Shown here: positions 1-34,722 of the stretch, piece after piece | How the letters are laid out: the number at the start of each line of letters is the position of its first letter | Numbering within the stretch: the first letter of the stretch is position 1 | NCBI GenBank assembly: GCA_943350045.1 | Contig: CALQZW010000003.1 | Coordinates: 1-34,722 of the forward strand | Direction of reading: 5' to 3' | DNA: 34,722 bases | Source of the DNA: Candidatus Nomurabacteria bacterium | GTDB lineage: Bacteria > Patescibacteriota > Minisyncoccia > Phycocordibacterales > UBA9973 | The notes under the pieces: model-generated | Seen by the model: only the letters and a program-made list of their open reading frames with translations | What the model was told of the DNA's origin: nothing | Database searches by the model: none | Program-made: the position numbers and the translations under genes

Positions 1-380
1 TCATCGGAAATATCGGAAAGAGGAAATGCGCCCATTTCAATATCCTCAACAAAATCATATTTTTCTTCGATATGTTTTCGCATATCTCGGTTTGTATTAT
101 TATCTTTCAATTCCTCTTTTGATAGATCAACATAAGCAAAAGTGTCTATATCAGATACACCCTCTATAGCTTCTCCTTTAGCGACAGAACCGCGAAGATA
201 TACATTTTTAAGTTTTTCGCAGTATTTACCTTTATACACTTCAACAATATCACCAACAAGCGGTTTCCATTTCTCTTGGATTTTTTCTGCTGAAGCAGGA
301 TTAATCAAAAAGCCATTTTTATCTACATCAAAATATGATCCTTTGGGTTTGATTTCAATTTTAGTAGTTATTTTTTTCAC
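1..380 (-). CDS. Nucleotidyltransferase-domain protein, 3' truncated by window edge
   Basis: Minus-strand open frame from GTG at 380: VKKITTKIEIKPKGSYFDVDKNGFLINPASAEKIQ...LRGSVAKGEAIEGVSDIDTFAYV. The GS-x-x-x-G...SDID pattern is the nucleotidyltransferase signature. Runs off the left edge; missing from the ORF track. Confidence 0.7.
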   Translation of the reverse strand, partial: MKKITTKIEIKPKGSYFDVDKNGFLINPASAEKIQEKWKPLVGDIVEVYKGKYCEKLKNVYLRGSVAKGEAIEGVSDIDTFAYVDLSKEELKDNNTNRDMRKHIEEKYDFVEDIEMGAFPLSDISD

Positions 381-388
381 AATCTTTA

Positions 389-1504
389 CTAAATCTTAAA
401 CTCCACAACATCTCCATCCTTCACAATATATTCCTTTCCTTCTGTGCGGACTTTTCCTTTCAAGCGAGCTTCGGCATATGAGCCAGCGTTCAAAAGTTCC
501 TGCCAGTTTATAATCTCCGCACGAATAAACTTGTCTTTAAAATCCGTATGAATCGCCATTCCCGCAACCGGAGCAGTACTTCCCGCTTTAATAGTCCACG
601 CGCGAGTCTCCTCCACTCCTGTAGTAAAGTACGTATCGAGCCCAAGGAGCTTGTAGGCCTCAGTAATGAGCTTGTCGATACCGCTTCCGTCACTGCCACC
701 GAGTTCTGAGCGGAAGACCTCTTTCTCCTCCCCTTCAAAATCCTTCAATTCATCTTCAATCTTTGCATCGAGCACGACAAAACCCGCGCCAGTAGACACG
801 ATATACTCACACAACTGCTTAAATAACTCCGGATGAGATTCGTCCAAATTCACCACGCCAGAGCGCTTGTTGAGACCGTACAAAAACGGCTTCATTGTGA
901 GCAAGTTGAGCTGCTTAATCTTTGGCAATTCCTTGTCATCGAGATCAACAGTATTTGCCATGCGCTCGTTCTCTATAGCATCAAGCACGCGCTTGAGCGC
1001 CTCTTCTTCGATGATAGCTTCCTTGTCTCCACGCTTGGCTTCCTTTGAAACATTTCCAAGACGCTTGGTCACAGTTTCCATGTCGGCAAGCAGAAGCTCC
1101 ATGTTGATGACTTTAATATCGCGCAGTGGGTCGATGTCGCCATACACATGCATAATGTCGTCACCCTTCTCAGCTTTCAGTGGAAAGATTCGTACCATTT
1201 CAAAAATGGCGTCAGTCTCGCGAATGTTCGCAAGGAACTTGTTTCCCAGTCCTTCTCCTTTTGCAGCACCAGCCACAAGACCGGCAATGTCCACGAATTC
1301 TATAACAGCAGGGACGGTTTTTTGTGTCTGAGAAAAGGCAGAGAGTTTCCAAAGGCGTTCATCCGGTACGGGAACGATACCGACAGATGGGTCGATAGTA
1401 CAGAACGGATAGTTTGCTGCAGGAACACCCTTTTTTGTAAGGGCGTTAAAGAGCGTTGATTTCCCCACGTTTGGGAGGCCTACGATTCCGATTGAAAGTG
1501 ACAT
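389..1504 (-). CDS. ychF: Redox-regulated ATPase YchF (Obg-family GTPase)
   Basis: 371 aa, begins MSLSIGIVGLPNVGKSTLFNALTKKGVPAANYPFCTIDPSVGIVPVPDERL; G1 motif GLPNVGKS and typical YchF C-terminus. Confidence 0.97.
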   Translation of the reverse strand: MSLSIGIVGLPNVGKSTLFNALTKKGVPAANYPFCTIDPSVGIVPVPDERLWKLSAFSQTQKTVPAVIEFVDIAGLVAGAAKGEGLGNKFLANIRETDAIFEMVRIFPLKAEKGDDIMHVYGDIDPLRDIKVINMELLLADMETVTKRLGNVSKEAKRGDKEAIIEEEALKRVLDAIENERMANTVDLDDKELPKIKQLNLLTMKPFLYGLNKRSGVVNLDESHPELFKQLCEYIVSTGAGFVVLDAKIEDELKDFEGEEKEVFRSELGGSDGSGIDKLITEAYKLLGLDTYFTTGVEETRAWTIKAGSTAPVAGMAIHTDFKDKFIRAEIINWQELLNAGSYAEARLKGKVRTEGKEYIVKDGDVVEFKI

Positions 1505-1546
1505 ATGGTGGGTATAGTATCAGAAAATAAGGGTGTTTGCTATTTG

Positions 1547-1574
1547 TTGACTAATATACCTAGTGTAGTATACT
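1547..1574 (+). promoter_or_regulatory. Sigma70-like promoter TTGACT-N16-TATACT with overlapping inverted repeat TACCTAGT-N7-ACTAGGTA (1557-1579)
   Basis: -35 TTGACT 1547-1552, -10 TATACT 1569-1574; perfect 8-bp inverted repeat overlaps the spacer and -10. Confidence 0.65.
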
Positions 1575-1586
1575 AGGTAAGTACCT

Positions 1587-1636
1587 CCTGTCGCTTCGGT
1601 GGCAGGACGCGAAACCGCAACTTATGTTGCGGTTTC
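1587..1636 (+). other. Structured leader: cUUCGg-capped hairpin plus 11-bp perfect hairpin
   Basis: CCTGTCGC-TTCG-GTGGCAGG (1587-1606, two G-U pairs) followed by GAAACCGCAAC-TTAT-GTTGCGGTTTC (1611-1636). Confidence 0.6.
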
Positions 1637-1661
1637 TGCATTTTATAATAAAATATTGGGA

Positions 1662-2208
1662 ATGAAAGTGTACATCTATATTGACGGATTTAATCTCTAC
1701 TACGGCTGCCTAAAAGGCACGCCGTACAAATGGCTGAACCTTCAGAAACTCTCTGAGCTCTTATTTCCTAGTCACACCATAGCTAAGATAAAGTATTTTA
1801 CTGCTCCTATAAAAATTCGAGAGAACGATCGAGACCACGGCAAGCCAAACAGACAGCAGATCTATCTCAGGGCACTTCGTACCATTCCTGGACTGGAAAT
1901 TATTCAGGGGTCATTTCTCAGTCATGTAGTCACCATGCGAAACGCAGATAGCAAAGGCTACTCACGGGTTATTAAAACAGAGGAAAAAGGTACTGACGTA
2001 AACATAGCTTCTCATTTAATTAATGATGGTCATTCAGGAATTGAAATTGCCGGTAGTCGTAGTAAGCCCTTTTGAGAGAAATACAATTGAATTAAAAAAG
2101 ATAGCTACACTATGTAAGAAGATACGTAAAGGTGTGCTTCAAGCAAGTCAGTTCAACTCTACGCTTACCGACACTATTGGAGAAATCACTCGTCCTAACC
2201 AGTGGTAG
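1662..2208 (+). pseudogene. NYN (PIN-like RNase) domain protein, apparently disrupted by an internal deletion/frameshift
   Basis: MKVYIYIDGFNLYYGCLKGTPYKWLNL...RQQIYLRALRTIPGLEI...VIKTEEKGTDVNIASHLINDG is NYN N-terminus; the frame stops at 2075. The family C-terminus (VIQELKLPVVVVSPF...LTDTIGEITRPNQW) continues in another frame to 2208, and the expected SNDSDL-type segment is absent. Confidence 0.7.
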
Positions 2209-2232
2209 TTGAATCGCTTCCCGACGATTCCA

Positions 2233-2266
2233 CAAAAAAAATCCCCGCCAAATATGACGGGGATTG
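2233..2266 (-). terminator. Intrinsic terminator of the 2288-3571 gene
   Basis: Minus strand: AATCCCCG-TCATATTTGG-CGGGGATT followed by a T run. Confidence 0.85.
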
Positions 2267-2287
2267 ATACTATTTACAGCACTACAC

Positions 2288-3571
2288 TTAATCCATATAC
2301 CGTGGAGGTATCGGGATTATATCTTCATCACTTGTATTCTTGTTAAATGTCTTAACAAGAAACTGCACATACTCTTGGACCCTCAATACTCCTTTTACTG
2401 AAAGCAGAACATTGTCTGTTTCTTTCAGTTTCGCTATTTTCTTCATCATTGTCTGATGGTTATATTTAGGACTTGTCGTCATAAAATATATAGCTTCGGC
2501 AAAGTTTCTGGTTTTCCATCCACTTGGATGATACTTCGCAAAGTCATTCATGACTACTGCACGTTTCTCTGCCTCTACAAGCTCTGCTTCTGTTATCTGT
2601 AGTTGTTTATTATTAAAGATATTCTCAGAAGCCTTTTTACCACGCTTAATTCGATTGCCTTTAAATAACACTTCACAACTCGAGAGATCAAACGGATGCT
2701 TATCAAAAAATTTCTTGAATATCACATACGCAGAAATTCCTTTTTTAGCATACGAGATAAGAAAATCGAGAGCTGTCCAGTTTTTGTTGTTCACGTTATA
2801 GACCGTAACTTCATCCATTCCCCATCCAACCATAATCCTAAAATGAATACTGAGATTATTCCTAATCGCAGTTTCAATTCGATGCTGAGCATCAATCTCT
2901 TGTAGACGCTCATTAACAAAAGCTTCAGTATACAGATAACCGTGAGTCTCATACGAATCTTCCAATGATTCAATGTGAGATTCAATAATCTCCCTATTCT
3001 CATCAAACTGACTGAAGTACTTTTTGAGTACTTCTGGTGGCGCTAAATACACATTAAACGCCCCATTCTCACTTAATGCGACAATTTCACACATTGCGAG
3101 AATGCCTCGAAGAGGTGTTCCTTTAATCTCCGCATCCAGCATTTCTTGGGTAAGTGGTAACACCTCCCTCATAACGATATTCCGCGGTTTTTTTGGCGGT
3201 TGTGGCTTGTATATTTCTGCCGGAGAGAAACGTGTGCCATCTGAATGAACAGGAAGTGTTCCTTTTTTCTCATCTTCATCGAATTGATCAGTAAAATCAA
3301 CGCGAAGTATTCCATCGATAGGTTCGCCATGAAATGTTACATTGAGGTGCTTGTAGTCTGTGGACAAAATAGTCCAAATAGCCCCTTTCTTTGTATTTGC
3401 CTCTAACGTTGTAGCAAATGTCGAAGTGAGCTTCATTTCGAATATTAGGTCAGTGTCGTCATCAACAATACTCAATGAGTAGTCGTGTGGTAAGTTAACT
3501 CCTTCTTTTTCAAGAAGAGCAATCATGTTTTGTGTGTAGCCTTCTAATGTAGTTTTTAATGAAATGTTCAT
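2288..3571 (-). CDS. Hypothetical protein, 427 aa
   Basis: Long ORF MNISLKTTLEGYTQNMIALLEKEG... followed by a terminator; no family recognised. Confidence 0.8.
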   Translation of the reverse strand: MNISLKTTLEGYTQNMIALLEKEGVNLPHDYSLSIVDDDTDLIFEMKLTSTFATTLEANTKKGAIWTILSTDYKHLNVTFHGEPIDGILRVDFTDQFDEDEKKGTLPVHSDGTRFSPAEIYKPQPPKKPRNIVMREVLPLTQEMLDAEIKGTPLRGILAMCEIVALSENGAFNVYLAPPEVLKKYFSQFDENREIIESHIESLEDSYETHGYLYTEAFVNERLQEIDAQHRIETAIRNNLSIHFRIMVGWGMDEVTVYNVNNKNWTALDFLISYAKKGISAYVIFKKFFDKHPFDLSSCEVLFKGNRIKRGKKASENIFNNKQLQITEAELVEAEKRAVVMNDFAKYHPSGWKTRNFAEAIYFMTTSPKYNHQTMMKKIAKLKETDNVLLSVKGVLRVQEYVQFLVKTFNKNTSDEDIIPIPPRYMD

Positions 3572-3656
3572 TACCGTATGTTTTTTTGGTTCAAAAACAT
3601 ACTAACACAAAGTTAGATTTCGTCAAGACAAACAGCCCCAGCAGAATAGACTGCAC

Positions 3657-4979
3657 TTATAAAACCCTCTTCAAGATACCTCCACCATACTGCATAGTCT
3701 GCGCCTTCATATCTTCAAAATCACGAAACGTAGCATTCTCGCCCACTGATCCAAACGGACTGTTACTACGAATCTCAAAGACATCTCCACCCTTCGGAGA
3801 CAAATACGTTCGCGGAGCAAACGGCTTCCACAAAAGCGGATTAAACACGAGAAGATTCCCATTGGCTCCAACAACGCAATCGTCGGACCAGACATCGCGA
3901 TAGATACCCTCATATTTCTCCACGTTCACCTTTTTCTCTGCCGGAGCCATCTCCTCTATCCACGAAATCAAACTCAAAATACTTGTTGCAAACACATCTG
4001 CCGAACCATCTAAGCAGTTTGTAAATACAACGACACTGAGCTTCTCTTTTGGAACATACAGGGAATTGGTAATGAACCCGTTATATCCCCCACCATGGCA
4101 GACAAACTGCATACCGCTACTGCTATCACGCTTGAAACCGAAACCATAGGCAAGAGTTCCAGTAATCTTTTTAAACGAAGACGCCAAGAGCGCTTGGGAT
4201 TTCTTACTCAGTACTTTTGATTTCTCTCCCCATACATCACAGAGGAATATGTCGATATCTTTTGCAGTCGACACAAATCCAGCCGCCGGAGCAAACTCAT
4301 TCGTCTTTGATTGCGCAAATGCATACTGTTTTTGATTAAAGAGCTTTCTGGAATATCCACGCGCAGTTCGTGATTTCAAATCGTCGGAATAATCAGGATA
4401 CGTATCTTTGAGCGACAGCTTTGCAATGATGTTCTTGTGCACATATTCTCCATATGACTGGCCGGACACTGCTTCAATGATTTTTCCAAGAATTGCAAAG
4501 CCGAAGTTTGAATACTTAAACTCCTTGTTTTCTTCTGTGACTTTCGTGCCAAAAGAAATATCACTGAGGACATCAGTAGGAAATGCATTCTCGTTCCAAT
4601 AGTTTTTTCCAGAATCGCGGAATACGCCAGATCTATGCTGAAGAAGGTTCTTGATGGTAATTGTTCGAAGCGAATCAGTATCAAACTCAGGAATGATTTT
4701 TGAGACTCGAGTACTGAGCGTAATGCTTCCTTTTTCTATAAGCTGGAGAATTGCAACACCGGTAAACATTTTTGACATTGAGGCAACACGAAAGAGTGTC
4801 TCGGTAGACATGGGAGTTTTTGCCTTTGTGTCGGCAAAACCGAAGGCATTGTCGTAGAGCGTCTTTCCACCGCGGGATATGCGAACAACGACTCCAGGAA
4901 TTTCTTCCTGCTGGATTTTGTATGGGAACCAAAAGTTGAGGGCTTTGGTGAGGGGGTTTTGGAGTTCTGAGTGATTCAT
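3657..4979 (-). CDS. Serine hydrolase, class C beta-lactamase / penicillin-binding-protein-like
   Basis: 440 aa; SxxK motif in LFRVASMSKMFTGVAILQLIEKG, LLQHRSGV, YSNFGFAILG (Y-x-N), HGGGYNGF. Confidence 0.9.
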   Translation of the reverse strand: MNHSELQNPLTKALNFWFPYKIQQEEIPGVVVRISRGGKTLYDNAFGFADTKAKTPMSTETLFRVASMSKMFTGVAILQLIEKGSITLSTRVSKIIPEFDTDSLRTITIKNLLQHRSGVFRDSGKNYWNENAFPTDVLSDISFGTKVTEENKEFKYSNFGFAILGKIIEAVSGQSYGEYVHKNIIAKLSLKDTYPDYSDDLKSRTARGYSRKLFNQKQYAFAQSKTNEFAPAAGFVSTAKDIDIFLCDVWGEKSKVLSKKSQALLASSFKKITGTLAYGFGFKRDSSSGMQFVCHGGGYNGFITNSLYVPKEKLSVVVFTNCLDGSADVFATSILSLISWIEEMAPAEKKVNVEKYEGIYRDVWSDDCVVGANGNLLVFNPLLWKPFAPRTYLSPKGGDVFEIRSNSPFGSVGENATFRDFEDMKAQTMQYGGGILKRVL

Positions 4980-5029
4980 ACGAAAACTATATCATGTTCA
5001 TCAATAGGAAATCTTGACGCCATCAATTA

Positions 5030-8000
5030 CTACAACGCCACGAAATCAACAGAGTTAATTTGCTGCATTATTCTTTCTGTCTCCATAAGTACAACTACCA
5101 TTTTCTGGTAATGCAATATGTCCTCGTTCGAAAGAGTTCTCCCTTGACGGTCTTTAAGCCATTTTTGAGCAGGTTGGTATCCACCAATATAAAAACTCCA
5201 AACTACTTCCGGAACTCCTCCAAAATACTGTTTTTCGTTTATATACACCTTACTGTCTTTATATTTTGGATATTTTGCCTCAACAGTATTATTTCCTGAT
5301 TCTGGAAAAGTTGTTATAAAGCTATTTATTTTTGGAGACTCGAGCAAATGGAATTCTCGCAATTCCTTGCCAAGTGCAACTAGTTTTTTAAAAGTTTCAA
5401 CACTTGTTGGATATGGAACACGAGGGAAATCAATCTTCAAAAACTCCTTGTATTTTTCTCGATAGCTTGGAGAATGCAATATTGCATAAATATAATCCAG
5501 AATGTCTTCCGGTGTTGTTTTACCAACCACAGATTCAATTTCATTCACAATCTCCTTTTTTAGATTTGATACTTTTGATCCATCATCTGCATAGAGGTAG
5601 AGTGGAAACACAGACATTGAATCGCCCGCAGTATCTAGCAGGTGTCGATCTGTAATAAGTTTTGAGATAAAGAAATAACCGAGACTCGACTGTCTATTTT
5701 TAGAAGTAACATTTAATGCGATATTTGACTGAAGAAGATGCTTCATTACATTAAATCTGGAATTGCAGACAAATCCATTCTGTTTCCCTGTGTAATATAT
5801 GTCTCGAATATCGAAAGGTCGGTAAGAAATCTGACGATAATTACTCTGATCATTAACGGTTGAAATAATATCCTCTTTTGCTCGAGAAATTTTCCAATCC
5901 CTTGCATCATTTGTGTGATATTTTGCAGATATTTCTTTTTCGCTAAGACGAGCAAAATCATTAATTACAAGCTCGAGCTCCTTCTTATTGAAATGTATAG
6001 TCAGACTGTCTCTGACAGACTCAACACCAGAGACTGATTCCTTAAAAATTTGATCCACATTAAATCCTTTCTCATATTCTACATTTGCAGAAAAATCCTT
6101 TGGTACAAAGAAAAAATACGGCTCAGAATAATTTAATTTACTCCACTTCATAGTCCCCACACCATCATTGTTGAGAGCCTCAAACTTAGCGTCTCTTTTC
6201 CCGTAGAGTTCTGCGTGATAAACATCTCCCCTTGAATCCAACCCTTTCTTCTTTCCCTCTTTCTTTATAAGTATGCTTATAGACACGCCTTGCATAATAT
6301 TGAAGACATTTTCGTCATTACCCCCATTGGGTGCTTTTTCTCTCTTCTTTGAGTTACCATGCAAATCAACAATATAAATTGAGTCGAAGGTCTCAAGAAG
6401 ATGTTTTCTCATCTGTCGGTGGGTAACACCATCTATGAAAGAGTTGTTCGTTATCATCGCTACAATTCCGCTTCCATTCTTTTCGATCAGGCTTTCAGAT
6501 AATCGGATGAATTTAATATAATCATCGTCAAGGTTTATCTTACGTTCATTCAAATCCTTTTTGTATTCTTTAATTAAGTCTTGTATCCACTCTCCTTTGT
6601 TTTGAGAGCTGACACTGTAGGGTGGGTTCCCCATCACTACCATTATCGGTAATTCATTCTTCACCTTATTCGCTTGATTCGATTCTTCGGTGATAGCCTT
6701 CCCGAGTCCGATATCAAAAAGAGTCTTTTCTTCTACCTCTGCCTTTTCAAGAGTGTTCGTCAAATACACACCCAATCGAGTGTTTTTTATTTTTGCTCCG
6801 GTTTCAGCAATAGTTGACGAAAGCTTGAGATGAGCAATTGTATACGATGCCATCATGAGCTCGAAGCCATGGAGTCGTGGCAAAAGATCCTCGTTTACAT
6901 ATGAAGACCAGCGGCCCTCCTGACCTTCAAAAGATTTCTTTATGTGAAGTATCGCTTCATTGAGAAACGTGCCTGTGCCAGTCGCCGGATCAAGCACCTG
7001 GACTTTATGAATCGGAACTTTATGCCTTTTACCTTGAATCTCCTTAACAATGTCTATCTTGGAGGCATCGGCAAGACCTTGCAGCAGATCAAACTCCTTT
7101 TTCAAAATATAATCTACCGCACGGACGATAAATCGAACCACCGGAAGAGGCGTGTAGAAAACGCCCATCTTCTTGCGCTCGGCAGAGTCGTATTCCTGGA
7201 GGAAGTCCTCATAGAAGTGAATGATCGGATCCTTGCTCTCATGAACTTTCCCAAAAAGATCGGTTTTATAATATTTGTGGATAATTTCTCGAACGTCTGC
7301 ATGGCTGAGTTCTTCGCACAGCTCATTCACGATATGTTCGATTCGGTTGTCAAAAGATGATCCGGCAATATGATTAAAGAACTCTCTCAAGAACGGATTT
7401 GACGGAGGTATGAGATCACGAGCTTCTTGTCGAGTGAAATTCTCCGGCGTCTTATCGTTGAACCTTGCGACAAACAGGCCGTAGACGATCGTCTGAGCAT
7501 ACATGTCTGCAAATTTTGTATGGTCAAGATCGGCAAGGAGGAGCTTCTTGATGACCCCGTACACTCCAAGTAAGTTCTCATTCCTGGGGTTCTTTTCATC
7601 TTCCAAGAATTTCTTTACGTTATCTCGAATACGACGAGCCTTCCCCGCCATAACTTTTGAAAGTACTGTGCCAGACTTGATCGGCTCTTTAGATTCTTTA
7701 ATGAACGCACCTATTGTGTCACTAAGAAGCTGAAATTGACCTTCCAGTATTTCAATGCCTTCTTTGTTTAATTTTCCTATGACTACGGAGTCACCATATG
7801 CTATGGCGTTTCTATAAAAACGAAAGTCGAGACCATTTGTCAAAATAATATTTGAATAACCGTAATAGCGAGTCATTTGCTCACTTTTCTCTATCTCATC
7901 AAGCGAGACGTAAACGTCTTTTGCTTCGGCGTACGCAACCACAGTCTTACCTTTTGTAAACACGAAGTCGGGCGCTCCAAACTCACTTCTTTTTGGTTCG

Positions 8001-8128
8001 TTATGAACCTTAAGCTCTGTGATTTTTTCGAACAACTCCTGAAGCGCCGGGCGATATGAGTGCTCAGTGGCATGACCACTATTATAGGTCTCGATTATTT
8101 TCTGAATAAATGTTGCAACGGGATTCAT
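5030..8128 (-). CDS. Type IIG / Type ISP-like restriction-modification enzyme (N6-adenine DNA methylase)
   Basis: N-terminal PD-(D/E)xK-like GAPDFVFTKGKTVVAYAEAKD, SAM motif VLDPATGTGTFLNEAI, catalytic GNPPYS, long C-terminal specificity region. Start taken at MNPVATFIQK; the ORF extends to 8215. Confidence 0.88.
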   Translation of the reverse strand: MNPVATFIQKIIETYNSGHATEHSYRPALQELFEKITELKVHNEPKRSEFGAPDFVFTKGKTVVAYAEAKDVYVSLDEIEKSEQMTRYYGYSNIILTNGLDFRFYRNAIAYGDSVVIGKLNKEGIEILEGQFQLLSDTIGAFIKESKEPIKSGTVLSKVMAGKARRIRDNVKKFLEDEKNPRNENLLGVYGVIKKLLLADLDHTKFADMYAQTIVYGLFVARFNDKTPENFTRQEARDLIPPSNPFLREFFNHIAGSSFDNRIEHIVNELCEELSHADVREIIHKYYKTDLFGKVHESKDPIIHFYEDFLQEYDSAERKKMGVFYTPLPVVRFIVRAVDYILKKEFDLLQGLADASKIDIVKEIQGKRHKVPIHKVQVLDPATGTGTFLNEAILHIKKSFEGQEGRWSSYVNEDLLPRLHGFELMMASYTIAHLKLSSTIAETGAKIKNTRLGVYLTNTLEKAEVEEKTLFDIGLGKAITEESNQANKVKNELPIMVVMGNPPYSVSSQNKGEWIQDLIKEYKKDLNERKINLDDDYIKFIRLSESLIEKNGSGIVAMITNNSFIDGVTHRQMRKHLLETFDSIYIVDLHGNSKKREKAPNGGNDENVFNIMQGVSISILIKKEGKKKGLDSRGDVYHAELYGKRDAKFEALNNDGVGTMKWSKLNYSEPYFFFVPKDFSANVEYEKGFNVDQIFKESVSGVESVRDSLTIHFNKKELELVINDFARLSEKEISAKYHTNDARDWKISRAKEDIISTVNDQSNYRQISYRPFDIRDIYYTGKQNGFVCNSRFNVMKHLLQSNIALNVTSKNRQSSLGYFFISKLITDRHLLDTAGDSMSVFPLYLYADDGSKVSNLKKEIVNEIESVVGKTTPEDILDYIYAILHSPSYREKYKEFLKIDFPRVPYPTSVETFKKLVALGKELREFHLLESPKINSFITTFPESGNNTVEAKYPKYKDSKVYINEKQYFGGVPEVVWSFYIGGYQPAQKWLKDRQGRTLSNEDILHYQKMVVVLMETERIMQQINSVDFVAL

Positions 8129-8255
8129 GTGATTTTTGTTTTTAAATCTGAATATAATCCTTACTGATTCAATCGTATTAATACTATACCCCATTTTTCG
8201 AGGCTTGGACACCATGGGTGTTGTATCGCCATAAAGTGAAGTCGGTTATCCCTCT

Positions 8256-9221
8256 TTATTTAGCTCGCGGATACTTATCGGTAGGAAATGATATTTCATG
8301 ATAAATACTATTCACTTGGTCATAATATTTATATCCATTGTAGTCAATACAAACAGTCCTAATTATGCTATCAGCATCTCGGGATGAACTCTTACCTGAT
8401 GCAGTTAAAATTATTTCCTGAGCTAGACTTATACTCTCTTCGTTCGATAGATAGTATTCACTTTTAACCTGCATGATTCCTGTGGTCTTAATAAGACCGA
8501 TCCTAAAAAGAATTTTTTCGGCAAATCTAAAAAGTCGAGTTCTATTAAGATCTTCCATGATCATTATGGAGAAAAATATTTTATATAGAACTTCATCATC
8601 AAGAAATTCCTTCCGCAAATACCTAGAATACCTTGCTTCATACTCACGGTACTTCCTAGTTAATGCAGTCGACCGCTTGAGCATGAAGTCATAACTGGAG
8701 TGAACAGTATTTAAAATATTATAGAAATAGATTAAAACGACAAACCAAATTTCAGTTCTAAAATTTCCGGCATCAGGCAAAATATAACTCAAGCCCTTAA
8801 CAAGAGCTGCTTTATAGAAAAAAATTGATATTAATATAGAAATAATATGAGAAGTGAAATATAGCTGTTTATTTACAAAGCCCCAATACCGATTCAGCAG
8901 GATAAAAGTGGTCTGAAGCAGAAAATAGAATACATTAACCCAGAGCAAATATTTAACGAGGTAATCTAAATGGAGATAATAGAGTCCAATTGCAACCGCA
9001 GAGATAAAGACCGCTGGAGTCATTACTCTCAGAAAAAAATTGAAACCTAGATTATTAACCTGACCAACAATATCGGACACATTAATATAACCATAACCTT
9101 TAGATTTCTCCCCGAGCTTGTTTATAAGAAAGAGCAAAAGAAGCCCTAATAATGCAGAAATAACATATCCACCCATGAGTGTCTGCCACTTATCTACAAA
9201 ACTTACCAATTCTGAGTTCAT
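8256..9221 (-). CDS. Hypothetical multi-pass membrane protein
   Basis: Several hydrophobic segments (YVISALLGLLLLFLINKLG, VFISAVAIGLYYLHLDYLV, LLWVNVFYFLLQTTFILL). Start taken at MNSELVSF; the ORF track start at 9263 is TTG. Confidence 0.75.
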   Translation of the reverse strand: MNSELVSFVDKWQTLMGGYVISALLGLLLLFLINKLGEKSKGYGYINVSDIVGQVNNLGFNFFLRVMTPAVFISAVAIGLYYLHLDYLVKYLLWVNVFYFLLQTTFILLNRYWGFVNKQLYFTSHIISILISIFFYKAALVKGLSYILPDAGNFRTEIWFVVLIYFYNILNTVHSSYDFMLKRSTALTRKYREYEARYSRYLRKEFLDDEVLYKIFFSIMIMEDLNRTRLFRFAEKILFRIGLIKTTGIMQVKSEYYLSNEESISLAQEIILTASGKSSSRDADSIIRTVCIDYNGYKYYDQVNSIYHEISFPTDKYPRAK

Positions 9222-9299
9222 ACCTAGATAATTTAACACACTTTTACTTATCCCCTTCTCCAATAGACTTTATGGCCATGTGCGGTATGTTATTCATGC

Positions 9300-9603
9300 C
9301 TGGATATACTAACCCACTATCTACAAGAAGAACTGACTGACCAGCTAGCTGCTCTCCTCGATAAAATATCCTTAGACGAAATTTGAATGAAGGAAAAGAT
9401 TAAAACCGAACTCGAACAGCACTAAAGATTCAATGAATCAGTACTCGGAATGAAGAGTGCCGAGAAAATTAAAGTAAAGGAAATCGATATCCGCAACTAT
9501 GCTAAATATATACTCAGAGAGAAAAGTATATGAGAGAAACGAGAACTACTGAGCCATCTAAGGAGTAAACTAATTCTGACAAATAAAAATATAGTTCTTC
9601 AAA
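9300..9603 (+). pseudogene. Degenerate C-terminal tail of a serine site-specific recombinase
   Basis: Single-frame conceptual translation LDILTHYLQEELTDQLAALLDKISLDEI*MKEKIKTELEQH*RFNESVLGMKSAEKIKVKEIDIRNYAKYILREKSI*EKRELLSHLRSKLILTNKNIVLQ with three in-frame stops; resembles C-terminal regions of large serine recombinases. Confidence 0.65.
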
Positions 9604-9604
9604 A

Positions 9605-11920
9605 CTACAACTTCCATTTTATATAACCACACGAACATTGCTTGAATTTATCATTAGCTAAATATGTTACTTCTTTTCCACATTTTTCACATGTAAATCT
9701 AGATAATGCTTTCTCGCAAACATCAATAAGTTTTGTTGCTTCGCTTTTAACAACATCAAACTCATGTGACGCTCTGTTTCCCCAAGAAATAATCAACCGA
9801 TCTGCCTCTTTAAGCTCTTCTAATGCTTCGTTAAACGTCTCATAGTTTGTTCCATCACGTTTAATCTGAAAACCACTTGCGGCACTCATCTTTTCTAAAA
9901 ACTCATGTCCAGTTCTGCCATCATTTCGTTCTCGGTGTTTATAGGGGAGATTAACTTGCAATGATTCTGCGAGAACTGCAAAAGAAGTATCAACAATCTT
10001 TCTAGCTGTATTACCAGCAGAATCAGGATAAGTTGATAACTGATTTCTTGCATCATCGAAAGTAAATTGTTTGGCCGACAATCTAATACCTATTTCTGGA
10101 CTCTCCCATGGCATGAACGTTTTAAACTCCCAATTTTTGGGATCCAATTGTTTTCTTAAATCTATATACCAATCTCTTTCATGAGTAAAAAGAATGACCT
10201 GCCTATCGGAAAATTCTTTATCCAGTAATTCTCCGACCATACCCCTGTGATTGCGATCAAAACTTACAACAACATCGTCAAGAATAATAGGATTATTTAT
10301 ATCCTTCTTTGCCATTGCTAGAAAAATACACAGGCCAAGACTATTCCTGTGACCTTCAGATAAGGTGAGTCTAGGAGAATCCTGTTCGACACCGTAAAAT
10401 TTCAACCCGATTTCTATTGCTTTATCTATATCAGTTGGAAGATTCAACCGTACATCTTCAACTTTCTCATCAGGATGCAGTATTCCCCACATTCTTGCTA
10501 TATCAGATGATATAGCACCAATAACAGAAGAAGCTTGAGCTCTAATCTGCTCTCTATAAAGCCTCTGCAGTGTTGAAACAAACAGAATGGAATTTTCCAC
10601 TGCGTCTACCTCTTTTTTTACGATTGAACCTCTTACTACCTCCTGTATAGTTTCAAGTTTTTCTTTGTCGGAGAGCAAAGCAGCAATATCTGACAAAGGT
10701 GTTGAAACTTCTTTTCCAGCACTTTCAACTAAGGTTTTCGTATTTTTTTCAATCTCGTTTAAAGCATCATCCGGGCATGACGCTCTTATGGCTTCGATTT
10801 CCAAATTATCTATATAAGTTACTACATCTGCATCCTGCGCCAATCTCCAATCCGCGATATGTGCTTGGCCCGCTAATCTTTTTAGATTTTGGAGACTTTC
10901 ACAAAGTATACTTAATTCCACTTTATAGGCATCGAAATTTTCAACAGCTTCTTTAAGAGTCTTCTCTTCTGATTCTACATGGTGAGAAAAATCAGTTGAA
11001 TGAATAGACTTACCACACGCAGGGCAGTTTATTTCTTCTTCTCTATTCTTATCTGAATAAGCAATTGCTGCTTTCAATACAGTGAGTTTTTCTGCTATTA
11101 AAGGTTGAGCAGATTCACCAAGTTTTATAGCAGCTGCTCGGACTTTGATTATAGAAGCGTCAACTCCTAATTTAGACATTTCAAGCAATGCTGCGTATCT
11201 TTTTTGCTCTTCAGATTGTTTACCAACTTTTGCTTCTAAAGCAAATAATGTCTCTGAAAGTATTTGACCTACAGTTTCCGTGGTAACCTTTTTATTACAA
11301 TAGAGTAAAAACAAATCAACCAGAATCGTCTTAAGTTCTTCCCATTTCTGATCTCCAAATAGAACTTTTCTCTTTTGGTTAATTTTTCCAAGATCAATCC
11401 TTTTTGCATCCAAGCCAGTTGAATTTGCTAAGCTCTTCTCAATTTTTCTTAAGTTTTCAGCAGTAACTTCTAAATGGCTTAAACCTAACAACGGAAGGAG
11501 CGCGGAATATTTATCACCTTTAGTGTCGGCGATAAAATCAGCAACTTCATTCTGTCGTAAGATAGTCCTTCTGTAGTCCCAGGACTTAAGATCTGAGACC
11601 GGAGGTGTTAGTGTAAATGTTCCACTCTTTTGGATTTTTGTTTCGACTAACGACCCATCCTCTAGCGTTATTGCTATTGAACCATTCTGACTTCCAGGAG
11701 TATGAGTATTAACGATTGCTCTTTCTTGCCTCTTGCCACTGTATTCATGTGCCAAGTGATTAATTTTTCCGTCTTTAATATTGTATTCAACTGCATCAAC
11801 AAACGAAGACTTACCAGATCCGTTCTCACCATATAACACCAATGATTTGGCGTTTAACTCAAGTTCAATAGGATCAGCAGATCCTCTAAACCAGCCAATT
11901 TTGATACTTTTAATTCTCAT
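9605..11920 (-). CDS. AAA/ABC-type ATPase (RecF/SMC/Rad50-like) with zinc-hook-like CPAC and C-terminal zinc ribbon
   Basis: 771 aa; Walker A YGENGSGKSS, signature LTLSEGHRNSLGLCIFLA, Walker B NPIILDDVVVSFD, H-loop ILFTHERDW; Cys pairs CPAC and CEKCGKE...CSCGY. Confidence 0.88.
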   Translation of the reverse strand: MRIKSIKIGWFRGSADPIELELNAKSLVLYGENGSGKSSFVDAVEYNIKDGKINHLAHEYSGKRQERAIVNTHTPGSQNGSIAITLEDGSLVETKIQKSGTFTLTPPVSDLKSWDYRRTILRQNEVADFIADTKGDKYSALLPLLGLSHLEVTAENLRKIEKSLANSTGLDAKRIDLGKINQKRKVLFGDQKWEELKTILVDLFLLYCNKKVTTETVGQILSETLFALEAKVGKQSEEQKRYAALLEMSKLGVDASIIKVRAAAIKLGESAQPLIAEKLTVLKAAIAYSDKNREEEINCPACGKSIHSTDFSHHVESEEKTLKEAVENFDAYKVELSILCESLQNLKRLAGQAHIADWRLAQDADVVTYIDNLEIEAIRASCPDDALNEIEKNTKTLVESAGKEVSTPLSDIAALLSDKEKLETIQEVVRGSIVKKEVDAVENSILFVSTLQRLYREQIRAQASSVIGAISSDIARMWGILHPDEKVEDVRLNLPTDIDKAIEIGLKFYGVEQDSPRLTLSEGHRNSLGLCIFLAMAKKDINNPIILDDVVVSFDRNHRGMVGELLDKEFSDRQVILFTHERDWYIDLRKQLDPKNWEFKTFMPWESPEIGIRLSAKQFTFDDARNQLSTYPDSAGNTARKIVDTSFAVLAESLQVNLPYKHRERNDGRTGHEFLEKMSAASGFQIKRDGTNYETFNEALEELKEADRLIISWGNRASHEFDVVKSEATKLIDVCEKALSRFTCEKCGKEVTYLANDKFKQCSCGYIKWKL

Positions 11921-12113
11921 TGGTTTTTATTGGCTCCGTTAATTTTTGCAACAAATCCTCAGTCAACTGTTTTAGAGAAGAGGAGTTCAACTCCGTTTTG
12001 TTCAAATCTGAACTTAAAAAAGTACCAATCCTTAAAACAAGAGCGTCTGAGACATCTGGGTTAAGCTTTTTTCCTTCATCTATAATTTGTTCTTGTTCAG
12101 ACTTTTCGGCCAT
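11910..12113 (-). CDS. Small 67-aa protein overlapping the ATPase start (putative partner)
   Basis: MAEKSEQEQIIDEGKKLNPDVSDALVLRIGTFLSSDLNKTELNSSSLKQLTEDLLQKLTEPIKTNEN; 11-nt overlap with the downstream ATPase start indicates translational coupling. Confidence 0.65.
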   Translation of the reverse strand: MAEKSEQEQIIDEGKKLNPDVSDALVLRIGTFLSSDLNKTELNSSSLKQLTEDLLQKLTEPIKTNEN

Positions 12114-12220
12114 AACTTATCTAAGAGTCATAATGTTATAACCCGACTTTACCATATTTTGTTTGCTTTTTCTAATTTCTGTTGTCTTTTACTTTAGAAA
12201 AACTTTATCTTTTTTTCACA

Positions 12221-12252
12221 ACTAAAAAGCACTCGAATGAGCGCTTTTTAGT
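12221..12252. terminator. Near-symmetric (bidirectional-type) terminator hairpin
   Basis: ACTAAAAAGC-A-CTC-GAAT-GAG-C-GCTTTTTAGT; 10-bp A/T-rich outer stem plus CTC/GAG inner stem. Confidence 0.65.
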
Positions 12253-12410
12253 TCTTTAACAGATATGACGTGCCTAGGTCGTTAGTACCTAAAACTTGAT
12301 TGCTGCCATTCTTGGAATAGAACTCTAGTCTTTTGCCATCTCTAGTAGGAGCAGGTCCAAGGAACAGATGTAATAAAAATATTTCAGTTTGGGTTTTTCA
12401 GAGTTTGTAT

Positions 12411-12446
12411 AAAAACACCCCGAGAATATATATTATTCTCAGGGTA
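12411..12446 (-). terminator. Intrinsic terminator after the beta-barrel gene
   Basis: Minus strand ACCCTGAGAATAATATATATTCTCGGGGTGTTTTTAT: GAGAATA/TATTCTC stem extended by CCC/GGG, then T run. Confidence 0.75.
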
Positions 12447-12459
12447 TTATTGTTTTCTG

Positions 12460-13452
12460 CTATACCTTCCACTGCACAAACATCCCCAAGAGCGGATTCT
12501 TTTGATACGAAACAAGAGCATCCGACGATGTGTACACTCTCCCCTCTATACGCACAGACAGATTGCTGTGCAGTTTTCGAGAGAGTCCGAGTGTTGCGTT
12601 GTAGATCGGGCTTGCAATACCCCAGACACCGGCATCGGAGAGATATTCTCCGCGCAGAGCGTAGGAATACTTTCCAGCGATTTTCTCGAGCGTACACGAG
12701 CCTGTGTGCCACGAAGTACTGCCATGTGTCCCATATCCACCGACGACGACACAGCGAACTGTGCGGGCAAGTGGTACTTCGAGCTCTGGTACAAAGAAAC
12801 TCATTGCCTTCTGTGGATCACCTCGCAAGGCTTCGTTGCCATACAACCCCGAAACACCAAACTTGTACCCTGTGCGTGGTTTCCATGCAAAGGAGAAGCC
12901 AGGAGAGAGACTGCCGTTGTTGTCGGCAATGTGTTGGAATCCGGTAAAGACTCCGAGCATGGCAGTAACTGTTCCTTTTTCATATGTCCCCGAAATGCCG
13001 GAGAGATAGTACGGAGAATAGTCGGAGGCCATGGCAAAGAGTGCAGTTGGGTTTTCAATGGACAGCGTTGAAAACGGTCCAAGAAATCCTGAGCCAAATA
13101 CTCCGGCGTTTAAACGAACATGCGGAGCGATGTCTACTGCCACTCGCGCATCATACAGATGGCGAAGGAGCTCCGGTTCGGCAGAATAGTTTTTCGTGAC
13201 GTAGGCGCCTGCTTGGAGGGCTACGACGCATTCAAAATTGCCACGGGTGGTGTCTTTGTACGAAACTCCGACAACTACATGGTTTACGGTAAATGTGTTT
13301 GCCTGGGCGTGTTGTACGGCCAGGGCGACGGCTGTGTCTTTTGCTTCTGTCGAGCGGAGATAGTACAGGTCGCCAGCGGTTTGAAGGCTGACTTGTGCAT
13401 CTACCAGCGCAGGAGAAAGAAGGCACAGGAGGAGTGTGAGTGGTTTTGTCAT
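12460..13452 (-). CDS. Outer-membrane beta-barrel (porin-like, BBP2-type) secreted protein
   Basis: Signal peptide MTKPLTLLLCLLSPALVDAQ; alternating beta pattern; segments such as NYSAEPELLRHLYDARVAVDI, SDYSPYYLSGISGTYEKG, GFSFAWKPRTGYKFGVSGLYGNEA, YSYALRGEYLSDAGVWG, and terminal MFVQWKV, as in Bacteroidota beta-barrel porins. ORF extends to 13521; start at MTK is more plausible. Confidence 0.7.
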   Translation of the reverse strand: MTKPLTLLLCLLSPALVDAQVSLQTAGDLYYLRSTEAKDTAVALAVQHAQANTFTVNHVVVGVSYKDTTRGNFECVVALQAGAYVTKNYSAEPELLRHLYDARVAVDIAPHVRLNAGVFGSGFLGPFSTLSIENPTALFAMASDYSPYYLSGISGTYEKGTVTAMLGVFTGFQHIADNNGSLSPGFSFAWKPRTGYKFGVSGLYGNEALRGDPQKAMSFFVPELEVPLARTVRCVVVGGYGTHGSTSWHTGSCTLEKIAGKYSYALRGEYLSDAGVWGIASPIYNATLGLSRKLHSNLSVRIEGRVYTSSDALVSYQKNPLLGMFVQWKV

Positions 13453-13556
13453 AGAACGATTTTTTCTATGTATCCCATTTCCGCACCGAAATGTCAAAAA
13501 TAGTGAGTACAGCATACGCAAATATGGTAGTTTTCCACAGAGATGTATGGGGAAAC

Positions 13557-13586
13557 TTGAACATTATAATCAAATTATGCTATAAT
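13557..13586 (+). promoter_or_regulatory. abiE promoter TTGAAC-N18-TATAAT
   Basis: -35 TTGAAC 13557-13562 and -10 TATAAT 13581-13586 upstream of the AbiEi ORF. Confidence 0.75.
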
Positions 13587-13625
13587 GTTTCTAGTTATTC
13601 CTAAAAATCGGAATAACTAGAAACA
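13586..13625 (+). promoter_or_regulatory. 16-bp perfect inverted repeat (8-nt spacer) between the -10 box and the abiEi start
   Basis: TGTTTCTAGTTATTCC-TAAAAATC-GGAATAACTAGAAACA; starts on the last base of the -10 and ends 1 nt before ATG 13627. Confidence 0.85.
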
Positions 13626-13626
13626 A

Positions 13627-14247
13627 ATGCAATATTTAGAGCTTAAAACCAAATTACGAGATTTCACTGTCTTTTCGATTAGTGACATAGAAAAAGTCGA
13701 CTCTTCGTTCCACAAGCAACGATTAAGTGAATGGCAGAAAAAGGACTATGTAAAAAAGATTTGTAACGGATACTATGTTTTTTCTGACGTTGAAATAAAC
13801 GAACCTGCCTTGTATGCCATTGCAAATAGAATATATGAACCGTCGTATATTTCTTTAGAGATGGCATTGTCTCTATACGGCATCATTCCCGAGGCGGTCT
13901 ATAGTGTCACTTCTGTCACCTCTCGAAAGACAAAAAACGTACACAGTCCGGTAGGAAGTTTTATCTATCGAAAAATACGTCCGGAGTATTTATTTGGATA
14001 CAGTATTCGTGAACATGGTGGGCTCTCCTATAAAATTGCCGATCTTGAAAAAGCTCTTCTTGACTATTTGTATTTAAATCCAAAAATAAACGACAGTGAT
14101 TCATTTGAAGGTGTTCGTTTTTCTGTTTCTGAATTGAAAGAAAAATTAAATAGAGAAAAGTTTACCAACTACTTGCAAGCTTTTGCAAATAAAGCACTCG
14201 AGCGTCGAGCAAGGAAATTTTTATCCTACCTAAACAACAATGCTTAG
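13627..14247 (+). CDS. abiEi: Type IV toxin-antitoxin system AbiEi-family antitoxin
   Basis: 206 aa; N-terminal winged-helix-like region (FSISDIEKV...RLSEWQKKDYVKKICNGYYVFSD), EPSYISLEMALSLYGIIPEAVYSVTSVTSRKT, ADLEKALLDYLYL. Confidence 0.88.
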   Translation: MQYLELKTKLRDFTVFSISDIEKVDSSFHKQRLSEWQKKDYVKKICNGYYVFSDVEINEPALYAIANRIYEPSYISLEMALSLYGIIPEAVYSVTSVTSRKTKNVHSPVGSFIYRKIRPEYLFGYSIREHGGLSYKIADLEKALLDYLYLNPKINDSDSFEGVRFSVSELKEKLNREKFTNYLQAFANKALERRARKFLSYLNNNA

Positions 14248-15016
14248 TCTACAAAACATTGAACAATACTATCCTAATAATCAAAAACCATTTAAACGAA
14301 ATATTTTACGGGAGTACTTACAATACAAGATTCTTGAAATCATCTTTAATTCTTCGTATGCACAAGATGTAATCTTTCTTGGTGGTACGGCTCTTCGTAT
14401 TGTATACAACAACAGTCGATTTTCGGAAGATCTTGATTTTGATAATTTCAATCTTACCGAAGAACAATTTGCTGATTTAGCTAATGAGGTAAAGAAGGGT
14501 CTTGAGTTACAAGGATACGAAGTAGAAATTAAGAACGTGTTCAAGGGAGCATATCGCTCGTATATTCGAATGCCGAAAGTATTATTTGAGAACAACATGT
14601 CGGATATGCAGGAAGAAAAAATACTCATTCAGATTGATACAGTCCCCCATGTATTTGATTATGCGAAAGATACAAAAATTCTGAGCAAGTTTGACGTGTT
14701 TACTCAAATATTTACTACCCCTATTGATATTCTGCTATCTCAAAAGATATACGCAGCACTCAATAGAAAAAGAGCTAAAGGACGCGATTTCTTTGACATA
14801 GTTTTCCTGATTCCACAAACTAAACCAAACTACGACTATCTAAAAGCGAAATTAAACATTGGGAACGCAAAAGAACTAAAGGATGAACTTCTTAAACAGA
14901 CAGCTGAACTTGATTTTACCGAGCTTGCAAAAGACATCGAACCTTTCCTGATTAATTTTGAGGATAGTAAGAAGGTAAGACTTTTTAGAGAATATATCGA
15001 GTCAGTAGAATTCTAA
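14240..15016 (+). CDS. abiEii: Nucleotidyltransferase AbiEii/AbiGii-family toxin
   Basis: 258 aa; FLGGTALRIVYNNSRFSEDLDFDNF signature; overlaps the antitoxin ORF by 8 nt. Confidence 0.92.
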   Translation: MLSLQNIEQYYPNNQKPFKRNILREYLQYKILEIIFNSSYAQDVIFLGGTALRIVYNNSRFSEDLDFDNFNLTEEQFADLANEVKKGLELQGYEVEIKNVFKGAYRSYIRMPKVLFENNMSDMQEEKILIQIDTVPHVFDYAKDTKILSKFDVFTQIFTTPIDILLSQKIYAALNRKRAKGRDFFDIVFLIPQTKPNYDYLKAKLNIGNAKELKDELLKQTAELDFTELAKDIEPFLINFEDSKKVRLFREYIESVEF

Positions 15017-15031
15017 CCCTATTCTGAATGT

Positions 15032-15062
15032 CAAAAAAAACGGCGAGTATGTACTCGCCGGT
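15032..15062 (-). terminator. Intrinsic terminator downstream of the 15080-15574 gene
   Basis: Minus strand CGGCGAGTA-CA-TACTCGCCG followed by TTTTTTTT. Confidence 0.85.
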
Positions 15063-15079
15063 TAATATGTTTTCCATCG

Positions 15080-15574
15080 CTATTCCGATGGAGGGTCTGG
15101 GACCATGTCTTCAACTCTAAGAATTTCCTGCCGTATTCGCTCGGTAATTGCTTGCCAAGTCAGTGCCTCACCAAGATACCCACTGAGTGAATATGTGGTA
15201 TTTTCTATACCGTATTCATCATCACATTCAAAGTCTGTAATGCAGAATGCTTTTTTCCCATAGCAGAACAAATAAATGTTCTCTAACGGAAAATCTGCAT
15301 GGACTTCTCCTGGGACAGAGTTCCACAGGAGCATAAAAGCAACATTTGTAGACAATGGCCAACCATCGAGAACAATGGACTCTTTTCGTCCGAGTTGTTC
15401 GATAACCTTCTCCTTGTACAGATCCAAGAGTCCTTGATTAACATCTCGGTAGACTCTGATTCTTGGAGAGAGATTTTTTAAATAGTCTACCCACCTGAGA
15501 CGATTTGCTTCGTCTTTTTGTGCAATCGTTTCCAGAGCTGGTGGTTCTGGTACTAATGATTCGTCGTTTTCCAT
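15080..15574 (-). CDS. Hypothetical protein, 164 aa
   Basis: ORF followed by a terminator; no recognised domain. Confidence 0.7.
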   Translation of the reverse strand: MENDESLVPEPPALETIAQKDEANRLRWVDYLKNLSPRIRVYRDVNQGLLDLYKEKVIEQLGRKESIVLDGWPLSTNVAFMLLWNSVPGEVHADFPLENIYLFCYGKKAFCITDFECDDEYGIENTTYSLSGYLGEALTWQAITERIRQEILRVEDMVPDPPSE

Positions 15575-15610
15575 TACGTGAGTTTTTTTGTGAAAAAAAA
15601 TATTTTGGTA

Positions 15611-16111
15611 CTACTTACTTTTTTTTGCTGTTCGTGGGACCACGACACGCAGAGCGTATTTACTACTCCACGAAATGGGACTATCGAACGGATGCCTCGA
15701 AACGCTCAGACCCAATGGGTAATTGTAAATCAAAGCAACCCGATACTGGCCCGCTCTCTTGTACAAGAAGAATGTCGCATTACCGCCCGGCTTTAGCCAT
15801 GGCGTGTACCATTCTGCGAATAACATAATTTGTGCCTGTGTTAGACACAACTCATCCAGATTGCTTGATATCGAACTAAAAATTGCTCGAAAATCACCAT
15901 CCGTACGTAATTCATAGACGTCATGTATCTGCTGACTTGTAGGCAGAGCAGAAGCGTCTGTATCATCGATTTCCGTATCTTCATCGAGGCCCATCGGAAA
16001 AAGATGTGTACTGTTTTCAAATGTATCTTTCCCATCGGAAGAAGGGATCAATAACATGTGGTCTTTAGTGAGCAGCTGTAAATACGCTGTTTCCAAAATG
16101 CTTGCTTTCAT
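15611..16111 (-). CDS. Hypothetical protein, 166 aa
   Basis: ORF upstream of and co-directional with the 164-aa gene; LTQAQIMLFAEWYTPWLKPGGNATFFLYKRAGQYRVALIY pattern. Confidence 0.7.
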   Translation of the reverse strand: MKASILETAYLQLLTKDHMLLIPSSDGKDTFENSTHLFPMGLDEDTEIDDTDASALPTSQQIHDVYELRTDGDFRAIFSSISSNLDELCLTQAQIMLFAEWYTPWLKPGGNATFFLYKRAGQYRVALIYNYPLGLSVSRHPFDSPISWSSKYALRVVVPRTAKKSK

Positions 16112-16176
16112 ATTCTATGTTTTTAAGTTTTAAAGAATGAATATTGATATATAACAACATTTAGCGAGTAAAGTCA

Positions 16177-16209
16177 ATAAAACCACAGAATGACATTCTG
16201 TGGTTTTAT
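16177..16209. terminator. Near-perfect palindromic terminator
   Basis: ATAAAACCACAGAATG-A-CATTCTGTGGTTTTAT between two minus-strand genes. Confidence 0.8.
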
Positions 16210-16226
16210 AGTGCGCATATAGCAAT

Positions 16227-16535
16227 TTATTTCGCCCCCATCATGAGCTCCATCAGCGGAGCGAGCTCTTCACGATATTTTGCAATATCTGATTTGTACT
16301 TTGTCATAACGGCAACCATTGCGTATTGCTCTGGCATTCCAGACTTTGTCTTTTCTTCCATTTCTTTCTGGATTTTCTCGAACAACTCCTTTACTTCTTT
16401 GTTATCCTGCAAGACCTTCAATTTCTCAGCGAGTGCTGGATTTGCAGAGAGTTTCTCTGCAATCATTTCTGCCTGGTCTTTCGATACTCCCTTTGCTTGC
16501 AATGCCTTTTTTATCAAGAATGATTTTATACCCAT
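16227..16535 (-). CDS. Hypothetical helical protein, 102 aa
   Basis: MGIKSFLIKKALQAKGVSKDQAEMIAEKLSANPALAEKL...; own promoter and terminator. Confidence 0.75.
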   Translation of the reverse strand: MGIKSFLIKKALQAKGVSKDQAEMIAEKLSANPALAEKLKVLQDNKEVKELFEKIQKEMEEKTKSGMPEQYAMVAVMTKYKSDIAKYREELAPLMELMMGAK

Positions 16536-16541
16536 ATGCCG

Positions 16542-16570
16542 AGTATAGTGTATTCCACTCTCAGTATCAA
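16542..16570 (-). promoter_or_regulatory. Promoter of the 102-aa gene: TTGATA-N17-TATACT, 6 nt from ATG
   Basis: Minus strand TTGATACTGAGAGTGGAATACACTATACTCGGCATATG. Confidence 0.75.
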
Positions 16571-16590
16571 GTGTTGTATACTATTAGAAC

Positions 16591-17826
16591 ATGCCGACAG
16601 TAGCGCCACAGAAAGAGCCGACTCGCATCCTCATTGTAGGAGGTGGATTTGGAGGCGTTCGTACTGCTCTAAACCTCCGCAAGCAAAACTTGCCGAATGT
16701 AAAAATAACTCTCCTCTCTGACAGGCACCACTTTGAATACACTCCGGCGTACTACAAAATAGCAGCGGGTACGTCGCCGATGGAGACCTGTATTCCCCTC
16801 TCCGATATTTTTCCTGACCGTAGCGTTGAAGTAATCGTCGACACCGTTGTCGCCGGCGATACAAAAGAACATGTTATTTTCGGAGCAAGTGGTTCCCGCT
16901 ATCGCTACGACTACCTTGTACTCGCACTTGGAAGCGAAACTGCATATTTTAATATTCCTGGAATTAAGGAGCACTCGTATTCTATTAAAACAATCGACGA
17001 GGCGCTTCGCTTGAAGGCGCACGTGCATGAAGTGTTCAATTCCCATCACGGAATGTCTGTGTTTGAACTGATGTCGCAGTTTCAGTTCGTCATCATCGGT
17101 GGCGGACCTGCAGGAGTTGAGCTTGCCGGAGTCTTGCGTGCATATCTGCGCACGCTGGCTCGTATACACGAAGTCCCAGAGCGCTTTGTGACAGTGAATC
17201 TCCTCCAAGGTGCTCCACGTCTTTTGCCGACGATGAACGAAGAAGTTTCTCGCCGAGCGCTCAAGCGACTCGACTCGCTCGGTATCAACATCATTCTCGG
17301 AAAGGCAGTGGCTGGCGAAGACGCTATTGGCGTATACCTCAAAGATATCGGCTTCTCTGCTCGCACAATTATTTGGACCGCCGGAGTAAAGGCAACGAGT
17401 GTGTATGAAAAAATTACCGGACTCACCCTTGAGAAAAATGGCCGTATCGTAGTAAACGAATCCATGATGGCCGTTGGCGTGCGTGACGTCTTCGTTCTCG
17501 GCGACAGTGCAAGCACTCCGTTTGCCGGAACTGCGCAGACTGCTATTTACGATGGCCACTATATCGCCTCAGCGCTCACGTCCCGCCTCCGCCGAATGAA
17601 TCTGCCGAAGTACAGTCCAAAGCCAACTCCGTACGTAATTCCTGTTGGAAACAATTGGGCGATTTTTACTTTCAAAAATATTACGCTCTCGGGCCGAATC
17701 TTTTTCTGGCTCCGCGAGATCATCGACCTACGCTTTTTCATGAGCATCTTGCCGTTTAAAAAGGCATGGTTTGCATGGCGTAGTGGCGGGACGCAAGTTG
17801 AGTCATGCCCAAATTGTAAACACTAA
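16591..17826 (+). CDS. NAD(P)/FAD-dependent oxidoreductase, type II NADH dehydrogenase-like
   Basis: 411 aa; FAD motif RILIVGGGFGGVRTALNLRK, HHFEYTPAYYKIAAGT, second Rossmann FVIIGGGPAGVELAG, VFVLGDSA; C-terminal CPNCKH. Confidence 0.9.
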   Translation: MPTVAPQKEPTRILIVGGGFGGVRTALNLRKQNLPNVKITLLSDRHHFEYTPAYYKIAAGTSPMETCIPLSDIFPDRSVEVIVDTVVAGDTKEHVIFGASGSRYRYDYLVLALGSETAYFNIPGIKEHSYSIKTIDEALRLKAHVHEVFNSHHGMSVFELMSQFQFVIIGGGPAGVELAGVLRAYLRTLARIHEVPERFVTVNLLQGAPRLLPTMNEEVSRRALKRLDSLGINIILGKAVAGEDAIGVYLKDIGFSARTIIWTAGVKATSVYEKITGLTLEKNGRIVVNESMMAVGVRDVFVLGDSASTPFAGTAQTAIYDGHYIASALTSRLRRMNLPKYSPKPTPYVIPVGNNWAIFTFKNITLSGRIFFWLREIIDLRFFMSILPFKKAWFAWRSGGTQVESCPNCKH

Positions 17827-18407
17827 AGAGTCCGTGCGATTTTTTTGAGCAGCGCAGGAATTTTTTTGAAGTCTTCGACAAGTACTGCCCGAAGACTTCT
17901 GTTATATATACTGCTCGCCGGATGGTACAGCGGGAGAAAATGACGTGTCGGAATATGTGGGAGGTCGGCAGTGAATAGCTGGCCGTGCACATCGGATATC
18001 TTCATCTCGGGAAAGAAATGATTGAGACTGTGTCGCCCTAAAAATACAATGAGTTTTGGCTGTATGTATGAAAGTTCAGCAGAGAGCCACGCCGAACAAT
18101 CCGCCTTTTCTTTTAGGAGCGGATCGCGATTGTTTGGCGGACGATATTTTACAATGTTCGTAATATACACCTGCTCACGCGAGAGTTTAATACTTTCAAG
18201 AAGCTCTGTGAGGATTTTACCAGCACTGCCGATGAACGGCTTTCCTTCCTTGTCTTCTTTCGCTCCGGGTGCTTCTCCGATGAATACAATATCGGCGTTT
18301 GCTGAGCCATGCCCAAAAACCGCCTGTGTCGCAAGCGTTTTTAGGTCACACTGACAGATTTCGGCCTGAGCTGTCTGTAGGTGAAAAAGTTCCTCTGCCG
18401 TATTCAC
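17823..18407 (-). CDS. Uracil-DNA glycosylase, family 4-like
   Basis: [64 protein letters not shown]. Start chosen at the second GTG (18407); ORF begins at 18413. Confidence 0.9.
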
Positions 18408-18419
18408 GGACACAGTATA

Positions 18420-19856
18420 CTACATGCGTAGATTCCGTAGAGCCTGCAATCTCTCCTGCTCTTTATCCATGGCATATATGACGTAAAGTCCGGCTCCGAC
18501 GACGACAACGAAACTCATGATGTACGGAATGAGACTTTCAGTGTTTTTCCCTCCGCTCGAAGAAATTTTCTCAAGGGTATTGCCTGAGACCGAGGCCTGC
18601 GCAAGTGGTGTGGCGGTTTCAGAATCCGACAATACGAGTGTCGGCACACTCGATATGCTCTGAACACTCGGCGTCACTTGGGCAGTGACGGCTCCTGACG
18701 GAAGGCGCAGATATATGTCTCCGACCTCACTCACAGAATACCCGAGCACGGATGCAGGAATGCGAATAGTTTTTCCTCCAGCAATGAATGTGCCTTCGGG
18801 TATTTGGTAGAGATGAAGACCAAGGGCGTCGCTAATATTCCAGTACGAAATATTTACATCTCGTGTTTCGCTATTTTTCAAAGACACTGATCCGTCTGTG
18901 TGAGTCGTCATAGAGACGAGTGGGTCGATGACTTCAATCGTGGTTTTTACATGTGCATCCGGATACTGCGAATACCTATTCTTTCTGTAGTACGCAACAA
19001 CGGTATATGTTCCTGAGTACATATATGTGTGAGATATAGTTTCAGCGCTCGATATTTTCACACTCCTCCCATCTCCAAATGCCACTCGGTATTCTCCTCC
19101 GAGTACACTTTCTCCGAAGTGTCCGATGACTGAAAGCTGTATAGGTGTTTCAACTCCAGCAAAGACGAGGCGTGGCGTAGTGATGGAGAGTTTGCCCGGC
19201 TGTGGGTTTTTTACTACCGGCTTTGGTATTGGAATTGTAGTACTCGCAGTATTGGCCTGTACTGCTCCATCGGAGCCTACGACAGTCTGCTCGCCTGTTT
19301 GAGAGCCATCTTCACCTGAGTCATCGTCATTGATTGGAGTAGAGACGGTGGCAACAGTTGCCGAGCCAGGAGTTGGTAGGGCTTCAATCCATACACCAGA
19401 AGCTGACTTTTGCAGACTTGTTCCTGTGTTCGCTCCGCCGATGGTTGGGTCGTACTGGTATTGAGAAAGAGGCTCTTTCTGTCCATTGTTTAATACAATT
19501 ACTTTGCCTGTCGTATTTGTCAGGTCGCTCCACGTACTGTCGATGACGGTCGCAGTTACAGCTGGATAGGCAGTGCGAAATGTTTGGATGTCCTGCACAA
19601 TGACTGCATACTCACCCGGACCGACCATGCCTCCATACTCGGGAGTAAATGAGTGATATGTGCTGGTGAGTCCGTTCATTTGTACAAAGTAATCACTAAT
19701 ATCAACAGGACTCTCTCCGCTGTTGCGAACTTCAATCCACTCCTGCTTGGTATCAGTTCCAACAGGGTTGTACATGACTTCGGTAATTTCAAAACTCGCA
19801 CTGCACACAAATGGGAACAACAAGGAACACGAAAGAATACTTAGTGTTTTAAGCAT
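18420..19856 (-). CDS. Lamin-tail-domain (LTD) secreted protein with PKD-like region and C-terminal TM
   Basis: Signal peptide, SFEITEVMYNPVGTDTKQEWIEVRNSGESPVDISDYFVQ (LTD), GEYRVAFGDGRSVKISSAETISHTYMYSGTYTVVAYYR (PKD-like), TM IPYIMSFVVVVGAGLYVIYAM. Confidence 0.85.
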   Translation of the reverse strand: MLKTLSILSCSLLFPFVCSASFEITEVMYNPVGTDTKQEWIEVRNSGESPVDISDYFVQMNGLTSTYHSFTPEYGGMVGPGEYAVIVQDIQTFRTAYPAVTATVIDSTWSDLTNTTGKVIVLNNGQKEPLSQYQYDPTIGGANTGTSLQKSASGVWIEALPTPGSATVATVSTPINDDDSGEDGSQTGEQTVVGSDGAVQANTASTTIPIPKPVVKNPQPGKLSITTPRLVFAGVETPIQLSVIGHFGESVLGGEYRVAFGDGRSVKISSAETISHTYMYSGTYTVVAYYRKNRYSQYPDAHVKTTIEVIDPLVSMTTHTDGSVSLKNSETRDVNISYWNISDALGLHLYQIPEGTFIAGGKTIRIPASVLGYSVSEVGDIYLRLPSGAVTAQVTPSVQSISSVPTLVLSDSETATPLAQASVSGNTLEKISSSGGKNTESLIPYIMSFVVVVGAGLYVIYAMDKEQERLQALRNLRM

Positions 19857-19905
19857 GAGGATATGAGAGAAAAAATTGGTAATGAACTAACCGGAAACGG
19901 TATGA

Positions 19906-22230
19906 CTATTCGAGCACGCTTCGAAGAATATCTTCAGGTACTTCACGAATCTTTTTTGGAGCTTCAGGCTGTGGCTGTGGTTCAAATTTTTGCGCAGGGT
20001 TTACTGCAGGAGCTGGTTCTATGGCGGGACCAGAAGCACGTGCGCGAGCGATGGCTTCTGCGAGCGCTGAAACGCGATCAGATGACGCTTCTTTTGCAGT
20101 AAACGTCGTATTTGAAGAACGAGAAGATGGAGTAGTTGGTTCGGAATGCGCAGGCTTGCGGAGTGATGACAGCGAGACCGTCGGAGCCTCTACCTTTTGC
20201 ACTGGTTTCTCGATTGGTTTTTCGACAGGTTTTACGGCAGGCTCGTCAGAGATTTCTGCGTTTTTCTTTTGCTGATATTCGTCGCCTTTCTTCAACGCCT
20301 CGTCGAGAGCTTGTTTAAGAATGTTCTTGAGTCCGTCCTCTTTTTGGAGAATCGGAGCTTTTGGTGCTGGTCGTGGAGCAGGGCGAGGAGCTGGCGCTGT
20401 TGGTCGCGGAGCTGGTGCAACAGGACGTGGAACTGGGCGAGATGCGACAGCTGGCGCAGGAGTAGGAGCTGGAGTTGGAGTTGGTGTAGGAGTAGGAGCC
20501 GGCTGTGGTTGTGAAGCTGGTGTTGGAGTAGGTGCAGGCGCTGGTTGTGCCTGTGGCTGTGGTTCTGGCTGTGGCGCTGGCGCTGGAGTATACACAGGCT
20601 CTGGAGCAGTTACTGGAGCCTCGGCAACCACAGGCGTTGGGGCTTCAGCAGGCTTGGCTTCTATAGCAGGAGCTGAAGCTTCGGCAGGTTTTTCTGCCGG
20701 CTTCTCTACTGGTTTTGGTACACGTACGGGCTTGAGCTCGCCAGACTTAATCTTTGCGATACACTCACGACAGTACACTGGACGGCCTGGCTCTGGTTCA
20801 AATGGAACAAATGTTTCCTTTCCACATGCAGAACAGACTGCCTTAAACTTCCCTTCTCCTTCTTTCTCTTTTCCATCTCCGCCGGCTGCATCACCTCCAC
20901 TACGAGACTTTTCCATCATTCCACTCCATGCAGAAATTTCTTTCTCAACGTCTTCGCGTGGCTTTGCGTACAATCGGCGTGATGATTCAATAATCTGCTC
21001 GGCAACGTCACTGTCGGTAACAACTTTAAATGGCGGAAGTGTGAGCGCAGAAAACGGACGTGACGTAATACCGTCTACCATGAGTTTGAGGTAGGCGTTG
21101 TAGTTTGGGAGGTTTACGAGGTCTTCGATTTCAAATTCTGGCTCGAATTCTTTTTCCAAAAACTCTGCGTCGGCCGCTCCAATACGGAACACAATCATTG
21201 TTCCAACGTTTCCGAACACTGCATCACGAACTGAGTCTGAATCTTTTGTGACGAGCTGAGCAATGTACTGGTGAGCAATAGTGAGGTTGAGTCGGTACTT
21301 TCGGGCCTCAGACAAAATGGAAGCGAAAGATTCAGTAACGAAGTTTTGGAACTCGTCCACGTACAAGTAAAAGTCCTTACGCTGGTCTTCTGGAATACGC
21401 ACGCGCTCCATTGCGGCGAGCTGCATTTTCGTGATGAGCATTCCTCCGAGCAGTGCTGAGTTGTCTTCTCCAATGCGTCCCTTTGAAACGTTCACAAGAA
21501 AGATTTTTCCCGAGTTCATGGCATCGAAAATATCGATGGTTGATTCTGCTTGTCCAAGAACGTTTCGCACCATTGAGGTAGAGAGAAACTGCCCCACTTT
21601 GTTTTGAATTGGAGCGATGGCTTCATTTCGGTACTGATCACGCCATGTTTCGTATTCGTTAATCCAAAACGAGCGGATAACAGGGTCTTTTACATTTACG
21701 AGAATCTCGGCACGATAGTCTTTATCGACGAGCAGGCGTGGAATACCAAGAAGCGTTGACCCAGGGGTATCAAGAAGAGCCAGAATACAGTTATTGAGAA
21801 TGTATTCCATTCGGGCACTCCATGCATTTGCCCAAATCTTGGTAAAGATTCCCATAAGCCCGGAAGCCACAAGGTGCTTATATTTCAGGTCGGCAATTTG
21901 CAATACATTAAATCCGATATGGTAGTCCTGATCGGCTGGGTTGAAATATATGACGTCTTTTACACGCTCTGGTGGAATAGTTGCAAGCACGGATTCTACG
22001 AGCTCTCCGTGCGGGTCTACAACGGCAAGTCCTTCGCCGTTAGCGATATTTTGCACGATCATGTTTGCAAGAAGCGCAGATTTACCCGTTCCGGATTTTC
22101 CGAGAATGTAGACATGCTGACGACGGTCACGACGCTTGATACCGAACACTTGAAATTGATTGCGAAAATTTGTTTTCGCAAGATACGTTATATCTTTATT
22201 GTAGTTAACTCCCTCGGGGAGGATATTCAT
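19906..22230 (-). CDS. VirD4/TraD-like coupling ATPase with C-terminal CxxC-x17-CxxC zinc ribbon and Pro/Ala-rich linker
   Basis: 774 aa; Walker A GKSGTGKSALLANMIVQNI, AVVDPHGELVESVLATIP, DFYLYVDEFQNFVTESFASILSEARKYRLNLTIAHQYIAQL; CSACGKETFVPFEPEPGRPVYCREC. Confidence 0.88.
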   Translation of the reverse strand: MNILPEGVNYNKDITYLAKTNFRNQFQVFGIKRRDRRQHVYILGKSGTGKSALLANMIVQNIANGEGLAVVDPHGELVESVLATIPPERVKDVIYFNPADQDYHIGFNVLQIADLKYKHLVASGLMGIFTKIWANAWSARMEYILNNCILALLDTPGSTLLGIPRLLVDKDYRAEILVNVKDPVIRSFWINEYETWRDQYRNEAIAPIQNKVGQFLSTSMVRNVLGQAESTIDIFDAMNSGKIFLVNVSKGRIGEDNSALLGGMLITKMQLAAMERVRIPEDQRKDFYLYVDEFQNFVTESFASILSEARKYRLNLTIAHQYIAQLVTKDSDSVRDAVFGNVGTMIVFRIGAADAEFLEKEFEPEFEIEDLVNLPNYNAYLKLMVDGITSRPFSALTLPPFKVVTDSDVAEQIIESSRRLYAKPREDVEKEISAWSGMMEKSRSGGDAAGGDGKEKEGEGKFKAVCSACGKETFVPFEPEPGRPVYCRECIAKIKSGELKPVRVPKPVEKPAEKPAEASAPAIEAKPAEAPTPVVAEAPVTAPEPVYTPAPAPQPEPQPQAQPAPAPTPTPASQPQPAPTPTPTPTPAPTPAPAVASRPVPRPVAPAPRPTAPAPRPAPRPAPKAPILQKEDGLKNILKQALDEALKKGDEYQQKKNAEISDEPAVKPVEKPIEKPVQKVEAPTVSLSSLRKPAHSEPTTPSSRSSNTTFTAKEASSDRVSALAEAIARARASGPAIEPAPAVNPAQKFEPQPQPEAPKKIREVPEDILRSVLE
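20365..20660 (-). repeat. Low-complexity Pro/Ala/Gln-rich coding repeat
   Basis: Encodes PAPAPQPEPQPQAQPAPAPTPTPASQPQPAPTPTPTPTPAPTPAPAVASRPVPRP... Confidence 0.85.
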
Positions 22231-22306
22231 ATATCAAAGTATATCAAATTTTATTCAGCATAGCGAAAGCTGGATACATAAAATCGAAAAAAATCTTAAA
22301 ATAAAA

Positions 22307-23536
22307 TTAAAGCGTATACCCCATCGCGCTGGCAATGCGTTCCATGGCGACAATAAAGGCACTGCGACGCAGGTCGGTCTTTAGGCTCACAGCTTTTTCA
22401 TGCACTACGCGCGATTCTCGCATGAGAATATTCTTGAGTTTCGTATTCACATCTTCTTCACTCCAGTGCTCGCTACTGAGGTTTTGTTGCCACTCAAATG
22501 TAGAGACGGTCACACCTCCGGCGTTCGCCAAGATATCTGGCACGACGGGAATATGTTTTGCAAAAAGAATCTCGTCGGCTTCTGGAGTAATTGGGCCGTT
22601 GGCGAGTTCGAGAATGAACTTGGCTTGTACTCTATCTGCGTTCTCTGCAGTGATCTGGTTTTCAAGAGCGGCAGGAATAAGTACGTCACATAGAAGCTCA
22701 AGCAGTGCTTCATTTGAAATGTCGCGTGAACCAGGAAAGCCTGAGAGTGTTCCGTGCTCTTTTTTCCAGGCTTCGAGCGCTCCAATATCGATTCCGTCTT
22801 CTTTTACGATGCCTCCTTTTGAGTCAGAGGTTGCAATTACTTTGTATCCATTTTTTGAAAAAATTTCTCCTGCATGTCCACCAACATTTCCGAATCCTTG
22901 AATAACGACAGTGGCTCCATTTGGAACGGAGTAGAACTCTCGGAGTGTTTCAAACACATAGTATCCTCCGAGTCCTGTTGCTGCGCCACGCCCCTCAGAA
23001 CCGCCAAGCTCAATTGGCTTGCCGGTAAATGTCGCACGTGTTGTATCCCCTGAGATTTTTGCGAACTCGTCTACCATCCACCCCATGATTTCAGGAGTAG
23101 TATTTACATCCGGAGCTGGAACGTCTTTTTTGGGTCCAAGTACGTCGGCCATGCCTCGCACCCAGCCACGAGAGATTTTCTCGAGTTCTGTTTTAGAAAG
23201 TTTCTTTGGGTCAACAGTGATTCCACCCTTTCCTCCACCCATCGGAATATTTACCACTGCACATTTAAGCGCCATCCAAAACGCCAACGCTTTTACTTCG
23301 TGAATGTCGGCATTCTGGTGGTAGCGGATACCGCCTTTGTACGGCCCACGCGCGTTGTTAAACTGCACGCGATATCCTTCATATACTTCAAGTCGCCCGT
23401 CGTCCATTACAACGGGAATACTGATACGGACTTCACGCATCGGCACTGAGAGTTGTTTCAAAAACTGTTCTGGGAATGCCTGAACTTTCTGTGCACGAGC
23501 GAGCTGACTGAGGGCGTTTTCGAATGGATTATTCAT
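22307..23536 (-). CDS. gdhA: Glu/Leu/Phe/Val dehydrogenase (glutamate dehydrogenase)
   Basis: 409 aa; YRVQFNNARGPYKGGIRYH, MALKCAVVNIPMGGGKGGI, DVPAPDVNTTPEIMGWMVDEF, GFGNVGGHAGE, NAGGVTVSTFEWQQN. Confidence 0.96.
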   Translation of the reverse strand: MNNPFENALSQLARAQKVQAFPEQFLKQLSVPMREVRISIPVVMDDGRLEVYEGYRVQFNNARGPYKGGIRYHQNADIHEVKALAFWMALKCAVVNIPMGGGKGGITVDPKKLSKTELEKISRGWVRGMADVLGPKKDVPAPDVNTTPEIMGWMVDEFAKISGDTTRATFTGKPIELGGSEGRGAATGLGGYYVFETLREFYSVPNGATVVIQGFGNVGGHAGEIFSKNGYKVIATSDSKGGIVKEDGIDIGALEAWKKEHGTLSGFPGSRDISNEALLELLCDVLIPAALENQITAENADRVQAKFILELANGPITPEADEILFAKHIPVVPDILANAGGVTVSTFEWQQNLSSEHWSEEDVNTKLKNILMRESRVVHEKAVSLKTDLRRSAFIVAMERIASAMGYTL

Positions 23537-23553
23537 ATGCGTAATTGGTTACA

Positions 23554-24411
23554 TTAGAATGGAATAGTATCGGACGACTTTGATTTTGAAGCGAGTTTCT
23601 TTTTTAGTGATCGCTTGCCAGCTTCGAGGCGCTGAATCTTTCTCGAGAGCTGATGCACGCGAATGGCCAGAAGGATAATACAGATGATGAGTATCAAGAA
23701 GGCGCTCCCACCATAGAGAACATATCTATCTGAAAGAAGTGTGATAAACGAGAATCGCGGGGCTTTTTGTGGAGCTGGTTCGCTTTGAGTTGAAATAGGA
23801 ACTTCAGGCTCAGGAACTATCGGCGTTGGCTCTATCGGAGCCGGCTCGATTGGCTTAGGCTCAGGTGGAGCAGTTTCTTTTGGTTTCTCAGTCTCTATCG
23901 GAGCCGGTAGAAGCGTAAAGCTTGCAGAGCCGAGGGCATTTGTAATGTCACTTCCCTCTCCATCATTTGCTAAAATGAGACCATTTGAAAACTTCACCAT
24001 AGCAACGCCCTCTTTCTTTACTCGAAACGTAACAGTGAATACAGTTCGTGGAGCACCTTGATATCCAGAGAGTGAAATTCCTTCAAAACGTATACTACCC
24101 GACCCCGGTGTGTAAATTGGACCGTCAGCTCCTGGCGGTAGCCAGTTTGTTAGAAGTGAGCCAGACTTACTTACTGAAACAACAGAGAGAAGGTCTGCGG
24201 GATATGAAAGCGTTCCGCTAATTGCGTTCAGCGGAGCTGAATAGCTTGAGGCACGCACTGTTACAGAAAATGTTTTTCCTTCAGTGTATGATCCTGTTGC
24301 AGGAAACACAGAAAGCATAGCCGCCTGAGATATCTGCGGAAAGAAAAACAGCAGTGCAAGAAAAAGACTACTTGCTACTTTTTTCGCATGAGCTTTTGTA
24401 TGGACTTCCAT
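23554..24411 (-). CDS. Membrane-anchored cohesin-like domain protein
   Basis: Signal peptide; AMLSVFPATGSYTEGKTFSVTVRASSYSAPLNAISGTLSYPADLLSVVSVSKSG...GAPRTVFTVTFRVKKEG (cohesin-like); Pro-rich linker, TM and basic tail. Overlaps the upstream gene end by 37 nt. Confidence 0.8.
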   Translation of the reverse strand: MEVHTKAHAKKVASSLFLALLFFFPQISQAAMLSVFPATGSYTEGKTFSVTVRASSYSAPLNAISGTLSYPADLLSVVSVSKSGSLLTNWLPPGADGPIYTPGSGSIRFEGISLSGYQGAPRTVFTVTFRVKKEGVAMVKFSNGLILANDGEGSDITNALGSASFTLLPAPIETEKPKETAPPEPKPIEPAPIEPTPIVPEPEVPISTQSEPAPQKAPRFSFITLLSDRYVLYGGSAFLILIICIILLAIRVHQLSRKIQRLEAGKRSLKKKLASKSKSSDTIPF

Positions 24412-25292
24412 CTATATATAAGTATCGCACAAAGAATAAGAAGAGCAACGCCCAAAAGGAGAGGAAATACGGGGATTGAAGATTTCTGCAAAGCCTCTGG
24501 TATTTCGGCTTCAGCAAGACGCTGATTGCCGGCGCGATCAAAGGCTCTCACGGAAACAGAAGAGAGTTTCTTTTGGTTTTTTAGCACGTACGGGCTCGTT
24601 GTGCGTACCCACTCTCCGTTGTTCTCTCGCACTTCATAGTACACGATTCCTCCACCGAGGTCTTTTGTCGTAAACACAACGACATATGCGCCGTCAAAAA
24701 GTAGCTCGTCAGTGACAATTACAGGAGTAAATGGAAGCGGTGCCTCAGTGTCTGTCGGGCGAGTAATTACCGTACTCGTACTACTCGTTGCGTTCAGTGA
24801 GAGAGCAGAATACGTCACGGCGACGCGTGTGCCACTGCCATCGTTTCGATATACTTCGGGATTTTTAGCGGAAATTGAAATTGGACCAGTTGTCTTTGGG
24901 ATAAAATATAGACGAATCAGCGAGCCCGGAGCACGGCTTGTCGTATCAAATGGGTCAATATATCCGTTAAAGCCTCCAGGAATAATTCCAGAAAATGAAA
25001 GCTCTCCGGCAGTTTTTTCTGTTGGGTTCTCTACCCAGAGTGGAATAATAGACTGCCCTTCGTTGCTATACGCATAGGACACTGTCTCGGGAAACGTAAT
25101 CGTTAACCCAGCAGTGTTTACGGATTCACCTTGCGTATCCAGATATACGTCGACATAAAACTCTTGTCCAACGGAAACTTCGCGCGAAGATGGAACGAAA
25201 GAAATCTGCGCGGCAAAAACACTCTGCGGTGTATAGATATATACAAAACAGAGACTGAGCACAATGAATGATGTTCGAAAAAAATTCTTCAT
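24375..25292 (-). CDS. Membrane-anchored cohesin-like domain protein (second copy)
   Basis: AQISFVPSSREVSVGQEFYVDVYLDTQGESVNTAGLTITFPETVSYAYS...GSLIRLYFIPKTTGPISISA; C-terminal TM FPLLLGVALLILCAILIYRW. Start at MKNFFRTS with AGGA upstream. Confidence 0.78.
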   Translation of the reverse strand: MKNFFRTSFIVLSLCFVYIYTPQSVFAAQISFVPSSREVSVGQEFYVDVYLDTQGESVNTAGLTITFPETVSYAYSNEGQSIIPLWVENPTEKTAGELSFSGIIPGGFNGYIDPFDTTSRAPGSLIRLYFIPKTTGPISISAKNPEVYRNDGSGTRVAVTYSALSLNATSSTSTVITRPTDTEAPLPFTPVIVTDELLFDGAYVVVFTTKDLGGGIVYYEVRENNGEWVRTTSPYVLKNQKKLSSVSVRAFDRAGNQRLAEAEIPEALQKSSIPVFPLLLGVALLILCAILIYRWKSIQKLMRKK

Positions 25293-25296
25293 ATAA

Positions 25297-26214
25297 TTAT
25301 CCTGTCCAGTAATACGCGAGAATACTAAAATCAACTAAGTTTACTTTTCCGTCAGTATTAAGGTCTACTTTTGTCGGAGGAGTTCGCTTGTTGTACCAAA
25401 ACGCCAAGATAGAGTAGTCGACGATGTTTACTTTATAGTCACAGTTGAGGTCCCCCTTTCCTCCACCACAATATTTTTTCGCCTCAACATTTTTGTCACC
25501 GACGGCAAATTGCACTGGGCGTCCATACTCACTGGCTTCTCCCGGAAGCACTGCCTTGGCTTTTGCCTCATGGCCCCCTATTTCAAGTGGAGATGTGTCG
25601 AGCGTATACACATATGCACCCACTGCGTCCGTCTCTACAGAATGAAATGATTCAAACTCTGAATGCACTGAGATAACGACAGTACTCTCTGGAAGACTTT
25701 GTCCGAAGATTATCAAATTGTCACCCTGACGCACTTCGGACTTGTCGACGTCGATTGTCGGAGAAATGAATATTCCAGATACGTCTACCGTTGTTCCACT
25801 TCTAATTATGAGCGGAAAAGAAAAGTTTTCAGAACGACGGCCAGCCGAGTCTTCTCCATAGACAGTAAAGGTGTAGCTTCCTGCAGTCACGCTCGTAAAC
25901 GATACGGAAAAGCGAGCATCTGGACCTGCAATAGTAGTCACAGCAAGAGCTCCGTCTTGGAGAATGGATACGCGAGAGAGCGGATAGGCGCGTCCGCTAA
26001 AGTTTACGATAGTTGTAGGTCCAGGGAATCCACCACCTCCTCCACCTCCCCCTCCTCCTCCACCACCACCCCCAGGAGTGCCTGGCGGGTTTACCACTGC
26101 AGAGATTGTGAGTCCAGTGCTCAGGTCTACTGTTTGAGCACTCGCAGGGAAAAATCCTCCGAAAGATCCGGAAGCAAGAAGCGATAGTGTGAGCAAGAGC
26201 GATCGTAGTTTCAT
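25297..26214 (-). CDS. Secreted dockerin-domain protein with polyglycine linker
   Basis: Signal peptide MKLRSLLLTLSLLASGSFGGFFPASA; 15-Gly run; C-terminal duplicated dockerin motif DLNCDYKVNIVDYSILAFWY / DLNTDGKVNLVDFSILAYYWTG. Confidence 0.88.
   Translation of the reverse strand: MKLRSLLLTLSLLASGSFGGFFPASAQTVDLSTGLTISAVVNPPGTPGGGGGGGGGGGGGGGFPGPTTIVNFSGRAYPLSRVSILQDGALAVTTIAGPDARFSVSFTSVTAGSYTFTVYGEDSAGRRSENFSFPLIIRSGTTVDVSGIFISPTIDVDKSEVRQGDNLIIFGQSLPESTVVISVHSEFESFHSVETDAVGAYVYTLDTSPLEIGGHEAKAKAVLPGEASEYGRPVQFAVGDKNVEAKKYCGGGKGDLNCDYKVNIVDYSILAFWYNKRTPPTKVDLNTDGKVNLVDFSILAYYWTG
26029..26076 (-). repeat. GGN trinucleotide-like tract encoding a polyglycine run
   Basis: Plus strand ccaccacctcctccacctccccctcctcctccaccaccaccccc; encodes PGGGGGGGGGGGGGGGFPG. 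Confidence 0.9.
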
Positions 26215-26225
26215 AGAGTAACGCA

Positions 26226-26251
26226 CGAAACCCCTTTTTCTCGGGGTTTCG
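26226..26251. terminator. Hairpin between the DUF916-like and dockerin genes
   Basis: CGAAACCCC-TTTTTCTC-GGGGTTTCG; T-rich tail only on the plus strand, so minus-strand termination is uncertain. Confidence 0.5.
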
Positions 26252-26257
26252 TTTTCT

Positions 26258-27346
26258 TTATTTCTTTTCCTTTTTAGCTACTACTTTCTTTACTGGGCGA
26301 AGTACGCGGTGCACGATGGATCGTTTTTTCTGTGCATGCATTTCTTCGAACATTTCTTCTGCGCGCTCAATAACCCATTTGTTGTAATGACGGATACTCA
26401 TGCGGACAAGGAAGAAAATGAGTGTTGAGATGACAAGAATGATGAGGAGTAACTGCCACGGAAGAACCCAGAATGAAAACTTTGCACTCGTTGTTTCTTT
26501 CTGAAATCCGTACGCAAGTTCAAGGTGCGCAACATATCGTCCGACTGCAAAGTTACGCCACTGATACTTCGCTTCATTAAAAAATCCACTGTGTTCTACA
26601 GGTTGTGCAGGATTTGGAATATCTTTTCCAACCCACGCAGTTTCAAAACGTCGAGTACTGCGCGGAAGAATGTTTCCGTCGGCAGGGTTGCCCGGAACTT
26701 CTTTTGCAGTAAACCCAAGAAGGTTCTTAATCTTTACGAGACCGACTGGCTTGATGCGGTCACTACCAGCATTTTCAAAACGGTATGTAAAATCAACTGG
26801 AAGCGCAGTATAAAATGTCTTTTTACCGACAGTAGCAAAATCTACGATTCCTCCTTTTTCACTAATTGGACCTGAGACGGAAAGAAGTACAAGAAGTCCT
26901 GTTTTTGCTCCAATAGAGACCTGCCCTGCTCCACTACTCTGTGGCGTAGTTCCCCAAAAGATTGCTCCGAAATGTCCTCCCGCAGATGCATCAGCCGGCA
27001 CTGAAACAGTGAACGGAACTGTTTTTGAAGACTTTGGTGCAATTACGATTTTTTCCGCAGCCTGCATCCATGTTCCGATTCCATCTTTTGGCTCAACAAA
27101 GGCTGGATTACCACTCTCTCCCTGAGCTTCAAAGTTTGCATATGAGATATAGAACGTTTCAGTTGTTGGACGCTCGTTATACAGAGTAACTTCTTCAGTA
27201 AGTGTCTGGCCTGGGTCAGCCTGAAGTTCAAGACGAATAGGAGTAAGAGTGAGCGCGTTCGCAGAGGCAGTAATGCTCAAGAAAAAAAGACTCGCGAGTA
27301 CGATTTTTCCCAGAAATGTTCGAGTGAAATGTGCGAGTATATTCAT
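26258..27346 (-). CDS. DUF916/WxL-associated-like membrane-anchored surface protein
   Basis: Signal peptide; LTLTPIRLELQADPGQTLTEEVTLYNERPTTETFYISYANFEAQ...APKSSKTVPFTVSVPADASAGGHFGAIFWG; TM LPWQLLLIILVISTLIFFLV and basic tail. Confidence 0.75.
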   Translation of the reverse strand: MNILAHFTRTFLGKIVLASLFFLSITASANALTLTPIRLELQADPGQTLTEEVTLYNERPTTETFYISYANFEAQGESGNPAFVEPKDGIGTWMQAAEKIVIAPKSSKTVPFTVSVPADASAGGHFGAIFWGTTPQSSGAGQVSIGAKTGLLVLLSVSGPISEKGGIVDFATVGKKTFYTALPVDFTYRFENAGSDRIKPVGLVKIKNLLGFTAKEVPGNPADGNILPRSTRRFETAWVGKDIPNPAQPVEHSGFFNEAKYQWRNFAVGRYVAHLELAYGFQKETTSAKFSFWVLPWQLLLIILVISTLIFFLVRMSIRHYNKWVIERAEEMFEEMHAQKKRSIVHRVLRPVKKVVAKKEKK

Positions 27347-27349
27347 ATA

Positions 27350-28432
27350 CTAGAAGGTTGCAGTTGCAACATAGGTAAGGGCTGTTGAGTACGCACCAGC
27401 GGCAGTAGTTGAAGAGATATTTGCTACATATGAAGCAGTGTACTCACAGTCAGCGGCAGCGGTAGACGTTGCAACTGCTGTTGTCGTAGAAGGCTGGAAT
27501 GAAAACGTGTCCGCAGTGCCGTAGTTTGTTGCGTATGAACACGTACCTGCGTTTGTCACAACATCAGTACCAACGTTTGGTGTTGCGTTGTCACGAAGAT
27601 TGATTCCGAATCCTTCCGTTCCTGGAGCAGAAACAGCTCCGGTTACTCCGTAGGCATCAATAGTATTTGCCCCACTTGTAAGAGTTGGACCGTTGTAGGT
27701 AATAGCAAACCCTCCAGCGGAGTTTGTTGCGATTTCAACACTATGACTCCCCGTCCCTGGAGCACCCGCAGTAAGCGTTCCAAGTGCCACAGTACTTGAT
27801 CCAAGCGCAAATGTAAGTGTAGGGTTTACTGTAGCACTGACAGTAACCACTGCATTGTCTTCAATAACTACTGCACCAGAACCCACGTCTCCGTTAGATC
27901 CAGTGATTGTATAAATAGATGAATCAGTGTCGGCGTTGGCGTTTGTCATAGTACCAGTACCCGATGCAGTTGTTCCGTGAATTGTAAATAAAATTGTCGC
28001 ATTTGCAGATGACGCAGTATATGAGCCAGCGGCAACAACAGTAAACACATTTGTACTTGTGTTAATTGTCACACACACGTTATTTACTCCAGCAGCACAC
28101 GAAGGAGCTACTCCACTTGATGTACTCACAGCATTGACTGTTCGCGCAGTTCCATCGTTGAACGAAAAATCAGCGGTCTGCCATGAGCCAATACTGTTGA
28201 GAGTAAAATCAGTATCACTGAAGTTTATAGCAAAATCTTCACCAGTAGCAAATGTGTCTCCACCGACAAGTGTCCACTCAAGTACGTGCGTAGCCGGAGT
28301 ATTTTTTGCCTGAGTAGACATGGCATCAGACACGTCTGCGTAGTTTGCAGCAAACGTAATCCCCGCTCCAAATGGCAAAGAGAAAAGTGCCACGAGAAGC
28401 CCACTTGTAAGTACCTGAAGTTTTTTTAGCAT
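27350..28432 (-). CDS. Secreted surface protein, 360 aa, with C-terminal domain shared with the giant protein
   Basis: Signal peptide MLKKLQVLTSGLLVALFSLPFGAGITFA; C-terminus ...ASYVANISSTTAAGAYSTALTYVATATF. Confidence 0.85.
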   Translation of the reverse strand: MLKKLQVLTSGLLVALFSLPFGAGITFAANYADVSDAMSTQAKNTPATHVLEWTLVGGDTFATGEDFAINFSDTDFTLNSIGSWQTADFSFNDGTARTVNAVSTSSGVAPSCAAGVNNVCVTINTSTNVFTVVAAGSYTASSANATILFTIHGTTASGTGTMTNANADTDSSIYTITGSNGDVGSGAVVIEDNAVVTVSATVNPTLTFALGSSTVALGTLTAGAPGTGSHSVEIATNSAGGFAITYNGPTLTSGANTIDAYGVTGAVSAPGTEGFGINLRDNATPNVGTDVVTNAGTCSYATNYGTADTFSFQPSTTTAVATSTAAADCEYTASYVANISSTTAAGAYSTALTYVATATF

Positions 28433-28438
28433 ACAGAT

Positions 28439-28466
28439 ATTGTAACACGCTCACCGAGCGAAACAA
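28439..28466 (-). promoter_or_regulatory. Promoter TTGTTT-N16-TACAAT, 6 nt from ATG at 28432
   Basis: Minus strand TTGTTTCGCTCGGTGAGCGTGTTACAATATCTGTATG; spacer contains CGCTC-GGT-GAGCG. Confidence 0.6.
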
Positions 28467-28485
28467 CCCGAGAAATCCACGGTTT

Positions 28486-31400
28486 TTAGAATGTACCAGT
28501 AACGATGTATGTAAGATTTGTAGAATACGCACCAGGAGGTGTTGTAGATGAAATATTTGCGATATATCGCATCGAGTATGTTGTCGTAACGCCATCACCG
28601 ACAGTAGACTGTGCAACTACGCTTGGAATTGTTGAAGCTGAGGCAGGAAAACCGAATCCACTTCCACTGTAGAGAGCCTCTACAACACCAGATCCTCCTG
28701 TTGCAACAGAGCGAAGTCCAAATTGTTCAGTGCCAGGAATTGAAGCAATGTTTGAAGAACCCATCGGAGCCAAAGTATGTGAACCATTACTCAGTGGAGA
28801 GCCTTGCACGGTGAGCATGTACCCGCCCGCCGACTCTGCCGTGATAGCAATACTGTGTGCCTCTACTTCTGTATACGATCCTGCTTCATCTGCAGTACAA
28901 AACTTTGGTGCAGTAGAAGAGAGCGCTCCAAATCCGATTGTTGCATCAGAGACTGCAGTTGAAAGTGAGAATGAAATTGTACTAAAAGCCCAGCATGAAT
29001 CATTGTTTCCAGAATCAGTAGATCCAATAACAGTCATCATATTGGCCCCCATTTCACATCCTCCATCTTTTACATCTACATATCGCACATAGCTTGTTCC
29101 TGTTGGATTAAACTTCCACTGTGTTCCGCTTGCAGTTGAATAGAGTTTTACTAAACCACCTCCGATTCCGGTAGCATTGAAATGATTTGTCACTCCGAAA
29201 ATTGGTGATCCCGAAACGGAGAAGTTTACCTCTTTTGCAGCAGTGTGTGAAATGTTGAGATTGTAAAAATCTGTTGAGCCACTGATTGTTGCAGTACCAG
29301 CTCCAGTGAATGAAATAGTAGAAGTTTCGGCAGTGAATGTTCCGTCGTTATTCCAAGAACCCGAGAGTGTTGCAGTACCACTGCCTCCCAACAGCGTTGC
29401 TCCAGAATCTATATCAATATTTCCAGCGGTTGTATTGAACGTATCAAGGTCGAGAGTTCCCGCCATCGCAGTCAATGTTCCAGCAACTGAAAGAGTTCCA
29501 GTACTCACGTATGTCTCACTTCCATTATTCACACGAAGGTTGTGATAGCTCAGACCGGCTGGAATTGTTGTGTTTCCACTTCCATTGTTCCCTGTCAACG
29601 TAATTGTCGACGTACCAGTAAGACTTCCACTCGTGTATACAATTGGAGTTCCGCTTGTTCCCGAGACAGTAATGAGCGAAGCATTACCTGCAAGCGTTCC
29701 TCCATTGAATACGATTCCATCGGCGTCGAGTGAGTAGTTCGATCCAGTGTCGAGCGTCGCTCCCCCGTCCAAGGAAACTGTTCCTCCCGCAGTCGTATTT
29801 CCTCCGAGTGTTTTTACTCCAGAGACACCTGACGTTGTAAGGTTTGAATACGAAAGTCCTTGGTCAATAGTCTGAGTACCCGCAAGATTGTAATCTACGG
29901 TTGAACCAGAACTGAGTGTAATTGTAGAAAATCCCGCAGAATAATTTCCAGCAAACGTACTCGCACCGACGCGAATCGTTGCTCCGTTTGCCACAGAGAG
30001 AGTGTTTGAACCCGAACCTGTAACGAGATGAGACGCGGGGTCAAATGTTCCAGCAGAAATAGTCAGCGCTCGAGTACTTGCAATACTTATCGGACCAGTC
30101 AGTGTCTTTGTCCCCGTACCTGTTTGCGTCAGCGCATTAAATGCAATCGTTCCGGAGTTTATATTCGCATTTCCATTTCCCGAGAGAAATACCGTAGACG
30201 CACCCGCGGTAAATATTCCTCCAGTTCCAAGCGTAAAGAGCGTACCTGAAGTACCGGTGAGTGAGATATTTGAAGATCCTGCAGTAAAGGTACAGCTTGA
30301 GCCAGTACATGCTCCGCCTCCGACAACAAGACTGCCGGTCGATAGCGCATTACTTGTGTTCGTACTAAGCGTTGCCGATGAATTGGAGCCAAGGCGCTGT
30401 ATTGTCGTTACCCCCGCAACAGAAAGAGGTCCTGCCATGTTCACCGTGAGTGTAGACGCAGTACCTGTTGGCATAATTGCTAGATTACCCGCAATCGTTG
30501 TCGTACCAGTTGCAAAAGTAAACGCACGATTCGCAGTAAGTGTCGGCGAAATAACTACATTTCCATATGTCACAGTCGAAGGAACATGCGTTGCAGTATG
30601 CGCTGCATCAGAGAGGAAGATTATCGTCGACGCTGGGTCGAGTGTGATTGTCGGGAACAGTGGGAGGCCTCGAACGGTTGTCGAAGTAGTTCCACTATTA
30701 CAGGTCGCTGAAGTGTTAGAAGCACTCACTGTTCCACCGAGGCACAGTGTCCCTCCGGCATCTATTTGCATAGAATTCAGTGTTGTACCCGCAAGCAATA
30801 TTCCAAGCCCTCCGTCATTTAGTACTCCCTGTTTAATGTACAACTGAGCACCCGCAGCATTCGCAATCGTAATTGCCGCACCAGCGTTTATAACAGTTGC
30901 AGTAGAATCAATTGTGAGTTTATGAAAAGACACTGCAGAACTTATGAGGCTTGGAGTTCCTGAAGTACTTCTAACAATAAATTCAGAAGTATTCACGTTA
31001 AACAGTCCACTTACTCCTCTTGTGAAGAGAGTTCCCGAATTAGCATTCAATATAATTGTTCCTGCGCGCGCGTTAATTCCAGCACTTCCAGAATTGGCAA
31101 GACTTAAACTTCCAGTCGTTACTGTATAATTTCCGACCGAATTTAAATCAAGCACACCAACAGTAATTGTGATTGCATTCATGACTTCCAAGTCTGCCTG
31201 CATGGTCTTTATACCAGTGCCATTTAACGTGAGATTATACAATGCATTTGTGCCAGTAAAACTGCCTGCATTTAAGTTTGTAGCCAAAGTACTTGAAATG
31301 AGTATTGTTGAAGTACCTCCCGAAAAAACCCCAGACCCATTGCGAGTTAAGTTTGTACCGGCAGTTGCACTGAGTGTAACAGTCGAACCATTCGCAATAA

Positions 31401-34400
31401 ACTGCCCTCCGTCGTTAATCGTAAGTGTTCCAACAGAAGTGGCATAGTTTGATGGTGTGGTATCAAATATTCCCGTAGCACCCCCTGAGCCGCCCACAAC
31501 AAGATTTCCAGTTGCTCCGAAGGTAGTAGAAGCATTCAATGGCACTGTAAGAGTTCCAGTTCCGGATGGATTAATTGTAAACGTACCAGTACTTAATGCG
31601 GGAGTACTTCCTATTGTATACACTCTGTTTGCAGTAAGCACTGGAGCGAATGTCACGTTTCTAAATGTAGTATTTCCACTTAAGAAAGTAATGTCTGCAT
31701 CAGATGTAACGAGAAATGTTGAAGCGCCCGAATTGTTTAAGTTTGAACTAGCTCCTTTTGTAAAAAGTGTTCCAGATGTACCCGTAAGTCGAATCGTAGA
31801 AGCGCGAGTGGTAAACACGGCACTTCCAGAGTTTGCCATAACAAGATACCCAGTACTAAGTGTATAGTTACTAGAGATATTCGTATCAATTGTTCCACTC
31901 GTTATCGTCGTAATGTTTGAAACGTCGATATCAGCACCTAGTGTTTTTGTCGAAGATCCTTGAATCGTTAAATTATACAACGCACTCGTGCCGTTAAACG
32001 CTCCTGTACTTAATGTAACGGCGAGAGTACTCGTAATAAGAACAGTAGAAGTACCCGCAGTAAATACTCCCGTACCCAGATGAGTCATATGCGTCCCTGA
32101 GTTTGCAGTAAGAGTAATTGTTGAAGCATTTGCCAAAAACTCTCCACCAGTATTTACAATAAATCCACCGGCAGTGAATGAATGATTCGATGAAGAGGTG
32201 CTAAACTGCCCAAGTGCACTGCCTGTGCCCTCTACTTGTAGATACCCAGAAGCTCCAAGGTTTACTGCCCCGTTTAATTCTGCGGTAAGTGTTCCTGTCC
32301 CCGACGGACTCACAAGCAGTATTCCACTAGAGATAGTTGGAGAACTTCCTAACGTATATGTTCTGTTCGCAGTTAGCACTGGAGCGAATGTTACATTTCT
32401 GAAAATTGTTGCTCCATTGAGAAATGTAATATCGGCATCAGAAACTACACGAATAGTTGATGTTCCTGCAGTAAATCCTCCACTCGCGGCTCGTGTAAAG
32501 AGCGTTCCTGACGTAGCAGTTAGAGTAATCGTAGATGCACGCGCAGAGATTGACGCAGTTCCAATGTTTGCAATAATAATTCTTCCAGCAGACAGTGGCC
32601 AGTTACTAGTATTGTTTGTATCAAGCACTCCAAGCATTACGTTCAAATCATTTGTAATATCAATCGCAGCCGTCATGTTTTTTGTTCCCCCTCCGTTGAT
32701 TGTGAGATTATAAAACGCATTACTCCCGGTGATTGCTCCCGAGTTAATCGAAATACCAGCTCCTCCCGTCATTACAACAGTTGAAGTTCCTGCAGTAAAG
32801 ACTCCGCCAGAAGTAAGCGTGAATGGCACAGCTCCGGCAGTTGTTAGTGTGATAGTCGAGTCAGTTCCTGCGAGGTAGGTACCAGTTGCTCCGATGGTAA
32901 GAGTCGGAGCAGTAATATTACAACTACGAGATCCGGTAGCGCAGGAGAGCGCACTTGCATCGAGTGTTCCGTTAATAGTTAAACCGAGCAAAGCGTTTGC
33001 ACCGGTTGCATCCATGTCCAGTGAGATTGTGTGTCCTGCACTGATAATCGCACTGTCTCCACTATTCGGAACACGCCCACAGTTCCATGTTCCTGCATCA
33101 CTCCACACTCCAGAGGAGACCTGAGAAGAACAAATCGCGTCACTGGCAATTTGCCACTGACGTGCTTCTTCAAAAATAGCGACTCCAGAAGAAGCAGAAC
33201 TACTTCCCGGATACAGAGAGACCGGGCCGAGAACATAAAACTCAGGAGAAATATCGGGAGCATCGAAGCGATACCCGATAGTACGAGAACTACCTCCCGT
33301 GAGAGAAACATTCCATGTAAGAATACGGATGTCACCAGAGACAATATTTGAAACAGGCGCAGGAAAATCTGGATGGTCTGAAATAATAAAACTTGCGGGT
33401 ACTCGCTCAATCACAGTTCCCTCCCAATCTGTCGGAGAAGAAATCGTCATCGATACTGGATATACTGCAACAGGAAAAATACGAGTAGGGCCGGTACGAG
33501 ACACGACAAAAGGATGTGAGGTGCGCACCTCAAACGAGTCAACGAGCGTGCGAGTTCCGTTTACCGTTGTCGCAGCGAGACGAATAGTGTACACACCAGG
33601 AGTATCTGGGAGCGCTACACGAGAGTGATAGTCTGGAACAGAAATAACGTTATCAGGACCACATTCTGGATCTTGCACAATACTTCCGTCACTTGTTCGT
33701 TTAAAAATCGGTGCACCACTTGGTCCGTCGATACGCATAACAAGTACTGCATCACAGATAGTATGACCGTAGTCGTCGAGAACTCCCATCTGAATATACG
33801 CTTCGTCTTCGGGAGCGTATATTGATTTATTAGTGTTTACTGCAAGTACTCCCCAAGAAAAGTCCTGACGAGAAACCAAAAGAGCTTCAGGAGTATGAAG
33901 CGTTACTTTCAAGGAAAACTTTCCTGGACGGAATCGTCGCCCCGGCTTTTCGATTGTAATTCTATTCCTTGTCTCTCCATCGACAACAACACGCTCAACG
34001 GAGGCATTGATTGAGACTTCTTCTCCGAGAGCATCAAGAATTTCGATATCGATAGCTGGAGCAACATCTGCCTCAGATTGAGCATTCGCAACATTTGCCG
34101 ATGGAATTGTATCTGAAATTACATCCTTGAGCTTATCAAACAGTGATGAATCTTGCTGTTCTTGTTCCGGAGAATCTTTCGTGTCTGTATGCTCCTGAGT
34201 TGGAGCACCATATATCCCCGCCTTGTCTTCAATCACCGTTGCCTTCTTTGCATCAACAAGCTCGGCAATGTCGTAGACGCTAAGGTTTGGATTTGTCACA
34301 TCAAACGTTGGCTCTTCGGCTGAAGCAAAAATATCTTTCTCTGTTGAGATAATCGTAAGGTCTGGGTCATTGAGTTCAATAGTTGGAGGAAGCTCTGCTT

Positions 34401-34722
34401 CGGGTGCGTCTTCAAAACCGACGTCGATACGCATAGCATCGAGATACACTACAGGCATTTTGTCGAATGTCTGAATCGGCTCAAGTGCAATCTGGAGTCG
34501 AGAAACATCGTCCCATGTTCCAAGCTCTGCGTCACTAATACTAAAACGCGCGCTACTCCAGTTTGACATGCTCACCGTTCCAAGGTCACGCCAATCATTT
34601 CCATTGAGTGTGTAGCGCACCATCATGAAGTCTCCAAAGGTAGAGTCTGGAGCTGGAGCAACAGCACCACCCGCGTCACTAGCGTTCTCACCCTCCTCGG
34701 AAACAACTGTTTCTTCAGTAGA
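28486..34722 (-). CDS. Giant repetitive secreted/surface protein (beta-solenoid), N-terminus beyond window
   Basis: ORF of 2046 aa from 34626 remains open for 32 more codons to the window edge (STEETVVSEEGENASDAGGAVAPAPDSTFGDF). MG2-like NTNKSIYAPEDEAYIQMGVLDDYG; G8-like SGVWSDAGTWNCGRVPNSGDSAIISAGHTISLD; many TAGTSTV / ALYNLTI repeats. Confidence 0.9.
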   Translation of the reverse strand, partial: STEETVVSEEGENASDAGGAVAPAPDSTFGDFMMVRYTLNGNDWRDLGTVSMSNWSSARFSISDAELGTWDDVSRLQIALEPIQTFDKMPVVYLDAMRIDVGFEDAPEAELPPTIELNDPDLTIISTEKDIFASAEEPTFDVTNPNLSVYDIAELVDAKKATVIEDKAGIYGAPTQEHTDTKDSPEQEQQDSSLFDKLKDVISDTIPSANVANAQSEADVAPAIDIEILDALGEEVSINASVERVVVDGETRNRITIEKPGRRFRPGKFSLKVTLHTPEALLVSRQDFSWGVLAVNTNKSIYAPEDEAYIQMGVLDDYGHTICDAVLVMRIDGPSGAPIFKRTSDGSIVQDPECGPDNVISVPDYHSRVALPDTPGVYTIRLAATTVNGTRTLVDSFEVRTSHPFVVSRTGPTRIFPVAVYPVSMTISSPTDWEGTVIERVPASFIISDHPDFPAPVSNIVSGDIRILTWNVSLTGGSSRTIGYRFDAPDISPEFYVLGPVSLYPGSSSASSGVAIFEEARQWQIASDAICSSQVSSGVWSDAGTWNCGRVPNSGDSAIISAGHTISLDMDATGANALLGLTINGTLDASALSCATGSRSCNITAPTLTIGATGTYLAGTDSTITLTTAGAVPFTLTSGGVFTAGTSTVVMTGGAGISINSGAITGSNAFYNLTINGGGTKNMTAAIDITNDLNVMLGVLDTNNTSNWPLSAGRIIIANIGTASISARASTITLTATSGTLFTRAASGGFTAGTSTIRVVSDADITFLNGATIFRNVTFAPVLTANRTYTLGSSPTISSGILLVSPSGTGTLTAELNGAVNLGASGYLQVEGTGSALGQFSTSSSNHSFTAGGFIVNTGGEFLANASTITLTANSGTHMTHLGTGVFTAGTSTVLITSTLAVTLSTGAFNGTSALYNLTIQGSSTKTLGADIDVSNITTITSGTIDTNISSNYTLSTGYLVMANSGSAVFTTRASTIRLTGTSGTLFTKGASSNLNNSGASTFLVTSDADITFLSGNTTFRNVTFAPVLTANRVYTIGSTPALSTGTFTINPSGTGTLTVPLNASTTFGATGNLVVGGSGGATGIFDTTPSNYATSVGTLTINDGGQFIANGSTVTLSATAGTNLTRNGSGVFSGGTSTILISSTLATNLNAGSFTGTNALYNLTLNGTGIKTMQADLEVMNAITITVGVLDLNSVGNYTVTTGSLSLANSGSAGINARAGTIILNANSGTLFTRGVSGLFNVNTSEFIVRSTSGTPSLISSAVSFHKLTIDSTATVINAGAAITIANAAGAQLYIKQGVLNDGGLGILLAGTTLNSMQIDAGGTLCLGGTVSASNTSATCNSGTTSTTVRGLPLFPTITLDPASTIIFLSDAAHTATHVPSTVTYGNVVISPTLTANRAFTFATGTTTIAGNLAIMPTGTASTLTVNMAGPLSVAGVTTIQRLGSNSSATLSTNTSNALSTGSLVVGGGACTGSSCTFTAGSSNISLTGTSGTLFTLGTGGIFTAGASTVFLSGNGNANINSGTIAFNALTQTGTGTKTLTGPISIASTRALTISAGTFDPASHLVTGSGSNTLSVANGATIRVGASTFAGNYSAGFSTITLSSGSTVDYNLAGTQTIDQGLSYSNLTTSGVSGVKTLGGNTTAGGTVSLDGGATLDTGSNYSLDADGIVFNGGTLAGNASLITVSGTSGTPIVYTSGSLTGTSTITLTGNNGSGNTTIPAGLSYHNLRVNNGSETYVSTGTLSVAGTLTAMAGTLDLDTFNTTAGNIDIDSGATLLGGSGTATLSGSWNNDGTFTAETSTISFTGAGTATISGSTDFYNLNISHTAAKEVNFSVSGSPIFGVTNHFNATGIGGGLVKLYSTASGTQWKFNPTGTSYVRYVDVKDGGCEMGANMMTVIGSTDSGNNDSCWAFSTISFSLSTAVSDATIGFGALSSTAPKFCTADEAGSYTEVEAHSIAITAESAGGYMLTVQGSPLSNGSHTLAPMGSSNIASIPGTEQFGLRSVATGGSGVVEALYSGSGFGFPASASTIPSVVAQSTVGDGVTTTYSMRYIANISSTTPPGAYSTNLTYIVTGTF
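31630..32400 (-). repeat. Long-period coding repeat within the giant protein (about 738 bp / 246 aa)
   Basis: gcagtaagcactggagcgaatgt at 31631 recurs as gcagttagcactggagcgaatgt at 32369, in frame; protein NVTFAPVLTANRVYTIGS / NVTFAPVLTANRTYTLGS. Confidence 0.8.

What the first reader, a model, noticed from the sequence alone, without database searches (positions are those of the whole stretch)
12460..13452. Bacteroidota-like outer-membrane beta-barrel protein in a presumably monoderm CPR genome
Signal peptide plus porin-like beta-strand pattern, with blocks (NYSAEPELLRHLYDAR, SDYSPYYLSGISGTYE, YALRGEYLSDAGVWG) that resemble BBP2/OmpL-type Bacteroidota porins. CPR bacteria are generally thought to lack an outer membrane. 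The gene is bracketed by terminators and looks more GC-rich than the adjacent abiE genes. It could be horizontally acquired, perhaps from a host, and retargeted, for example as a secreted pore.
Basis: partly seen in the sequence, partly recalled or inferred. Interest (0 to 1): 0.75.

Follow-up and report, generated by a model that had tools for sequence, protein, structure and literature searches.

The report
Bacteroidota-type porin gene in CPR genome
A tiny, reduced bacterium that shows no detectable machinery for building an outer membrane carries one intact gene for an outer-membrane pore protein of the Bacteroidota kind, apparently picked up by gene transfer into a variable defence-gene island; what it does there, if anything, is not known.

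Summary
It belongs to Pfam BBP2 (PF07642, E=7e-27, 95 bits against a cut-off of 26.2). AlphaFold2 gives a signal helix and 16 strands matching 16-stranded general porins (Omp32, OmpF). Sequence relatives lie in Bacteroidota and Ignavibacteria, at 38% identity or less. No other genome among 100 close relatives or 387 class members has the family; one other phylum genome, G186, has a different subfamily. The gene sits in a ~14.7-kb island between ychF and NDH-2. In a sister genome only a conserved 102-aa gene separates those two; other sisters carry different cargo there. The AbiEii gene to its right is 73% identical to a CPR gene. A chimeric contig is therefore unlikely. Gene GC (52%) stands sharply above its flanks (30-38%) and genome genes (44±3%). 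Omp85/BamA was not found here or in G186.

Best reading: a horizontally acquired BBP2 porin, intact, carried as island cargo. If made, it would be Sec-exported, but the cell has no detectable machine to assemble it. Delivery to a partner's outer membrane is possible but unshown. A known protein kind in an unexpected host.

The parts
12460..13452 (-). BBP2 (PF07642) porin gene, 330 aa, start ATG at 13452, stop at 12460-12462; signal peptide about residues 1-19 (..LVDA|QVSL)
   Evidence: translation; Pfam E=7e-27; AF2 16 strands, pLDDT 73.9, pTM 0.73; PDB porin matches. Cleavage site by eye.
12414..12448 (-). intrinsic terminator just after the porin stop: 15-bp stem followed by a run of U
   Evidence: RNA fold -20.4 kcal/mol, z=-6.3
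13495..13522 (-). Bacteroidota-like promoter candidate TTTG-N16-TATTTTTG upstream of the porin start (weak lead)
   Evidence: TTTG at -70 and TATTTTTG at -50; 0 of 109 other genes of this genome have the pair at 15-23 spacing; chance about 0.005; consensus TAnnTTTG/TTTG from PMC7366714. Not found upstream of the Hymenobacter homologues.
13586..13625 (+). perfect 16-bp inverted repeat directly before the abiEi start codon; likely AbiEi operator, not a porin terminator
   Evidence: I17; fold; promoter-like TTGAAC-18-TATAAT at 13557-13586
13627..14247 (+). abiEi antitoxin, right-hand neighbour
   Evidence: PADLOC AbiEi 9e-63
14240..15016 (+). abiEii toxin, CPR-type (73% identical to another genome of the same class)
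   Evidence: PADLOC 1.8e-94; search of the class
9605..11920 (-). SMC/RecF-like ATPase, Lamassu LmuB-like, left-hand neighbour
   Evidence: Pfam SMC_N 1.2e-16; PADLOC LmuB 2.6e-27
5030..8215 (-). Type IIG/ISP restriction-methylation enzyme in the same island
   Evidence: Pfam 1.5e-84; PADLOC
1505..16226 (.). variable island (about 14.7 kb) holding the porin, inserted between ychF (389-1504) and the conserved 102-aa gene (16227-16535) plus NDH-2 (16591-17826)
   Evidence: same flanks adjacent, without cargo in G003; other cargo in G002 and G005; masked in G004

Best explanation
The gene is a genuine BBP2-family general porin of Bacteroidota/Ignavibacteria type, acquired by horizontal transfer and carried as a single-gene cargo in a variable defence island of a CPR (Patescibacteria) genome. 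The protein would be exported by Sec through its signal peptide and could fold as a 16-stranded diffusion pore for small solutes. This genome shows no detectable Omp85 to insert it, so it most likely does not act as a porin in the CPR cell's own envelope. It is best read as a fairly recently acquired, still intact passenger from an unsampled diderm donor; any pore activity would need the BAM machine of a diderm partner. Shown: family, fold prediction, position, foreign composition, isolation in the phylum, and no Omp85 hit. Inferred: transfer, recency, and lack of an own-envelope role.
For: BBP2 at 7e-27. AF2 16 strands and PDB 16-strand porins at E 3e-10. Relatives in 62 of 398 Bacteroidota-side genomes, Hymenobacter and Ignavibacteria loci, best identity 34-38% in the order of G872. 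Family in 1 of 101 relatives (this genome itself), 1 of 387 class genomes and 2 of 384 phylum genomes. Sister genomes have the same flanks without it. AbiEii neighbour 73% identical to a CPR gene. GC 0.519 against 0.441 sd 0.033 and codon likelihood in the 2.7th percentile; GC step at the gene edges. Omp85 absent from G000 and G186 while 7 of 14 controls ring.
Against: The branch to the window protein is very long (3.35 changes per column) and unplaced, which could also mean an old acquisition with fast evolution. No donor was found: a scan of 85,462 genomes with stretches of this protein found no near relative, and the second scan used seeds biased to Hymenobacteraceae. It keeps 38 of 70 near-invariant family residues, against 17 of 75 at positions that are 70-90% conserved, so it may be, or until recently have been, under selection. 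The genome is 86.6% complete, so a missing Omp85 is not proven.
Confidence: 0.6

Rival explanations
1. The CPR cell secretes the porin and it is inserted by the BAM complex of a diderm partner (for example a Bacteroidota host) into the partner's outer membrane, making the host leaky to solutes the CPR cell needs.
For: Plain signal peptide and intact porin fold; near-invariant family residues partly kept; no Omp85 of its own; CPR dependence on prokaryotic hosts is stated in the abstract of PMC11809585.
Against: No host is known for this genome. No export or targeting feature beyond Sec was found. The C-terminus ends in V, whereas 104 of 124 homologues end in F and none in V, so recognition by BAM is uncertain. 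Present in one species only.
Confidence: 0.18
2. Assembly or binning artefact: about 1.5 kb of Bacteroidota DNA joined into a CPR contig.
For: Single copy; sharp GC change at both edges; no close CPR relative; fragmented draft assembly of 41 contigs.
Against: A CPR-type gene lies directly to the right and both outer flanks of the island are syntenic with sister genomes. Two precise joins inside short intergenic stretches would be needed. Estimated contamination is 0.25%.
Confidence: 0.1
3. The protein works at the CPR cell's own surface, either in a cryptic outer layer or as a secreted barrel assembled without BAM.
For: A second genome of the phylum, G186 (2 contigs, 100% complete), carries a different BBP2 beside a multicopper oxidase, also without Omp85.
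Against: Omp85, generally needed for barrel insertion, was not found in either genome; almost no CPR genome has the family.
Confidence: 0.08

Closest known systems
BBP2 / OmpL-like putative beta-barrel porin-2 (Pfam PF07642), Hymenobacteraceae and Ignavibacteria members
   Same: Family profile over residues 28-312; N-terminal signal; SPYY, GNE, WH, R.E and R.EG motifs shared
   Different: At most 38% identity; 330 aa against a median of 364; C-terminal residue V instead of mostly F; 32 of 70 near-invariant residues lost; found in a CPR genome without detectable Omp85
General diffusion porins with 16 strands (Omp32, OmpF, PorB)
   Same: Predicted strand number and overall fold, TM up to 0.68 over the full length
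   Different: 7-12% sequence identity; model confidence moderate (pLDDT 73.9); trimer and pore properties not tested
BBP2 of phylum member G186 (C2:61687-62664)
   Same: Same Pfam family in a reduced genome of the same phylum without Omp85
   Different: At most 27% identical to any row of the tree and not grouped with the window protein; next to a multicopper oxidase and near core genes, not in a defence island

Membership tests
BBP2 porin (PF07642) | profile match over the curated cut-off | tested here: met
   95 bits against 26.2, residues 28-312
BBP2 porin (PF07642) | N-terminal Sec signal peptide | tested here: met
   MTKPLTLLLCLLSPALVDA|Q by eye on the sequence; helix 3-11 in the model; no dedicated predictor run
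BBP2 porin (PF07642) | closed transmembrane beta-barrel | tested here: inconclusive
   16 strands and full-length porin matches in a prediction of moderate confidence; pairing of first and last strand not inspected directly
BBP2 porin (PF07642) | C-terminal aromatic residue (beta signal); usual but not a strict criterion | tested here: not met
   ends FVQWKV; 104 of 124 homologues end in F, 12 in L, none in V. Some true members lack the aromatic residue, so this does not exclude membership
BBP2 porin (PF07642) | outer-membrane location and pore activity | not testable with these tools
   needs experiment
Diderm envelope (would make it an ordinary porin) | Omp85/BamA in the same genome | tested here: not met
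   none at E<=0.1 in G000 (86.6% complete) or G186; 7 of 14 controls positive
Diderm envelope (would make it an ordinary porin) | Lpt, Tol-Pal, secretin or other outer-membrane markers | not tested
Secreted host-targeted effector | export to and insertion in a partner membrane | not testable with these tools
   no host known

The most novel reading that the evidence does not exclude
The CPR cell exports a captured porin that its diderm host's BAM machine installs in the host's outer membrane, making the host permeable for the episymbiont's benefit; a second, unrelated BBP2 in G186 would be a parallel capture.
Probability: 0.15. Interest if true: 0.88.

Novelty: new member of a known kind. Interest (0 to 1): 0.5.

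Why it matters
CPR bacteria are generally treated as monoderm, and how they obtain nutrients across a host's envelope is largely open. An intact porin gene in such a genome is a clean, testable case. Either it is a transient passenger that shows how freely diderm genes enter CPR islands, or it is a protein aimed at another cell's outer membrane. The second, independent BBP2 in G186 makes a phylum-wide survey of orphan outer-membrane barrels in genomes lacking Omp85 worthwhile.

Tried and rejected
Plus-strand reading of the coordinates: rejected, stops in frame. Phage or plasmid cargo of known type: no phage match, and the only plasmid matches are Hymenobacteraceae porins at 27-29%. A near donor from pattern scans: none. 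PDB sequence searches gave only irrelevant weak hits, as did NCBIfam. Donor assignment by tree: unresolved, long branch. Viral-contig scans failed three times on the server side. Long imperfect repeats around the gene look like chance for a 15-kb stretch, so no transposon ends were claimed. The Bacteroidota-like promoter pair is kept only as a weak lead, because the homologues' upstream regions do not show it. The PADLOC library has no match for the porin.

Full report
Observation. The finding's coordinates hold a 330-aa open frame on the minus strand. All three quoted peptide blocks are present. Pfam BBP2 (PF07642) matches residues 28-312 with E=7e-27 and 95 bits against a curated cut-off of 26.2, so the family call does not rest on resemblance alone. 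It is the only copy in the genome.

Fold. AlphaFold2 on an alignment with 62 homologues gives pLDDT 73.9 and pTM 0.73, an N-terminal helix and 16 beta strands between residues 20 and 329. Foldseek against solved structures returns 16-stranded general porins over the whole length: Omp32 E=3.4e-10, then PorB, OmpF and others, mostly TM 0.55-0.68. The alignment is made of Bacteroidota and Ignavibacteria homologues, so the prediction leans on them. Closure of the barrel was not inspected directly.

Relatives. tblastn finds relatives in 62 of 398 evenly drawn genomes of the phylum of an Ignavibacteria hit, a Bacteroidota-side sample, 22 of 243 in the order of the best of these at E<=1e-20, identity 29-38%, and 17 of 199 in the class of the Ignavibacteria hit. 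Named loci are almost all Hymenobacter, plus two Ignavibacteria and two other Bacteroidota, but the seeds came from Hymenobacteraceae and so bias that list. In a maximum-likelihood tree the window protein has an end branch of 3.35 changes per column and no supported neighbour. The donor is therefore a Bacteroidota-like lineage at best, not a named taxon. Of 70 columns that are at least 97% conserved in the homologues it keeps 38, against 17 of 75 at columns that are 70-90% conserved. The frame is intact. Both point to selection in the recent past, in donor or recipient.

Host genome. The window is contig C3 of a 627-kb, 41-contig draft genome, 86.6% complete and 0.25% contaminated. I take it as CPR/Patescibacteria because the listed members of its genus, class and phylum samples are 0.5-1.2 Mb genomes estimated near complete; this is inference, since no names are given. 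The family is absent from 100 relatives and from the other 386 class genomes, and among 384 phylum genomes appears only here and in G186.

Locus. In sister genomes the genes that flank the island are close together. G003 has ychF, the 102-aa gene and NDH-2 in a row with nothing added. G002 has a P-type ATPase between them, G005 an acetyltransferase and a peptidase-like gene, and G004 a long stretch that reads N. In the window the same interval holds about 14.7 kb, including a HEC-09-like gene, a type IIG restriction enzyme, an LmuB-like ATPase, the porin and an AbiE pair. So the porin sits in a variable island. The AbiEii to its right is 73% identical to a gene of another genome of the class; the left neighbour's affinity was not tested. 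A chimera would need two joins, both in short intergenic stretches of an otherwise syntenic CPR contig. I give that about 10%.

Composition. GC of the gene is 0.519 (GC3 0.514) against 0.441 sd 0.033 (GC3 0.39 sd 0.05) for 110 genes of the same genome, and codon likelihood falls in the 2.7th percentile. In 100-bp steps GC rises from 0.38 to 0.44-0.59 within the gene and falls back to 0.30-0.32 outside it. This fits a single-gene insertion that has not been ameliorated.

Envelope. Omp85 (PF01103) is not found in this genome or in G186 at E<=0.1, while 7 of 14 control genomes ring. PMC8871954 notes that the rare CPR described have a monoderm cell wall and treats the BamA family, taken broadly, as possibly essential to all diderms. 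With 13% of the genome missing, absence is likely but not proven.

Mechanism and rivals. Best reading: a horizontally acquired porin, intact, carried as island cargo, exportable by Sec but without its own assembly machine, so most likely not a working porin of this cell. Main rival: the protein is delivered to a diderm partner whose BAM inserts it. The C-terminal residue is V, unlike any of 124 distinct homologues, of which 104 end in F; this weakens the rival but does not exclude it. A donor-like promoter pair TTTG-N16-TATTTTTG lies 50-70 bases upstream. It is rare in this genome (0 of 109; chance about 0.005; consensus in PMC7366714), but it is not seen upstream of the homologues and was sought after the fact, so it is only a lead.

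Second case. G186 (1.2 Mb, 2 contigs, 100% complete) carries a stronger BBP2 match (E=2.6e-47) on a 526-kb contig next to a multicopper oxidase and near Mur ligase, F1-ATPase and glutamyl-tRNA synthetase genes. It too has no Omp85 hit. It does not group with the window protein. Two unlike captures in one phylum make the matter more interesting than a single stray gene.

Verdict. Real, and well supported as a BBP2 gene of foreign origin in a CPR genome; host origin and retargeting are unproven. The protein kind is known, the setting unexpected.

Noticed in passing
G186:C2:61687-62664 (L003, L006): Second BBP2 porin in a complete genome of the same phylum, with a signal peptide, beside a multicopper oxidase; no Omp85 found in that genome.
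   Followed up: partly
window 8256-12113, minus strand: LmuB-like SMC ATPase (771 aa), preceded by a 67-aa frame overlapping its start and followed by a 335-aa membrane-protein-like frame without Pfam match: possible Lamassu-like defence operon with an unrecognised effector.
   Followed up: partly
window 13586-13625: Perfect 16-bp inverted repeat with 8-nt loop immediately before abiEi, likely the autoregulatory operator of the AbiE toxin-antitoxin pair.
   Followed up: partly
window 1505-16226: The ychF/NDH-2 interval is a cargo hotspot in the genus: empty in G003, P-type ATPase in G002, acetyltransferase plus peptidase-like gene in G005.
   Followed up: yes
window 28486-34626: 2046-aa repetitive surface-type protein on the minus strand, next to smaller exported proteins in a row (23554-28432).
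   Followed up: no
window 16177-16209: Perfect 16-bp inverted repeat with 1-nt spacer at the right edge of the island, near the conserved 102-aa gene.
   Followed up: no

What the first reader, a model, noticed from the sequence alone, without database searches (positions are those of the whole stretch)
27350..28985. Homologous C-terminal domain shared by the 360-aa protein and the giant protein (candidate sorting/anchoring module)
Both end with the same ~155-aa pattern: ITF-L-S...LG-L...HS--I-T-SAGGY-IT--G--L--G--TI...PGTE-FG---R...Y-ANISSTT--GAYST-LTY--T-TF-stop. Neither copy has a TM or LPxTG. A conserved extreme C-terminal domain on tandem surface proteins suggests a secretion, polymerisation or cell-attachment module (27350-27815 and 28486-28982).
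Basis: partly seen in the sequence, partly recalled or inferred. Interest (0 to 1): 0.7.

Follow-up and report, generated by a model that had tools for sequence, protein, structure and literature searches.

The report
Pilus-building tail domain of CPR bacteria
Two neighbouring surface proteins of an uncultured ultrasmall bacterium (CPR/Patescibacteria) end in the same module, which is the recently named 'Pam' pilin domain; it always sits at the very end of the protein and is encoded beside a membrane protein that looks like a pilus-assembly chaperone, so it is most likely the joint by which fibres and giant adhesins are assembled and held on the cell.

Summary
The last ~150-165 residues of the 360-aa protein and of the giant protein are homologous (35% identity, E=5e-19; 69.7 bits against at most 24.3 for 999 shuffles). 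Both pass the cut-off of NCBIfam NF058581, CPR_Pam_pilin_C (126 and 75 bits, cut-off 55), so the domain is already named.

New here is the context. (1) In 167 of 168 distinct copies the domain ends exactly at the stop codon, and 166 end in Phe/Tyr. (2) It occurs in 103 of 380 phylum genomes. (3) The next gene is almost always a membrane-anchored WxLIP-like protein, present in 161 of 380 genomes. Its predicted fold best matches E. faecium WxLIP, then the chaperone-usher chaperones CfaA and CsuC. (4) A dockerin protein and a cohesin-TM protein follow in a conserved order.

Best reading: a pilin-type module clamped by its C-terminal strand and carboxylate on a membrane-tethered WxLIP-like chaperone; the short protein is the likely fibre subunit, the giant a large adhesin. 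Polymerisation itself is inferred. This is a new variant of a known kind.

The parts
27353..27817 (-). C-terminal Pam-type pilin domain of the 360-aa protein (residues 206-360), ending ...GAYSTALTYVATATF-stop
   Evidence: NF058581 126 bits, cut-off 55; predicted as a well-ordered beta domain, pLDDT about 82-97 over residues 211-360
28489..28980 (-). C-terminal Pam-type pilin domain of the giant protein, ending ...GAYSTNLTYIVTGTF-stop
   Evidence: NF058581 75 bits, cut-off 55; BLASTP to the other copy 5e-19
27350..28432 (-). 360-aa pilin-like protein: signal peptide-like N-terminus, N-terminal beta domain, C-terminal Pam domain
   Evidence: orthologues of about 330-400 aa directly upstream of the WxLIP-like gene in most loci
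28486..34722 (-). giant surface protein (at least 2078 aa, cut by the contig end): T/S/G-rich repeats plus C-terminal Pam domain; candidate large adhesin subunit
   Evidence: orthologues of 2024, 2390 and 2640 aa in relatives
26258..27346 (-). 362-aa WxLIP-like protein: N-terminal hydrophobic segment, two Ig-like domains, TM 300-318, Lys/Arg-rich tail; candidate membrane-tethered assembly chaperone or anchor
   Evidence: PF06030 WxLIP_PGBD matches 10 of 11 orthologues (best 1e-4); Foldseek best hits WxLIP 9i1y/9i25, then CfaA and CsuC
26876..26923 (-). candidate clamp strand (residues 142-157, QVSIGAKTGLLVLLSV) of the WxLIP-like protein: the most conserved of the stretches compared; its first part (to residue 147) lies in a segment with pLDDT below 50
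   Evidence: entropy 0.76 against 1.25 (rest of domain 1) and 1.48 (domain 2); pLDDT<50 at 138-147
25297..26226 (-). 309-aa secreted Ig protein with C-terminal type I dockerin; occupies the position that PamR has in other Pam loci
   Evidence: PF00404 28.4 bits, cut-off 22.9, 15 of 15 orthologues; the only dockerin found in the genome
24375..25334 (-). 319-aa cohesin-like protein with C-terminal TM (289-307)
   Evidence: similar to the 285-aa cohesin protein (phmmer 3.8e-5); TM; Pfam cohesin not reached by most members
23554..24411 (-). 285-aa protein with cohesin domain and TM (232-250)
   Evidence: PF00963 25.9 bits, cut-off 24.1; TM

Best explanation
The shared C-terminal domain is a Pam-type pilin module. 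After export it is an Ig-like domain that needs a partner, and its last strand must end the chain: the terminal Phe/Tyr and free carboxylate are held by the neighbouring WxLIP-like membrane protein, whose conserved but disordered hairpin in domain 1 adds a strand to the module. This works like a chaperone-usher chaperone, but is membrane-tethered and has no usher in the locus. The ~360-aa protein is the likely fibre subunit and the giant protein a large adhesive subunit joined through the same module. The dockerin protein and the cohesin-TM proteins downstream probably tie the assembly to the cell membrane. Shown: homology, strict C-terminal position, conserved operon, WxLIP/chaperone fold by prediction, real dockerin and cohesin domains. 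Inferred: binding of module to WxLIP-like protein, polymerisation, adhesin role, dockerin-cohesin contact.
For: NF058581 Pam pilin cut-off passed by both copies. 167/168 copies end at the stop and 166/168 in F/Y, with Gly at -15, Tyr at -13, and hydrophobic residues at -9 and -7. The WxLIP-like gene is directly downstream of the best pilin in 9/10 family loci and 22/28 loci spread over the phylum, and a C-domain gene lies upstream in nearly all of 53 loci anchored on it. Foldseek of the 362-aa model: WxLIP 9i1y 2.9e-12, WxLIP bound to WxL 9i25 1.1e-11, CfaA, CsuC; by sequence, too, EfmWxLIP1 is the only PDB protein hit, though weakly (E=0.17). Published: AlphaFold predicts that the WxLIP hairpin, disordered alone, completes the WxL sandwich (PMC10599100); the chaperone CsuC anchors the carboxylate of the C-terminal Phe of pilin CsuA/B in its interdomain cleft (PMC4654587). 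The corresponding hairpin here is conserved but low-confidence alone.
Against: No complex could be modelled here. No free N-terminal donor strand was identified in the 360-aa protein, so donor-strand exchange between subunits is not shown. No filament is known for this lineage; 'pilus' rests on the NCBIfam name, whose source paper was not found. Relatives of the giant have an N-terminal hydrophobic segment behind an extension of about 13-70 residues, so the giant might be a membrane-anchored protein instead of a tip subunit. The Foldseek matches of the 360-aa model are weak (TM about 0.2).
Confidence: 0.6

Rival explanations
1. WxL-type anchoring without polymerisation: the domain is a surface-retention module, like WxL domains, that docks on the WxLIP-like membrane protein and perhaps peptidoglycan. 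The giant and the 360-aa protein are a 'long' and a 'short' partner of a static surface complex, not pilus subunits.
For: The gene set matches the WxL cluster (long WxL, short WxL, WxLIP with TM; PMC10599100) and the best fold match is WxLIP itself. The WxLIP-like protein keeps its TM anchor in the window and in the aligned orthologues. Dockerin and cohesin suggest a static complex.
Against: Pfam WxL does not ring in any of 30 Pam-bearing genomes at E<=1 and no member of A1 matches it. NCBIfam curators call the family pilin. Some loci carry three to five C-domain proteins, as expected for a multi-subunit fibre.
Confidence: 0.3
2. The domain is a cleaved or barrel-recognised C-terminal secretion signal of the T9SS-CTD or outer-membrane beta-signal type; the terminal Phe resembles the beta-signal.
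For: Strictly C-terminal position with terminal aromatic residue.
Against: CPR bacteria are regarded as monoderm (general knowledge; their T4SS is of the monoderm type, PMC12102498 title). The domain is a ~150-aa folded domain predicted with high confidence beside a WxLIP-like gene, not beside secretion-pore genes.
Confidence: 0.04
3. A recent local duplication or a low-complexity (T/S/A-rich) resemblance without a shared function.
For: Both proteins are T/S/A-rich (by eye).
Against: Shuffle control, family cut-offs passed, and the same two-gene arrangement with sequence divergence in many genomes.
Confidence: 0.02

Closest known systems
Pam pilus system of CPR bacteria (NCBIfam NF058581 CPR_Pam_pilin_C, NF058579 PamT, NF058578 PamR)
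   Same: Same C-terminal domain above the family cut-off; the same core order, pilin(s) then WxLIP-like gene then Ig protein.
   Different: No PamT or PamR above cut-off in the six genes of the window's operon: a giant repeat protein stands in place of the large pilin, and a dockerin-bearing Ig protein plus cohesin-TM proteins stand in place of the TM-anchored PamR.
WxL / WxLIP clusters of Firmicutes
   Same: Long plus short protein with a shared C-terminal module and a WxLIP (DUF916-type, TM-anchored) protein; WxLIP is the top fold match.
   Different: No WxL sequence signature; Pfam WxL silent; PF06030 below its cut-off in the window protein (22.8 against 27.3) though above it in one Pam-locus relative (34.9).
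Chaperone-usher pili, archaic/alternative (CsuC-CsuA/B, CfaA-CfaB)
   Same: Chaperone-like two-Ig fold in the neighbour; subunit ends in an aromatic residue at the end of the last strand; conserved candidate donor strand.
   Different: No usher seen in the locus; chaperone tethered by a TM; no detectable sequence homology between pilins.
Cellulosomal cohesin-dockerin pairs
   Same: Type I dockerin and cohesin domains over Pfam cut-offs, encoded two genes apart.
   Different: In a surface-fibre operon of a CPR bacterium, single dockerin in the genome, cohesins on TM proteins.

Membership tests
Pam pilin C-terminal domain (NF058581) | Score above curated cut-off (55 bits) | tested here: met
   126/129 bits and 75 bits
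Pam pilin C-terminal domain (NF058581) | C-terminal location | tested here: met
   Both end at the stop codon; 167/168 family copies
Pam pilin C-terminal domain (NF058581) | Forms a filament | not testable with these tools
   Needs microscopy
PamT (NF058579, equivalog) | Whole-protein score of at least 240 bits | tested here: not met
   92 bits for the 360-aa protein; 62 bits for the giant's C-terminus
PamR (NF058578) | Score of at least 300 bits | tested here: not met
   No hit at E<=1 for the 309-aa dockerin protein; profile comparison with PamR only 46% probability
WxL domain (PF13731) | Pfam WxL match | tested here: not met
   No match at E<=1 in 30 genomes or in 35 pilins
WxLIP (PF06030 plus second Ig domain plus TM), 362-aa protein | PF06030 at gathering score | tested here: inconclusive
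   22.8 against 27.3 bits in the window protein; 10/11 orthologues match weakly; a Pam-locus relative reaches 34.9 bits
WxLIP (PF06030 plus second Ig domain plus TM), 362-aa protein | Two tandem Ig-like domains followed by a TM helix; fold | tested here: met
   Predicted model and TM 300-318; best PDB match WxLIP 2.9e-12
Chaperone-usher pathway | PapD-like chaperone fold | tested here: inconclusive
   CfaA and CsuC among the top Foldseek hits, TM up to 0.57 by target length, but WxLIP ranks first
Chaperone-usher pathway | Outer-membrane usher | not tested
   None among the gene products scanned in the window; the whole genome was not scanned for an usher
Sortase substrate | LPxTG motif plus C-terminal TM | tested here: not met
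   None in either protein
Dockerin type I, 309-aa protein | PF00404 cut-off | tested here: met
   28.4 against 22.9 bits
Cohesin, 285-aa protein | PF00963 cut-off | tested here: met
   25.9 against 24.1 bits

The most novel reading that the evidence does not exclude
CPR bacteria build surface fibres and display giant adhesins by an usher-less, membrane-tethered chaperone system in which a WxLIP-like protein completes and hands over C-terminal pilin domains; the WxL clusters of Firmicutes and the Pam pili of CPR are two branches of this one system, and the Paceibacteria branch ties it to the cell by a dedicated dockerin-cohesin pair.
Probability: 0.3. Interest if true: 0.82.

Novelty: new variant of a known kind. 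Interest (0 to 1): 0.58.

Why it matters
How ultrasmall epibiotic bacteria hold on to their hosts is largely open. This places a giant adhesin-like protein, a pilin, a chaperone-like WxLIP homologue and a dockerin-cohesin pair in one conserved operon, and gives a physical reason (carboxylate and last-strand capture) why the shared domain is always at the extreme C-terminus. It also suggests that WxL clusters of gut Firmicutes and CPR pili share an assembly principle, which can be tested with two recombinant proteins.

Tried and rejected
LPxTG/sortase: motif absent. WxL domain membership by sequence: no match. NF058580 as a further Pam component: it is a lipase model. Search of PDB sequences with the pilin profile: only a chance nanobody hit at E=0.45. 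Literature search for the Pam pilus source paper: not in the held library. Homology of the dockerin protein to PamR: collinear but not significant (46% probability), so only positional equivalence is claimed. A weak internal hit of the home-made C-domain profile at residues 59-147 (366-aa open frame) of the 360-aa protein (1.3e-7) was not taken as a second domain because it covers only part of the profile and the protein is rich in T/S/A. Fold search of the 360-aa model gave only generic adhesin/Ig hits with TM about 0.2, not used as evidence.

Full report
OBSERVATION. The window is one whole contig (G000:C3, 34722 bases). On the minus strand lie, in transcription order, a giant ORF open at the contig end (28486-34722), a 360-aa ORF (27350-28432), a 362-aa ORF (26258-27346), a 309-aa ORF (25297-26226), a 319-aa ORF (24375-25334) and a 285-aa ORF (23554-24411). 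The C-terminal ~165 residues of the first two align at 35% identity, E=5e-19. 999 shuffles of the giant's C-terminus never gave more than 24.3 bits against 69.7 for the real pair, and no other part of the giant resembles the domain. No LPxTG motif and no C-terminal TM segment were found.

IDENTITY. Pfam has no match for the 360-aa protein. NCBIfam (June 2026) has: NF058581 CPR_Pam_pilin_C, 'Pam pilus system pilin subunit', at 126 bits (360-aa protein) and 75 bits (giant C-terminus) against a cut-off of 55. PamT (NF058579), a whole-protein model, is hit mainly through the same domain and not passed (92 and 62 bits, cut-off 240). The source paper of the Pam system was not found in the held library, so I rely on the curated name only.

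DISTRIBUTION AND POSITION. In the 60 nearest relatives searched, 12 carry the domain, usually in two to three adjacent genes; in 380 genomes spread over the phylum, 103 do (27 above the strict cut-off); the 14 control genomes have none. Among 168 distinct copies with a stop in the loci fetched, 167 end with zero residues after the domain and one with a single residue; 129 end in Phe and 37 in Tyr. The last 16 residues follow A-G-x-Y-x-x-x-[LIV]-T-[YF]-[VI]-A-T-[AG]-x-[FY]: a final beta strand ending in an aromatic residue. Lengths of the host proteins run from short fragments at contig edges through a main peak at 300-420 aa (109 ORFs) to 2640 aa in the fetched loci, and to 4565-aa open frames among the weaker phylum matches: a constant C-terminus on variable N-termini.

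THE NEIGHBOUR. The 362-aa protein is clearly more conserved than the pilins (orthologues 40-50% identical; pilins mostly 23-33%). Pfam WxLIP_PGBD (PF06030, formerly DUF916) matches 10 of 11 orthologues, in the window protein below its cut-off; in a distant Pam locus it passes (34.9 against 27.3 bits). A profile of the family finds it in 161 of 380 phylum genomes. It lies directly downstream of the best pilin copy in 9 of 10 family loci and 22 of 28 phylum loci, with gaps of -52 to 114 bases. Starting from the neighbour instead, nearly all of 53 named loci have one to three C-domain ORFs immediately upstream. The AlphaFold model (mean pLDDT 81) has two Ig-like domains and a TM helix. Its best PDB matches are E. 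faecium WxLIP (9i1y, 2.9e-12) and WxLIP bound to long WxL (9i25, 1.1e-11); the next pilus-related ones are the fimbrial chaperones CfaA and CsuC. By sequence the only PDB protein hit is again EfmWxLIP1, weakly (E=0.17).

MECHANISM. In WxL clusters a long and a short WxL protein share a C-terminal domain and are encoded with a TM-anchored WxLIP; [quoted passage not shown]). In archaic chaperone-usher pili, chaperone CsuC completes pilin CsuA/B with its G1 strand and anchors the carboxylate of its C-terminal Phe in the interdomain cleft (PMC4654587). In the 362-aa protein residues 138-147, between the last two strands of domain 1, have pLDDT below 50, yet residues 142-157 (QVSIGAKTGLLVLLSV) are the most conserved of the stretches compared (entropy 0.76 against 1.25 and 1.48). 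Conserved in sequence but disordered when alone is what a strand-donating segment should look like. The strict C-terminal position and terminal aromatic residue of the pilin module fit a carboxylate clamp: anything added after the last strand would be expected to weaken binding. I therefore propose that the WxLIP-like protein is a membrane-tethered chaperone or anchor for this module. Shown: module, position, synteny, predicted fold. Inferred: the contact, the clamp, polymerisation, and the adhesin role of the giant.

ANCHORING GENES. Dockerin and cohesin pass Pfam cut-offs in the window and the dockerin is the only one found in the genome. In distant Pam loci the slot after the WxLIP-like gene holds PamR, a TM-anchored Ig/PKD protein. 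The dockerin protein may be a PamR equivalent whose TM anchor has been replaced by a dockerin-cohesin link; homology is not established.

CLASSIFICATION. It works like, and by the curated model is, a Pam pilin domain. It is not a WxL domain by sequence and not PamT. The 362-aa protein belongs to the WxLIP fold family by structure prediction, with the sequence test inconclusive for this member. The locus is a variant of the Pam type: giant adhesin-like protein, no PamT in the operon as far as the contig reaches, dockerin-cohesin in place of PamR.

LIMITS. No complex prediction was possible, the two structure jobs being spent on single chains. No donor strand was identified in the 360-aa protein. 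The giant's N-terminus is missing; in three relatives it has an N-terminal hydrophobic segment behind an extension of about 13-70 residues, which leaves open whether the giant is a tip adhesin or a membrane-anchored stalk.

Noticed in passing
window 23554-26226: Genuine type I dockerin (309 aa) and cohesin-TM protein (285 aa), plus a cohesin-like TM protein (319 aa), encoded side by side and syntenic in most related loci; no literature on cohesin-dockerin in CPR surface fibres was found.
   Followed up: partly
window 28486-34722 (contig end): The giant ORF is cut by the contig end; the reported 2046 aa starts at an internal ATG. Three relatives of 2024-2640 aa have a hydrophobic segment behind an N-terminal extension of about 13-70 residues.
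   Followed up: partly
window 19906-22230: 774-aa TrwB/TraG-like coupling protein ATPase (PF10412 5.6e-12) with a treble-clef zinc-finger match (PF23477), downstream of the surface operon and a glutamate dehydrogenase gene.
   Followed up: no
window 22307-23536: Glutamate dehydrogenase scoring best with the archaeal GdhA model (468 bits, below its cut-off of 750).
   Followed up: no
window 5030-8215: 1061-aa protein with weak matches to BREX PglX-type and MAD2 adenine methyltransferases; possible restriction or defence gene.
   Followed up: no
window 3657-4979: Serine beta-lactamase/D-aminopeptidase-like protein (class C family 4e-26, far below the equivalog cut-off).
   Followed up: no
L122, L105, L141: Contigs labelled Polynucleobacter, Bacteroidia and Bacteroidetes MAGs carry parts of this operon (L122 and L105 most of it) at 43-47% protein identity; probably mis-binned CPR contigs.
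   Followed up: no
L147, L149: Canonical Pam loci have a second pilin plus WxLIP-like pair after PamR, as if each pilin had its own chaperone.
   Followed up: no
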